A DNA stretch of 52,981 bases from Sphingopyxis sp. Its GTDB lineage: Bacteria > Pseudomonadota > Alphaproteobacteria > Sphingomonadales > Sphingomonadaceae. The DNA lies in NCBI RefSeq assembly GCF_016463645.1, contig NZ_JAEMQX010000013.1:1-52981 (forward strand), given 5' to 3'. Positions 1-52,981 of the stretch are shown piece after piece. The notes under the pieces were generated by a model. It searched no databases and had not been told where the DNA came from. It was given only the letters and a program-made list of their open reading frames with translations. Numbering within the stretch: position 1 is the first letter of the stretch; every line of letters starts with the position of its first letter. A program made the translations under genes and the position numbers.

Positions 1-2
1 CC

Positions 3-362
3 CTCCCCTATGACGACAGCAACATCTTCGCGCGCATCCTGCGCGGCGAACTGCCGTCGAAGACCGTCTATGAGGACGAGTTCGCGCTCGCCTTCCACGA
101 CATCAACCCGCAGGCGCCCTTGCACATTCTCGTGATCCCCAAGGGCGCCTATGTGAGCTGGGACGATTTTTCGGAGCGCGGCAGCGACGCCGAGATCGCG
201 GGCTTCGTCCGCGCCGTCGGCCATGTCGCGCGCGAACAGGGCCTCGTCGCCCCCGGCTACCGCCTGCTCGCCAACGTCGGCCTCGACAGCCATCAGGAAA
301 TCCCGCACCTCCACGTCCATATCTTCGCGGGGCAAAAGCTCGGGCCGATGCTCGCGCGCTGA
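3..362 (+). CDS. HIT family protein (histidine triad nucleotide hydrolase), 5'-truncated by window edge
   Basis: The reading frame is already open at the first bases and runs 119 codons to TGA. The C-terminal part carries the histidine triad HLHVHIF followed by AGQKLGP, the active-site signature of HIT-fold nucleotide phosphoramidases (HinT/PKCI branch). Upstream, NIFARILRGELPSKTVYEDE and INPQAPLHILVIPKG match the usual N-terminal strands of HinT-type proteins of about 115-125 residues, so probably only a few residues and the start codon lie outside the window. The family hydrolyses adenosine 5'-phosphoramidates and acyl-adenylates in the cytoplasm. The true substrate is not evident. The next gene starts about 135 bp downstream, and I see no terminator in the gap. 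Confidence 0.9.
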   Translation, partial: LPYDDSNIFARILRGELPSKTVYEDEFALAFHDINPQAPLHILVIPKGAYVSWDDFSERGSDAEIAGFVRAVGHVAREQGLVAPGYRLLANVGLDSHQEIPHLHVHIFAGQKLGPMLAR

Positions 363-486
363 TCCTTCGCCGCTGTCCATGACGGCGGTCACAGCAATTT
401 CGCCGACTGCGATTAACCGTGTGCCATATGCGGCGACGGGTGGACTCTGTCCCCTGTTTCCAGCAGGATAGCGTTCGGACCGAAAC

Positions 487-492
487 GGGGAG
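487..492 (+). promoter_or_regulatory. Shine-Dalgarno sequence that decides the alpha-2-macroglobulin start
   Basis: GGGGAG lies 6 nt before the ATG at 499. A TTG at 493 is in the same frame but touches the Shine-Dalgarno sequence directly, so the ATG at 499 is the better start. Confidence 0.7.
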
Positions 493-498
493 TTGACG

Positions 499-3400
499 AT
501 GGGCAAGGGATGGCGCGCGCGCGCTACGGCATTGGCCGGCAAGGCAAAACTGGCGCTGATCCTGCCCCTCACCCTCGCGATGGCCGCGACCGCCACCGCC
601 GACACGGTGCCGCAGGTCACGCTCGCGACCCCGGGCAGCTCGGGCACCGGCGACGGCACAATCACGCGCTTCACCTTGCGCTTCTCCGAGGACATGGTCC
701 CGCTCGGCGATCCCCGCGCGCCGGCTCCCGCGACCAACGACTGCAAACTTCCTTCGACCGGCCGATGGGTCGACACGCGCACCTGGGTGCTCGAATTCGA
801 CAAGCCGCTCCCCGGCGGGCTCGCCTGCCATGTCGAGCTTCGCGACGGACTCAGGACCGCGCGCGGCGTGTCGGTCGCGGGCAACAGCCGCTTCGCGCTC
901 GACACCGGCGGCCCCTCGGCGCGCGCGGTGCTCGCGGGCGGGATGGACGGCGATATCGAGGAGGACCAGATCTTCCTCGTCGCGACCAATGTCGCCGCCG
1001 ATCGCGCCTCGGTCGGCCGCTTCGCCTATTGCGCGGTCGACGGCATCGGCGAGAAAATCCCGGTCGACGTCCTGCCGCGTGCGACCGCAACCGAGATCCT
1101 GACCGGCCTCGGCGACAATAATTGGTCGCGCCAGTCCTTCACCTACGACGCCGGCCTGCCGCAGCGCTTCCCCGCCGCGGGCGCCGACCGCGAGGCCGCG
1201 CTCGATCGCATCGTTCCCGTCAAATGCCGCCGCCCGCTGCCCCCCGGCCGCGAGATGGCGCTCGTCTGGGACGCGCGCATCAGCCAAGCGGGCGTCCCCG
1301 GCCGCACCGCCGGGCGCGATCAGCGCTTCGACCATGATGTGCGCCCCGCCTTCACCGCGAAAATGTCGTGCAGCCGCGTCAATCCGCAGGCGGGCTGCAA
1401 CCCGATCAAGGATGTGACGCTGAGCTTCGCCTCGCCCGTCGCGCGCGAAACGATCCTCGCCGCGACGCTCAACACCGCCGACGGCAAAAAATTGACGCCG
1501 AAGATCGACGACGACGACCGGAACGACGCGTGGCTGACCACCGTCCGCTTCGCCGGCCCGCTGCCGCAGAATGTCGACGCGACGCTCGTGCTGCCCGCCG
1601 ACGTCACCGACCAGAGCGGCCGCAAGCTGCAGAACCAGTCGAACTTCCCGCTGAAATTCCACATCGACCGCGCGCCGCCGCTCGTCAAATTCGCCGCCGA
1701 ATTCGGCATCCTCGAAGCCGGCGAAGGCGGCGTGCTGCCCGTCACCGTGCGCGGCGTCGAAAACAGCCTCGTCCAGTCGAACCTCAAGATGCCCGCGACC
1801 GCGCTCAGGGTCGGCGACGACGACGCCGCGATCGCGCGCTGGCTGAAGCGCGTCGCCGACGCCGACGACACCGACTATCGCGAGGAAAAGAACGCCGCCG
1901 GCAAGGACGTCACGGTCAATTACACCGGCACGAGGTCGGTGTTCGACGGCGCGCCTTCGGGCGGCGAACGCCGCGACATGCAACTCGCGCCCCCCGCGGG
2001 CGGCAAGGAATTCGAGGTCGTCGGCATTCCCCTGTCGGAAAAGGGCTTCCACGTCGTCGAGATCGCGAGTCCCGAGCTCGGCGCCGCGCTGCTCGGCCGC
2101 AAATCGACGCGCTATGTCGCGACCGCCGCGCTCGTCACCAATATGGCGGTGCATTTCAAATGGGGGCGCGAAGGCTCGCTCGCGTGGGTGACCTCGCTGA
2201 ATAGCGGTCTGCCCGTCTCCGGCGCCGAGATCCGCGTCACCGACGCCTGCACCGGGCGCCTGCTCGCGCGCGGTACCGCCGACAAGGCCGGCCGCCTCGC
2301 CTTCGCGGGCGGATTGCCGCAGCCCGAAACATACTCAAGCTGCCGCGACGATGCCGATCCGGCGAGCAGCGAAGGCCATGCCCTGATGGTCAGCGCGCGT
2401 TCGGAGGGCGATTTCAGCTTCACTCTCACCGACTGGGGCAACGGCATCCGCCCCTATGACTTCGACCTCCCCTATGGCTGGTCCGAACGGAGCGACATCC
2501 TCCACACAATCTTCGACCGCGCGCTCGTGAAGGCAGGCGAAACGGTGCATATGAAGCATCTGCTCCGCCGTCCGGTCGGCTTGGGCTTCCGCGTCCCCGA
2601 GGCGCTGGCGGGCAAGCTCCGCCTCGTCCACCGCGGCTCGGACACCGAATTCGAAATGCCCTTCAATATTGCCGCGACCGGCAGCGGCGAGACGGTATGG
2701 AATGTCCCCGCCTCGGCGCCGATGGGCGATTATGAACTCGTCTTCGTCACCAAGGACAAGGATGGCGAGGACAAGACGATCTGGTCGGGCCAGTCGGTCA
2801 AGGTCGACGAATATCGCCTGCCGACGATGAAGGCGACGATCACCGGGCCGAAGAGCGCACTCGTGCGCCCCGCCGCGGTGCCGCTCAACCTGTTCGTCGG
2901 TTATCTCTCGGGCGGCCCCGCGCCGAACATCCCGGTCGAACTGCGCACCAATTTCCGCTCGAGCTGGTCGCCGCCCGAGGATTACAGGGATTGGGATTTC
3001 GACGGTCAGCCGGTGAAGGAAGGCGTCGTCCAGCTCGACGACAGCGGCGACACCCCGTCGGCCGAACTACCGCTCGCGCGCTCGGTTCCCCTGAAGCTCG
3101 ACGCCAACGGCGCCGCGACGACCAATGTCACCGTCGACCAGCCGATCACCGAACCGACGCTGATGGCGGCCGAAATGGATTATGAGGACGCCAATGGCGA
3201 GACGCTGACGTCGAGCCGCCGCATCACCCTCTATCCCTCGGCCGTCCGCCTCGGGCTCAAGACCGACGGCTGGCTGATGCGCGACAATGATCTCCGCCTC
3301 AATTTCATCGCGCTCGACCTCGACGGCAAGCCGATCGCCGGCCAGCGCGTTGCGGTCGCGCTCTACAATCGCGAGATCATCACCGCGCGCCGCCGCTTGA

Positions 3401-6342
3401 TCGGCGGCTTCTACGCCTATGACAACCAGATGCGCACGACGAAGCTCGACGCGACCTGCTCGGCGACCACCGACAGGCTCGGCCGTGCGAGCTGCGCGAT
3501 GGCGCCCGGCATCTCGGGCGAGGTCACCGTCGTCGCGACGACGCAGGACGCCGATGGCAATGAAGCGCGCGCGGTGCGCTCGGTCTGGCTCGCGGGCGAC
3601 GATGACTGGTGGTTCGGCGGCGACAATGGCGACCGCATGGACGTGATCGCCGAAAAGCCCCGCTATGCCGCGGGCGATACCGCCAGTTTCCAGGTCCGCA
3701 TGCCCTTCCGCGAAGCGACCGCGCTCGTCACCGTCGAACGCGAGGGCGTGCTGTCGAGCTTCGTCGTGCCGCTCAAGGGCACGAACCCCGTCGTGAAGGT
3801 CAAGCTGCCTGCCACCTACGCCCCCGACGTCTATGTCTCGGTGATGGCGGTGCGCGGGCGCGTCACCGGCGAGGAAAGCTGGTTCCGCAAGATGAAACGC
3901 GCGGTCGGCTTCAGGATCGAGAATAGCGAGGGCGCGCCGCCGACCGCCTTGGTCGACCTCGCCAAGCCGAGCTACCGCATGGGCATCGCGCGGATCAAGG
4001 TCGGCTGGGAAGGCCATCAGCTCGGCGTCAAGGTAAAGGCCGACAAGGAGAAATATTCGGTCCGCGAAACCGCGAAGGCAAGCATCGAGGTCAAGACCCC
4101 CGACGGCAAGGCGCCGAAGAATGCCGACGTCGCCTTCGCCGCGGTCGACGAAGCCCTGCTCCAGCTCGCGCCCAACGAAAGCTGGGACGTGCTGAACGCG
4201 ATGATGGGCGAACGCACGCTCGACGTGCTCACCTCGACCGCGCAGATGCAGGTGGTCGGCAAGCGTCATTATGGCCGCAAGGCGCTCGAACCCGGCGGCG
4301 GTGGCGGCGGCGATCTCTCGGGCCTGACGCGCGAGGATTTCCGTCCCGTCCTCTTGTGGAAAGGCAATGTCCCGCTCGACGCCAGGGGCCGCGCCACGGT
4401 CGACGTGCCGCTCAGCGACAATCTCTCGGGCTTTCGCCTTGTCGCGATCGCCACCGACGGCTCGCAATATTTCGGTACCGGCGAAACCACCGTCCGTACC
4501 GTGCAGGACCTCGGCGTCTTCGCGGGCATGCCCGAACTCGTCCGCACCGGCGACACCTACGATGCGCGCTTCACGCTGCGCAACGGCACCGACCAGCCGA
4601 TGGAGGTCACCGCGACCCCGACGCTGTCGCCCGCCGTCGCGACCGCGCCGCCGCTCACCGTCACCATCCCCGCGGGCGGCGCGGTGCCGATAAGCTGGTC
4701 GATGACCGCGCCCGAACAGGTCGGCCCGATCCAATGGACCGTCGATGCGGCGCAAAAGGGCGGCAAGGCCCGCGACCGCCTTGTCTTCGAACAGGTCGTC
4801 GAACCCGCGGTGCCGGTCGAAACCTGGGCGGCCAGCCTGTTCCGCGTCGGCCCCGCGACGACGCTGCCGATCGCGATCCCCACGGGCGCGCTTCCCGGCG
4901 GCTATGTCGATATCGCACTCGCAGGCACGCTCGCGCCGCCACTCACCGGCGTCCGCGACTATATGAGCGCCTATCCCTATACCTGCTTCGAACAGCAGAC
5001 ATCGCGCGCCGTGGCGCTCGGCGATGTCGGACGGTGGCAGGCGCTCGCGGGCGCGATGCCGACCTATCTCGATGACGACGGTCTGCTCCGCTACTGGCCG
5101 AACGAGCGCATGACGGGCTCGATCGAACTTACCGCCTATGTGATGAACGTGACCGCCGCGAACGGCTTCGCGATCCCCGAGGCGTCGAAAGCGAAGATGG
5201 TCAAGGCGTTGCAGGCGGTCGTCGAAGGGCGCCTCACCCGCAAGGGCTACGGCCCGTGGGATATCCGCCCCGTCCGCATCGCGGCGCTCGCCGCGCTCGC
5301 CCGCAACAACGCCTCGAGCGCCAGCCTTGTCGCAGCGATCGACGTGTCGCCGATCGACATGGCGACCGGCACGCTCGCCGACTGGCTCGTCGCGCTCGAA
5401 AAGACGCCGGGTGTGCGGAACGCCCCCGCGCTGCGCACCGCGGCCGAAGTGGAACTCCGCAAACGTCTCGTCTATGAAGGCACGCGCCTCGACCTCGTCG
5501 ACGACGCACGCGCGCCCTGGTGGATGATGACCAGCGGCGACGAAATGGCGATCAAGGCCTTGGAAGCCGTGCTCGGCCGCAAGGGCTGGGAAGACGACGC
5601 GGGCAAGCTGATGGTCGGCGTCGCGCAGCGCCAGCGCAAGGGCCATTGGGACACCACCCCCGCCAACGCGTGGGGCGCGGTCACCGTCCGCCGCTTCGCC
5701 GACCTCTATCCGGCGAGCGCGATCACCGGGGTCACCAATATCAGCCTTGCGGGTGCCACCGCTTCGCAGAGCTGGCCGCTTCCCGCCGAGCCGATCTCGC
5801 CGCTCCGCGTCGCGCTCAATGCCGCGACGATGAGCCTGAACCATCAGGGCACCGGCACGCCGTGGGCCACCGTCAGCGTCAAGGCCGCGGTGCCGCTCAA
5901 GGAACCGCTCAACGCGGGCTACCGGATCAAGCGCTCGGTCAGCATCGTCAAGGCAGCGAACAAGGACCGTCTGACGCGCGGCGACGTGATCAAGGTGCGG
6001 ATCGAGGTCGTCGCGGCCGCCGGCCGGACGTGGGTCGTCATCAACGATCCGATCGCGCCGGGCGCGACGATCGTCGGCAACCTTGGCGGCCAGTCCGAAA
6101 TGCTGGCCGAACAGGCAGGCGGATCGGGCGCGCAGCCGAGCTATGTCGAACGCGGCAAGGATAGCTGGCGCGGCTATTTCGGCTGGATGCCCGCGGGCAC
6201 CCATGCGGTCGAATATGTCGTGCGCCTCAACGGCTCGGGACGCTTCACCCTTCCCCCGACGCGCGTCGAGGCGATGTATTCGCCCGCGATCCGCGGCCAG
6301 TGGCCGAACGCGCCGATGACGATCGCGAACGTCGGGTCGTGA
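499..6342 (+). CDS. Bacterial alpha-2-macroglobulin family protein (thioester type)
   Basis: This 1947-residue secreted protein resembles E. coli YfhM (eco-alpha-2M), a periplasmic protease trap. The bait region is cleaved by an attacking protease and a thioester then traps the enzyme covalently. The thioester motif CFEQ is intact, with Cys near residue 1496 (codon 4984-4986). The N-terminus (MGKGWRAR then a hydrophobic stretch ending ATATADTV) looks like a signal peptide for signal peptidase I. No lipobox cysteine is seen, unlike E. coli YfhM, which is a lipoprotein. Long beta-rich MG-type domains precede the thioester, and an alpha-rich domain and receptor-like domain follow it. It is about 300 residues longer than E. 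coli YfhM (about 1650). pbpC follows about 170 bp downstream on the same strand, the typical pairing that links protease inhibition to cell-wall repair. Confidence 0.93.
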   Translation: MGKGWRARATALAGKAKLALILPLTLAMAATATADTVPQVTLATPGSSGTGDGTITRFTLRFSEDMVPLGDPRAPAPATNDCKLPSTGRWVDTRTWVLEFDKPLPGGLACHVELRDGLRTARGVSVAGNSRFALDTGGPSARAVLAGGMDGDIEEDQIFLVATNVAADRASVGRFAYCAVDGIGEKIPVDVLPRATATEILTGLGDNNWSRQSFTYDAGLPQRFPAAGADREAALDRIVPVKCRRPLPPGREMALVWDARISQAGVPGRTAGRDQRFDHDVRPAFTAKMSCSRVNPQAGCNPIKDVTLSFASPVARETILAATLNTADGKKLTPKIDDDDRNDAWLTTVRFAGPLPQNVDATLVLPADVTDQSGRKLQNQSNFPLKFHIDRAPPLVKFAAEFGILEAGEGGVLPVTVRGVENSLVQSNLKMPATALRVGDDDAAIARWLKRVADADDTDYREEKNAAGKDVTVNYTGTRSVFDGAPSGGERRDMQLAPPAGGKEFEVVGIPLSEKGFHVVEIASPELGAALLGRKSTRYVATAALVTNMAVHFKWGREGSLAWVTSLNSGLPVSGAEIRVTDACTGRLLARGTADKAGRLAFAGGLPQPETYSSCRDDADPASSEGHALMVSARSEGDFSFTLTDWGNGIRPYDFDLPYGWSERSDILHTIFDRALVKAGETVHMKHLLRRPVGLGFRVPEALAGKLRLVHRGSDTEFEMPFNIAATGSGETVWNVPASAPMGDYELVFVTKDKDGEDKTIWSGQSVKVDEYRLPTMKATITGPKSALVRPAAVPLNLFVGYLSGGPAPNIPVELRTNFRSSWSPPEDYRDWDFDGQPVKEGVVQLDDSGDTPSAELPLARSVPLKLDANGAATTNVTVDQPITEPTLMAAEMDYEDANGETLTSSRRITLYPSAVRLGLKTDGWLMRDNDLRLNFIALDLDGKPIAGQRVAVALYNREIITARRRLIGGFYAYDNQMRTTKLDATCSATTDRLGRASCAMAPGISGEVTVVATTQDADGNEARAVRSVWLAGDDDWWFGGDNGDRMDVIAEKPRYAAGDTASFQVRMPFREATALVTVEREGVLSSFVVPLKGTNPVVKVKLPATYAPDVYVSVMAVRGRVTGEESWFRKMKRAVGFRIENSEGAPPTALVDLAKPSYRMGIARIKVGWEGHQLGVKVKADKEKYSVRETAKASIEVKTPDGKAPKNADVAFAAVDEALLQLAPNESWDVLNAMMGERTLDVLTSTAQMQVVGKRHYGRKALEPGGGGGGDLSGLTREDFRPVLLWKGNVPLDARGRATVDVPLSDNLSGFRLVAIATDGSQYFGTGETTVRTVQDLGVFAGMPELVRTGDTYDARFTLRNGTDQPMEVTATPTLSPAVATAPPLTVTIPAGGAVPISWSMTAPEQVGPIQWTVDAAQKGGKARDRLVFEQVVEPAVPVETWAASLFRVGPATTLPIAIPTGALPGGYVDIALAGTLAPPLTGVRDYMSAYPYTCFEQQTSRAVALGDVGRWQALAGAMPTYLDDDGLLRYWPNERMTGSIELTAYVMNVTAANGFAIPEASKAKMVKALQAVVEGRLTRKGYGPWDIRPVRIAALAALARNNASSASLVAAIDVSPIDMATGTLADWLVALEKTPGVRNAPALRTAAEVELRKRLVYEGTRLDLVDDARAPWWMMTSGDEMAIKALEAVLGRKGWEDDAGKLMVGVAQRQRKGHWDTTPANAWGAVTVRRFADLYPASAITGVTNISLAGATASQSWPLPAEPISPLRVALNAATMSLNHQGTGTPWATVSVKAAVPLKEPLNAGYRIKRSVSIVKAANKDRLTRGDVIKVRIEVVAAAGRTWVVINDPIAPGATIVGNLGGQSEMLAEQAGGSGAQPSYVERGKDSWRGYFGWMPAGTHAVEYVVRLNGSGRFTLPPTRVEAMYSPAIRGQWPNAPMTIANVGS

Positions 6343-6364
6343 TCGGACGGCGCACCAACAATAT

Positions 6365-6497
6365 CCTCCCTGTCGCGCAGCGACGGGGAGGTGGCAGCGC
6401 GAAGCGCTGACGGAGGGGCCAATGGCGCACTGTTGCAGCCCCTCCACCATCCTTCGGATGGTCCCCCTCCCCATGCCTGTGGCACGGGGAGGATCTT
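6365..6497. repeat. Composite multi-hairpin intergenic element (REP-like) between the macroglobulin gene and pbpC
   Basis: Several palindromes follow one another in the gap. CTCCCTGTCGC pairs with GCGACGGGGAG. AGCGC-GAA-GCGCT is a perfect small hairpin. GGAGGGGC pairs with GCCCCTCC across about 18 nt. ACCATCC-TTC-GGATGGT is a perfect 7-bp stem. CTCCCC-N13-GGGGAG closes the block. There is no U-tract, so it is unlikely to be a simple terminator. It resembles the short GC-rich palindromic repeats scattered between genes in sphingomonad genomes. Only this one copy is in the window, so its repetitive nature is inferred. Confidence 0.6.
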
Positions 6498-6513
6498 TCA
6501 GGCCGTTCGATCG

Positions 6514-8643
6514 ATGACACCCCGCAAACGGCGCTGGTTCGATATCCTCGCATGGGCCGCGCTCGCGGCGCTTGTCCTCGTCACCGCCGCGCATCTCGCG
6601 ACGCGACCGCCCGCGATGCCCGCCTTCGACGACGTGCACGCCGACTGGCGCCCAAGCGAGGCGTGGCTCTACGACCGCGAGGGGCAATTGCTCGACAGCG
6701 AACGCGTCAATTTCGAGCGCCGCCGCCTCGCATGGGTACCGCTGAAAGACATCAGCCCGGCCGTCCGCGCCGCCGTCGTGCAAAGCGAGGACCGCCGCTT
6801 CTGGTCGCACGGCGGGGTCGACTGGCTTGCGATCGCCAGCGCCGCGCGAGCACGCTGGACAGGCGACCGATCGCGCGGCGCCTCGACGCTGCCGATGCAA
6901 CTCGCGGCCTTCCTCGACCCTGGCCTCGCGCAGCCCGGCAAACGCGACTGGCGCACCAAGCTCCGCCAGATGCGCGCCGGACAGGCGCTCGCGGCAGACT
7001 GGTCGCACGAACAGATGCTCGAGGCCTATTTCAACCTCGTCCCGCTGCGCGGTGAAGCGCAGGGGATCGGCGCGGGCGCGCAAAGCCTGTTCGGCAAGAA
7101 GCCCGCCGAGCTGAACCGCACCGATGCCGCGCTCTTCGCGGGCCTCCTGCCCAACCCCGCCACGGGTGCCGAAGCACTCGGCCGCCGTGCGTGCCGCATC
7201 GCAAAGGAGAAGGATTGTTCGGCGATCCGCGCCGCCGCCGCGACGCTCGTTTCGGGCGAGCATGCCGCGCGCTTCGACCCCGCGCTCGCGCCGCATCTCG
7301 CCGTGCGGCTGCTCGACAAGCCCGGCAAGCGCGTCACCACCACCATCGACCGCCGCATCCAGACCGCCGCGATCGTCGCGCTGCGCCGCCAGCTCGCGGG
7401 CCTCGGCGCCGACCGCGTCCGCGACGGCGCCGTCGTCGTGCTCGACAATGCCACCGGCGACGTGCTCGCCTATGTCGGCGGCGTCGGGCTCAAATCGACC
7501 GCCTCGCAGGTCGACGGCGCCAACGCGCCGCGCCAGGCGGGATCGACCCTGAAACCGCACCTCTATGCGCAGGTCATCGAACATGGCTGGCTCACCGCCG
7601 CCTCGATCCTCGACGACAGCCCGGTCCAGCTCGACACCGCCTCGGGGCTCTACGTCCCCAAAAATTACGACCACAGCTTCAAGGGGCCGGTCAGCGTCCG
7701 CCACGCGCTCGCCGCGTCGCTCAACGTCCCCGCCGTGCGCGCGCTGGTGATCGACGACGTCCAGCAGTTCCGCGACCGCCTCTGGGCCCTGGGCTATCAC
7801 GGCCTTGTCGAGGACGGCGAATATTACGGATTTTCCCTCGCCCTCGGCTCGGCCGAGGTTTCGCTGGTCGAACAGGCCAACGCATTCAGAACATTGGCGA
7901 ATATGGGAAAATGGTCACCCGTCCATTTCACCGATATGCGCGATGATCGTGAAGTTCCCCGCCAGATCGTCAACCCCGCCGCAGCCTTCATAGTCGGCGA
8001 CATCCTCGCCGACGCTTCGGCCCGCACCGACGCCTTCGGCGCCGACAGCGCGCTCCGCCTTCCCTTCTGGGCCGCCGCCAAGACGGGCACGTCGAAGGGC
8101 ATGCGCGACAATTGGTGCATCGGCTTCACCGACCGCTTCACCGTCGCCGTCTGGGTCGGCAATCTCGAAGGCGATTCGATGCGCGCCGTCTCGGGCACCT
8201 CGGGCGCCGCCCCCGTCTGGCGCGACGTGATGCTCGCGCTCCACGCCGGCAATCCCGGTAAGCGGCCGACGATGCCCGAGGACGTTGAAACGCGCCAGAT
8301 CAGCCTCCCCGGCACCCGCGAACCGCCGCGCCGCGAATATTTCCTCCGCGGAACCGCCCAAACCGAAATGGCCGCCGCGCCGCAAGCCGCGCGCCGCCCG
8401 CGCATCACCAGCCCGGTCAGCGGCAGTGTCTATGCGCTCGATCCCGACATCCCCTTGGAGCGCCAGCGGCTCGCGATCACCGTCAGCGGTTCGGTCGCCG
8501 GATACCGGCTGATCCTCGACAAAAAACCGCTCGGCGACGCCGATGCCGGGCAGCAAATTCTGCCGCGCCCGGGCGTCCATATGTTGACGCTAGTTGATCC
8601 AGGCGGCCGAATGATTGACCGAGTGCGCTTTACGGTACGGTAA
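6514..8643 (+). CDS. pbpC: Penicillin-binding protein 1C (bifunctional transglycosylase/transpeptidase)
   Basis: The protein has 709 residues from the ATG at 6514 (MTPRKRRWFD). An open frame extends upstream to a GTG at 6391, but that part lies in the hairpin repeat and lacks a sensible N-terminus. One membrane anchor (about residues 10-30) precedes a GT51 glycosyltransferase domain with QSEDRRF (catalytic Glu92) and RGASTLPMQLA. The transpeptidase domain has STLK (nucleophile Ser344), SLN and KTGTS (523-527). The C-terminal domain, from about residue 625 (PRITSPVSGSVY), matches the BiPBP_C module typical of PBP1C. It polymerises and cross-links peptidoglycan in the periplasm. Its position behind the alpha-2-macroglobulin gene is the conserved yfhM-pbpC arrangement. 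Confidence 0.95.
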   Translation: MTPRKRRWFDILAWAALAALVLVTAAHLATRPPAMPAFDDVHADWRPSEAWLYDREGQLLDSERVNFERRRLAWVPLKDISPAVRAAVVQSEDRRFWSHGGVDWLAIASAARARWTGDRSRGASTLPMQLAAFLDPGLAQPGKRDWRTKLRQMRAGQALAADWSHEQMLEAYFNLVPLRGEAQGIGAGAQSLFGKKPAELNRTDAALFAGLLPNPATGAEALGRRACRIAKEKDCSAIRAAAATLVSGEHAARFDPALAPHLAVRLLDKPGKRVTTTIDRRIQTAAIVALRRQLAGLGADRVRDGAVVVLDNATGDVLAYVGGVGLKSTASQVDGANAPRQAGSTLKPHLYAQVIEHGWLTAASILDDSPVQLDTASGLYVPKNYDHSFKGPVSVRHALAASLNVPAVRALVIDDVQQFRDRLWALGYHGLVEDGEYYGFSLALGSAEVSLVEQANAFRTLANMGKWSPVHFTDMRDDREVPRQIVNPAAAFIVGDILADASARTDAFGADSALRLPFWAAAKTGTSKGMRDNWCIGFTDRFTVAVWVGNLEGDSMRAVSGTSGAAPVWRDVMLALHAGNPGKRPTMPEDVETRQISLPGTREPPRREYFLRGTAQTEMAAAPQAARRPRITSPVSGSVYALDPDIPLERQRLAITVSGSVAGYRLILDKKPLGDADAGQQILPRPGVHMLTLVDPGGRMIDRVRFTVR

Positions 8644-8691
8644 AGCGGCACTGGTCCCCATCGAATGCCGCGTTGGCCCCATGAAATTAAG

Positions 8692-8719
8692 TTGCGCTGA
8701 CGCGTGGAGCGTCTAGTCT
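8692..8719 (+). promoter_or_regulatory. Possible sigma-70-type promoter of the amino-acid permease gene
   Basis: TTGCGC (8692-8697) and TAGTCT (8714-8719) are separated by 16 nt and lie about 50 bp before the start. Both hexamers are imperfect, so this is a weak call. Confidence 0.35.
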
Positions 8720-8756
8720 GCCCCGCCATGAGACGGGCGGCAGTTCAGCCGCTCCC

Positions 8757-8762
8757 AAGGGG
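8757..8762 (+). promoter_or_regulatory. Shine-Dalgarno sequence that decides the permease start
   Basis: AAGGGG abuts an ATG at 8763 directly but lies 6 nt before the in-frame ATG at 8769. Spacing favours the second ATG. Confidence 0.65.
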
Positions 8763-8768
8763 ATGACT

Positions 8769-10307
8769 ATGCTATTTGACCGCGTAAAGCCGTTGGATGC
8801 CATTTTGGCGACAGCGGAAAAAAAGTCGCTTACGCGCACGCTCGGCGCCTTCCAGCTGACGATGCTGGGGATTGGCGCTGTGATCGGGACGGGTATTTTC
8901 GTTTTGACCGCCGAAGCCGCGCAAAAGGCGGGCCCCGGCATGATGGTCAGCTTCATCATCGCCGGCTTCGTCTGCGCCTTCGCCGCGCTCTGCTACGCCG
9001 AAATGGCATCGATGGTTCCCGTCTCGGGCTCGGCCTACACCTATAGCTATGCGGTGATGGGCGAATTGATCGCATGGATGGTCGGCTGGGCGCTGATCCT
9101 CGAATATGCGGTCGCGGCAGGCGCCGTCTCGGTCGGCTGGTCGGGCTATGTGGTCGGGCTTATCGAACATGCCTTCAGCATAGACATCCCCTCGGCGTGG
9201 GTACTCGGACCGTTCGACGGCGGTGTGATCAACCTGCCGGCGATGTTCATCGCGGGCGTCGTCACCATGCTACTCGTGATCGGTACGCGCGAATCGGCGA
9301 CGATCAACGCGATCCTCGTCGTTATCAAGGTCACCGCGCTTACGCTCTTCATCATTCTCGCTGTTCCGGTGATGAACATGGAGAATTTCGAGCCCTTCGC
9401 GCCGCTGGGCATCGGCGGCATCGGTGCCGCCGCCGCGTCGATCTTCTTCGCCTATGTCGGCTTCGACGCGGTCTCGACCGCGGCCGAGGAAACCAAGAAT
9501 CCGCAGCGCAACATGCCGATCGGCCTGATTGGCAGCCTTGCCATCTGCACCATCTTCTACCTGCTCGTCGCCGCCGGCGTCATCGGCACCGTCGGCGCGC
9601 AGCCGGTCGGGATCGACGCCGCTGCGGGCCACGCGCTCGAACCCGGCAGCCGTGAACTTGCCGCCGCATGCGGCGCGATCGGCGATCAGGCCGTGGTCTG
9701 CTCGAAGGAAGCGCTGGCATGGACGCTGCGTGAAATCGGCTGGCCGCAGATCGGCAACCTCATCGGCCTCGCCGCCGGCCTCGCGCTGCCGTCGGTTATC
9801 CTGATGATGATGTTCGGTCAGACCCGCATCTTCTTCGTGATGAGCCGCGATGGCCTGCTCCCGCAGGCCTTTTCAAAGATCCACCCGAAATTCAACACGC
9901 CGCACGTGATCACGATCATCACCGGCATCGCGGTCGCGCTGTTCGCCGCCTTCTTCCCCGTGGGGCAGCTGGCGAACATCTCGAACTCGGGCACGCTCTT
10001 CGCCTTTGCCGCAGTGTCGATCGCGGTGATGGTGATCCGCCGCACCGATCCCGGCCGCCACCGTCCGTTCAAGACGCCGCTGATCTACATCACGGCGCCG
10101 ATCGCGATCCTCGGCTGCCTCTATCTCTTCTTCAACCTCGACCAGAAGAGCATCAACCTCTTCCTGATCTGGGCCGCGATCGGGCTGGTCGTCTACTTCG
10201 TCTACAGCCGCTCGCGCAGCCATGTCGGTCTCGGCCATGTCGAAGTGCACGAGGACGACACCGACGCACCGCCGCCGCCGGTCCCGCCTGCGCCGTCGTT
10301 CAACTGA
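8769..10307 (+). CDS. APC-superfamily amino-acid permease (cationic amino-acid transporter-like)
   Basis: This 512-residue membrane protein has about 12 hydrophobic segments. The first helix carries GIGAVIGTGIFVLTA, the glycine-rich signature of APC transporters (substrate carboxylate binding in TM1), followed by CYAEMASMVPVSGSAYTYSY in TM2-3, both typical of the CAT/YfnA branch. The loop GVDAAAGHALEPGSR-like region and a short pair of cysteines near residues 300-310 form an extended extracytoplasmic loop. The C-terminus is a soluble tail ending in a proline run. It probably takes up amino acids by proton symport through the inner membrane; the substrate is not determinable. The gene is a single unit with its own terminator. 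Confidence 0.9.
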   Translation: MLFDRVKPLDAILATAEKKSLTRTLGAFQLTMLGIGAVIGTGIFVLTAEAAQKAGPGMMVSFIIAGFVCAFAALCYAEMASMVPVSGSAYTYSYAVMGELIAWMVGWALILEYAVAAGAVSVGWSGYVVGLIEHAFSIDIPSAWVLGPFDGGVINLPAMFIAGVVTMLLVIGTRESATINAILVVIKVTALTLFIILAVPVMNMENFEPFAPLGIGGIGAAAASIFFAYVGFDAVSTAAEETKNPQRNMPIGLIGSLAICTIFYLLVAAGVIGTVGAQPVGIDAAAGHALEPGSRELAAACGAIGDQAVVCSKEALAWTLREIGWPQIGNLIGLAAGLALPSVILMMMFGQTRIFFVMSRDGLLPQAFSKIHPKFNTPHVITIITGIAVALFAAFFPVGQLANISNSGTLFAFAAVSIAVMVIRRTDPGRHRPFKTPLIYITAPIAILGCLYLFFNLDQKSINLFLIWAAIGLVVYFVYSRSRSHVGLGHVEVHEDDTDAPPPPVPPAPSFN

Positions 10308-10325
10308 CGGTCCGAACACCAACAG

Positions 10326-10353
10326 GAAAGGGGGCTTCGGCCCCCTTTCTTTT
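10326..10353 (+). terminator. Rho-independent terminator of the permease gene
   Basis: GAAAGGGGGC (10326-10335), a TTCG loop and GCCCCCTTTC (10340-10349) form a perfect 10-bp stem followed by TTTT. Confidence 0.92.
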
Positions 10354-10410
10354 GCCCGCTATCGAATGGATTCGGGGACGCTGGCAACCGGTTGCTGACG
10401 CCCGCGCCAT

Positions 10411-10484
10411 CGTCCCCCCGGACTTGATCCCGGGGCCCATGACTTCGGCGCCGCGGTGTATTCCGGATAAAGTCCGTGATGACG
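10411..10484. repeat. Inverted pair of short palindromic repeat units
   Basis: The left unit (10411-10435) reads CGTC then CCCCGG-ACTTGATC-CCGGGG. The right unit (10460-10484) is its diverged copy on the other strand and reads CGTCATCACGGACTTTATCC from 10484 leftwards. The shared core GGACTTKATCC is the type of GC-rich palindrome common in alphaproteobacterial intergenic regions. The two lie between the permease terminator and the convergent exporter gene. Confidence 0.55.
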
Positions 10485-10542
10485 AATGTCCGCAAGCCAT
10501 TCCGAAACGGCCGGCCAGCGGCAACGAAACTTGATGCGGCCT

Positions 10543-11787
10543 TCAGTAGGGTGACTTCGGTGCGGTTCCCGGCCGGGTGAACAGCTTGCCGCGCTCCGCC
10601 CAGAAGACCAGGGTCAGCCCGACCACCGCGCTGATCAGGAAGGCATAGGCCAGCGGCAGCGTCGTGCCATCATATTGCTGCCCGATCGTCGCGCCCACCG
10701 TCGCCGCGAGCAGCGTCTTGGCAAAGCTCTGATAGGAGGAGGCAACGCCGGCCATATGACCGAAATCCTCCATCGCGATCGACCCGAAATTGCTGCCGAT
10801 AAAGCCGACGAGACCAACGTTGACCATCATAAGCGCGGTGAACATCCACAAGGTCTCGGCCCCGCTCAGCGCCGCGACGATCTGCAGGATCGACGTTGCC
10901 ATGAAGGCGAAGACCGCCGACTGCGACACGCGCCGCGCCCCGAACCGCTCGACGATCGCGGCGTTCGAGAAATTGGCGATCGCGATGCCGACCGCAACGC
11001 AGGCGAAGATCAGCGGGAACATCGCCTGCGCCCCGAACACTTCCGCGATGATCTGCTCGCTGCTGTTGAGATAGCCGTAAAGCGCGCCTTGCATCATCCC
11101 CGACGCGATCATGTACCCCGCGGCGCGGCGGTGCCGCGTCACGGTCGCCCAGCCCGCGACCATCGTCCTGAGGTCGAGCGGCCGCACATCGGCGGGGGCA
11201 AGCGTCTCGGGAAGGCGGCGGAGCCAGAACAGCATCACGATCGACATCACCGCGAGCACGATGAAGATCGCGCGCCAGCCCGCCACTGCGGCGATCCCCG
11301 CACCGATCGTCGGCGCGATGATCGGTACGATCATGAAGACGAGGAAGATCAGCGACAACCTTTTCGCCATCGCATCGCCCGCGAAGAGGTCACGGATCAC
11401 CGCGACGACGATGACGCCGAGCGCGGCACTGACCAGTCCGTGGATGAAGCGCAATACCAGCAGCATGGCAAAGCTCGTCGCGAGCCCACACCCGATCGCG
11501 AGCGCCAGATAGGCGAACAGCGCCGGGACGAGCACTCCCTTGCGCCCGAACCGGTCCGACAGCGGCCCATAGAGCAGCGAACCAAAGCCGATACCGAGCA
11601 GGTAGATCGAGATGACATGCTGGCGATCGTTGGCGACGGTAACGCCCAGCGCCTCGCCGATCGCGGGCAGAGCAGGCAGCATCGAATCGATGGCGAGCGC
11701 GTTGAGCGCCATGACCATCGCCATCATGACCACCATTTCACGGTCGCCCGGCAGGCTCCGTTGGGGGGATTGGGCCGGCTTGTGCAT
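10543..11787 (-). CDS. MFS drug-resistance transporter, Bcr/CflA type
   Basis: This 414-residue inner-membrane protein has 12 predicted helices. TM1 contains ALAIDSMLPALPAIGEALGV, characteristic of Bcr/CflA exporters (DHA1 family). The loop between TM2 and TM3 has GPLSDRFGRKG, the MFS motif A, and later there is FVFMIVPIIAPTIGAG-like sequence (motif C region, antiporter type). It is expected to export drugs or metabolites in exchange for protons. The ATG at 11787 has only a weak Shine-Dalgarno sequence. The gene is separated from the upstream small gene by a terminator at 11868-11904, so it needs its own promoter, which I could not identify. Confidence 0.9.
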   Translation of the reverse strand: MHKPAQSPQRSLPGDREMVVMMAMVMALNALAIDSMLPALPAIGEALGVTVANDRQHVISIYLLGIGFGSLLYGPLSDRFGRKGVLVPALFAYLALAIGCGLATSFAMLLVLRFIHGLVSAALGVIVVAVIRDLFAGDAMAKRLSLIFLVFMIVPIIAPTIGAGIAAVAGWRAIFIVLAVMSIVMLFWLRRLPETLAPADVRPLDLRTMVAGWATVTRHRRAAGYMIASGMMQGALYGYLNSSEQIIAEVFGAQAMFPLIFACVAVGIAIANFSNAAIVERFGARRVSQSAVFAFMATSILQIVAALSGAETLWMFTALMMVNVGLVGFIGSNFGSIAMEDFGHMAGVASSYQSFAKTLLAATVGATIGQQYDGTTLPLAYAFLISAVVGLTLVFWAERGKLFTRPGTAPKSPY

Positions 11788-11867
11788 GGCAGCAGCCTAT
11801 GCGCCCCCGCCGCCGTTTTGGATACCCCCAATAGCCGACCAAGCCCAAAGGCATTGCTATGCAAGGC

Positions 11868-11904
11868 AAAAGGCCGCCCCCGGCCGAATCAGGCGGGGAC
11901 GGCC
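11868..11904 (-). terminator. Rho-independent terminator downstream of the 100-residue protein gene
   Basis: On the minus strand, GGCCGTCCCC pairs with GGGGGCGGCC (one G-U pair) and is followed by TTTT at 11871-11868. It ends the M16 protease/small-protein transcription unit. Confidence 0.8.
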
Positions 11905-11928
11905 CTTCGCATTTTCGTAGGCGGCGGT

Positions 11929-12231
11929 TTAACCCTGACGGGTGCCCGTCATAGCCATCGAACCGAACGCGCCGGCCTTGATCGTTCCAGTCAGCGCATC
12001 GCCGTCGATCGTCGCTTCGCATTCGAGCGTCATCGGCATCGGCACCTTCATGTTCATGGTCCAGGTCAGCTTGTTGCCGTCGACCTTGCCATTTTCGACA
12101 TCGAGCGAACCCATCGCGCCGGCATTCTGACCGGAGAAGCTGCCACCGTCGCTCTTGACAGTGAAAACCGACTTCTGGTCGCCCATCGGCGACTTGGTGA
12201 CGCAATCATAGCTGCCATCGACTTGGGACAT
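11929..12231 (-). CDS. Conserved small protein of unknown function, beta-rich (100 aa)
   Basis: A 100-residue frame has a clear Shine-Dalgarno AAGGAGA 7 nt before the ATG. The sequence begins MSQVDGSYDCVTKSPMGDQK and consists of alternating polar and hydrophobic residues with many Gly, Thr and Met, as in a small beta-sandwich or barrel. It has two cysteines (in YDCVT and LECEA) and no signal peptide or membrane segment. I do not recognise a functional family. The shape suggests a small-ligand or lipocalin-like fold, which is inference only. It starts 26 bp after the M16 protease stop codon on the same strand and ends in a terminator, so it is probably cotranscribed with the protease. Confidence 0.8.
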   Translation of the reverse strand: MSQVDGSYDCVTKSPMGDQKSVFTVKSDGGSFSGQNAGAMGSLDVENGKVDGNKLTWTMNMKVPMPMTLECEATIDGDALTGTIKAGAFGSMAMTGTRQG

Positions 12232-12257
12232 AGGAACTCTCCTTACTGAAACTGTTG

Positions 12258-15137
12258 TTAGTTATCGAGAGACACCGTTTCTACCGGCAAACCCAATACG
12301 TCAAGCTGCGGTTTTACGGTCGCGGCGTCGCCGACCACCACATAGACGAGGTCGTCGGTGCCAAGCGCACTGCGCGCCGCTGCGTCGATCTCGGCCGGTG
12401 TCATCGCCTCATAGGTCGCGGGCAGTTTTTCGTAATAATCATCGGCGCGGCCGAATTTCACGATATTGCGAATGCCGCCGAGCACGTCGCCGGAGGTTTC
12501 GAAGCTGCCCGGCAATTCGCGCACGCTACCGTTGGTACTCCATTCGCGCTCTTCCGCCGTTACACCCTTCGGACCGAGGAAGGCCTTGAGGTCGCTCTGC
12601 AGCTCTTTGATCGAATCGCCCGTGCGATCGGCTTGCACCGGCGCCGATGCGACCCAGGCGATGCGGTCCATGTCGCTCGATATGCGTGTGCGGACGCCGT
12701 AGGACCAGCCCTTCGTCTCGCGCAGGTTCATGTTGAAGCGCGACAGGAAATTGCCGCCGAAGATGTCGTTCGCGGTGCGCAGCGCTTCGAGGTTATCGCC
12801 ACCCTTCGCGCCCAGCACCTTGCCCGCGAGGATCACCGACTGCGGCGATTTCGGCCGGTCGAACAGCAGGATGCGCGGTTTCGGCGTCGGGATCGCAACC
12901 TCGAAATGCTTCGCCGGCTTCGGCGTCGCCGGCGCCTTCCATTGACCCAGCGTCGCGTCGAGCTGCTTCTTCACTTCAGCGAGCGTGGTGTCCCCGACGA
13001 CGAAGATGCGCGCATTGTCGGGGCGAATCCATGTCGCATGAAACGCCGCGAGTTGGTCGCGCGTCGCCGCAGCCACCGCCTTCGCGTTGCCGAGACCCGA
13101 CGGCGGAATGCCGTAGGGATGGTCGGCGCCGTAAAGCACCGGCATCAGAACCCGCGACGCGATCGCGTTGGGATTGTTGAGTTCGGCTTTCAGGCGATTG
13201 AGCTGCTGCGCGCGGACGCGTTCCAACTCCTTGCCGTCGAAGGCGGGGTTGCGGATATAGTCGGCAAGCAGGCCGAGCGACGCGCCGAGATTGGGTTTGA
13301 GCGCGAACAGGCTGAATACCGTCTCGTCGGCATTGGCGGTCGCATCGATCTGTGCGCCGAGCCGCTCCTTCGCTTCGGCAAAGGCGATCGAATCGAGATT
13401 CTGTGTCCCTTCGTCCATCAGGCTTAGCATCAGCGACTGGGTTCCCAGTGCGCTGTGCGGGTCGGCGGCATAGCCCGCGTCGAAGCTCACCGCGACATTG
13501 ACCGTCGGCACCGTCGTGCGGCGTGCGAAGACGAGTTCGACGCCATTTTTGAGCGTGGTGCGTTCGATCACCGGGAAGTCGAGTGCCTTCAAGTCGGCAA
13601 CCGCGGGGAATTTCGAGCGATCGGCAAAAGACGAGGCGCCGCCCACGTCGGGGCCCACATTTCCAAGCGCGGGATTCCAGTAATGGTCTGGCTGAACCGG
13701 CGCCGCGATCTTGCCGGCCGTCACCGCGCCACCGCGATTCTCGCCGCCCTCGGTGCGTTCGCCCGGCGTATAGGTCAGCGAAAAGGCCGGGCGCGACAGC
13801 CATTTCTGTGCGATCGCCTTCACCTGCTCGGGCGTCGCCTTCGCCATGCGATCGAGCTCGACCTTGTAATAGGCGGGGTCGTTCGAATACAGCGCGCCCT
13901 CGGCAAGCGTCACCGCCTTGCCGCCGAAGCCGCCCACGGATTCGAGCCCCGCGATCGTTCCGCCGAGATAGCTTGCGGCTGCACGCTGCAGTTCGTCGGC
14001 GGTCGGGCCGCTCGCAAGGAACGCCGCGATTTCCTCGTCAAGCCGCTTCGCAACGTGCGCCGGATCGACGCCATCCTTGACGTCGGCCTGGACGAGCAGG
14101 ATACCCGAATCCTCGAACGGCGACGCGCCTGCCGATACGCTGACGGCGACGGGGTCCCGGCGCACCAGCGCATTGTCGAGCCGCGACGACGACAGGCCGC
14201 CGAGCACCGTCATCGCCATCTGCAGCGGCACCGCCTCGGCATCGTTGAGGCCAGGGATCGTCCACATGCGATAGATGCGCGTCGTCGGGATCAGGTCCTT
14301 GACCTCCTTGGCGAGCGGCGCGGGCAGCGTGGGGACAGCCGACGCCGGTGCCTTGATTTCGGGACCTCGCTTGATGTCGCCGAACCAGCTCTGCACCTTG
14401 GTCTTCGCCGTGGCGACGTCAATGTCGCCCGCGAGCACGAGTACGGCATTGTTCGGGCCGTAATTGTCGGTGAACCACTTCTTTACGTCGGCAAGGCTCG
14501 CCGAATTGAGGTCGTCCATCGAGCCGATCGTGCTGTGGTGATAGGGGTGTCCCGTCGGAAAGAGATTCTCGAAAATCTCGTAACGGAGCAGGCCATAGGG
14601 ATTATTGTCGCCCTGCCGCTTTTCATTCTGGACGACGCCGCGCTGATTATCGAGCTTTTCCTGGGTCACCGCACCGAGCAGATGCCCCATGCGGTCGCTT
14701 TCGAGGAACAGCGCCAGGTCGAGCGCGCCGGTTGGCACCGTTTCGAAATAGTTGGTGCGGTCGAGGAAGGTCGTTCCGTTGCTGTCGGTCGCGCCGACCT
14801 GCTGCAGCGGTTCGAAGAAATCACCGGGCGCGTTTTCCGACCCGTTGAACATCAGATGTTCGAAAAGATGCGCAAAACCCGTCTTGCCCTTTGGCTCATG
14901 CTTCGACCCGACGCGGTACCACACCGATACCGCAACGACGGGCGCCTTGCGATCTTCGTGCACGATCACGCGCAGGCCGTTGTCGAGCGTGAAACTCTGG
15001 TAGGGAATGTCGACCGCCTTCACCAGTTCGGCAACGGGCGCGGCTTTCGCGGCTTTGGTCTTGGCGAGTACCGGGCCCGCCGAAACGAGCGAAGTGGTAG
15101 CCGCCAATGCAAGGGCGAAGCGATGGAAACGGGGCAT
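12258..15137 (-). CDS. M16 family zinc metallopeptidase, two-domain (pitrilysin/PqqL-like), secreted
   Basis: The protein has 959 residues. A signal peptide (MPRFHRFALALAATTSLVSA, probable cut after VLA) directs it to the periplasm. The inverted zinc motif HLFEH sits at residues 90-94, and the third ligand is probably Glu172 (QNEKRQ), about 77 residues on, as in HxxEH-x(74-77)-E enzymes. The second half (from about residue 515, FPVIERTTLKNGVELVFARR) repeats the M16 fold without the zinc motif, as usual for two-domain members. They degrade small peptides inside a clamshell chamber. The start has AAGAGGA at good distance. It lies 96 bp after the acylase gene on the same strand and 26 bp before the small unknown gene. 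Confidence 0.93.
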   Translation of the reverse strand: MPRFHRFALALAATTSLVSAGPVLAKTKAAKAAPVAELVKAVDIPYQSFTLDNGLRVIVHEDRKAPVVAVSVWYRVGSKHEPKGKTGFAHLFEHLMFNGSENAPGDFFEPLQQVGATDSNGTTFLDRTNYFETVPTGALDLALFLESDRMGHLLGAVTQEKLDNQRGVVQNEKRQGDNNPYGLLRYEIFENLFPTGHPYHHSTIGSMDDLNSASLADVKKWFTDNYGPNNAVLVLAGDIDVATAKTKVQSWFGDIKRGPEIKAPASAVPTLPAPLAKEVKDLIPTTRIYRMWTIPGLNDAEAVPLQMAMTVLGGLSSSRLDNALVRRDPVAVSVSAGASPFEDSGILLVQADVKDGVDPAHVAKRLDEEIAAFLASGPTADELQRAAASYLGGTIAGLESVGGFGGKAVTLAEGALYSNDPAYYKVELDRMAKATPEQVKAIAQKWLSRPAFSLTYTPGERTEGGENRGGAVTAGKIAAPVQPDHYWNPALGNVGPDVGGASSFADRSKFPAVADLKALDFPVIERTTLKNGVELVFARRTTVPTVNVAVSFDAGYAADPHSALGTQSLMLSLMDEGTQNLDSIAFAEAKERLGAQIDATANADETVFSLFALKPNLGASLGLLADYIRNPAFDGKELERVRAQQLNRLKAELNNPNAIASRVLMPVLYGADHPYGIPPSGLGNAKAVAAATRDQLAAFHATWIRPDNARIFVVGDTTLAEVKKQLDATLGQWKAPATPKPAKHFEVAIPTPKPRILLFDRPKSPQSVILAGKVLGAKGGDNLEALRTANDIFGGNFLSRFNMNLRETKGWSYGVRTRISSDMDRIAWVASAPVQADRTGDSIKELQSDLKAFLGPKGVTAEEREWSTNGSVRELPGSFETSGDVLGGIRNIVKFGRADDYYEKLPATYEAMTPAEIDAAARSALGTDDLVYVVVGDAATVKPQLDVLGLPVETVSLDN

Positions 15138-15233
15138 GGGGATCCTCTTGTTCGGAGGCGGACCTGATCGGCCCGCTTGCGACCGGTGCCGGACGGCACT
15201 GTATCAACGGTTTAGGACAGTGCTTCCGGGCTT

Positions 15234-17387
15234 TCAAGGCCGATAGAAACGTGCCCCGCTCGCCTTCAGCGCCGCCGGATCGAACAGCACCGGTTTCAGC
15301 TTGTGCGCCACGAAAAGCGGTGCCTGATCATTGTAATGCGGACTGTCGGGCCGGGTCGTCGCCGCCCCGAAAGGCTGGATCGATTCGGACCGCACACGGC
15401 CGTCCTTGTCCCAGGTCACGAACATGATGAAGCTGTCGCCATGACGCACCTTCAACCGCCCGTCAGGTTCGGCGTCCCACAATGTCGAAGCGCGCACGGT
15501 ATCGTTGCCGCCATCGAGCGGCAGGTCGACCCGGTTCGACCCTTCGCCGTGGCGCAGCCGCAACACGGTGCCGAGCCTGGGATCGAGCCCGTCAAAATGC
15601 TCCTGCAGATGCGCGACCGTTTCTTTGAGCACGGTGCGGGGATCGGGCTCGGCGCGGCGCTGGTAATGGCTGCCGTTCGCCGGGCGCAGAACCATCAGCG
15701 CCAACGCGTCGCCCTTCCCCCGGCCGTCGAGGTTCCAGTCCCATTCGCGCAGCAATTTCTGCGCCCGCGCCAGCGCCGGATCCCCCTTCGTGTCGAGCGC
15801 GAGCAGCCGATTCATCCACGCCTTCGCATAGCCGGTCTTCGCATAGGCGGTGTCATATTTGATCGCCTTGAGCCGCGCCTCATCGATCTGCCCCGATGCC
15901 TCGAACAGTTCGATCAGCCGCGCCGCGCGGTTGGTCATGTCGTCCTCGATCCCGAGCAGGGGCGAGAAGGCGGCGGCGTCGAGTTCGTCACCCGGACCCG
16001 CCGCGATCCACGGCGTGTTGTTCGCGTTCATGATATAGCCGGAGCGCGGGTTGACGAGCGCCGGCACGCGATCGAACGGCAGCGTCTTCGTCCAAAGATC
16101 CGCCGACGTGTCGCCGGGGAGCACGCCGCGCCAGTTGAAACCCGCCGGTCGGTCGGGGAACATCGCATTGTAGAAGAGGCCGATATTACCCTTGGCATCG
16201 GCATAGACGAAATTGGTCGCGGGCACGCCCTGCCCCGCCATCGCCGCGCGCCATTCGGCAAAATTCCTTGCCTTGTTCAGCCGGTAATATTGGGTAACCA
16301 TATTCGCCTGATCGATCCCGGCATAGCGGATCGCGAACGCGCCGTTCGCATTCTTCACCACCGGCCCGTGGACCGAGCGATAAACAGTGCGCGGAACGGG
16401 CAGCACGAACGGCCCGACCTTGACCTTGAGCCAGATGCGTTGTTCCTCGAGCGGCCGCCACTCGCCGTCGAAGCGGTAATTCTTTCCGCGGTCGTCGAGC
16501 GTCAGCTTGTAGACATCGATGAGATCGGGACGGTTCACCGTATTGGTCCAGCCGAGATATTTGTTGTGCCCAAGGAAGGGATAAGGCGAGCCCGGGAAGT
16601 TCGCGCCCGCAAAGTCCCACCCCTCCCCGCTGTGCACGATCAGCTCGTACCATGCGACGCCGCCGGTCCACGGCTGGTGCGAGTTCGACACGAGCCGTGT
16701 CGCGCCATCGGTGGACCGCGCGGGCGCTACCGCCATCGCGTTCGATCCATTGTCCGCGGGGTCCGTCCCTACCGGGGTCAGCTCGCGCGGAACGAGCTTG
16801 CCCGCCGCGTCGAGCGCGGGCCCGCCCTCGCGGGCAGGCGCCTTGTCCTCGACGAGCGACCCGAGCACCGAATCGAGCCCGAAAAAAAAGGGCGAGCGCA
16901 ACACGAAACCCGCGACGACATCCTCACCGGTCACCGGAAACAGCGCCGACAGGCGCACCTCATCCGGATGCTTGTCGGCATAATGGTTGAGACCCGCCGC
17001 ATAGGCGGTGAAGAGCCTTTTCACATCGTCGGGCAACCGTGGCCAGTCACGCTTCGTCGTCGCGCGAACGCCGAGCAGCGCTTCGGCGTAGTCGATCTTC
17101 GCGCCATCCTCGCCCAGCATGGCGCCGGCGCGTCCGCGCGTCATCGCGAGCACTTCCTGCAGCGTCGCGAAATCATCCTCGGCATGGGCATAGGCAACGC
17201 CATAGGCGACGTCGGCATCGGTCCTTCCAAAGATGTGCGGTACGCCGAACCTGTCGCGTGCGATGCGAACGTCGGCCGGCTTGAAAGCAGGCGCGGCCGG
17301 TGCCTCGGCGGTCAGCGGCTCCCACACCGCCAGCCCGGTGGCAATCAATGCCAGGACAACTACCAAACCGATCAGAAATTTGCGCAT
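15234..17387 (-). CDS. Penicillin acylase/acyl-homoserine-lactone acylase family protein (S45 Ntn-hydrolase)
   Basis: The 717-residue precursor has an N-terminal hydrophobic segment (residues 4-22). VRIARDRFGVPHIFG followed by AYGVAYAHAEDDFATLQ is the conserved start of the alpha chain in this family. The autocatalytic cleavage site is DNGSNAMAV, giving Ser215 as the N-terminal nucleophile of the beta chain. VSNSHQPW and FAGANFPGSPYPFLGHN follow, as in PvdQ/AHL acylases. The enzyme hydrolyses amide bonds of acylated small molecules in the periplasm. Whether the substrate is a quorum signal, a siderophore precursor or a beta-lactam cannot be told. The Shine-Dalgarno GGAGGA precedes the ATG. 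It is divergent from clpB (132-bp gap). Confidence 0.92.
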   Translation of the reverse strand: MRKFLIGLVVVLALIATGLAVWEPLTAEAPAAPAFKPADVRIARDRFGVPHIFGRTDADVAYGVAYAHAEDDFATLQEVLAMTRGRAGAMLGEDGAKIDYAEALLGVRATTKRDWPRLPDDVKRLFTAYAAGLNHYADKHPDEVRLSALFPVTGEDVVAGFVLRSPFFFGLDSVLGSLVEDKAPAREGGPALDAAGKLVPRELTPVGTDPADNGSNAMAVAPARSTDGATRLVSNSHQPWTGGVAWYELIVHSGEGWDFAGANFPGSPYPFLGHNKYLGWTNTVNRPDLIDVYKLTLDDRGKNYRFDGEWRPLEEQRIWLKVKVGPFVLPVPRTVYRSVHGPVVKNANGAFAIRYAGIDQANMVTQYYRLNKARNFAEWRAAMAGQGVPATNFVYADAKGNIGLFYNAMFPDRPAGFNWRGVLPGDTSADLWTKTLPFDRVPALVNPRSGYIMNANNTPWIAAGPGDELDAAAFSPLLGIEDDMTNRAARLIELFEASGQIDEARLKAIKYDTAYAKTGYAKAWMNRLLALDTKGDPALARAQKLLREWDWNLDGRGKGDALALMVLRPANGSHYQRRAEPDPRTVLKETVAHLQEHFDGLDPRLGTVLRLRHGEGSNRVDLPLDGGNDTVRASTLWDAEPDGRLKVRHGDSFIMFVTWDKDGRVRSESIQPFGAATTRPDSPHYNDQAPLFVAHKLKPVLFDPAALKASGARFYRP

Positions 17388-17465
17388 CGTCGCTGGTCCT
17401 CCGCGGCCGCTCGGCCTGGTTGCGATGCGTCATGGCGCAAATATCCGGATGGGGAAAGACTTGCC

Positions 17466-17493
17466 CTTGTGTTGCACAATAGCAACACTATCT
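17466..17493 (+). promoter_or_regulatory. Heat-shock (sigma-32/RpoH-like) promoter of clpB with overlapping dyad
   Basis: CTTGTGT (17466-17472, preceded by CC) and CACTATCT (17486-17493) are spaced by 13 nt. This fits the RpoH pattern CCCTTGAA-N13-CCCATNT moderately well and lies 27 bp before the clpB start. A perfect inverted repeat GTGTTGC-ACAATA-GCAACAC (17469-17488) fills the space between the two boxes and could be an operator. It is not the CIRCE/HrcA element. Confidence 0.5.
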
Positions 17494-17519
17494 TGCGCGG
17501 CGAGAAAGGGGCTTTCTGA

Positions 17520-20099
<2,580 letters not shown>

Positions 20100-20102
20100 A
20101 CA

Positions 20103-20132
20103 AAAAAGGGCGGCGGAAATGCCGCCCTTTTT
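20103..20132. terminator. Bidirectional rho-independent terminator between clpB and the small-protein cluster
   Basis: AAAAAGGGCGGC (20103-20114), a 6-nt loop and GCCGCCCTTTTT (20121-20132) form a perfect 12-bp stem with A/T tracts on both sides. It can therefore serve both convergent units. Confidence 0.93.
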
Positions 20133-20149
20133 CTGTCCCGCTCAGCCCC

Positions 20150-20473
20150 CTAGCAGATTCGGGTCGGTGGACAGCCGCTCCCCTTGCTGGAAAAATGGTC
20201 CACCGTGTCGCGCGAATCCTGATTGCCCTGCACCCAAAGTTTTTTCCACTCGTCGTTGCTATGGCAGACGCGCGCCTTTTTCACGAGTGAGCCGATCTCA
20301 TCGATCTTGCGGCACTTGATATAGTTCGGATCGGTCGACGCCAATCCTTCGTTATACGCCTTGATCTCGGCATTGGTCATCGTCGAGGCCGGACGGTCAA
20401 GCGGCGCGCGCTCGATCGTGACAGGAGCGGGCGCCGCAACGGCGGCGAGAACGAACAGCGCCATCATATGCAT
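20150..20473 (-). CDS. Small secreted protein, third of three tandem paralogues
   Basis: The protein has 107 residues. The ATG at 20473 follows GGGGAG at 6 nt; the frame is open further upstream but without a plausible signal peptide. The N-terminus (MHMMALFVLAAVAAPAP) is a signal peptide. The mature part shares with its two neighbours the core MTxxEIxAYNxG, YIKCRK, IGSLVKK and RVCHSNDEWK. Its two cysteines, 16 residues apart, could form a disulfide in the periplasm. It differs from the other two by two further cysteines near the C-terminus (GSGCPPTRIC). Function is unknown. It begins 11 bp after the previous paralogue and ends at the terminator shared with clpB. Confidence 0.8.
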   Translation of the reverse strand: MHMMALFVLAAVAAPAPVTIERAPLDRPASTMTNAEIKAYNEGLASTDPNYIKCRKIDEIGSLVKKARVCHSNDEWKKLWVQGNQDSRDTVDHFSSKGSGCPPTRIC

Positions 20474-20484
20474 GACCGTCTCCC

Positions 20485-20844
20485 CTAACGCGGCCGTCCG
20501 ATCATGGGCTCCGACTGGTCTCGCGGCTCCTGCCCGTTGTTGAAGCTGCGCGAAACAGTTTCCAGCGTATCGCGTGCGCCCTGATTGCCCTTGTCGGTAA
20601 TGCGTCGCCACTCGGCATTGGTATTGCAGACGCGCAGCTTCCTGACCAAAGAGCCAATCTGATCGATGCGACGGCAGCGGATATAGTCGGGAGAGTCCGC
20701 GGCGCGCCCCATATTATAGGCGTCGATTTCCTCACCCGTCATTTCCGACGGCACGCGTGCGAGCGCTGTTTCGGGCTCGCCCGCACCGGCGGTCGAAGCC
20801 GTCGACAGGCCGACGAGAATTACAAGAATCGCGGTCTTGGGCAT
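20485..20844 (-). CDS. Small secreted protein, second of three tandem paralogues
   Basis: The protein has 119 residues from the ATG at 20844 (MPKTAILVILVGLSTASTAG, a signal peptide). A longer open frame upstream is arginine-rich out-of-character sequence and was not used. The mature part has MTGEEIDAYNMG, YIRCRR, IGSLVRK and RVCNTNAEWR, aligned with the other two copies. An acidic, Gln-rich C-terminal tail (about 20 residues) is unique to this copy. No functional family is recognised. The two conserved cysteines suggest an exported, disulfide-stabilised domain. The Shine-Dalgarno sequence is poor, so translation may depend on coupling to the first paralogue, which stops 34 bp upstream. Confidence 0.78.
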   Translation of the reverse strand: MPKTAILVILVGLSTASTAGAGEPETALARVPSEMTGEEIDAYNMGRAADSPDYIRCRRIDQIGSLVRKLRVCNTNAEWRRITDKGNQGARDTLETVSRSFNNGQEPRDQSEPMIGRPR

Positions 20845-20878
20845 CAGATGTTCGCCTAAAGGGGCGCCTGCGTAGCGA

Positions 20879-21211
20879 TCAGTTGGAGCTGCTGCCGGCC
20901 TTGCTCTGCATCGCCTCAGCGGTCTCGCGCGCGCTGGTGCTGCCCTTCTCGAGCGCAACCTTCCACTGCTCGTTCGTGTGGCAGACACGGTTCTTCTTCA
21001 CCAGCGAGCCGATCTCGAGCGATTTGCGGCACTTGATATAATAGGGATGGGTCTGTGGCAGCCCTTCATTATAGGCTTTGATCTCGGTCGGCGTCATCGC
21101 CGATGGCGCTTTTTCCGGGGGTGCGCGATCGGCGGGCGCGGCTTCGGCAGCAAAAGTCGCGGGTGCTGCGATCAGAGCTGCCGCGACAAAAGCGGAAAAG
21201 CTGGTCTTCAT
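20879..21211 (-). CDS. Small secreted protein, first of three tandem paralogues
   Basis: The protein has 110 residues. The ATG at 21211 has an ideal AGGAGG 6 nt away, better than the upstream in-frame ATG. A signal peptide (MKTSFSAFVAAALIAAPATFA) is followed by MTPTEIKAYNEG, YIKCRK, EIGSLVKK and RVCHTNEQWK. The Cys-to-Cys distance is 16 residues, as in both paralogues. The C-terminus (STSARETAEAMQSKAGSSSN) is probably helical then disordered. The function is unknown. As the copy with the best ribosome-binding site at the head of the cluster it is likely the most highly made. The gap to the hydroxylase stop upstream is 104 bp. Confidence 0.82.
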   Translation of the reverse strand: MKTSFSAFVAAALIAAPATFAAEAAPADRAPPEKAPSAMTPTEIKAYNEGLPQTHPYYIKCRKSLEIGSLVKKNRVCHTNEQWKVALEKGSTSARETAEAMQSKAGSSSN

Positions 21212-21315
21212 GGCAATCCTCCTAACCGCGGGCCCGCCCGCAGCCTCCATCAACCATCATATTGGTCGCGCGGGTTTTCGCAAAGCTGAATTTCGGCACA
21301 GGATGGGCGGCTCCT

Positions 21316-22500
21316 TCAACGCGGCACCGCATAGCCCGACCCGTCAGCTGACGCGAAATAGCGCCGCAGCAGCTCGCATTCGCCGCTAGTCAGATGCGGG
21401 TTCCACACGTCAAAGATCAGCACCGCGCGCAATTCATCGCTGTCGTTCCATGCCTCATGCTCGATCGTGTCGTCAAAGGCGAAAGCCTTGCCTTCCTCCC
21501 ACGCCCGCGTTTCGCCCCCGACGCGAAAGCCGCAGCGGGGCGGGACAATCAGGGGCAGGTGAACGATCGCCCGCGTGTTGGTGACCCCGGTGTGCGGCGG
21601 AATGCGCGTTCGCGGCTTCAGCATCGAGAAAAACGCGCTCGGCGCGCGGCCGGGAATGCGCGCTCCCGGGATGGCGGCGAGCGCTGCCGCCGTGACCGGG
21701 CAACGATCGAGCACCGGCTGGTTGGGCTCGCCATACTCCCACAGGAAGCACGCGCCCCAGTCGAGCCGGTTGTCGAGATCCGACCAGATCGACGCCGGCG
21801 AGCCCGCTTCCATCCGGACATAGGGCCGCAGCGCCTCGCCCGGATCGTCGAGCAGCGACTGCAATTCGCTCCGGATCGCATCGGTCTGCGCCTCGATCGC
21901 GCCCAGCCACGCGAAATGAGCACGATCGAAAAATTCGTCGGCGGGAAGGAACGGGTAGTAGACCCCTGCACATTCATTCCGATAGATGCGCCGCCGCCCG
22001 AGCGCGCTGGCGATAAAGGCCTCGCCGCGCCGCGCTTCGGTTTCCGACAGTTCGCCGCGCATCGCGCCGAATGCATCCGATGCAGCGGCATACATTGTCC
22101 CGGTCGCGCCCGTGACAAATTCCTGTCCATGCGCCAGCAATGCTTCGAGCGACGGAGGGACCGGGCTCAGCTGCGCGCCGAGCGCAATGGCAGCGCTCCA
22201 CGCCGCGAGTGCGGCACCTTTGTCGCCTTGCGCCTCATGCCGCTCGCCCTTGCGAATCCACGCCATCAGGTCGCGGCGATCGATCGCCAGCGCCGCATCG
22301 AGCGCCGCCAGTTCGCCCTCCTCATCGCCAAGCGCGCGCCAAGCGGACGCGAGGTTGCGCTGAAGCGCTCCCGAGTGCGGATCGCCCGAAATCGCGGTCA
22401 GGAAATGTTGTACCGCGGCAGCGGGGTCGCCCGCTTGCAAGGCTGAAACTCCGAGCCGATTGGCCTCTACGGCCGCGGCGGGTGCGGGTGTGCTGGTCAT
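21316..22500 (-). CDS. TPR-containing aspartyl/asparaginyl beta-hydroxylase (2-oxoglutarate/Fe(II) oxygenase)
   Basis: About 394 residues from the ATG at 22500; in-frame starts at 22506, 22515 and 22527 cannot be excluded. Residues about 8-120 are TPR-like helices (ANRLGVSALQAGDPAAAVQH, then LAALDAALAIDRRDLMAW). The C-terminal half is an Asp/Asn beta-hydroxylase domain. PPHTG gives iron ligand His303 and FDDTIEHEAWN gives His348, with FRVGGETRAWEEGKA between them and VLIFDVWNPHL after. The AspH/LpxO family hydroxylates Asp/Asn side chains or lipid A acyl chains. The TPR fusion favours a peptide or protein substrate, which is inference. It is divergent from the putative sulfotransferase-like gene, 43 bp away. 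Confidence 0.88.
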   Translation of the reverse strand: MTSTPAPAAAVEANRLGVSALQAGDPAAAVQHFLTAISGDPHSGALQRNLASAWRALGDEEGELAALDAALAIDRRDLMAWIRKGERHEAQGDKGAALAAWSAAIALGAQLSPVPPSLEALLAHGQEFVTGATGTMYAAASDAFGAMRGELSETEARRGEAFIASALGRRRIYRNECAGVYYPFLPADEFFDRAHFAWLGAIEAQTDAIRSELQSLLDDPGEALRPYVRMEAGSPASIWSDLDNRLDWGACFLWEYGEPNQPVLDRCPVTAAALAAIPGARIPGRAPSAFFSMLKPRTRIPPHTGVTNTRAIVHLPLIVPPRCGFRVGGETRAWEEGKAFAFDDTIEHEAWNDSDELRAVLIFDVWNPHLTSGECELLRRYFASADGSGYAVPR

Positions 22501-22543
22501 GGCCATGCTTGCCATCGACGGGGGCAATCGGCAAGGTCGTTTG

Positions 22544-23569
22544 ATGACCGCCGCGCCTTCTGTGACCGCTATAATCGACGATGCCCGATGGCTGGCGCAT
22601 CGCTATGATCCCGGCCACGATGCGTTTCATTTCCGGCGCGTCACGCGTGCTGTGCGGAGCGATGTACCCTTTCTGACCGATCTGCATCTGGGCGAAGAGA
22701 AGTCGCCCTTCGTGCTGGGGCGGGCCGATTGCCGGGAAGCGCTCTCCGCCGCGCCGGCGCCGCTGCATTTCCTGTTTCATTCTGCCTATTGTGCATCGAC
22801 CATGCTGGTGCAGGCACTCGACCGGCCGGGTTCATCGACCAGTCTTTCCGAGCCAGTACTCCTCAACGACATGGTCGGCTGGCGGCGGCGGGGGGCGAAC
22901 TCGCGCGATCATGCCCGCGTGATGGACGATGCGCTGGCGATGCTCGGCCGCGGCTTCGGGCCGGGTGAGGCAGTTATCGTCAAACCGTCAAACATCTTCA
23001 ATCCGCTTGCACGCGGCGCCCTGACACTGCGGCCCCAAGCGCGCGCGATCCTGCTCTACGCGCCGCTGCGCCAGTTCCTGCTATCTGTCGCACGCAAGGG
23101 TATGTGGTGCCGGCTGTGGTGCCGCGAACTGCTCGAAGGTTATCTCGCCGACGGTTTCGTCCAGCTCGGGTTCGAAGCGCGCGATTATTTCCGCCAATCG
23201 GACCTGCAGGTCGCGGCGATCGGCTGGCTCGCACAGCAACAGGTTTTCGCCGCGCTGCTCGCATGGGCGCCAGGACGGATCGCTTCACTCGACAGCGAGA
23301 TGTTGACGCTTGATCCCGTTGCCGCAGTGACGGCCGCGATGGATCATCTGAGGCTAACCGGCGACCGCGCAACGATTGCCGGCCATCCGGCGCTCGGCCG
23401 CAACAGCAAGTCGGGTGCACCCTTTACCATGGGCGAGCGACAGCGCGACCTCGCCATCGCGGAAGCCGCCTATGGCGAGGAAATTGCGCAAGTCGTCGGC
23501 TGGGCCGAAGCCGTTGCGGGTCAGGCTGGCATTCCGCTCACCCTGTCCGGGCCGCTTCTGACGCGCTGA
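22544..23569 (+). CDS. Putative sulfotransferase-like P-loop protein, function unknown
   Basis: The protein has 341 residues from the ATG at 22544 (MTAAPSVTAIIDDARW). The frame is open further upstream but would overlap the divergent hydroxylase start. A strand-loop-helix HFLFHSAYCASTMLVQAL at about residues 75-92 resembles the phosphate-binding element of sulfotransferases. The following LSEPVLLND and VIVKPSNIFNPLA also fit that fold. The canonical GxxRSGT form is absent, so the assignment is tentative; a degenerate nucleotide-binding protein is the alternative. No signal peptide is seen. It is divergent from a TPR-hydroxylase and convergent with a TonB-dependent receptor, and may act with them. 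Confidence 0.6.
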   Translation: MTAAPSVTAIIDDARWLAHRYDPGHDAFHFRRVTRAVRSDVPFLTDLHLGEEKSPFVLGRADCREALSAAPAPLHFLFHSAYCASTMLVQALDRPGSSTSLSEPVLLNDMVGWRRRGANSRDHARVMDDALAMLGRGFGPGEAVIVKPSNIFNPLARGALTLRPQARAILLYAPLRQFLLSVARKGMWCRLWCRELLEGYLADGFVQLGFEARDYFRQSDLQVAAIGWLAQQQVFAALLAWAPGRIASLDSEMLTLDPVAAVTAAMDHLRLTGDRATIAGHPALGRNSKSGAPFTMGERQRDLAIAEAAYGEEIAQVVGWAEAVAGQAGIPLTLSGPLLTR

Positions 23570-23620
23570 CGCCAACCTCACCCTGAAGATCGAGTTACGC
23601 TACATTTTCTTCCGCGCATG

Positions 23621-23650
23621 AAAAAAGGGGCGGACATTGCTGTCCGCCCC
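23621..23650 (-). terminator. Rho-independent terminator of the 1027-residue TonB-dependent receptor gene
   Basis: On the minus strand GGGGCGGACA, loop GCAA and TGTCCGCCCC form a perfect 10-bp stem followed by six T. The other direction lacks a U-tract, so it belongs to the receptor gene. Confidence 0.92.
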
Positions 23651-23677
23651 CCGATTCTTGCCGAAGCGTGAAGTCGA

Positions 23678-26600
23678 CTAGAACTTCAGCTTCGCCGACA
23701 CCGCGTAACGGCGGCCCAGCGCGTCATACGACGACGGGAAGGTGTTGCCGCTGTTGTAGGTCGTCGAACCGATCGAGTTGCCAACGATCGGCGGCTTCTT
23801 GTCGAGCAGGTTCTGTACCGTCAGCGTCACGGTCAGATTGTCGCTGACGCTGAAGCGGCCGGTCAAGTCGAAATAATGTGCCGCCTTGATCTTGCGGAAC
23901 TCCGGATTGACCATGCAACCTTCGGGGTCGGCGCCATCGAAGTCGGGGCAACCCTGATCCGCGATCGGCAGCGGCACGCCGTCTCCGTCGACGTTGGCTG
24001 CGATGGCGGCCGCACGGTCCGCTTCCAGCTGCGCCGGCTCGAACGACACCGAGTCCTGCCAGCGCCACAGCAGCGACAGGTCGACCTTGTCGAAGCCGAG
24101 CGTGAAGCGCTGCGAGAACTGGAACTCGGGCTGGATCGAGCCCGTGAACGAGCAGTTCACGCTGTAGTAGCCGACGCATTCGCGGTTGAGCGACGACGCC
24201 AGGTTCACGTCCGACTTGAACTTCGACGAATGGGTCCAGTTACCCACGAACGACCAGTCGAGGCTGGCAAAACCGAGATCGGTGTTCCAGTTCATCAGCA
24301 AGTCGATGCCGTCGGTGAACAGGCGACCATTGTTGTTCGTCTGGCCGAAGAGGCCCGGCGTGGTTGCCGGATCACCGTCGAGGCCGCCGGTAGCCGGGTT
24401 ACGACGAATGATCGTACAATTCGGATCGGTCGCGCTGGCGGCGGTCAGATTGTCGAAGCAAGCCGAGATGATGTCACCCGGCAACGGTGCGCCGATCACA
24501 TTGTCGATCTTGATGTTGTAATAGTCGACCGACAGGTTGAAGCGCGGCAGGAAGTCCGGCTGGAACACTGCACCGATGGTCCAGGTGTTCGCCTTTTCCG
24601 GCTGCAGCGCCAGGCTGCCACCCGCGTTGATGTTGGCCTGAGCGGCCGTCGGGTTGGTGATCGAACCGATCTGACCCGGCGTGGCGCCTTGCGCAATACA
24701 GACGGCTTCCAGGTTGGCGTTGACTTCCGGAGCGCTGCCCGCGCAGGGGTCGATGCCGAGGTTGGTCAGGCCGACCGACAGCGGCGTGAACAGTTCGCCG
24801 ATGTTCGGAGCGCGAACCGCGCGGCTGTAGTTACCGCGGATCTTGACGCCCGCACCCGGTTCCCAGCTACCGCCGGCCTTCCAGGTCCAGGTGTCGTAAC
24901 CACCGGCGCCCTTGATGCTGTAATCCGAATAACGGATACCGGCTTCGAGGGTCAGGCTTTCGAAGAACGGCTTGTCTTCGATCAGCGGCGCGACGATTTC
25001 CGCATAGGCTTCATAAACGTCATAGCCACCGTCGATGTCGGGAGCGGCGCCGCCGGCACCACCGAGCTCGCCCGGGGTCTTGGCGAGAAGATCCGACGAT
25101 TGCTGCGCGGTGTAGCCACGATATTCACCACCGAGAGCGAAGCCGATCGGCTGCACTGCGCCGGGCGAGGCGAAGCCCAGGTCGCCCGAGATGATCGCGC
25201 GAACCTGCGACAGCGTCGTGCGGTTGGTCGACGTGCTCGATTCCGAAAGATAATCGGCCATTTCCGGCGTGATCGAGCCTTCGGGACCGAAGAGGTTGAC
25301 GGGAACGCAATCCGCATTGCCGCTCTGGCAGGTCACGCCATCGTCGGACAGCGATGCTTCGCGGAAACGCGACTGCAGCGTGTAGCCGTTGATGCTCTGG
25401 ATGTTCTCGGATTCGCCATAGGCGCCTTCGATGTTCCAGTCGATCGTGTCGGTGATGCCGCCACGCGCGCCGACGCGATAGTCGAAGAAGGTCGTCTGAT
25501 ATTCGCTGATACGCGGACCGACTTCGGGGGTACGGCGCGACAGTGCGGTCGTGACCGTCTGATAGCCCTCGTCGTCCGGACCGGTAGCCGCAGCGGCTGC
25601 AGCGCATTCCGCAGGCGTGAAGCGCGGCGTGTAAAGGCCCGAATCCGGATCAGCCGTGTTGAAGGCGCAGAACTGGTTGCGCAGCGATTCCGGCAGGAAC
25701 GGGTTGTTGAGGTTGATCGTCACCGCGCCCCCGAAAGAACCCGACGGTGCGATGATCGTCGACACCTTGTTCTTCGAGAACATGCCGCGCGTGTAGACTT
25801 CAACCGAGTCCGACACTTCGTAGTTCGCCTGCGCGTAAATGTTAAAGCGCTCGAACGGCGTCTGGAAAATATTGTCGGGGTTGAAGTTGAACGATGCGAA
25901 AGGCGCAACGGCCTGGCCGGCGGCATTGATCTGACGGACCGGGCCGTTCGCGACGTCGGGGTCGGTGTTTATCGAACCATCGGGGTTCAGCGGACGGGTG
26001 CCCGAGAAACGCGACGGAACCGCCGTGCCCGAGCCGCCATTGCCGCCGGTATAGCTGTCGACCTGGAAGAACGAGAAGTCGCGATCACCCTGATAGATGG
26101 GGTCGGCCGACTGGTAGCCGATGCTCAGAACCGCGTTACCGCGACCGTCGTCGAAGTTCGCGCCGACGGTGGCATCGACGCGGAAGACGTTACCGTCGCC
26201 CTGTTCGGTGATCTGGTTCGAAGCGGTGACTTCCAGACCCGCGAAATCGCGCTTGGTCACGAAGTTCACCACGCCGGTGATGGCGTCGGCGCCATAGGTG
26301 GTCACGGCGGCGCCGGTCAGCGCGTCGACGCGCTCGATCAGGGCCAGCGGGATGTTGTTGAGGTCGACGCGGCCGTTGACGTCCGACGGAGCGACACGGT
26401 TGCCGTTCAGGAGGACGATGTTGCGGGTCGAGCCAAGGCCACGAAGATCGACGTACGAACCGCCGCTGTTGCCGTTGTTGACGGCCGAACCCATGCTGGG
26501 AACGACGCCGGGCATTTCGCGCAGGACTTCTTCGGCGACGTTCGACTGCTTGAGCTCGATCGTGTCCGAGGTCGTGACGTTGACCGGGGTCGACTGTTCG

Positions 26601-26761
26601 AGGTTCGGGTTGCGGATCAGCGAGCCGGTGACGACGATTTCCGACTGAGCGGCGCCTTCCTCTGCTGCGTCCTGCGCATAGGCAGGAGCCGAAACCAGGG
26701 CGACGCTCATCACGAGCGGCGCAGCGCCTAGCTTCAGCTTGGAATATTGGGTTTTCTTCAC
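23678..26761 (-). CDS. TonB-dependent outer-membrane receptor
   Basis: The protein has 1027 residues. It starts with GTG at 26761, with AGGGA 7 nt before it. A signal peptide (MKKTQYSKLKLGAAPLVMSV, cut after AYA) leads into a TonB-box-like EIVVTGSLI, then a plug domain (about 50-175) with VLREMPGVVPSMG, YVDLRGLGSTRNIVLLNGNR and YGADAITGVVNFVTKR. The rest is the 22-strand beta-barrel, ending YAVSAKLKF with the C-terminal aromatic needed for insertion. There is no N-terminal signalling (STN) domain. The branch with GSLIRNPNLEQSTPVNV is a common sphingomonad/xanthomonad receptor type without assigned ligand. The hydroxylase and sulfotransferase-like genes next door hint at a peptide or modified ligand, which is inference. 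Confidence 0.95.
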   Translation of the reverse strand: MKKTQYSKLKLGAAPLVMSVALVSAPAYAQDAAEEGAAQSEIVVTGSLIRNPNLEQSTPVNVTTSDTIELKQSNVAEEVLREMPGVVPSMGSAVNNGNSGGSYVDLRGLGSTRNIVLLNGNRVAPSDVNGRVDLNNIPLALIERVDALTGAAVTTYGADAITGVVNFVTKRDFAGLEVTASNQITEQGDGNVFRVDATVGANFDDGRGNAVLSIGYQSADPIYQGDRDFSFFQVDSYTGGNGGSGTAVPSRFSGTRPLNPDGSINTDPDVANGPVRQINAAGQAVAPFASFNFNPDNIFQTPFERFNIYAQANYEVSDSVEVYTRGMFSKNKVSTIIAPSGSFGGAVTINLNNPFLPESLRNQFCAFNTADPDSGLYTPRFTPAECAAAAAATGPDDEGYQTVTTALSRRTPEVGPRISEYQTTFFDYRVGARGGITDTIDWNIEGAYGESENIQSINGYTLQSRFREASLSDDGVTCQSGNADCVPVNLFGPEGSITPEMADYLSESSTSTNRTTLSQVRAIISGDLGFASPGAVQPIGFALGGEYRGYTAQQSSDLLAKTPGELGGAGGAAPDIDGGYDVYEAYAEIVAPLIEDKPFFESLTLEAGIRYSDYSIKGAGGYDTWTWKAGGSWEPGAGVKIRGNYSRAVRAPNIGELFTPLSVGLTNLGIDPCAGSAPEVNANLEAVCIAQGATPGQIGSITNPTAAQANINAGGSLALQPEKANTWTIGAVFQPDFLPRFNLSVDYYNIKIDNVIGAPLPGDIISACFDNLTAASATDPNCTIIRRNPATGGLDGDPATTPGLFGQTNNNGRLFTDGIDLLMNWNTDLGFASLDWSFVGNWTHSSKFKSDVNLASSLNRECVGYYSVNCSFTGSIQPEFQFSQRFTLGFDKVDLSLLWRWQDSVSFEPAQLEADRAAAIAANVDGDGVPLPIADQGCPDFDGADPEGCMVNPEFRKIKAAHYFDLTGRFSVSDNLTVTLTVQNLLDKKPPIVGNSIGSTTYNSGNTFPSSYDALGRRYAVSAKLKF

Positions 26762-27029
26762 AGTGCAGTCCCTTGCTACTGGTGGATTGAATTACCCGGA
26801 CCCCCAGACGCGACGACGCAAAGCCGACGCGCACAGATGCCCCGATAGCGTGCGGGATGAAACTTCGATCCTGTCGAGTAAAGCGAATTCCCGGGACAAT
26901 CGGCGGTTTCGGCGGGCATTGTGACGTATTTGCAACAAACGCGGAAAAGGACGAAATACAATATGCTGCGTCGCGTCATCCGCGACATTTTGTTTCACTG
27001 GTTACGAAATATCATCGTGACGGGATGAT

Positions 27030-27953
27030 CTAGCCGCCGATCGGCCCCGCGAGCTTTCCAGGGTCGAGACGCGCGTCGCGCCATTTCAGTCCCCAGTGCA
27101 GATGAGGACCCGTCGCCCGCCCGGTACGGCCCACCGTGCCGAGCGGCTGCCCCTGCACGACACGATCGCCCGGCTTCACGTCGAGCCGCTGGCAATGAAG
27201 AAAGGCGCTGCTCAGACCCATGCCGTGATCGACGATCAGCAGATTGCCCTCGAGCGTGAAGGGCGCGCTTGCAGCCAGAACGACCACGCCGTCGGCGGGC
27301 GCGACAAAGGGCGTTCCGGCGGTCACGGCAACATCGGTGCCGCTGTGATAGCTGCCCGGCTTGCCCTGATAGATGCGCTGCGACCCGAAGAAACCGGACA
27401 GCCGTCCCGTCACCGGCCAGCGGAATTTCTGCCGCCAGCCATTGGAATCGACCTGCATGTTCCGCGCGGCGGCAATCTGCGCCAACTCGGCCGGGCGCCG
27501 CCGCTCGAAGTCGGCGTCGCTCGATGCGCCGCCACGATAGGGCGCGTTGACATGCTCGAGCCGCCAGTTCCCGGCGGTGACGGCGATCGAGCGCTCGACC
27601 GTCCGCCCGTCGACGAGCGTCGCGGCAAGCGTGGCACTTGCTCCGGCATCGCGATCAAAGGCGATCAGGAAGCGGCCGTCGGGGGCAACCGGGACCGCCT
27701 TGCCGTCGAAGGTCAGCATGCGCGTGTCGCTCGGGGCCTGCCCGACAATGACCGCACCCTGTTCGGCGCGCCCCGACAGCGTGAAGTCAGGGTGCTCCGG
27801 TGCGCGCGGTGGATCGGGTGGCGGTGGCGGCGGCTGAACGGCCGGCTCCGGGTCGGGTCCGGCCGCGATATCGGCCGACGGCACGCAACCGGCAACGACG
27901 CCCACAATCGCCAGCCCCGCCGCAAGCAGCAGCCAGAGCCTCGCGAACCTCAT
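27030..27953 (-). CDS. M23 (LytM) family peptidase lipoprotein
   Basis: The protein has 307 residues. The lipobox VAGC gives acylated Cys23, followed by a proline-rich spacer (about 40-52). A middle beta domain (about 55-140) precedes the LytM domain (about 178-295). Zinc-site residues are visible as HSGTD (His203, Asp207) and HLHW (His284, His286), so the enzyme should be active. It cleaves peptidoglycan cross-links or acts as an amidase activator in the periplasm. Its ATG overlaps the stop of the upstream DUF2093 gene (ATGA at 27953-27950), so the two are translationally coupled. xseA, DUF2093 and this gene are probably one operon. Confidence 0.92.
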   Translation of the reverse strand: MRFARLWLLLAAGLAIVGVVAGCVPSADIAAGPDPEPAVQPPPPPPDPPRAPEHPDFTLSGRAEQGAVIVGQAPSDTRMLTFDGKAVPVAPDGRFLIAFDRDAGASATLAATLVDGRTVERSIAVTAGNWRLEHVNAPYRGGASSDADFERRRPAELAQIAAARNMQVDSNGWRQKFRWPVTGRLSGFFGSQRIYQGKPGSYHSGTDVAVTAGTPFVAPADGVVVLAASAPFTLEGNLLIVDHGMGLSSAFLHCQRLDVKPGDRVVQGQPLGTVGRTGRATGPHLHWGLKWRDARLDPGKLAGPIGG

Positions 27954-28162
27954 GCCTTACGCGCGGCGTCCAGTTCGGCTTTCACCGATATCTCTGCGGT
28001 GGCATAGGGCTCTTGCCGCGCGACCGACCAATAGCGCAGCTCGTCGAGCCCGATCGGTACGCCGGTGACCGCGCACAACACATGGTCTCCGGGTGCAAGG
28101 ACACGAAAACCGTTCGGTCCGTACTGGAGGCGGGCGAGGCGGTTGCGGCTGGCTATCAACAT
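27950..28162 (-). CDS. DUF2093 domain protein (70 aa)
   Basis: A 70-residue frame begins MLIASRNRLARLQYG and contains FRVLAPGDHVLCAVTG, then IGLDELRYWSVARQEPYA. The CAVTG-x-PI-x-LDELRYWS signature is that of DUF2093, a small cytoplasmic family of unknown function restricted mainly to alphaproteobacteria. A longer open frame upstream lacks family features. A TATAGT at about 28204-28199 on the minus strand could be a -10 box for a separate promoter. The 3' end overlaps the M23 start by ATGA, and xseA lies 88 bp upstream on the same strand. Confidence 0.82.
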   Translation of the reverse strand: MLIASRNRLARLQYGPNGFRVLAPGDHVLCAVTGVPIGLDELRYWSVARQEPYATAEISVKAELDAARKA

Positions 28163-28250
28163 GAGTCTGGGTCCGTTCGGCGGTAAGTCGTTGGCTCCAC
28201 TATAGCAGCATCGCGCCGCGCGACCAGCCCCCCGGGCCCCGGGAGCAAGC

Positions 28251-29675
28251 TCAGAAAAGCTCGCCCTGCCCCCGTTTCGGCTCCGCCGAGGGAGGCTTGC
28301 GTATCGGTTTCGGCGCCACAGGAGAACCGTCGCCCCCACCGACCGCGACCGGCACCTCGCCGTCGGCGAACTGCAATTGCAGCGATCCGACGGCGCGCGC
28401 CTTGGCAGCGGTCGTGACGATTGCTCCGTCGCTGTCGCGCACCATCGCATAGCCGCGCGACAGCAAGGCGCGCGGGTCGAGCGAGGTCAGCAACCGCCCC
28501 AGCCCTTCGAGCAACGCCCGGTCGCGATCCCAGCGCCGCGCGAGCAGGGCGGGACGCAGCGCCGCGCCGCGCGTAGCCAGCCGCTCCGAAATCACCGCCA
28601 GCCGGTGACGCTGGCTGCGGTCGAGCCGGTCGCCCGCATCGTCGAGCCGCTGGCGTTGCGGCGCATAGAGTGCATCGCGTTTCGGCAGGTGGCGCGCCAA
28701 TGCGGTCAGCCGTTCGCCCGCCAGCGCCTGATGCCGGTTCGCCGCCCCGATGATCCGGCCGTTCCACGTCGCGAGCTGCGCCTGCAGTTCGGCGCGCACC
28801 GGCACCGCCATCTCGGCCGCCGCGGTCGGGGTCGGCGCGCGCACGTCGGCGGCATAGTCGGCAAGTGTCACGTCGGTCTCGTGCCCCACCGCGCTGATCG
28901 TCGGGATGCGGCAATCGGCGATCGCGCGCACGACGACCTCCTCGTTGAACGCCCACAGATCCTCGATCGACCCGCCGCCGCGCGCGACGATGACGAGATC
29001 GGGGCGTGGCACGGGTCCGCCGGGTTCAATCGCATCGAAACCGCGGATCGCACCAGCGACCTGCGCCGCCGCGCCGTCGCCCTGCACCAGCACCGGCCAG
29101 ATGATGACATGCGTCGGGCAGCGGTCGGCGAGGCGGTGGAGAATGTCGCGGATCACCGCCCCGGTGGGCGAGGTCACGACGCCGATCGTGCGCGGCAGAT
29201 AGGGCAGCCGGTCATATTTCCGCTCGCGGTCGAACAGCCCCTCGGCGCCGAGCCGCGCCTTGAGCTTTTCGAACAGGAGCATCAGTGCGCCTTCGCCCGC
29301 CACCTCGAGCGTATCGACGACGAGTTGATACTTCGACCGCCCCGGATAGGTGGTGAGCTTGCCGGTCGCGATCACCTCGATCCCGTCCTCGGGCCGGAAC
29401 GCGAGGCGTCCAGCCTGCCCCTTCCACATCACCATGTCGATCAGCGCATTATCGTCCTTCAGCGCCGCATAGAAATGCCCCGACGCCGCGCGTTTCGCGC
29501 CCGACAATTCACCGCGCACGCGTACGCGTGCGAAGCCATCCTCGACCGTGCGCTTGATCGCCGCAGACAATTGGCTGACCGACAAGGCAGGCGCATTGTC
29601 GCCGGGCGCCGCCTCGGCTAACAGCCGCGCTTCGGTGCCATCGTCGGACGCCGTATCGGGAAAAGGGACTGACAT
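28251..29675 (-). CDS. xseA: Exodeoxyribonuclease VII large subunit
   Basis: 474 residues from the ATG at 29675 ([13 protein letters not shown]). The N-terminal OB-fold (about 30-125) has [19 protein letters not shown] and VRVRGELSG. The catalytic core follows with [37 protein letters not shown] and [18 protein letters not shown], the diagnostic XseA motifs. A helical region rich in Arg (about 310-400) and [15 protein letters not shown] close the protein. With XseB it degrades single-stranded DNA in both directions. The start codon overlaps that of divergent purD inside one CATG, and its AGGA ribosome-binding site lies within purD codons. The small subunit gene xseB is not in the window. Confidence 0.96.
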
Positions 29676-29676
29676 G
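29673..29676. other. Overlapping divergent start codons of xseA and purD (CATG)
   Basis: CATG serves as ATG for purD (29674-29676) and, on the other strand, as ATG for xseA (29675-29673). Each has a Shine-Dalgarno sequence at 5-nt spacing inside the other gene: AAGGGA at 29663-29668 for purD and AGGA at 29684-29681 for xseA. Confidence 0.8.
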
Positions 29677-30951
29677 AATATCCTGCTGGTCGGATCGGGG
29701 GGCCGCGAACATGCGCTCAGCTGGCAGTTGGCACAATCGCCAAGCTGCGCCAAGCTCTATGCCGCACCGGGCAACCCGGGGATCGAGGCGCACGCCGAAT
29801 GCGTCGCAATCGCCGCCGACGATCTGGACGGCCTGATCGCCTTCGTGAAGGCGCATGCGATCGATTTCGTCGTCGTCGGTCCCGAAGCGCCGCTCGTCGC
29901 CGGCCTTGCCGACCGTCTCCGCGAGATCGGCATCCCCGCCTTTGGTCCGGGTGCCGCGGCGGCGCGGCTCGAAGGATCGAAGGGCTTCACCAAGGATCTC
30001 TGCGCGCGCGCGTCGATACCGACGGCCGCTTACGTCCGCTGCACCAGCGCCGACGAAGCGCTCGCCGTGCTTGAGGGCTTTTCGATCCCCGTCGTGATCA
30101 AGGCCGACGGCCTCGCCGCGGGCAAGGGCGTGATCATCGCTGAAACGCGCGAAGACGCCGAAGCCACGATCGCGGACATGTTCGATGGCGCCTTTGGCGG
30201 TGCGGGCGCCGAAGTGGTGATCGAGGAATTCATGACCGGCGAGGAAGCGAGTTTCTTCGCGCTCGCGGACGGCAAGGAGGTCATCGCCTTCGGCAGCGCG
30301 CAGGATCACAAGCGCGTCGGCGACGGCGACACGGGCCCGAACACCGGGGGCATGGGCGCCTACAGCCCCGCTCCCGTCCTCACCACCGATCTCGAAATCG
30401 CGGTGATGGACCGCATCATCCGGCCGACGGTCGCGACGCTGGCGGCCGAAGGAACGCCCTATGTCGGCGTGCTGTTCGCCGGACTGATGCTGACAAACGA
30501 AGGCCCGAAACTGATCGAATATAATTGCCGCTTCGGGGACCCCGAATGCCAGGTACTGATGATGCGCTTCAAGGGCGATTTAGCCGCGCTGCTCCACGCC
30601 GCCGCCACCGGAACGATCGCCGCAGCCGAAGCCCCCGCCTTTTCGCACGACTATGCGCTCACCGTCGTTATGGCGGCAAAGGGCTATCCGGGCACGCCCC
30701 AAAAGGGCGGCGTGATCCACCGTATCGCCGATGCCGAGGCGGGCGGGGTGCGCGTCTTCCACGCCGGCACCGCGCGCGAGGAACGCGCGATCGTCGCCGC
30801 GGGCGGGCGCGTGCTCAACGTCACCGCGACGGGCAAGAGCGTGACCGAAGCACAGACACGCGCCTATGCCGCAGTCGACAAGCTCGATTTCCCGACCGGC
30901 TTCTGCCGCCGCGACATCGGCTGGCGCGAGGTCTTGCGTGAAGGGGAGTGA
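29674..30951 (+). CDS. purD: Phosphoribosylamine-glycine ligase (GAR synthetase)
   Basis: The protein has 425 residues starting [20 protein letters not shown], the canonical PurD N-terminus. The frame is open further upstream, but only as the shadow of xseA. The ATP-grasp part shows [46 protein letters not shown] and [12 protein letters not shown]. The metal-binding region reads [14 protein letters not shown]. It catalyses the second step of purine synthesis: phosphoribosylamine plus glycine plus ATP gives glycinamide ribonucleotide. Length is normal. It stands divergently to xseA with overlapping start codons, so its promoter must lie inside the xseA coding sequence. Confidence 0.97.
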
Positions 30952-31015
30952 CGTTAAGGTAGACCCGGCACACAAGCCCGCATAGGCTGGCGGAAAATCT
31001 CAAGCGGAGAAGATC

Positions 31016-31825
31016 ATGACCTGGCTTCAGGAAAACTGGATTATCGCGGTTGTCGGGCTCGTCGTGGCCGTCGTGCTGCTCTGGTGGCTGTTCGGTCGCT
31101 CGAAGCCCGAAGAGATCGCGCCCCCGACCGTCGAACCGGCGAAACCCACGAAGCCGCTCGAACCGGCAAAGCCCGAAATCATCGCCGCCGAGCCGGCGCG
31201 CTTCAAACCGATCGAACCCAGGCCGCAGCCGGCCGCTCCCGCACCGCCGCCGCCCGCACCCGAACCGGCCGCCAGGGCTCCGGAACCCGCGCCCGCCGCC
31301 GAGCCGGCTCCCGAAGCCGCAACCTCGGCGCCCAAGCCGGCAGCGAAGTCCAGAACCGCAGCAAAGCCTGCCACAAGGAAAGCCGCACCCAAGGAGCCGA
31401 CGGCGAAAACCGCTGCCAAGCCGGCGGCAAAGACGCCAACCAAGGCAGCGGCCAAACCCGTCGCGAAAAAGGCGCCCGCGAAGCCGGCACCGGCCGAAAC
31501 GGCGGTCATCCCCGAAGAACCGGCCGTACCGCCGCCGTCCGCGGCGAAACCTGCGCCCAAGCCCGCGGCAGCCAAGGCCGACAATCTGCAACTGCTGAAG
31601 GGCGTCGGCCCCAAGCTCGTCGTGCTGCTGAACGGCCTCGGCGTCACGGATTTCCGGCAGATCGCCGACTGGACCGACGCCGACATCTCGCGGATCGACC
31701 CCCAGCTTGGCGTCTTCCAGGGCCGCATCGCGCGCGACAATATCGTCGACCAGGCAGGCTATCTCGCGCGCGGCGACAAGGCCGGATTCGAGGCGAAATA
31801 CGGGGCCCTTGGCGGCGAACTCTAG
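31016..31825 (+). CDS. Membrane-anchored helix-hairpin-helix (H3TH) protein with Ala/Pro/Lys-rich linker
   Basis: The protein has 269 residues. Residues 8-27 form one membrane helix (NWIIAVVGLVVAVVLLWWLF). Residues about 30-185 are low-complexity, with proline/glutamate-rich and then lysine/alanine-rich blocks, the latter resembling histone-like tails. Residues 189-255 form a helix-hairpin-helix domain (LQLLKGVGPKLVVLLNGLGV, then FRQIADWTDADIS). The family is annotated as a predicted 5' DNA nuclease/H3TH domain and is also found fused to NuoE or ribosomal protein L21 in alphaproteobacteria. The basic linker suggests a tether between membrane and nucleic acid, which is inference. GGAG precedes the start. 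It follows purD at 64 bp. Confidence 0.82.
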   Translation: MTWLQENWIIAVVGLVVAVVLLWWLFGRSKPEEIAPPTVEPAKPTKPLEPAKPEIIAAEPARFKPIEPRPQPAAPAPPPPAPEPAARAPEPAPAAEPAPEAATSAPKPAAKSRTAAKPATRKAAPKEPTAKTAAKPAAKTPTKAAAKPVAKKAPAKPAPAETAVIPEEPAVPPPSAAKPAPKPAAAKADNLQLLKGVGPKLVVLLNGLGVTDFRQIADWTDADISRIDPQLGVFQGRIARDNIVDQAGYLARGDKAGFEAKYGALGGEL

Positions 31826-31860
31826 ACGCTGTCGCGACCTCGGCCCTTTTTGGCGCTGGT

Positions 31861-32346
31861 TCAGAATATCCCCGAAGCGAGCCCTTCCGCCAGCGCAGCA
31901 CCCAGATCGCGGGCCTCGGCGAGGCGGGCTGCGGGAATCGTCTTCGGCGCGAGGATCGCCTCGGGGGTTTGCGCGTCCGTGTTGACGATCACGGGATCGG
32001 CGACGCGTTTCAGTCGCCAGCCGGTCGCGATGCGGTCGAGCTGACGCTGGGCGTTTTCGCCGTCCGATCCCGCGCAGATGATCGTCGCATAGGGGCGTCC
32101 CTCGAGCCGGCCGAGACACGGATAATAGCAGCGATCGAACATCTCCTTCATCGCGCCCGAGAGCGCGGCGAGATTTTCGGGCCCGACAAACAGATAGCCG
32201 CCGGCCGCTTCCAGCATCCGGGGAGTTACAGCGTCCGCCGCGACGAGTTCCGCAGTCCCCGCCCCCTCGGCAGCGGCACGCGCGAGCGCCTCGCTGCCGC
32301 CGGTGCGGCTGTGCCAGACGATAAGCAGGTGCGGTGCGTCGGTCAT
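31861..32346 (-). CDS. Flavodoxin-like/NAD(P)H:FMN-oxidoreductase-type protein
   Basis: 161 residues from the ATG at 32346 (MTDAPHLLIVWHSRTGGSEA). The loop WHSRTGGSEALARAA after the first strand is the FMN-phosphate-binding loop of flavodoxins. GGYLFVGPENLAALSGAMKEMFDR follows, as in WrbA/FldA-like proteins (second flavin loop). A longer in-frame opening upstream reads as nonsense and overlaps the divergent gene. It is a small cytoplasmic flavoprotein, electron carrier or quinone/FMN reductase. The partner is unknown. It is divergent from the alkyl sulfatase gene by 62 bp and convergent with the H3TH protein gene. Confidence 0.85.
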   Translation of the reverse strand: MTDAPHLLIVWHSRTGGSEALARAAAEGAGTAELVAADAVTPRMLEAAGGYLFVGPENLAALSGAMKEMFDRCYYPCLGRLEGRPYATIICAGSDGENAQRQLDRIATGWRLKRVADPVIVNTDAQTPEAILAPKTIPAARLAEARDLGAALAEGLASGIF

Positions 32347-32408
32347 ACGGCGATGCTTGCCAAGCACCGGCACGCGGCGCAAGCTGCCCCGAAACATGGG
32401 GGAGACAG

Positions 32409-34373
32409 ATGATGCGCCGACTGACCGCCCTGCTGCTCGCCGGCAGCCTGCCCTTTGCCGCGACCGCGCAGGACGCCGCAAGCGACGCGACGCGCACCGC
32501 ACAGGCCGAAATCGCCAAACGCTTGCCGCTGAGCGATGCGCGCGACGAGGCCAATGTGATGCGCGGCAAGCTCGCCGAGATTCCGGGCGGGGTGATCCAG
32601 ACGGCAGACGGCAAGACGGTGTGGGACCGGCGTCCGTATGAGTTTCTGAACAGGGCAGAGGCACCCGATACGGTGAACCCGTCGCTGTGGCGGCAGGCAC
32701 GGCTCGACGCGGTACACGGATTGTTCGAAGTCGCGCCGGGAAAGATCTGGCAAGTGCGCGGTTACGATATTTCGGTGATGACGATCATCCGCGGCAAGAC
32801 CGGCTGGATCGTCGTCGATCCGCTCTTGTCCGAAGAGGCCGCGGCGGCGAGCTGGAAGCTGTTCGCCGACACGGTCGAGGCGAAATCGGGCAAACGGCCG
32901 ATTAAGGCAGTCATCTTTTCGCACAGCCACAGCGACCATTTCGGCGGTGTAGGCGGCATCGTGACGCCCGAACAGGCGAAGGCCGAAAAGATACGCGTCA
33001 TCGCGCCGCACGGCTTTTCGGAGGAAGCGACGTCGGAGAATGTTCTCGCGGGCGGGGCGATGGGGCGCCGTGCGCTCTACATGTTCGGCGCGATCCTGCC
33101 GCCGGGCGAGCGGGGTCAGGTCGATACCGGACTCGGACCGAAGCTGTCGTCGGGGACGATCGGCTACATGGAACCGACCGAGACGTTGAGCGACAAGGGC
33201 GGGGAATTGACGATCGACGGGCTTGTGTTCGAATTCCTCGACGCGGGCGGCACCGAGGCGCCGTCGGAATTCGTCTTCTACATCCCCGCCTACAAGGCGC
33301 TGCACACTACCGAGGTCGTGACGCACACGCTGCACAACGTGCTGACGCTGCGCGGCGCGCAGGTGCGCGATGCGCTGCGCTGGTCGAAGGTGATCGACGC
33401 GATGCTGCTGAAATGGGGCGGCAAGGCCGAGGTCGCGATGGCCTCGCACCACTGGCCCACATGGGGTGCGGGCGAGGTGACGTCTCTGCTCGCCAACCAG
33501 CGCGACGCCTATCGCTATGTCCACGACCGCACGTTGTTCCTCGCGAACCGGGGCGCCACCTTGCACGAACTCGCCGACCAGACCGCCGAGGCGCCGGTTC
33601 AGGCAGGCGATTTTTCGACGCGCGGCTATTATGGCACGCTCAACCACGACATGAAGGCGACCTATCAGCGCTATTTCGGCTGGTGGGACGGCAATCCCGC
33701 CAACTTCAACCCGCTGCCGCCCGAACAGTCGGCGCCCAAATATGTCGCGCTCGCGGGTGGGGCCGACAAATTGCTCGCGGCGGGACGCGCGGCACTGGAG
33801 GCGGGCGACTATCGCTGGGCGGCCGAACTTCTGAACAAGCTCGTCTTCGCGCAGCCCGACAACAAGGAGGCACGCGCGGCGCTCGCATCGGCCTACGACC
33901 AACTTGGCTACCAGGCTGAGTCGGGCGCATGGCGGAACTATTATCTCGCCGGCGCGGCGAGCCTGCGCGGCAATGCGGTCGAGGCGGCGACGAGCAACGG
34001 CCAGAGCCGCAGCTTCGTGAGCGCGATCCCGACAGCCGTCTTTTTCGACGCACTCGCGACGCGGTTCGACGCGGCGAAAGGAAGCGCGATCAGGGGTAGC
34101 TTCCAGTTCGTCCTGCCCGACAGCAGGGAAAGCGTCGCGGTCGTCGTCGGCGGCGGGGTCGAATTCCCGCGCTACGGTATCACCGACCCCGCACCGACCG
34201 CGACCGTGACGATCGACCGCAGGATTCTCGACGAGGCGATGATGGGCCGCGCGCAATTTCCCGCGCTGATCCAGTCGGGCGCAATCCGGATCGACGGCGA
34301 CCGCATGGCGTTCCTGTCATGGTTCGCGATGCACCCGCCAGCCGACCCGCGCTTCAATGTGGTTGTGCCTTGA
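32409..34373 (+). CDS. Secreted alkyl sulfatase (SdsA1-like, metallo-beta-lactamase fold)
   Basis: The protein has 654 residues, close to SdsA1. A signal peptide (MMRRLTALLLAGSLPFAATA) is followed by a metallo-beta-lactamase domain. HSHSDHFGG (residues 172-180) supplies the binuclear zinc site. Then come FLDAGGTEAPSEFVFYIP, an alkyl-sulfatase dimerisation domain (LHELADQTAEAP, YYGTLNHDMKATYQRYFGWWDGNP) and a C-terminal SCP2-like lipid-binding domain. The enzyme hydrolyses primary alkyl sulfates such as SDS to alcohol and sulfate in the periplasm. GGGGGAGA precedes the start. It is not related in fold to the three S1 sulfatases further right. Confidence 0.93.
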   Translation: MMRRLTALLLAGSLPFAATAQDAASDATRTAQAEIAKRLPLSDARDEANVMRGKLAEIPGGVIQTADGKTVWDRRPYEFLNRAEAPDTVNPSLWRQARLDAVHGLFEVAPGKIWQVRGYDISVMTIIRGKTGWIVVDPLLSEEAAAASWKLFADTVEAKSGKRPIKAVIFSHSHSDHFGGVGGIVTPEQAKAEKIRVIAPHGFSEEATSENVLAGGAMGRRALYMFGAILPPGERGQVDTGLGPKLSSGTIGYMEPTETLSDKGGELTIDGLVFEFLDAGGTEAPSEFVFYIPAYKALHTTEVVTHTLHNVLTLRGAQVRDALRWSKVIDAMLLKWGGKAEVAMASHHWPTWGAGEVTSLLANQRDAYRYVHDRTLFLANRGATLHELADQTAEAPVQAGDFSTRGYYGTLNHDMKATYQRYFGWWDGNPANFNPLPPEQSAPKYVALAGGADKLLAAGRAALEAGDYRWAAELLNKLVFAQPDNKEARAALASAYDQLGYQAESGAWRNYYLAGAASLRGNAVEAATSNGQSRSFVSAIPTAVFFDALATRFDAAKGSAIRGSFQFVLPDSRESVAVVVGGGVEFPRYGITDPAPTATVTIDRRILDEAMMGRAQFPALIQSGAIRIDGDRMAFLSWFAMHPPADPRFNVVVP

Positions 34374-34398
34374 TGGCCCGAACGACTAACAGAGGGAT

Positions 34399-34929
34399 AT
34401 GACCGATACCCCCATCGCGCATCCGACCGACCCCTTCGATCCCGACGCCATCAATGCCATCGAGGGACTTAACCCGGTCGACCCCGCCTATACGCAGGTG
34501 CTTCGCATCGCGACCGCGCTCAACCTGATCCCGCTCGCTATCGGGGCGAGCGTGTTCGACGCGCTGCTGATCCGGCATATCGACGGACCGTACGGGCTGA
34601 TCACGGTGGCCGCCTGGCTGATCGCGATCATCGTGATCGTCACCTTTCCGTCGCGGCGCGTGTCGCGCTGGGGCTACCGGATCGGCGAGGGGCAATTGCG
34701 CGTCGCGCGCGGCTGGCTGTTCCGCACCGATACGATTGTGCCTTTCGTGCGCGTCCAGCATATCGACGTCGGACAGGGGCCGATCGAGCGCTGGTTCGGC
34801 CTGTCGCACCTGATCGTCCATACCTCGGGCACCCACAACAGCACCGTGACGCTGCCCGGGCTGCACAACGACCTCGCCGCCGCCATGCGCGAGACGATCC
34901 GCCGCCATATCCAGACCGACTTCGCATGA
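34399..34929 (+). CDS. PH-domain (bPH2/DUF304) membrane protein, YdbS-like
   Basis: The protein has 176 residues. It has an acidic cytoplasmic N-terminus and two membrane helices (about 38-58 and 66-84), followed by a bacterial PH domain. SRWGYRIGEGQLRVARGWLFR, IVPFVRVQHIDVGQGPIERW and LSHLIVHTSG are the diagnostic segments. The homologue in Bacillus is YdbS, which works with YdbT; a membrane-stress or bacteriocin-resistance role is reported there, and the molecular role is unknown. It overlaps the next gene by ATGA (34926-34929), so the pair is translationally coupled, with recJ coupled in turn. Confidence 0.87.
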   Translation: MTDTPIAHPTDPFDPDAINAIEGLNPVDPAYTQVLRIATALNLIPLAIGASVFDALLIRHIDGPYGLITVAAWLIAIIVIVTFPSRRVSRWGYRIGEGQLRVARGWLFRTDTIVPFVRVQHIDVGQGPIERWFGLSHLIVHTSGTHNSTVTLPGLHNDLAAAMRETIRRHIQTDFA

Positions 34930-36446
34930 GCCACGACGCCACGATTCCCGCAACCGGCGCCGAGCCCGACTGGCAGCGGCTGCACCCCGCGACGCTGGCG
35001 CTCGCCATCGCCGATCTGGGGCCGCGGTCGCTGCAGTTCCTGCCCGCTGTCGCTGCGCTGGGCTTCACCGGCAACTGGATCTGGATCGTTCCAGCAGTCG
35101 GCGCCTTCCTCCTCATCTCGCTGCTCGCTGCCTGGTTCCAGTGGCTGCGCTTCCGTTTCCTTGTCGGCGAAGATGAAATCGTGATCGAAAGCGGTGTCTT
35201 TTCGCGCCAGCACCGCACCATCCCGTTCGACCGCATTCAGGACGTCAGCATCGAACAGGGGCTGGTCTCGCGCGCGCTCGGCATCGCCAAGGTCGGATTC
35301 GAGACCGGTGCGGGCGGCAAGGAGAATGATGCGAACCTCGATGCGATCGCGCTCGGCGCGGCGCAGGCGCTGCGTACGACGATCCGCGCGCATCGCAGCG
35401 GCGAGGCGGTGGCCTCGCCCGCCGCCACGGCCGACGCGGCCCCGGCCGCACCCGCCGCCGAGGACCGGCTGCTCTTCGCGATGGGGCCGCGCCGGCTGCT
35501 CGTCGCCGGCCTGTTCAATTTCTCGCTCGCCGCGCTCGCCGTCGTCGGCGCGGCCATGCAGTTTTTCGACAATCTGCTGCCGTTCGACTTCAACATGTTC
35601 AACCCGATGGACTGGATCGACCTCGCCGAACGATATGGGCTGGGCGACTGGGTCTATGCGCATCGCTGGATCGCCGGGATCGGCGCCGCGCTGTCGCTGC
35701 TGCTGATCGGCTTTGCGAGCGGGATCGCGACGATGGTCTTCGCCAATTGGGATTTCCGCCTGACGCGCGAGCCCCGCGCGCTCCGCCGCACCCGCGGCCT
35801 CACGACGCGCACCGACGTCGCGGTGCCCGTCAGGCGCGTTCAGGCAGCGATCCTCGTCACCGGCTGGTTCCGCCGGCGCTTCGGCTGGCACGAGCTTCGC
35901 CTGCAAAGTCTCGCGAGCGACGGCGAAAAGGAACGCGATCATCAGGTCGTACCCTTCGGCAAGCTGGGCGAAATCGACCCGGTGCTGGCCGAGGTCGCGA
36001 TCGCGCGGCCCGATCCCGGCCAGGTCTGGCAACACAGCCACCGGATCGTCGCGCTGGGCCCGGTGATCGGCGCGATATGCGCGACGATCGGCGGCGGGGT
36101 CGCGCTGTGGCTCGGCAACGCGGTCGGCTGGCTCGGAATCGGCGCGGCGCCGCTGATCGCACTCATCGCCTTCTGGGCGGCGCGCTTCCATCAATGGGCG
36201 GACCTTGGCGAACAGGTCGCGATCCGGCGCGGCTGGTGGAAGCCCAAGACGACGCTGCTGCCGCACGCATCGGTGCAGAGCGTCGACCTCAAGACCGACT
36301 TCCTCCAGCGTCCGCTCGGCCTCGCGACGCTCGTCTTCGGCGTACCCGGCGGCAGTTCGCTCGCAAGCCACGAGATACCCGCCATCCCCTTCGGTGCCGC
36401 AGACGACCTGCGCACCCGCATCCTCGCCGCAAGGGCGCGGCGATGA
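34926..36446 (+). CDS. PH-domain (bPH2/DUF304) membrane protein, YdbT-like
   Basis: The protein has 506 residues with three pairs of hydrophobic helices, each followed by a bPH2 domain. Diagnostic segments are IVIESGVFSRQHRTIPFDRI, RRTRGLTTRTDVAVPVRRVQ and VAIRRGWWKPKTTLLPHASV. This triple PH layout is that of YdbT. It is the expected partner of the preceding YdbS-like protein. An Ala/Pro-rich insert lies around residues 160-180 (SPAATADAAPAAPAAE). It overlaps recJ by ATGA (36443-36446). The coupling of a membrane-protein pair to a DNA repair exonuclease is a matter of genome layout rather than known shared function. Confidence 0.88.
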   Translation: MSHDATIPATGAEPDWQRLHPATLALAIADLGPRSLQFLPAVAALGFTGNWIWIVPAVGAFLLISLLAAWFQWLRFRFLVGEDEIVIESGVFSRQHRTIPFDRIQDVSIEQGLVSRALGIAKVGFETGAGGKENDANLDAIALGAAQALRTTIRAHRSGEAVASPAATADAAPAAPAAEDRLLFAMGPRRLLVAGLFNFSLAALAVVGAAMQFFDNLLPFDFNMFNPMDWIDLAERYGLGDWVYAHRWIAGIGAALSLLLIGFASGIATMVFANWDFRLTREPRALRRTRGLTTRTDVAVPVRRVQAAILVTGWFRRRFGWHELRLQSLASDGEKERDHQVVPFGKLGEIDPVLAEVAIARPDPGQVWQHSHRIVALGPVIGAICATIGGGVALWLGNAVGWLGIGAAPLIALIAFWAARFHQWADLGEQVAIRRGWWKPKTTLLPHASVQSVDLKTDFLQRPLGLATLVFGVPGGSSLASHEIPAIPFGAADDLRTRILAARARR

Positions 36447-38209
36447 GCGAAGCCGCACTCGGTATCACGCGCTCGATCGTCGGCCAGCCATGGCACTGGC
36501 GGCGGATGAGCGCCGACACGGGGGCCGAGAATCTCGCGCCCGACGATCTCGTCACGCAGTTGCTGCTCGCGCGCGGCGTGACGCGCGACGAACTCGACCG
36601 GCAGCGCACGCCGACCTTGCGCGGTTTCATGCCCGACCCGTCGCTGTTCCGCGACATGGACGCCGCCGCCGCGCGGCTCGCCGACGCGGTCGAGCGCCGG
36701 GAAGCGGTGACGATCTTCGGCGACTATGACGTCGACGGCGCGACTTCGGCCGCGCTGCTCGTGCGGCTGCTTCGCGGATTGGGGCTCCCGGTCGGCGCCT
36801 ATATTCCCGACCGGCTGATGGAAGGCTATGGCCCCTCGGGCGCCGCGCTGGTCAAGATCGGCGAGGCGGGATCGAGGCTTGTCGTCACGGTCGATTGCGG
36901 CGCGCAGGCGTTCGACGCGATTTCGGAAGCGAAGGCGGCGGGGGTCGAGGTGATCGTCGTCGACCATCACCAATGCGCGACGACGCTGCCCGAGGCGCTT
37001 GCGCTCGTGAACCCGAACCGGCTCGACGAAGAGCCCGATGCCGCGATCCACGGCAATCTCGCCGCGGTCGGCGTCGCCTTCCTGCTCGGCGCCGCGCTGC
37101 TCCGGACGCTGCGCGCGCGGGGTTTCTTCGCAGGCCGCGACGAGCCCGCGCTGATCGAACTGCTCGATCTTGTCGCCTTGGGCACGGTCGCCGACGTCGC
37201 GCGGCTCACCGGCTTCAACCGCGCGCTGGTGACGCAGGGGCTGAAGGTCATGGCGCGCCGCGGCAATGTCGGGCTTGCGGCGCTGATGGACGCCGCGCGG
37301 CTGACCAGGCCGCCGAGCGCGAGCGACATGGGCTTTGCGCTCGGTCCGCGGATCAACGCCGGCGGACGCGTCGGCAAGTCGGACCTCGGCGTGCGGCTGC
37401 TCACCACGAGCGATCCGCAGGAAGCGGCCGAAATCGCGCAGGAGCTCAACCGGCTGAACGAGGAGCGCCGCGCGATCGAGGCGGCCGTGCTCGAACAGGC
37501 GATCGAGGCGAGCCTGGCATGCGGCAACGCCCCCGTCGCGATCGTCGCGGGCGAGGGCTGGCATCCGGGCGTGATCGGCATCGTCGCCGGGCGTCTGAAG
37601 GAACGACTGCACCGCCCGGCGATCGTGATCGCGGTTGACGAGGATGGTGTCGGCAAGGGGTCCGGCCGTTCGATCAGCGGCGTCGACCTTGGGGCCGCGA
37701 TCCTCGCCGCGAAGGAGACGGGGCTGCTCGTCGCGGGCGGCGGCCACGCGATGGCGGCGGGGCTGACCGTCGCGAAGGACAAGGTCGATGCCTTGGGCGC
37801 CTTCCTGAACGATCGTCTCGCGGCCGACGTCGAACGCGCGAGCGGCGACAAGTCGCTGCTGATCGACGCGGTGCTCGCACCGCGCGGGATCAATCCGCTC
37901 TGGTGCGATGCGATCGAGAGCGCCGGGCCCTATGGCGCCGGCTGGCCCGCACCGCGCGTCGCGACAGGGCCGGTACGAATCGTCGAATCGGGGATCGTCG
38001 GTACCGACCATGTCCGCCTGATCGTGTCGGGTGACGACGGCGCGCGCTTCAAGGCCGTCGCCTTCCGCAGCGCCGAGACCGAGCTGGGACAGGCCTTGCT
38101 CCATGCACGCGGACGCAAATTATGGCTCGCCGGACGCGCAAAACGCGACGATTGGGGTAGCCGACCGGCGGCGGAGCTGCATCTGGAGGACGCCGCCTGG
38201 GCCGATTGA
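36443..38209 (+). CDS. recJ: Single-stranded-DNA-specific exonuclease RecJ
   Basis: 588 residues from the ATG at 36443 (MSEAALGITRSIVGQPWHWR). The frame is open further upstream in the YdbT-like gene, but this is the usual RecJ start. The DHH phosphoesterase domain has TIFGDYDVDGATSAALLVR (motif DYDVDG 94-99) and VIVVDHHQ (DHH 174-176). LGPRINAGGRVGKSDLGVRL and the DHHA1 signature GGGHAMAAGLT follow, and an OB-fold closes the protein. It degrades ssDNA 5' to 3' in recombination and mismatch repair, and needs Mn or Mg. It ends about 90 bp before the tRNA-Glu pair. Confidence 0.97.
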   Translation: MSEAALGITRSIVGQPWHWRRMSADTGAENLAPDDLVTQLLLARGVTRDELDRQRTPTLRGFMPDPSLFRDMDAAAARLADAVERREAVTIFGDYDVDGATSAALLVRLLRGLGLPVGAYIPDRLMEGYGPSGAALVKIGEAGSRLVVTVDCGAQAFDAISEAKAAGVEVIVVDHHQCATTLPEALALVNPNRLDEEPDAAIHGNLAAVGVAFLLGAALLRTLRARGFFAGRDEPALIELLDLVALGTVADVARLTGFNRALVTQGLKVMARRGNVGLAALMDAARLTRPPSASDMGFALGPRINAGGRVGKSDLGVRLLTTSDPQEAAEIAQELNRLNEERRAIEAAVLEQAIEASLACGNAPVAIVAGEGWHPGVIGIVAGRLKERLHRPAIVIAVDEDGVGKGSGRSISGVDLGAAILAAKETGLLVAGGGHAMAAGLTVAKDKVDALGAFLNDRLAADVERASGDKSLLIDAVLAPRGINPLWCDAIESAGPYGAGWPAPRVATGPVRIVESGIVGTDHVRLIVSGDDGARFKAVAFRSAETELGQALLHARGRKLWLAGRAKRDDWGSRPAAELHLEDAAWAD

Positions 38210-38253
38210 CGGGGCTCGGCGCAATATTTTTGCGCAGGCGTACGTCCCTGTGC

Positions 38254-38280
38254 TTGACCGCGCCGGAACGCGCGTATAAG
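38254..38280 (+). promoter_or_regulatory. Promoter of the tRNA-Glu genes
   Basis: TTGACC (38254-38259) and TATAAG (38275-38280) are spaced by 15 nt, or CTTGAC with 16 nt. The -10 box ends 22 bp before the first tRNA. Confidence 0.65.
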
Positions 38281-38301
38281 GCGCCCGCTCACCGATCAGA
38301 C

Positions 38302-38377
38302 GGCCCCTTCGTCTAGCGGTCTAGGACGTCGCCCTTTCACGGCGAAAACACGGGTTCGAGTCCCGTAGGGGTCACCA
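38302..38377 (+). tRNA. tRNA-Glu (anticodon TTC)
   Basis: The 76-nt cloverleaf is complete with encoded CCA. The acceptor arm GGCCCCT pairs with AGGGGTC (one G-U). The anticodon loop CTTTCAC gives TTC, and the T arm carries GGGTTCGAGTCCC. Confidence 0.97.
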
Positions 38378-38426
38378 TCGGCAACAGGAGCGGTCGGCTC
38401 CATTCCACGAAATTTCCGACCCTCAA

Positions 38427-38501
38427 GGCCCCTTCGTCTAGCGGTCAGGACGCGGCCCTCTCACGGCTGAAACACGGGTTCGATTCCCGTAGGGGTCACC
38501 A
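38427..38501 (+). tRNA. tRNA-Glu (anticodon CTC)
   Basis: The 75-nt cloverleaf is nearly identical to the preceding tRNA. The anticodon loop CTCTCAC gives CTC, the T arm is GGGTTCGATTCCC and CCA is encoded. It lies 49 bp after the TTC gene and is probably cotranscribed with it. A GGGGG-N6-CCCCC hairpin (38507-38522) follows, without a U-tract. Confidence 0.97.
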
Positions 38502-38583
38502 GATCCGGGGGCTCACACCCCCCACAGCCTGTCCCCGGAGGCCATCGACAGGCGCGGCCCCCGGGCAGCAGGCCCATCGACAC

Positions 38584-40296
38584 CTAATCGACGCTCGCAT
38601 GCGGCAATTGCGGTGTCTCGGCGCCGCCCCATATCTGGCGCGCACGCCCTTTGAGGTGCGGGTCATAGGAGTCGCTCCACATGTCCACATAGCTCGCCGC
38701 GGCCCACTCGTCCCACTGCCGTGCCATCTTGCGCACGCGGTCGGGCTGGCCGGCGGCAAGGTCGTGCATTTCGGTGCGATCGGTCGCCATGTCGAAGAGC
38801 TGCCACGGCTTCTGAAAACCGGCGACAAGCTTCCATTTGCCGTCCCGGACGGCACGGTTGCCTTCATGCTCCCAGAAGATCGGCTTGACGCGCGTCAGCG
38901 CCTCGCCATGAAAGGCGGGAACCATCGAGCGGCCCTCCATCGGCAGGATGGCGTGCCCGTTGAAGTTCCGGGGATAGGCGGCGCCGGCGAGTTCGACGAG
39001 CGTCGGCATGACGTCGATCAGATGCCCGGGCTCGCGCACGAGCGTTCCGCGCGCCTTCGCGGCGATGCCGCGGGGCCAATGCGCGATCAGCGGCGTCGCG
39101 ATTCCCCCCTCATAAGTGTGGTGCTTGTAATATTGGAAGGGCGCGTTCTGCAGCGTCGCCCAGTTCATTCCCGTCCAGACCACCGACTGCGCGCTGCCCG
39201 GAAGCCCCTCGCCCTTGAGCCGGCCATCGGGCCCGCTTTCAGCAGTGCCGCCATTATCGCTCATCAGCAGGATCAGCGTATTGTCGAGCTCGCCCGATTG
39301 CCGCAGCCGATCGACGAGCGTGCCGATCGCGCGATCGACGCGATGGATAACCGCTGCATAGACCGCCATCATCGTGTCGAAACGATCCTTGTCCCCGGCC
39401 GACAATTTGTTCCAGTCGTAACTGCCCGGCAACGCGGCAGGCAGCTCGGCGTCGGCGGCGATGATGCCGAGCTTCTTCTGCCGCTCGAACCGCTCGCGCC
39501 GGATGACCTCCCAGCCGCGCATGTACCGGCCCTTGAACTTCGCCACATCCCCGGGTGGCGCCATCAGCGGAAAATGCGCGCCGACGAAGGGCATGTAGAG
39601 GAAGAAGGGTTTGCGCTGTTCGCGCGCCTCGCCCACGAACTTCGTCTGCCAGTCGACGAACATGTCCGACGAATACCAGTTGCCCTTGCCGACACGCGGC
39701 GAGTTCGCCGGGACCCGCTCGCCGTCGATATAGACCGACTGCGCCAGCGGCTGGGGCTGATCGGGATAATAGAGTTCGCCCGAGGGCGAGGTCAGCGACC
39801 GGTCGAAACCGCGCTGCCAAGGGCCGACGCCGCGCGAGATACCGAGATGCCATTTGCCCGCCATCGCGGTGAAATAGCCCGCCGATTTCATCACCTCGGC
39901 AAGCGTGACGACCCGATCCGAAAGTTTGCTGTGCAGGCCTTTCGAACCCGGCACCTGAACCGATTCGAGGTGCCCCAGCCCCGCCTGATGCGGATAGGTG
40001 CCGGTCAGCAGCGACGCGCGCGACGGGCTGCACCGGGCATTATTGTAGAATTGGGTGAAAGCCAGCCCGTCGCGGGCAAGCGCATCGATATTCGGGGTCG
40101 GAATCTCGCCGCCGAAGGCGCCCATATCCGAAAAGCCGACATCGTCGAGCAGTATGACGACGACGTTGGGACGAACGGGTTGCGGGCGGGCCGGCGCTTC
40201 GGCTGCGGCCGCTGCGGAGGGCAGGATGCCTGCCGCGAGGGTGGCGAGAACACAGCTTGAATGGGTCAGCAGGCGGACGACGCGTTTGATATTCAC
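38584..40296 (-). CDS. Arylsulfatase-type sulfatase (S1 family, CSPSR), secreted
   Basis: The protein has 570 residues from a GTG at 40296, with AGGGAGAG before it. A signal peptide (about 1-32) targets it to the periplasm. PNVVVILLDDVGFSDMG supplies the calcium-binding aspartates. The formylglycine signature CSPSRASLLTG gives Cys89, the canonical C-x-P-S-R form needing conversion by a maturase. GKWHLG and LILLMSDNGG are further active-site motifs. It has a long insert (about 200-330) between them, as in larger arylsulfatases. It is the first gene of the glycan locus. Its start lies 38 bp from a copy of the AT-rich motif at 40334-40348. It is divergent from the TonB-dependent receptor gene. 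Confidence 0.93.
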   Translation of the reverse strand: MNIKRVVRLLTHSSCVLATLAAGILPSAAAAAEAPARPQPVRPNVVVILLDDVGFSDMGAFGGEIPTPNIDALARDGLAFTQFYNNARCSPSRASLLTGTYPHQAGLGHLESVQVPGSKGLHSKLSDRVVTLAEVMKSAGYFTAMAGKWHLGISRGVGPWQRGFDRSLTSPSGELYYPDQPQPLAQSVYIDGERVPANSPRVGKGNWYSSDMFVDWQTKFVGEAREQRKPFFLYMPFVGAHFPLMAPPGDVAKFKGRYMRGWEVIRRERFERQKKLGIIAADAELPAALPGSYDWNKLSAGDKDRFDTMMAVYAAVIHRVDRAIGTLVDRLRQSGELDNTLILLMSDNGGTAESGPDGRLKGEGLPGSAQSVVWTGMNWATLQNAPFQYYKHHTYEGGIATPLIAHWPRGIAAKARGTLVREPGHLIDVMPTLVELAGAAYPRNFNGHAILPMEGRSMVPAFHGEALTRVKPIFWEHEGNRAVRDGKWKLVAGFQKPWQLFDMATDRTEMHDLAAGQPDRVRKMARQWDEWAAASYVDMWSDSYDPHLKGRARQIWGGAETPQLPHASVD

Positions 40297-40333
40297 CGGA
40301 TTCTCTCCCTCGTTCGAAATCGCGTTATAACCT

Positions 40334-40348
40334 ATATATCATATATAT
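40334..40348 (-). promoter_or_regulatory. Candidate GntR operator, sulfatase/TonB-receptor divergent region
   Basis: On the minus strand the site reads ATATATATGATATAT. It is centred in a perfect dyad TATATA-TCA-TATATA (40333-40347). It matches the motif found at 46915, 48299 and 51313 and lies between the divergent sulfatase and receptor genes. Confidence 0.5.
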
Positions 40349-40534
40349 ATTGACTTTCTTTATCCGGTTGGTCAACGTCGCGATCGAGGCGTTGACGGGA
40401 AGGTACGAACAGCTGCTTGAAGTCAGGGTTTGCGGCCGTGCCCGGCACACCCCGATCTCCTCGCAGCCCCTCTCCTTCTCACCGGCGCCGCAAAGGCAAA
40501 AAATGCCTGAATGGGGACGTTGGGAGAGGACAGG

Positions 40535-43360
40535 ATGAAGAAGCAAACAGGCTTTGCGACCGCGGTATCGGTGCTCGCACTCATCGCGAGCGCGCCGGCA
40601 TGGGGACAATCCACCGACGCCGGGGAAGCTCCCGCAACCGGGACGATCGCCGACGCGCCACAGGGGGCCGACGATGCGATCGTCGTCACCGGCATCCGCC
40701 GTTCGCTCGAACGCGCCGCCGACATCAAGCGCGAGTCGGTGCAGGTGGTCGATGCGATCGTCGCGCAGGACATCGGCAAGCTTCCCGACCCGACGACCGC
40801 CGCCGCCTTGCAGCGCGTACCCGGCGTCCAAGTGTCGGTGAACCGCAACAACGAACTCGGTGACGTGCGCGTGCGCGGTCTTCCCGACGTGCTCACCACG
40901 GTCAACGGCCGCGAGGTGTTTTCGACGATCGGTCGCAACTTCGACCTGCAGGACATGCCCGCCGAGGCGCTCTCGCGCGTCAACGTCTTCAAGTCGCAGA
41001 CCGCCGAGCTGACCGAGGGCGGCCTTGCCGGGGTGATCGACCTGCAGCTCAACCGCCCGTTCAATTTCAAGGATCCGACCGTCGTTGCTGCCGCCCGCGC
41101 CAATTACGGCGACCGCGTCGACAAGATCAATCCGCAGTTCAGCCTGCTCGCGACCGATCGCTGGGATACGGGCATCGGCGAGATCGGCGCGCTGATCAAC
41201 GGCACCTATTCGAAATCCGACTATTACCGCGCGACGACCGTGCTGTTCCAGCGCCGTAGCACCAACACCGCGCCGTTCAACACGCCGGGTTATGTGATCC
41301 CCGGCATCCTGCAGAATTTCCCGCAACAGGGCTTCATCGAACGGCATCAGTTCAACGGCGCGCTGCAATGGCAGGCTTCGCCGTCGCTCGAGGTTTATGC
41401 CGAGGGCTTCTACACCTACTTCCGCGACCGGGGCAGCCGCAACGGCGCGAACATCCAGCCCTTTACCACCGGCACGACGATCACCGACGTCACCCCCGGC
41501 ACCAGCTGCATCAACACCTACGTCCGTTCGAACGGCAACAATCCGGTCATCCAGACCGACGCCGAGGGTGTAAAGTCGTGGACGCTGACCCCGGCGCAAC
41601 TGGCCAATCCGGTCGAGCTGTGCCAGCCCGAAAGCATGACCTTTGCCAATCTGGTGTCGAACCAGACGACGCAGGCGCGCGACCTCAACCAGCGCAACAA
41701 GCAGTTCGCCGGCGGGCTGAAATATGACGAGGGTCGGCTGAATGCGGTGCTCGACGTCGCCTATCAGACGTCGAAATATGAGTTGCAGAACATCACCTCG
41801 GACATCGGTCAGCGACTGCCCAGCCTGACCGTGACGATGGATAACGATGGCCACGCCGAATATACGGTTCCGGGCGATGCGCTGCTCAGCCGCGATGGCC
41901 TTTATATCCGCAACGCGCTGATCCAGAATTTCACCGAGAACCGCGGCAAGCTGTTCCAGGCGAAGGGCGACGTCGATTATGATCTCGACAGCTTCCTGTC
42001 GAATATCGCCGTCGGCGTCCGCTACGCGCACCGTTCGGCCGAGGAGCAATCGGTCAACCTGAACAAGGCGACGCCGGGCGGCAACATCGGCACCGGAAAC
42101 GATGCGGCGGCGGTGCTGGTTTCGGACACCGGCCTGCCCGACGATTTCCTCGCGCTCGGGTCGCGTGCGCCCGACCTCAACAATGGCTCCCGTTTCTATA
42201 TTCCCAACCCCGATTTCCTCCTCTCCGAAGATGGGCTCGACGCCGCGCGCGCCTATTTCGGACTGCCCGCGGGGCGGCCCGACTATGATCCCGGGCGCGC
42301 ATTCGACGCGAAGGAAGACACGCTCGCCGCCTATGTGCAGGGCAAATATGAAGCCGAGCTGTCGAACAGCATCACATTGGATGGCGTCGTCGGCGCGCGC
42401 TACATCCGCACCAGCCGCACGATCGGCACCAATGTGCCGGCGGGCGGCGGCACCTTCGACCGGCTGACGGCGAAAACCGTCGATCACGACTGGCTGCCCA
42501 ACGCAACCGCGCGTTTCCGGGTCGGAGACGATATCCAGATCCGCTTCGGCTACGCCAAGTCGCTGCGTCGCCCCAATTTCGCGTCGCTCAATCCGGCGAT
42601 TACGCTCAACCAGTCGAACAACCCGCTCGTCCAGAGCACGGGCAATGCCGGCAATCCCGACCTCAAGGCCCAGAAGTCCGAAAGCTTCGACGCGACCTTC
42701 GAATATTATTTTCCGAGCGGTTATATCGCGATCGCCGGCTATTACCGCGACATTACCGACCGCGTCATCACCAGCGGCGCGGTCGAGAACATCGACGGCG
42801 TCGACTATTCGGTATCGCGCCCGCGCAACGTCGGTCAGGCGACGCTGAAGGGCATCGAGCTCAGCACCCAATATTTCTTCGACTTCCTGCCCGGTGCGCT
42901 GTCGGGGCTCGGGGTGCAGGGCGCCTTCACGCTCGCCGATTCCAAGGTCGGGGGCGACGATACGCTCGCGGGTTATCCGCTGCAGGGCGTGTCGAAATAT
43001 AACTACACCGTCGGTCTTTTGTACGAAAAGAGCGGGGTCAGCGCACGGCTCGTATACACCTATCGCTCGAAATATCTGTCGCTCGACGCGAGCGGCGAGC
43101 CCACGCTGCGGCCCATGACCGAAGAGACGATCGCTTCGCTGGAGGTGCCGGCGCTCGTCACCTATGCGCGCGCAGCGGGCCGGCTCGACTTCAACATCGG
43201 CTACGACATCACCGACAGGATCCGCGTCGATGTCGGCGGCACCAACATCCTCGGCAGCAACACGTCAACCTATTACAATTATCCGGGATATACGAATATC
43301 AACAACGAGATGGCGTATGACGAGACGACTTGGTCGGCCGGCGTCCGCTTCAAATTCTGA
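40535..43360 (+). CDS. TonB-dependent receptor, Xanthomonas/Caulobacter type, glycan import candidate
   Basis: The protein has 941 residues from the ATG at 40535 (MKKQTGFATAV), after GGAGAGGACA. The upstream in-frame ATG is less likely. The signal peptide ends near AWGQ. The TonB box is DDAIVVTGIRRSL, then the plug has LPDPTTAAALQRVPGVQVSV, VRVRGLPDVLTTVNGRE and TEGGLAGVIDLQ. The barrel ends in VRFKF. The segment with IKRESVQVVDAIVAQDIGKL is characteristic of the TIGR01782 family, which is common in carbohydrate-uptake loci of sphingomonads, Caulobacter and Xanthomonas. It presumably transports oligosaccharides across the outer membrane. The gene is flanked by sulfatase genes on both sides. 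Confidence 0.93.
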   Translation: MKKQTGFATAVSVLALIASAPAWGQSTDAGEAPATGTIADAPQGADDAIVVTGIRRSLERAADIKRESVQVVDAIVAQDIGKLPDPTTAAALQRVPGVQVSVNRNNELGDVRVRGLPDVLTTVNGREVFSTIGRNFDLQDMPAEALSRVNVFKSQTAELTEGGLAGVIDLQLNRPFNFKDPTVVAAARANYGDRVDKINPQFSLLATDRWDTGIGEIGALINGTYSKSDYYRATTVLFQRRSTNTAPFNTPGYVIPGILQNFPQQGFIERHQFNGALQWQASPSLEVYAEGFYTYFRDRGSRNGANIQPFTTGTTITDVTPGTSCINTYVRSNGNNPVIQTDAEGVKSWTLTPAQLANPVELCQPESMTFANLVSNQTTQARDLNQRNKQFAGGLKYDEGRLNAVLDVAYQTSKYELQNITSDIGQRLPSLTVTMDNDGHAEYTVPGDALLSRDGLYIRNALIQNFTENRGKLFQAKGDVDYDLDSFLSNIAVGVRYAHRSAEEQSVNLNKATPGGNIGTGNDAAAVLVSDTGLPDDFLALGSRAPDLNNGSRFYIPNPDFLLSEDGLDAARAYFGLPAGRPDYDPGRAFDAKEDTLAAYVQGKYEAELSNSITLDGVVGARYIRTSRTIGTNVPAGGGTFDRLTAKTVDHDWLPNATARFRVGDDIQIRFGYAKSLRRPNFASLNPAITLNQSNNPLVQSTGNAGNPDLKAQKSESFDATFEYYFPSGYIAIAGYYRDITDRVITSGAVENIDGVDYSVSRPRNVGQATLKGIELSTQYFFDFLPGALSGLGVQGAFTLADSKVGGDDTLAGYPLQGVSKYNYTVGLLYEKSGVSARLVYTYRSKYLSLDASGEPTLRPMTEETIASLEVPALVTYARAAGRLDFNIGYDITDRIRVDVGGTNILGSNTSTYYNYPGYTNINNEMAYDETTWSAGVRFKF

Positions 43361-43374
43361 CGAAAAAGGGGGTG

Positions 43375-43400
43375 TCCCCGCCGCCTTCGCGCGGCGGGGA
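43375..43400. terminator. Hairpin terminator between TonB-receptor and sulfatase genes (convergent)
   Basis: TCCCCGCCGC (43375-43384), loop CTTCGC and GCGGCGGGGA (43391-43400) form a perfect 10-bp stem. On the minus strand a T-run follows after a CACCCCC spacer; on the plus strand only TATTT follows. It may serve both genes. Confidence 0.6.
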
Positions 43401-43404
43401 TATT

Positions 43405-44883
43405 TCAGCGGGTTCGATACTCGGGAAGCGCCGCCATCCAGGCCTTGAGCTTGCCGAGCAGCCGGTCGCGGACCGCAGGCTCGCTCGCCGCGAGGTCCCT
43501 GGCCTCGACGGGATCCTTCGCGAGATCGAAGAGCTGGGGCTTTTCACCGCCCGCTTCCGCGAGAAGTTTCCAGTCGCCTTCGCGGATCGCGAAGGGCGGC
43601 GCCTGATCGCGCTCCAGCGCGGGTTGCGGCGGCTCCTTTTCTGCGCCTTCCTTGCCATAGGCCCAATAAAGGTCGGGCCGCTGCGCGATCGCGTGTCCCT
43701 CGATCACCGGCGACAGGTCGACACCGTCGATGCCCGCCGGGGTTCGCGCGCCGGCGATACGCGCAAGCGTCGGGAGCAGATCGACGCCCTGCGCCACCGT
43801 CCGCTCGTCGCGATGCCCCGCCTTGGCATGGCCGCGCCAGTAGAGGATCAAGGGCTGGCGAATGCCGCCTTCGTAGAGGCTCCATTTGCGGCCGCGCAGA
43901 TTTTCGGTGCTGCCCGGCGCGACGTTGCCTTCCTTGTAATAGCGCTGCGCCGATGATGGACCGTTGTCGCTGGTGACGATGACGAGCGTATTGTCCATCT
44001 CGCCCATCTGGTCGAGCCGCTCGAACAGGCGGCCAAGCGTCTTGTCCATCTTGACCAGCGAAGCGAGCATCCGGTCGTCGTCGGAAGATGTGCCCTTGCC
44101 CATGACGTCGGACAGGCTTTCGTCGTCGGGTGCCCAAGGGTCGTGCATGTCGTTGAGCCAGAGGTTCACGAACCACGGCTTGTCCGCATGCTGCGCAACG
44201 AAATCGACCGCCATATTCGCATAGAGGCCGGTAAGGTTGGTCTTGAGCTCCCAGAAGCGCGGGCCCTCGCCAAGCTCGTCCGACTGCTGCGCGAGGAAAC
44301 GCTCCTCGTCGGAAACGAGAACGCGCGGGCCGAGCCCCTCGAAGGTCGTGAAGCTGTGGTCGAAGCCATAGGCGGTCGGCCAGGGCGCATCGCCGATGTC
44401 GCGCCCGCCGCCCAGATGCCATTTGCCGATATGCGCGGTTTCATATCCCGCACCCTTCAGCAGCCGCGCAATGTTGGGCAGCTTGGGGTCGAGCCAGTCG
44501 GCCTGCCCGATCGCCTTGTTATAAGCGCGGTCGCTGACATAGTTGATGAAGCCGACCTCGGCCGGAAAACGCCCGGTGAGCAACCCCGCGCGCGACGCCG
44601 AACAGATCGGCGCCGCGTCGTAGAATTGCGTCATCAGCACGCCTTCACGCGCGAGACGGTCGAGGTTCGGGGTCTGGACCTTTCGGTTCCCCATCACCGA
44701 CAAGTCACCGAAACCCATGTCGTCGACAAGCACGAACAGGATATTGGGCTTGCCCGCCGCCGTGGTCGGAGCGGGCCTGTCGGCCGCGGGAGCAGCCGCC
44801 GTCGTCACGGGCGCCGCAACGCCCATGAGCGCCGCGAACATGGTGGTCGCGGCCCAGCGGGCCATCGCGGTGCGTCGTGCCAT
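43405..44883 (-). CDS. S1-family sulfatase with CSASR active site, secreted
   Basis: The protein has 492 residues from the ATG at 44883, preceded by AAGGGGAAG. A signal peptide (about 1-32) is followed by PNILFVLVDDMGFGDLSVMG, the calcium site. The formylglycine motif is CSASRAGLLTG (Cys94), the C-x-A-S-R variant. HIGKWHLGGGRDIGD and VIVTSDNGPSS complete the site. The sequence is closely similar over its whole length to the sulfatase at 51372-52895, so the two are paralogues. It probably removes sulfate esters from imported oligosaccharides. It is the last gene of the MFS-GH2-sulfatase operon, 15 bp after GH2. Confidence 0.92.
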   Translation of the reverse strand: MARRTAMARWAATTMFAALMGVAAPVTTAAAPAADRPAPTTAAGKPNILFVLVDDMGFGDLSVMGNRKVQTPNLDRLAREGVLMTQFYDAAPICSASRAGLLTGRFPAEVGFINYVSDRAYNKAIGQADWLDPKLPNIARLLKGAGYETAHIGKWHLGGGRDIGDAPWPTAYGFDHSFTTFEGLGPRVLVSDEERFLAQQSDELGEGPRFWELKTNLTGLYANMAVDFVAQHADKPWFVNLWLNDMHDPWAPDDESLSDVMGKGTSSDDDRMLASLVKMDKTLGRLFERLDQMGEMDNTLVIVTSDNGPSSAQRYYKEGNVAPGSTENLRGRKWSLYEGGIRQPLILYWRGHAKAGHRDERTVAQGVDLLPTLARIAGARTPAGIDGVDLSPVIEGHAIAQRPDLYWAYGKEGAEKEPPQPALERDQAPPFAIREGDWKLLAEAGGEKPQLFDLAKDPVEARDLAASEPAVRDRLLGKLKAWMAALPEYRTR

Positions 44884-44898
44884 CGGTCTTCCCCTTGC

Positions 44899-46902
44899 CT
44901 ATTTATCCTCGAACAGCGGCTTGGCGATCTTCGCGAAATCCTCGACCGGCAGCTTCGATGCCGCGCGGTCATAGGTGAGGAGGCCGTTGAGTTCGCCCTC
45001 GACGTCGCTCGTTTCGGTATAGACCGATGCCGCGAGCCCCACTTCCTTCGCCTGGCGGATGATCTCGTCGAACTTGATCTTGTAACGGCGGCGATAATCT
45101 TCCTTGTCGGTCGCGAACTGATAGATGCGCGCGTCGCGATCGGTGAACCAGAGGTGCCCGGGGATCGGCAGACCCACGCCGCCGAACTCGCCGGTCACGA
45201 TCGGCCGATCGGCCTGCGGTTCGGGGACCAGCGGCACCTCGTCATAGGTGTGGATGTCATAGACGTCCGACCCGCTGCCGGGCACGTCGAACCAGCCGCT
45301 CGCATTGTTCACCAGCCGGCTCGGGTCCATATTCTTGGCGATGGCACCGACGGTCTTCACATCATACTGGCCCCAGCCCTCGTTGTTCGTCACCCACATC
45401 ACGATCGACGGGAAGGCGCGGAGCGCGCCGATCATCCGCGCCAGCTCGGCCTGATATTGCGCCATGCCGCCCGAGGTGAAGGTCGCCTCGCGGTCGCTGG
45501 GTCGCCGCACCGCCTGATCGCCGAACGCGCCCGAGGGCATATCCTGCCAGATCAGGATGCCGAGGCGGTCGGCGTCGTGATAATATTGCGCGGGCTCGAC
45601 CTTGATATGCTTGCGAAGCATGTTGAAGCCGGCCTTTTTCAGGAAAACGATATCGCTGCGCGCGGCTTCCTCCGAAGGCGGGGTCAGCAGGCTTTCGGGC
45701 CACCAACCCTGGTCGAGCGTGCCGTTGTGGAAGAGCGGCTTGTTGTTGAGCAGCAGCGCCATCTTGCCGGTCTTGGGATCGATGCCGGTCGAGATCTTGC
45801 GCATGCCGAAATAGCTTTTGACGCTGTCGCTGGGCGCCCCGGTGACCGTCGCGGCGGCATAGGCCTGCGCCTCGCGCCCGGTCATCGGCGGCAACCCGGT
45901 GCGATCATTGCCCGCACCCGTTGGCGGCGTCACCTTCACCAGTTCGGCGGTGAGGTCGTAAAGATAGGGATCGTCGGGCGACCAGAGCCGCGCGTTCGGA
46001 ATCTTGAGCACGCCCTGCCGGTTGCCGCGGATGATCGTGCTCGCGACCAGTTTGCCCTTGTCGCGCGCAGTGATGCGCACGGCATCGCTCGGCGTCGCGG
46101 TATTGCTGAGCGCGACATCGACGGTCAGCTCGCCCTTGTCGATATCGGGCACCGCGCGCAGGTCGGCAATGTGGAGGTCGGCGACGGGCTCGAGCCACAC
46201 CGTCTGCCAGATGCCGCTGACCGCGGTGTACCAGATCCCGCGCGGTTCGAGCGTCTGCTTGCCCCGCGGCTGGTCGCCGGTCGAGGTCGGGTCGGTGACC
46301 TGCACGACGAGTTCGTTCGCCCCCGCACGCAGATAGCGGGTGACGTCGAAGCTGAACGGGTCGGAGCCGCCCTTGTGGCTGCCGACGACCACGCCGTTGA
46401 CGAGCACGGTCGATTCGAAATCGACCGCGCCGAAGTGAAGCAAAGTGCGCTGGCCCGGCCATTTCGCGGGCAGGGTGAAGCTGCGCTTGTACCAGAGCCG
46501 GTCGTCGGGCATCAGCTTGCGCGCGACGCCCGACAGCTTCGATTCGACCGCGAAGGGGACGAGGATCTTGCCGTCCATCGCCGCGGGCTGCGGCTCGTTC
46601 GCGGGGCGAATCGCGTAATCCCAATGCCCGTTGAGGTTCATCCACGTGTCGCGTTCCATCTGTGGGCGCGGATAGCTGCGCCACGCGTTCTCAGGAGTCA
46701 CCTTGCGGCCCCACTCGGTCATGATCGGGCCGACATAGGCAGGCCCGCCCTCGGTGCTGCCCGGCGTGGTATAGCCTGCGGTGTTGGCGGTCGAATTGGC
46801 GGGCTTCTTGGGCGGCGGCGCGGCGGTCTGCGCATAGGCCGCAACGCTGGCGCTCCCCGCCAAAAGCGCGGCAACCACGAGCAGCTTCGAAACAGACTTC
46901 AT
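44899..46902 (-). CDS. Glycoside hydrolase family 2 enzyme, secreted
   Basis: The protein has 667 residues. A signal peptide ends near AYAQ. The sugar-binding jelly-roll domain starts near residue 90 (WMNLNGHWDYAI) and an immunoglobulin-like domain follows. The TIM barrel carries the acid/base Glu508 (MWVTNNEGWGQ) and nucleophile Glu572 (VTGEFGG), so it should be an active retaining glycosidase. GH2 includes beta-galactosidases, beta-glucuronidases and beta-mannosidases, and the specificity cannot be read. An insert near residues 325-355 (rich in Gly, Pro and Thr) is unusual. The start is preceded by GGGAGG. A motif copy lies within the 32-bp gap to the MFS gene. It is probably cotranscribed with the MFS gene and the following sulfatase. 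Confidence 0.93.
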   Translation of the reverse strand: MKSVSKLLVVAALLAGSASVAAYAQTAAPPPKKPANSTANTAGYTTPGSTEGGPAYVGPIMTEWGRKVTPENAWRSYPRPQMERDTWMNLNGHWDYAIRPANEPQPAAMDGKILVPFAVESKLSGVARKLMPDDRLWYKRSFTLPAKWPGQRTLLHFGAVDFESTVLVNGVVVGSHKGGSDPFSFDVTRYLRAGANELVVQVTDPTSTGDQPRGKQTLEPRGIWYTAVSGIWQTVWLEPVADLHIADLRAVPDIDKGELTVDVALSNTATPSDAVRITARDKGKLVASTIIRGNRQGVLKIPNARLWSPDDPYLYDLTAELVKVTPPTGAGNDRTGLPPMTGREAQAYAAATVTGAPSDSVKSYFGMRKISTGIDPKTGKMALLLNNKPLFHNGTLDQGWWPESLLTPPSEEAARSDIVFLKKAGFNMLRKHIKVEPAQYYHDADRLGILIWQDMPSGAFGDQAVRRPSDREATFTSGGMAQYQAELARMIGALRAFPSIVMWVTNNEGWGQYDVKTVGAIAKNMDPSRLVNNASGWFDVPGSGSDVYDIHTYDEVPLVPEPQADRPIVTGEFGGVGLPIPGHLWFTDRDARIYQFATDKEDYRRRYKIKFDEIIRQAKEVGLAASVYTETSDVEGELNGLLTYDRAASKLPVEDFAKIAKPLFEDK

Positions 46903-46914
46903 CGGACCCTCCCA

Positions 46915-46929
46915 ATTTATATGATCAAT
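46915..46929 (-). promoter_or_regulatory. Weaker copy of the AT-rich motif in the MFS/GH2 gap
   Basis: ATTTATATGATCAAT on the plus strand matches the consensus at all but one or two positions. It sits in the 32-bp gap just before the GH2 Shine-Dalgarno sequence. It may be an operator, an internal promoter element or a chance AT-rich match. Confidence 0.35.
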
Positions 46930-46934
46930 GTGTT

Positions 46935-48239
46935 TTATAAAGAGTCGCTGGATGTGGCAACCGGAAATCTGTCGCGACCTGCGCGCGGAATATGGCGTTC
47001 GATCAGAAAGATCGCGGTCGCCGAAAAAGCGAGCATCGCGGCGAGGAAGATCATCGGCGCCAGATCGCTGCCCGTCGCATCATGGATTTTCGGTACGATC
47101 GCCTGCGCGACGAATCCGCCGAGATTGCCGACCGAATTGATCGCCGCAAAGCCCGCCGCCGCCGCTGCGCCGGTCAGGAAGCGCCCCGGGAGTACCCAGA
47201 AAAAGGGCTGGCCGGCAAAGATCGCTGCGGCGGCGATGCATAGCGCGGTGAACTGCAGCGCGGGCGACGGCAGCGCCGCGGCCAGCATCAGGCTGAAGGC
47301 GCCGACCAGCGCGGGCCCCACCATGAAGCGCCGCGACCCGGCGCTGCGCGCCGCGAGACGCGGGAGCCACCACAAGGCGGCTGCTACCGCGAGCCAGGGG
47401 ATGATATTGAGCAGGCCGTTCGTCGCATCGCTCACGCCGAAACCGCGAACGATCGTCGGGAGCCAGTAGCTGAGCCCATAAGCCGAGAGCGGAAAGCCGA
47501 GAAAGGCGACGCAGAGCAGCAACACGCGAAGATCGCCAAGCGCGCGCAACGGATTGGCATGTTCGCGCGTGCCGCCCTCTTCGGCGAGGGTTGCCGCGAG
47601 CCACGCCTTTTGATCGTCGCTCAACCAGCGCGCCTCGGCCGGCCCCCGCGGCAGGCGCGCGAGCACGACGGGGACGAGCAGCAGCGCCGGGATCGCGGTG
47701 ACGATGAACACCCACTGCCATCCGCGCAGGCCGGCGGTGCCGTCGAGTTCGAGCAGCAGCCCGCCGAGCGCCGCGCCCACCGCATTTGCGAACGCGCTGG
47801 CGATCAGGAACAGCCCGATCGCCCGCGCGCGCTCCGCCTGCGGGAACCACAGGGTGAGCAGATAGAGAACGCCGGGGAAGAAGCCCGCCTCGGCCACCCC
47901 GAGCAGGAAGCGGAGGATGTAGAAGCTGGTCGGCGTCCACGCAAAGCCGAGGGCGAGCGTCACAAGACCCCACGCCCCGATGATCCGCGCGAACCACAGC
48001 CGCGGGCCGACGCGATCGAGGATCAGGTTGCTGGGAATCTCGAAGAGGCAATAGCCGAGGAAGAACAGCGCCGACCCCAATCCATAGGCGGCTTCGCTGA
48101 GGCCGAGGTCGCCGACCATCTGGAGTTTGGCATAAGCGACATTCTGCCGGTCGATATAGGCGACCAGATAGAGCAGGCAGAGAAGCGGCATCAGCCGCCA
48201 GGTTATGCGCCGCACCGTCGCCGCGCCGATGTTGTTCAT
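46935..48239 (-). CDS. MFS transporter, anion:cation symporter (ACS) family
   Basis: The protein has 434 residues and 12 helices. TM1 carries LYLVAYIDRQNVAYAKLQM, and TM2-3 LFFLGYCLFEIPSNLILDRVG, the signature of the ACS family (hexuronate, tartrate, galactonate and glucarate carriers). In TM4-5, LLGVAEAGFFPGVLYLLTLWF is typical as well. It is expected to import an acidic sugar or sugar acid with protons across the inner membrane. GGAGAGG precedes the ATG at 48239. It is the first gene of a three-gene operon (MFS, GH2, sulfatase). The motif copy at 48299 lies 59 bp upstream, shared with the divergent glycosidase operon. Confidence 0.92.
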   Translation of the reverse strand: MNNIGAATVRRITWRLMPLLCLLYLVAYIDRQNVAYAKLQMVGDLGLSEAAYGLGSALFFLGYCLFEIPSNLILDRVGPRLWFARIIGAWGLVTLALGFAWTPTSFYILRFLLGVAEAGFFPGVLYLLTLWFPQAERARAIGLFLIASAFANAVGAALGGLLLELDGTAGLRGWQWVFIVTAIPALLLVPVVLARLPRGPAEARWLSDDQKAWLAATLAEEGGTREHANPLRALGDLRVLLLCVAFLGFPLSAYGLSYWLPTIVRGFGVSDATNGLLNIIPWLAVAAALWWLPRLAARSAGSRRFMVGPALVGAFSLMLAAALPSPALQFTALCIAAAAIFAGQPFFWVLPGRFLTGAAAAAGFAAINSVGNLGGFVAQAIVPKIHDATGSDLAPMIFLAAMLAFSATAIFLIERHIPRAGRDRFPVATSSDSL

Positions 48240-48298
48240 ATCCGCCTCTCCCCGTCGCCGAATTGCGGGCCGTCGAGGCGGTTGGCCGCCTTCAAATT

Positions 48299-48313
48299 AA
48301 TTATACGATATAT
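48299..48313 (+). promoter_or_regulatory. Candidate GntR operator, MFS/GH5-like divergent region
   Basis: AATTATACGATATAT lies in an AT-rich island between the MFS and GH5-like genes. It differs from the 51313 site by only a few bases and is the best-conserved pair with it. Confidence 0.55.
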
Positions 48314-48414
48314 ATGCTTCCTATCGAGGCGAATCGAATCTATCAAGGTGCATCGGTTGTGACGCGGGGGCGGACCGAACTCCCGCCAGAGACACCAGAA
48401 GAGGGAGAAGAGAG

Positions 48415-49566
48415 ATGATCCGCCGGAGCTTCCTGCTCACCGCCGCCGCTTTCACCATCGCTGCCACCGCCGCCCAGCCCGCCATGGCGCGCGAGCAGTG
48501 GACGAAGGAACAGGCGAACAAATGGTACGACAAACAGCCGTGGCTGATCGGTGCCAACTATAATCCCGGCTCGGCAGTGAACGAGCTCGAAATGTGGCAT
48601 GAACCCACCTTCGACCCCGCGACGATCGACAAGGAGCTCGGCTGGGCGGCAGGCATCGGCATGAACACGATGCGCGTCTTCCTGCACAATCTGCTGTGGG
48701 AAAACGACCCCGAGGGCACGAAAAAGCGGATGAACGAATTTCTCGCCATCGCCGACAAGCACAAGATCAAGATCATGTTCGTGCTGTTCGACAGCGTATG
48801 GGATCCGAATCCGGTCTATGGCCTGCAAAGCCCGCCGATCCCCGGCGTCCACAATTCGCGCTGGGTGCAGGCGCCGGGCGAGGCGCGGCTGAAGGACGCG
48901 AGCCAGTACGGCAAGCTCGAAGGCTATGTGAAGGACATCGTCGGCACCTTCGCCAATGATCCGCGCATCATCGCGTGGGACGTGTGGAACGAACCGAACA
49001 ACAAGGGCGGCGGCAATTACGAGCACATTCCCGACAAGAATAAATATGTCGCGCTGCTGCTGCCGCAGGTCTTCGAATGGGCGCGCAGCGCGAACCCCAG
49101 CCAGCCGCTGACCTCCGGTGTCTGGATCGGGCAGGATTGGGACAATCTGGACAAGGTCGATGCGGTCGAGCGGACGCAGCTGACCCAGTCGGACATCAAC
49201 AGTTTTCACGATTACAGCTGGCCCGAAACGTTCGAAAAGCGCGCGAAGCAGATGCTGAGCTATGGTCGCCCGGTGCTGTGCACGGAATATATGGCGCGCG
49301 GCAACGGATCGACCTTCGACGGCTCGCTGCCGCTCGGCAAGAAATATAACATCGGCATGTACAATTGGGGTTTCGCCGACGGCAAGACGCAGACGCGCCT
49401 GCCGTGGGACAGCTGGAAAAAGCCCTACACCTATGACGAACCGACGATCTGGTTCCACGAGGTCTTCCGCGCCGACGGCAAGCCCTATCGCCAGGCCGAG
49501 GTCGACCTGATCAAGCGCCTTGCCGCCGCGCCCAAGGGCGTGGTCCCGATGGCGAACGCCAAGTGA
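48415..49566 (+). CDS. Clan GH-A glycoside hydrolase, GH5-like, secreted
   Basis: The protein has 383 residues with a signal peptide (about 1-25). WLIGANYNPGSAVNELEMW and IGMNTMRVFLHNLLWENDPE begin a (beta/alpha)8 barrel. The acid/base is Glu193 (WDVWNEPNN) and the nucleophile Glu291 (VLCTEYMARG), as in retaining clan GH-A enzymes. The family is usually annotated as cellulase- or 1,4-beta-xylanase-like, but the activity is not established to my knowledge, so no substrate is claimed. The closing part has YNWGFADGKTQTRLPWDSW. It precedes the GH43 gene, with stop and start overlapping (TGATG). GAGGGAGAAGAG lies before the start. Confidence 0.88.
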   Translation: MIRRSFLLTAAAFTIAATAAQPAMAREQWTKEQANKWYDKQPWLIGANYNPGSAVNELEMWHEPTFDPATIDKELGWAAGIGMNTMRVFLHNLLWENDPEGTKKRMNEFLAIADKHKIKIMFVLFDSVWDPNPVYGLQSPPIPGVHNSRWVQAPGEARLKDASQYGKLEGYVKDIVGTFANDPRIIAWDVWNEPNNKGGGNYEHIPDKNKYVALLLPQVFEWARSANPSQPLTSGVWIGQDWDNLDKVDAVERTQLTQSDINSFHDYSWPETFEKRAKQMLSYGRPVLCTEYMARGNGSTFDGSLPLGKKYNIGMYNWGFADGKTQTRLPWDSWKKPYTYDEPTIWFHEVFRADGKPYRQAEVDLIKRLAAAPKGVVPMANAK

Positions 49567-50501
49567 TGCGGCGGCCGGCGCGCCCTGCCCTCCTCTCCAT
49601 GCTGCTCGTCAGCGTGGCGGCGGTGGCGGCGGAGGCGCCGGCCCCGCTTTCGTTCGACGGCGCCGATCCCGATATCGAGGCGGCGAACGGGCGCTATTAT
49701 ATCTATCCGACCAATTCGGGCGGGACGGGGCAACTGCACGTCTGGACCTCGTCCGACCGGCGCCACTGGCAAAAGGGCGCCGAACTGATCCGGCTCGACC
49801 GGATCGGCTGGATCGGCGACGACGGCGCGCCGCGCCATGCGCTGTGGGCCCCCGACATGGTCGCGGCGAACGGTCGTCATTATCTCTATTTCTCGGTCGG
49901 CCCGCAAAATCCGACGCCGAGCCGGATCGGGGTCGCGACCTGCGTCGGTCTCGAAGGACCGTGCACCGACAGCGGCAAACCGCTGATCACCGGCGGCAAC
50001 GGGTTCGAGGCGATCGACCCCGCGGTCTTCGTCGACCCCGCGAGCAAGACACCTTACCTCTATGCTGGCGGCAGTGCGGGCGCGAAGCTGCGTACCTGGG
50101 TGCTCAAACCCGACATGGTGACGATCGACCGCGAAATACCGGTCGAAACGCCGCCCCATTTCACCGAAGGCGCGTTCATGCACGAACGCGGCGGGACTTA
50201 TTATCTGTCCTATTCGTCGGGCAGCTATCGCCACGACAGCTATCAGGTGCATTATGCGACCGCGCCCTCGCCGACCGGCCCATGGACCTGGCGCGGCAAG
50301 GTCGTCGAGAGCGACGCGCGCTTCAAGGGCCCCGGCCACCATGCCTTCCTTCACGATCCCGCCGATGGCCGCTGGTATATCGCCTATCACCGCTGGGAAG
50401 GACAGACCGGCCCCGGCCCGTACAAGGGCAGCCGCAAATTCACCGTGCAGCCGATCGCCTATCGCGCCGACGGCACAATCGTCCCGCTGGAGATGCGCTA
50501 G
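49566..50501 (+). CDS. Glycoside hydrolase family 43 enzyme, secreted
   Basis: The protein has 311 residues from the ATG at 49566. An in-frame GTG at 49563 is possible but less likely. A signal peptide (about 1-22) precedes the five-bladed propeller. GADPDIEAANGRYYIY gives the general base Asp34, AIDPAVFVD the pKa-modulating Asp151 and PPHFTEGAF the acid Glu201. GPGHHAFLHD carries the calcium-coordinating or conserved histidine pair. It is a single-domain GH43, so it probably acts on a side chain (arabinose, xylose or galactose). It is coupled to the GH5-like gene and ends 1 bp from the stop codon of the convergent GntR gene. Confidence 0.92.
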   Translation: MRRPARPALLSMLLVSVAAVAAEAPAPLSFDGADPDIEAANGRYYIYPTNSGGTGQLHVWTSSDRRHWQKGAELIRLDRIGWIGDDGAPRHALWAPDMVAANGRHYLYFSVGPQNPTPSRIGVATCVGLEGPCTDSGKPLITGGNGFEAIDPAVFVDPASKTPYLYAGGSAGAKLRTWVLKPDMVTIDREIPVETPPHFTEGAFMHERGGTYYLSYSSGSYRHDSYQVHYATAPSPTGPWTWRGKVVESDARFKGPGHHAFLHDPADGRWYIAYHRWEGQTGPGPYKGSRKFTVQPIAYRADGTIVPLEMR

Positions 50502-50502
50502 G

Positions 50503-51234
50503 CTATTTCTCCGCGTCGTCGATCAGCGTCAGCACATCGCCGATCAGGTGGCGCATCGCACTCCGCGCCGCATCGGGGTCGTGCGCCGCGATCGCGTCGC
50601 GAACCGCGGCATGGTCGGCGACGCTCGCGCTGCGCCCCTTGATCCGGTTCGTGAAGCGGATCGAGGTTCTGAGCGCGGTGCTGACGACATCACGAAACTG
50701 CGCATAGAACGGATTGTTGGACGCGCGCAGCACGGCGACATGAAAGGCGATGTCGGCCTCCAGCGTATCGTCCTCGCCGCGCTCGGCCGCCGCCATGCGG
50801 TCGAGCCCGTCGCCGATGCGTTTCAGTTCCTCCGGCCGCCCGAACTGCGCCGCGAGCGCCGCCGCCTCGGGTTCGATCGCAACGCGGAGCTGGTTGAACT
50901 GCTTGAGCAGCTCGATCGAAAATTGCCGCTCGAGCAGCCAGCGCAGCACGTCGGTATCGAACAGGTTCCACGACGACGTCGGCTGCACCACCGTTCCCTG
51001 CCGCGGCCGCGCGCTGAGCAATCCCTTGGCGGTCAGCATCTTCACCGCCTCGCGCGTCACCGACCGGCTGACGCCATGGCGCTTGGTCAGTTCGGCCTCG
51101 GTCGGGAAGGCTTCTTCGTCGAACTGGCCGGTGACGATCGCGCGCCCGAGACTGTCGAGCAGGCCATAGGTCAGGTTGCGCCCGAGCGAAGCCGGTGCAT
51201 CGTCATGATCCAGTCCCGATTGTTCCAACGACAC
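50503..51234 (-). CDS. GntR family transcriptional regulator, FadR/FCD type
   Basis: 243 residues from a GTG at 51234, fixed by AAGGAGG (51249-51243) 8 nt before it. The winged HTH (about 22-90) contains EAFPTEAELTKRHGVSRSVT and ARPRQGTVV. The FCD ligand-binding domain (about 100-235) has RVAIEPEAAALAAQFGRP, ADIAFHVAVLRASNNPFY and ADHAAVRDAIAAHDPDAARS, with Asp and His positions typical of metal-binding FCD domains. It should repress catabolic genes and be released by a sugar-acid-like effector. As the only regulator of the locus it is the best candidate binder for the AT-rich motif. It is divergent from the 51372 sulfatase. Confidence 0.93.
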   Translation of the reverse strand: MSLEQSGLDHDDAPASLGRNLTYGLLDSLGRAIVTGQFDEEAFPTEAELTKRHGVSRSVTREAVKMLTAKGLLSARPRQGTVVQPTSSWNLFDTDVLRWLLERQFSIELLKQFNQLRVAIEPEAAALAAQFGRPEELKRIGDGLDRMAAAERGEDDTLEADIAFHVAVLRASNNPFYAQFRDVVSTALRTSIRFTNRIKGRSASVADHAAVRDAIAAHDPDAARSAMRHLIGDVLTLIDDAEK

Positions 51235-51242
51235 GGCGATCG

Positions 51243-51249
51243 CCTCCTT
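51243..51249 (-). promoter_or_regulatory. Shine-Dalgarno sequence that decides the GntR GTG start
   Basis: AAGGAGG on the minus strand, 8 nt before GTG 51234. Confidence 0.75.
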
Positions 51250-51312
51250 ATGCGCGGCCGCAAACCGGCCCTCACGCCAATGGTAAGCCCAACAGAAAAC
51301 TAGACAAGCCTA

Positions 51313-51327
51313 ATTAATACGATAAAT
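51313..51327 (+). promoter_or_regulatory. Candidate GntR operator, gntR/sulfatase divergent region
   Basis: ATTAATACGATAAAT lies in the intergenic region, 79 bp before the GntR start and 45 bp before the sulfatase start. It could allow autoregulation as well as control of the sulfatase. Confidence 0.55.
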
Positions 51328-51371
51328 ATACATAATCTGCCGCGGCAAGAGTCCGGAGGCTGGGAGAGAAT

Positions 51372-52895
51372 ATGTTCGATCGGCCATCCACCGCCCCGAT
51401 GTCAGCCGCCTTGAAGCGGCGCGGCCCGCTCGGCGCTCCCGCCAGCTGGCGTTTTTTCGCGACGGCGGCGATGGGTTTGGCGGCGATCGCGACCGTGCCC
51501 TCGACGGCGGTCCTGGCGCAGACATCGTCCCGCGCGCCCGAGGCCGCCCGGCAGGCCGAACGCCGGCCCAACATCCTCTTCATCCTCGTCGACGACATGG
51601 GCTTCGGCGACCTGTCGGTGATGGGGAACCGGAAGGTGCAGACACCGAACCTCGACCGGCTGGCGAAGGAAGGCGTGCTGCTCACCAAATTCTATGACGC
51701 GGCGCCGATCTGTTCCTCTTCGCGCGCCGGTTTCCTCACCGGGCGCTTCCCGGCGGACGTCGGCTTCGTCGGCATCACCGCAGCGCGCGCGCGCAATGCC
51801 GAAATCGGGCAGGTCGACTGGCTCGATCCCAAGCTGCCTACGATCGCGCGCCTGCTTCAGCAAAATGGTTACAAGACCGCGCATATCGGGAAATGGCATC
51901 TGGGCGGCGGGCGCGACGTCGGCGATGCGCCGTGGCCGACCGCTTATGGCTTCGACAAGAGTTTCACGACCTTCGAGGGGCTCGGCCCGCGCGTGCTCGT
52001 CTCGGACGAGGAGCGCTTCCTTGCGCAGCAGTCGGACAAGCTTGGCCAAGGCCCACGCTTCTGGGAACTCAAGACCAACCTTACCGGACTTTACGCCGAC
52101 ATGACGGTCGATTTCGTCGCGCAGAATTCGGACAAGCCGTGGTTCGTGAACCTCTGGCTCAACGACATCCATGATCCCTGGGCACCCGACGACGAAAGCC
52201 TCTCGGACGTCATGGGCAAGGGTGCATCGTCCGACGACGACCGGATGCTCGCCTCGCTGGTCAAGATGGACAAGACGCTCGGCCGCCTGATCGACCGCCT
52301 CGACCAGATGGGCGAAATGGACAACACGCTGGTCATCTTCACATCAGACAACGGCCCCTCGTCGCTCGCGCGCTATCACGAACGCGGGGAAACCGCGCCC
52401 GGGAGCACCGAAGGACTGCGAGGGCGCAAGCTCAGCCTCTACGAAGGCGGCATCCGCCAGCCGCTGATCATGCACTGGCGCGGCCATATGACAGCGGGGA
52501 CGCGCGACGAGCGGACGGTGGCACAGGGTGTCGACCTGTTGCCGACCTTGGCCAGCATCATCGGCGCGAAAATTCCTGCGGGCAGCGCAGGGATCGATCT
52601 GTCGCCGGCGCTGAAGGGGCAGCCCGTCACCGGGCGACCCGACCTGTTCTGGGCTTATGGCAAGGAAGGCCGACCCATGCTGGGCAAGCCGAGCCAGCCC
52701 ATCGACGTATCGCCGCGCTTCGCGGTGCGCGAGGGCGACTGGAAACTGCTCGCGAACGACGGCGGCGCCGATGTGGAGCTTTATGACCTTGCGCGCGATC
52801 CGCTAGAAAAGCGGGATCTGGCGGCAAGCGAGCCCGAAGTGCGCGGACGGTTGCTCGCCAAGCTCAGGAAATGGCTTGCCCAGCTGCCAAAATGA
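51372..52895 (+). CDS. S1-family sulfatase with unusual CSSSR active-site motif, secreted
   Basis: 507 residues from the ATG at 51372, preceded by GGGAGAG. The N-terminal hydrophobic segment (about 28-48, ending VLAQ) is a signal peptide after an unusually long charged start. PNILFILVDDMGFGDLSVMG is the calcium site. The formylglycine motif reads CSSSRAGFLTG (Cys114); Ser takes the place of the usual Pro/Ala, a deviation from C-x-P/A-x-R. HIGKWHLGGGRDVGD and VIFTSDNGPSS are intact. It is closely similar to the CSASR sulfatase at 43405-44883. It may be active if the local maturase accepts Ser. It is divergent from gntR, with a motif copy upstream. Confidence 0.9.
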   Translation: MFDRPSTAPMSAALKRRGPLGAPASWRFFATAAMGLAAIATVPSTAVLAQTSSRAPEAARQAERRPNILFILVDDMGFGDLSVMGNRKVQTPNLDRLAKEGVLLTKFYDAAPICSSSRAGFLTGRFPADVGFVGITAARARNAEIGQVDWLDPKLPTIARLLQQNGYKTAHIGKWHLGGGRDVGDAPWPTAYGFDKSFTTFEGLGPRVLVSDEERFLAQQSDKLGQGPRFWELKTNLTGLYADMTVDFVAQNSDKPWFVNLWLNDIHDPWAPDDESLSDVMGKGASSDDDRMLASLVKMDKTLGRLIDRLDQMGEMDNTLVIFTSDNGPSSLARYHERGETAPGSTEGLRGRKLSLYEGGIRQPLIMHWRGHMTAGTRDERTVAQGVDLLPTLASIIGAKIPAGSAGIDLSPALKGQPVTGRPDLFWAYGKEGRPMLGKPSQPIDVSPRFAVREGDWKLLANDGGADVELYDLARDPLEKRDLAASEPEVRGRLLAKLRKWLAQLPK

Positions 52896-52941
52896 GCGTG
52901 CAGCCAATCCGAGCCACCCTGAACGAGATGAATCCCCGACC

Positions 52942-52981
52942 ATGAACGCCGTATCGCGCCGCGCCCCCCCTGCCCCCGCCC
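52942..52981 (+). CDS. Possible start of a further gene, truncated by the window end
   Basis: An ATG at 52942 opens a frame of 13 codons (MNAVSRRAPPAPA) to the window edge, 46 bp after the sulfatase stop. No good Shine-Dalgarno sequence is seen. The product cannot be identified. Confidence 0.3.
   Translation, partial: MNAVSRRAPPAPA

Follow-up and report, generated by a model that had tools for sequence, protein, structure and literature searches.

An AT-rich palindrome as the candidate operator of a DgoR-like GntR regulator in a sphingomonad glycan locus

Introduction

Operators of the FadR subfamily of GntR regulators are described as palindromes of the form GTM-N0-1-KAC in AT-rich flanks (PMC4494728). 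Among the closest described systems is that of Escherichia coli DgoR, a GntR/FadR-family repressor of D-galactonate use whose IR1 operator is printed as TTGTA-N-TACAA (PMC12288454). A DgoR regulon has also been computed for Halomonas, and as described it comprises De Ley-Doudoroff genes together with genes for a sugar lactone lactonase and for a symporter of the SSS family, predicted to carry galactose (PMC5507952). Two further relatives are relevant: BioR of alphaproteobacteria, a FadR-subfamily protein that controls biotin genes and whose operator is quoted as TTATMKATAA (PMC4494728), and NanR of E. coli, a GntR/FCD protein of sugar-acid use that is reported to bind GGTATA repeats (PMC8012715). 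Here we compare these systems with a glycan locus of Sphingopyxis sp., contained in a stretch of 52,981 nucleotides that was analysed as a whole (the window).

The locus and its four sites

The locus encodes sulfatases, glycoside hydrolases, a TonB-dependent receptor, a transporter and one regulator (Table 1), the gene calls coming from a codon-usage caller and being approximate. For the TonB-dependent receptor, the start at 40535 is preferred because a stretch resembling a ribosome-binding site precedes it. The GH5-like enzyme matched no PDB sequence at E 0.001.

Table 1. Genes and putative operators of the locus, in window coordinates
Feature	Position	Strand	Remarks
Sulfatase, 570 aa	38584..40296	-	PF00884
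Operator 1 (putative)	40334..40348	none	Palindrome ATATATCATATATAT; between sulfatase 38584-40296 (-) and TonB-dependent receptor (+); matrix score 25.3
TonB-dependent receptor	40535..43360	+	TonB-Xanth-Caul model above cut-off, frame from 40511
Sulfatase, 492 aa	43405..44883	-	73% identity to sulfatase at 51372
Glycoside hydrolase family 2 (GH2), 667 aa	44899..46902	-	
Operator 2 (putative)	46915..46929	none	ATTTATATGATCAAT; 32-bp gap before GH2 gene, within minus-strand gene run; score 24.1
MFS transporter	46935..48239	-	Closest to NCBIfam models HpaX and D-galactonate transporter, reaching the cut-off of neither
Operator 3 (putative)	48299..48313	none	AATTATACGATATAT; between MFS transporter (-) and GH5-like enzyme (+); score 22.8
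GH5-like enzyme, 383 aa	48415..49566	+	Weak Pfam match
Glycoside hydrolase family 43 (arabinofuranosidase/xylosidase relatives)	49563..50501	+	
GntR/FCD regulator, FadR subfamily, DgoR-like, 243 aa	50503..51234	-	PF00392, PF07729
Operator 4 (putative)	51313..51327	none	ATTAATACGATAAAT; between regulator gene (-) and sulfatase (+); score 25.0
Sulfatase, 507 aa	51372..52895	+	

A preliminary description of the window had reported four copies of a shared 15-bp motif, and these sequences are found exactly where it placed them (the first being written there as 40348-40334). As it also held, three of them lie in divergent intergenic regions and the 46915 copy in a 32-bp gap. This gap separates two minus-strand genes, and the sites fall in dips of GC (0.43-0.52 vs mostly 0.55-0.75 around them, in 100-bp windows). 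Two details did not survive: with a motif that is palindromic over its 15 bp, the strand assigned to each copy carries little meaning, and the 46915 copy, which had been called weaker, outscores the 48299 copy on the matrix. Judging from the arrangement of the genes, operator 4 would occupy an autoregulatory position, and operator 2 possibly marks an internal promoter.

The four sites are not chance. The previously proposed consensus, with up to three mismatches, has six matches in the window against a mean of 0.41 in shuffles (largest count 3; 0 of 100 shuffles reach six); these six are the four sites, one match overlapping the first and an unrelated one at 12425. When sequence was simulated with the dinucleotide composition of the 60-bp flanks, the site itself left out, a single place in 2.7 Mb scored at least 22, and the four sites score 22.8-25.3. 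This result weighs against the idea that the sites are promoter elements (-10 regions) whose likeness merely reflects their AT-rich composition. The low-GC dips around the sites fit that idea, as do the two promoter-like matches that overlap sites; one of them, on the minus strand, puts a -10-like TATAAT over operator 3. That the four regions hold no more than these two promoter-like matches counts against the operator reading as well. On the other hand, copies of the motif keep within the cluster instead of turning up at promoters genome-wide. Conservation could be compared at three sites (46915, 48299 and 51313), the 40334 region not being alignable with relatives. All 15 columns of operator 4 are invariant (vs 54% in the remaining intergenic region), as are 14 of 15 columns of operator 3 (vs 61%); operator 2 is invariant in 15 of 15 columns in three loci (L031-L033), where the rest of the short gap is also 94% invariant. 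Two of the three are thus clearly more conserved than their surroundings, and a promoter-element origin seems to us highly improbable. AT-rich operators do, as a general observation, resemble -10 boxes.

The motif in orthologous loci

Motif discovery on orthologous loci, a check proposed in the preliminary description, yields the same 15-bp palindrome. A de novo EM search was run on 412 non-redundant intergenic regions from 80 orthologue loci, excluding the window and contig C144; 105 convergent regions out of 661 intergenic regions had been removed beforehand, together with redundant ones. It recovers ATTTATM-N-KATAAAT (about 135 sites, 21.6 bits), and 13 of 14 refined seeds converge on it in shifted frames. 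The consensus derived from the window, with at most one mismatch, occurs at 62 places in 35 loci, 60 of them intergenic, while its reversed control has 0 places in the same 75 other loci. Half-sites carry AT in 226 of 268 cases, GT in 39 and AG in 3, and 4 of 134 sites have two GT half-sites.

The distance from site to gene start is broad (median 78 bp, 5th-95th percentile 12-172 bp), a spread that would also suit a regulator that activates at these sites instead of repressing. Activation is nevertheless unlikely in our judgement, as repression is the usual action of GntR/FadR-family regulators that respond to sugar acids (PMC12288454) and operator 3 overlaps a -10-like element; repression is the preferred mode.

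Among 98 regulator orthologues with at least 67% identity, 86 have the site upstream of their own gene, the other 12 having no site scoring at least 15 in the 420 bp upstream, but among 31 remoter homologues only 4 have it. These counts cover 129 of 131 regulator rows, two having been dropped for short or identical upstream sequence, and L020 (67% after rounding) is counted in the group of 48-57% identity; of 18 loci not used in training, only 11 have such an upstream site. For the sister regulators at 48-57% identity, a simple regular expression applied to few sequences passed no motif. The site hence tracks the regulator clade, which argues against a different transcription factor acting through it on these genes, with the regulator gene as just one target. 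Such a factor might be sought in another FCD/GntR gene on contig C56, which has a TonB receptor and weaker site-like sequences, or in a LuxR-type gene that adjoins a site on C144. However, the symmetry and spacing of the core ATM-N-KAT match those given for the FadR subfamily (PMC4494728), and we consider another factor improbable. It is very probable that the GntR-type regulator binds the shared motif, as the preliminary description had proposed for the regulator of the locus; the clustering at the locus, the orthologous loci and the upstream sites, all read from sequence, support it.

Distribution across genomes

The earlier description had recognised that the operator reading would fail if the motif recurred at random AT-rich sites genome-wide. 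Instead, 10 of 11 places with at most one mismatch lie on two contigs that carry regulator paralogues and make up 2.1% of the assembly; the reversed control of the loose genome-wide pattern, at the same tolerance, has 6 places genome-wide. The paralogue on contig C144 is 77% identical to the window regulator and has the same recognition helix and wing core, and in three relatives the counterparts of the two contigs are adjacent. The candidate regulon includes the glycan locus, as had been suggested, and extends beyond it to seven more sites on C144 and a galactose-oxidation module.

In 19 other genomes bearing the regulator, a strict pattern has 26 matches, of which 13 fall within about 10 kb of the regulator, where 0.13 would be expected, and 11 of these genomes have no strict match near the regulator. 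The strict pattern is present in 14 of 20 genomes with an orthologue and also in 70 of 179 without one, so that a lone match is not diagnostic. An exact-pattern survey with ATWWATMNKATWWAT matched 31 of 199 genomes, many of its matches being concentrated in a few genomes where control matches occurred as well, and was superseded by another pattern and the proximity test. The regulator and its motif recur in Steroidobacteraceae (Gammaproteobacteria), a recurrence that may reflect their joint transfer from class to class.

The regulator and its relatives

That the locus encodes a FadR/FCD-type GntR regulator is borne out by PF00392 (41.9 bits against a cut-off of 27) and PF07729 (86 bits against 24.3). 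Its nearest solved relative by sequence is DgoR (7c7e, E 1.2e-29), and E. coli DgoR shares 33% identity with it over 218 aa. The DgoR metal ligands D146, H150 and H195 and residue R102 are kept as D161, H165, H208 and R117, which are invariant in a 10-row alignment. In contrast, in a region that aligns with a gap, the pocket residues Q173, R179, W181, D184, S221 and R224 are replaced by L, F, a gap, R, V and L, and T191 by Ser; with six DgoR pocket residues changed, the effector need not be D-galactonate. NanR provides the best NCBIfam match of the regulator, at 82.9 bits against a cut-off of 260, and this identity was rejected; its repeats, moreover, are not palindromic, unlike the motif here, although both are GntR/FCD proteins.

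The putative operator keeps the palindrome, the spacing and the M/K positions of the FadR-subfamily skeleton GTM-N-KAC, with AT mostly replacing GT. The spacing equals that of DgoR (TTGTA-N-TACAA vs TTATM-N-KATAA here), whereas the half-site is mostly AT where DgoR has GT. The motif is not the DgoR-type operator TTGTA-N-TACAA: in the 412 regions WTTGTMNKACAAW occurs once and WTTATMNKATAAW six times. BioR has the same AT-type half-site, TTATM/KATAA, but the BioR type of operator was ruled out, as the motif here has a free central base and the BioR operator has none. Loss of the Arg at HTH position 28 (FadR R35) was rejected as a sufficient cause of AT for GT, because Ala stands there both in the window regulator and in E. 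coli DgoR, whose printed operator has GT; the position was placed by the spacing of conserved Glu/Arg in Table 1 of PMC4494728, not by alignment with FadR.

Predicted regulon and sensed sugar

In 82 sources, the genes facing the sites encode the regulator (63), an SSF symporter (44), a Gfo/Idh/MocA protein resembling galactose dehydrogenase (34), an IlvD/EDD dehydratase (33), a TonB receptor (23), DgoK (10), an epimerase (9) and a sulfatase (9), counts that include close relatives and are not independent. The dgoK and dgoA-type genes are common to the gene sets of DgoR and the window regulator. In a comparison of gene content, the Halomonas regulon likewise has De Ley-Doudoroff genes, a lactonase and a symporter (PMC5507952). 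The predicted regulon here differs from that of DgoR in including a glycan locus with TonB receptors and sulfatases, and the Halomonas regulon as described has none of these (PMC5507952).

The dehydrogenase matches L-arabinose and D-galactose 1-dehydrogenases, the former being its top relatives and the latter next; together with the GH43 enzymes and a match to the L-arabinonate dehydratase model below its cut-off, this lends some weight to an L-arabinose-derived signal acting on the same operators, a minority possibility that we take seriously. A galactose-derived signal fits better with DgoK and an aldolase that passes the 2-dehydro-3-deoxy-6-phosphogalactonate aldolase cut-off, both steps of galactonate use, and with distal sites that in other genomes precede genes of beta-galactosidase families (LacZ-type GH2, GH35 and GH95).

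Proposed mechanism and significance

We are confident, short of certainty, that the four sites are operators of the DgoR-like regulator and/or its C144 paralogue, repressing sulfated glycan breakdown and De Ley-Doudoroff oxidation until a galactose-derived acid binds. A regulator dimer would occupy the palindrome near the start of each controlled gene, and repression would last until the sugar acid enters a probably metal-containing FCD pocket; candidate effectors are galactonate and closely related acids such as arabinonate and 2-keto-3-deoxygalactonate. Release would then jointly induce capture and breakdown (TonB receptors, sulfatases, GH2, GH43 and GH5-like enzymes) of a sulfated glycan that would contain galactose and probably arabinose, sugar uptake (SSF symporter, MFS) and De Ley-Doudoroff oxidation (epimerase, dehydrogenase, lactonase, dehydratase, DgoK and aldolase).

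Among the papers searched, none was found to describe this regulon in sphingomonads. Motif and regulator together form a well-supported but modest variation on known bacterial sugar switches. A bolder reading, on which we are evenly divided, has the operator code of a DgoR-type repressor shifting from GT/AC to AT/AT, with GT surviving in 39 of 268 half-sites. This repressor, together with a second copy bearing an identical recognition helix, would have become a master switch over 11 operators in about 43 kb, coupled sulfated-galactan utilisation directly to oxidative galactose catabolism, and travelled between classes along with its sites. The AT-for-GT half-site of a protein that, as DgoR does, lacks the Arg at HTH position 28 offers a clean case for studying a specificity shift in the FadR subfamily, DgoR being evidence that losing this Arg is insufficient. 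A motif spotted by eye thereby becomes a testable regulon, which suggests the sensed sugar and hence the substrate class of a sphingomonad glycan locus, a sulfated galactose-containing glycan.

The site list can also serve to find co-regulated genes whose function is unknown. One Pfam-less regulon protein has a poor predicted fold (mean pLDDT 48.7, from a single sequence), and PepSY, MatE, SBP_bac_5 and aminotransferase genes appear as single off-theme targets.

The predicted operator motif and its recovery from orthologous loci

The preliminary description had pointed to four copies of a 15-bp AT-rich motif as candidate operators of a GntR regulator, and all four sequences are present in the window at the coordinates in the table, with 1, 1, 1 and 0 mismatches to the consensus proposed then. 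At up to 3 mismatches, that consensus has 6 matches in the window against 0.41 expected, a number reached in 0 of 100 shuffles. Comparison with three relatives, which was feasible for the sites at 46915, 48299 and 51313, gave 15/15, 14/15 and 15/15 invariant columns, the remaining intergenic sequence around them being 94%, 61% and 54% invariant, respectively.

Motif discovery was carried out on 80 loci around regulator orthologues, taken from genome records among 292 stretches encoding a relative, with the window and C144 (a contig of the same genome with a second regulator) kept outside the training set. After gene calling, 412 of 661 intergenic regions were retained, all of them non-redundant and non-convergent and together spanning 100,468 bases; these were searched by zero-or-one-occurrence EM from 250 random seeds, the top 14 being refined. 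The top motif, with about 135 sites and 21.6 bits, is a palindrome, ATTTATmnkATwwAT. It was reached in shifted frames by 13 of the 14 refined runs, the remaining one giving a weak CTCnCC-like pattern. The symmetrised matrix scores the window sites at 22.8 to 25.3 and the next-highest place in the window at 14.5. Across the 80 loci, 178 places score at least 18 (169 intergenic), compared with 17 (16 intergenic) in reversed sequence. In the reverse direction, a consensus from the window only was scanned against 75 loci, five near relatives being excluded, and found 62 places (60 intergenic, 35 loci) at up to 1 mismatch and 135 (128 intergenic, 60 loci) at up to 2, against 0 and 10 for the reversed pattern; the orthologous loci thus carry the motif as well.

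Genes and predicted operators in the window and on contig C144
Feature	Coordinates	Strand	Remark
Operator site	40334-40348		score 25.3
Operator site	46915-46929		score 24.1
Operator site	48299-48313		score 22.8
Operator site	51313-51327		score 25.0
Sulfatase	38584-40296	-
TonB receptor		+
Sulfatase	43405-44883	-
GH2	44899-46902	-
MFS	46935-48239	-
GH5-like	48415-49566	+	weak Pfam match
GH43	49563-50501	+
GntR/FCD regulator	50503-51234	-
Sulfatase	51372-52895	+
Sites scoring at least 19, whole of C144	6508, 11203, 15954, 22512, 23716, 25267, 29949

Association with the regulator

Of the 98 regulators with identities of 67% and above, 86 carry a site with a score of 15 or higher in the 420 bases upstream, a count in which many loci also trained the matrix; the best of 20 shuffled controls reached this score in 4 of 98, and 4 of 31 remoter homologues have an upstream site. 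Among the 18 tabulated loci that neither entered the training set nor are the window itself (L003-L020 without L009, plus L111, a stretch of C144), 11 pass; some of the genomes concerned may be closely related to species used for training. A strict pattern matched 26 distinct places (29 strand matches, 11 in the control) in 19 further orthologue-bearing genomes. Of these places, 13 stand no more than about 10 kb from the regulator, where 0.13 would be expected, and they come from 8 of the 19 genomes. Presence of the strict pattern by itself discriminates poorly, since 14 of 20 genomes with an orthologue and also 70 of 179 without one have a match. The two regulator copies of Sphingomonas aracearum (L068, L073), each 83% identical to that of the window, gave no upstream site by the matrix (scores 0.2 and -1.4). 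Four loci (L074, L077, L106, L110) belong to Steroidobacteraceae (Gammaproteobacteria; taxon looked up for two), and their regulators, 72-77% identical to the window's and accompanied by the same motif, suggest transfer between classes.

FadR-subfamily sites are given as GTM-N0-1-KAC with AT-rich flanks in PMC4494728. The present motif shares the M and K positions and the single central base, but at the canonical GT place 226 of 268 half-sites have AT, 39 have GT and 3 have AG. That paper associates the G with Arg at HTH position 28; Arg is found there in 0 of 131 regulator rows and Ala in 114. Loss of this Arg is insufficient to explain AT, because E. coli DgoR also has Ala while its operator IR1 contains GT (PMC12288454). 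DgoR, 33% identical, is the nearest solved relative by sequence; of its pocket residues, as listed in PMC7674646, the metal ligands and R102 are kept and six others are changed.

Distribution in the genome

With the original consensus, the genome has 12 strand matches at up to 2 mismatches (7 in the reversed control), of which five stay within 1 mismatch: the window's four sites plus C144:25267. The palindromic pattern, at up to 1 mismatch, has 11 places in the 4.55-Mb genome, 6 in the reversed control, and 59 against 39 reversed at 2 mismatches, so that outside the cluster it is near background. Of the 11 places, 10 lie on C106 (the window's contig) and C144. These two contigs, with 96,598 bases or 2.1% of the assembly between them, each harbour one of the regulator paralogues (C106:50506-51234 and C144:11304-12017, 77% identical). 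The remaining place is on a further contig, C56, where weaker site-like sequences (L155:1658 and 2558; 14.6 and 19.7) stand beside a TonB receptor gene and a further GntR/FCD gene; the latter may encode a relative of the regulator that uses a similar operator. Because equivalents of the C106 end and C144 start adjoin, about 50 bases apart, in Sphingopyxis sp. JAI108, Sphingopyxis sp. LC363 and S. italica, the 11 sites of both contigs probably make up one cluster, about 43 kb long, in this genome as well. A LuxR-type regulator gene (L157:3199-3852, on C144) lies on the far side of the 29949 site.

Predicted regulon and mechanism

In 73 of 82 sources (80 loci, window and L111), 185 intergenic sites score at least 17 and face 291 genes, the largest groups being the regulator (63), SSF symporter (44), Gfo/Idh/MocA (34), IlvD/EDD dehydratase (33), TonB receptor (23), a weakly GH43-like group (11), DgoK (10), sulfatases (9), aldose epimerase (9), GH43 (6), GH5-like (5), MFS (4), two GH2 groups (4 and 4) and an aminotransferase group (4). 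Off-theme genes, such as those for PepSY, MatE and SBP_bac_5 proteins, also occur among the single cases looked at. Of six distal sites inspected in three other genomes (out of 13 distal places), five precede LacZ-type GH2 (two), GH35, GH95 or TonB receptor genes, and the sixth faces no called gene. The C144 sites flank SSF, second regulator, dehydratase, dehydrogenase, sulfatase and TonB receptor genes, with lactonase, epimerase, DgoK and phosphogalactonate aldolase genes further along those runs.

The dehydrogenase resembles L-arabinose / D-galactose 1-dehydrogenase and the lactonase is of SMP-30 type. Judged from these assignments, the theme of the predicted regulon is galactose: dehydrogenase, lactonase, dehydratase, DgoK and aldolase compose the De Ley-Doudoroff route. 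Steps of this route are described in PMC5507952, on the Halomonas DgoR regulon, the nearest precedent found; a literature search on sphingomonad galactose/glycan regulons with GntR regulators, with RegPrecise and most subscription papers outside its scope, found no account of this one among the titles and passages it covered.

Most likely, a regulator dimer would occupy promoter-proximal operators and repress transcription, a galactose-derived sugar acid would relieve this repression, and the regulator gene would be under its own control; the support for this model is at the level of sequence, and binding, sign and effector are what we infer. The recognition helix SRSVTREAVKML and wing core ARPRQGT are common to both paralogues, which therefore probably read all 11 sites.

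Two of the window sulfatases (43405-44883 and 51372-52895) are 73% identical, a duplication inside the locus, and the GH5-like enzyme had no match in a PDB sequence search. On C144, L111:11765-12874 and 14551-15675 encode 76%-identical paralogues in gene runs behind predicted operators; neither product matched in a Pfam search at 1e-5, nor did the second in a PDB sequence search, and relatives of the latter turn up in 3 of the 196 genomes searched from this order, a count that includes the source genome itself. By eye, both show GNEP and VTEF stretches like those of clan GH-A enzymes, and they possibly represent a new glycoside hydrolase family.
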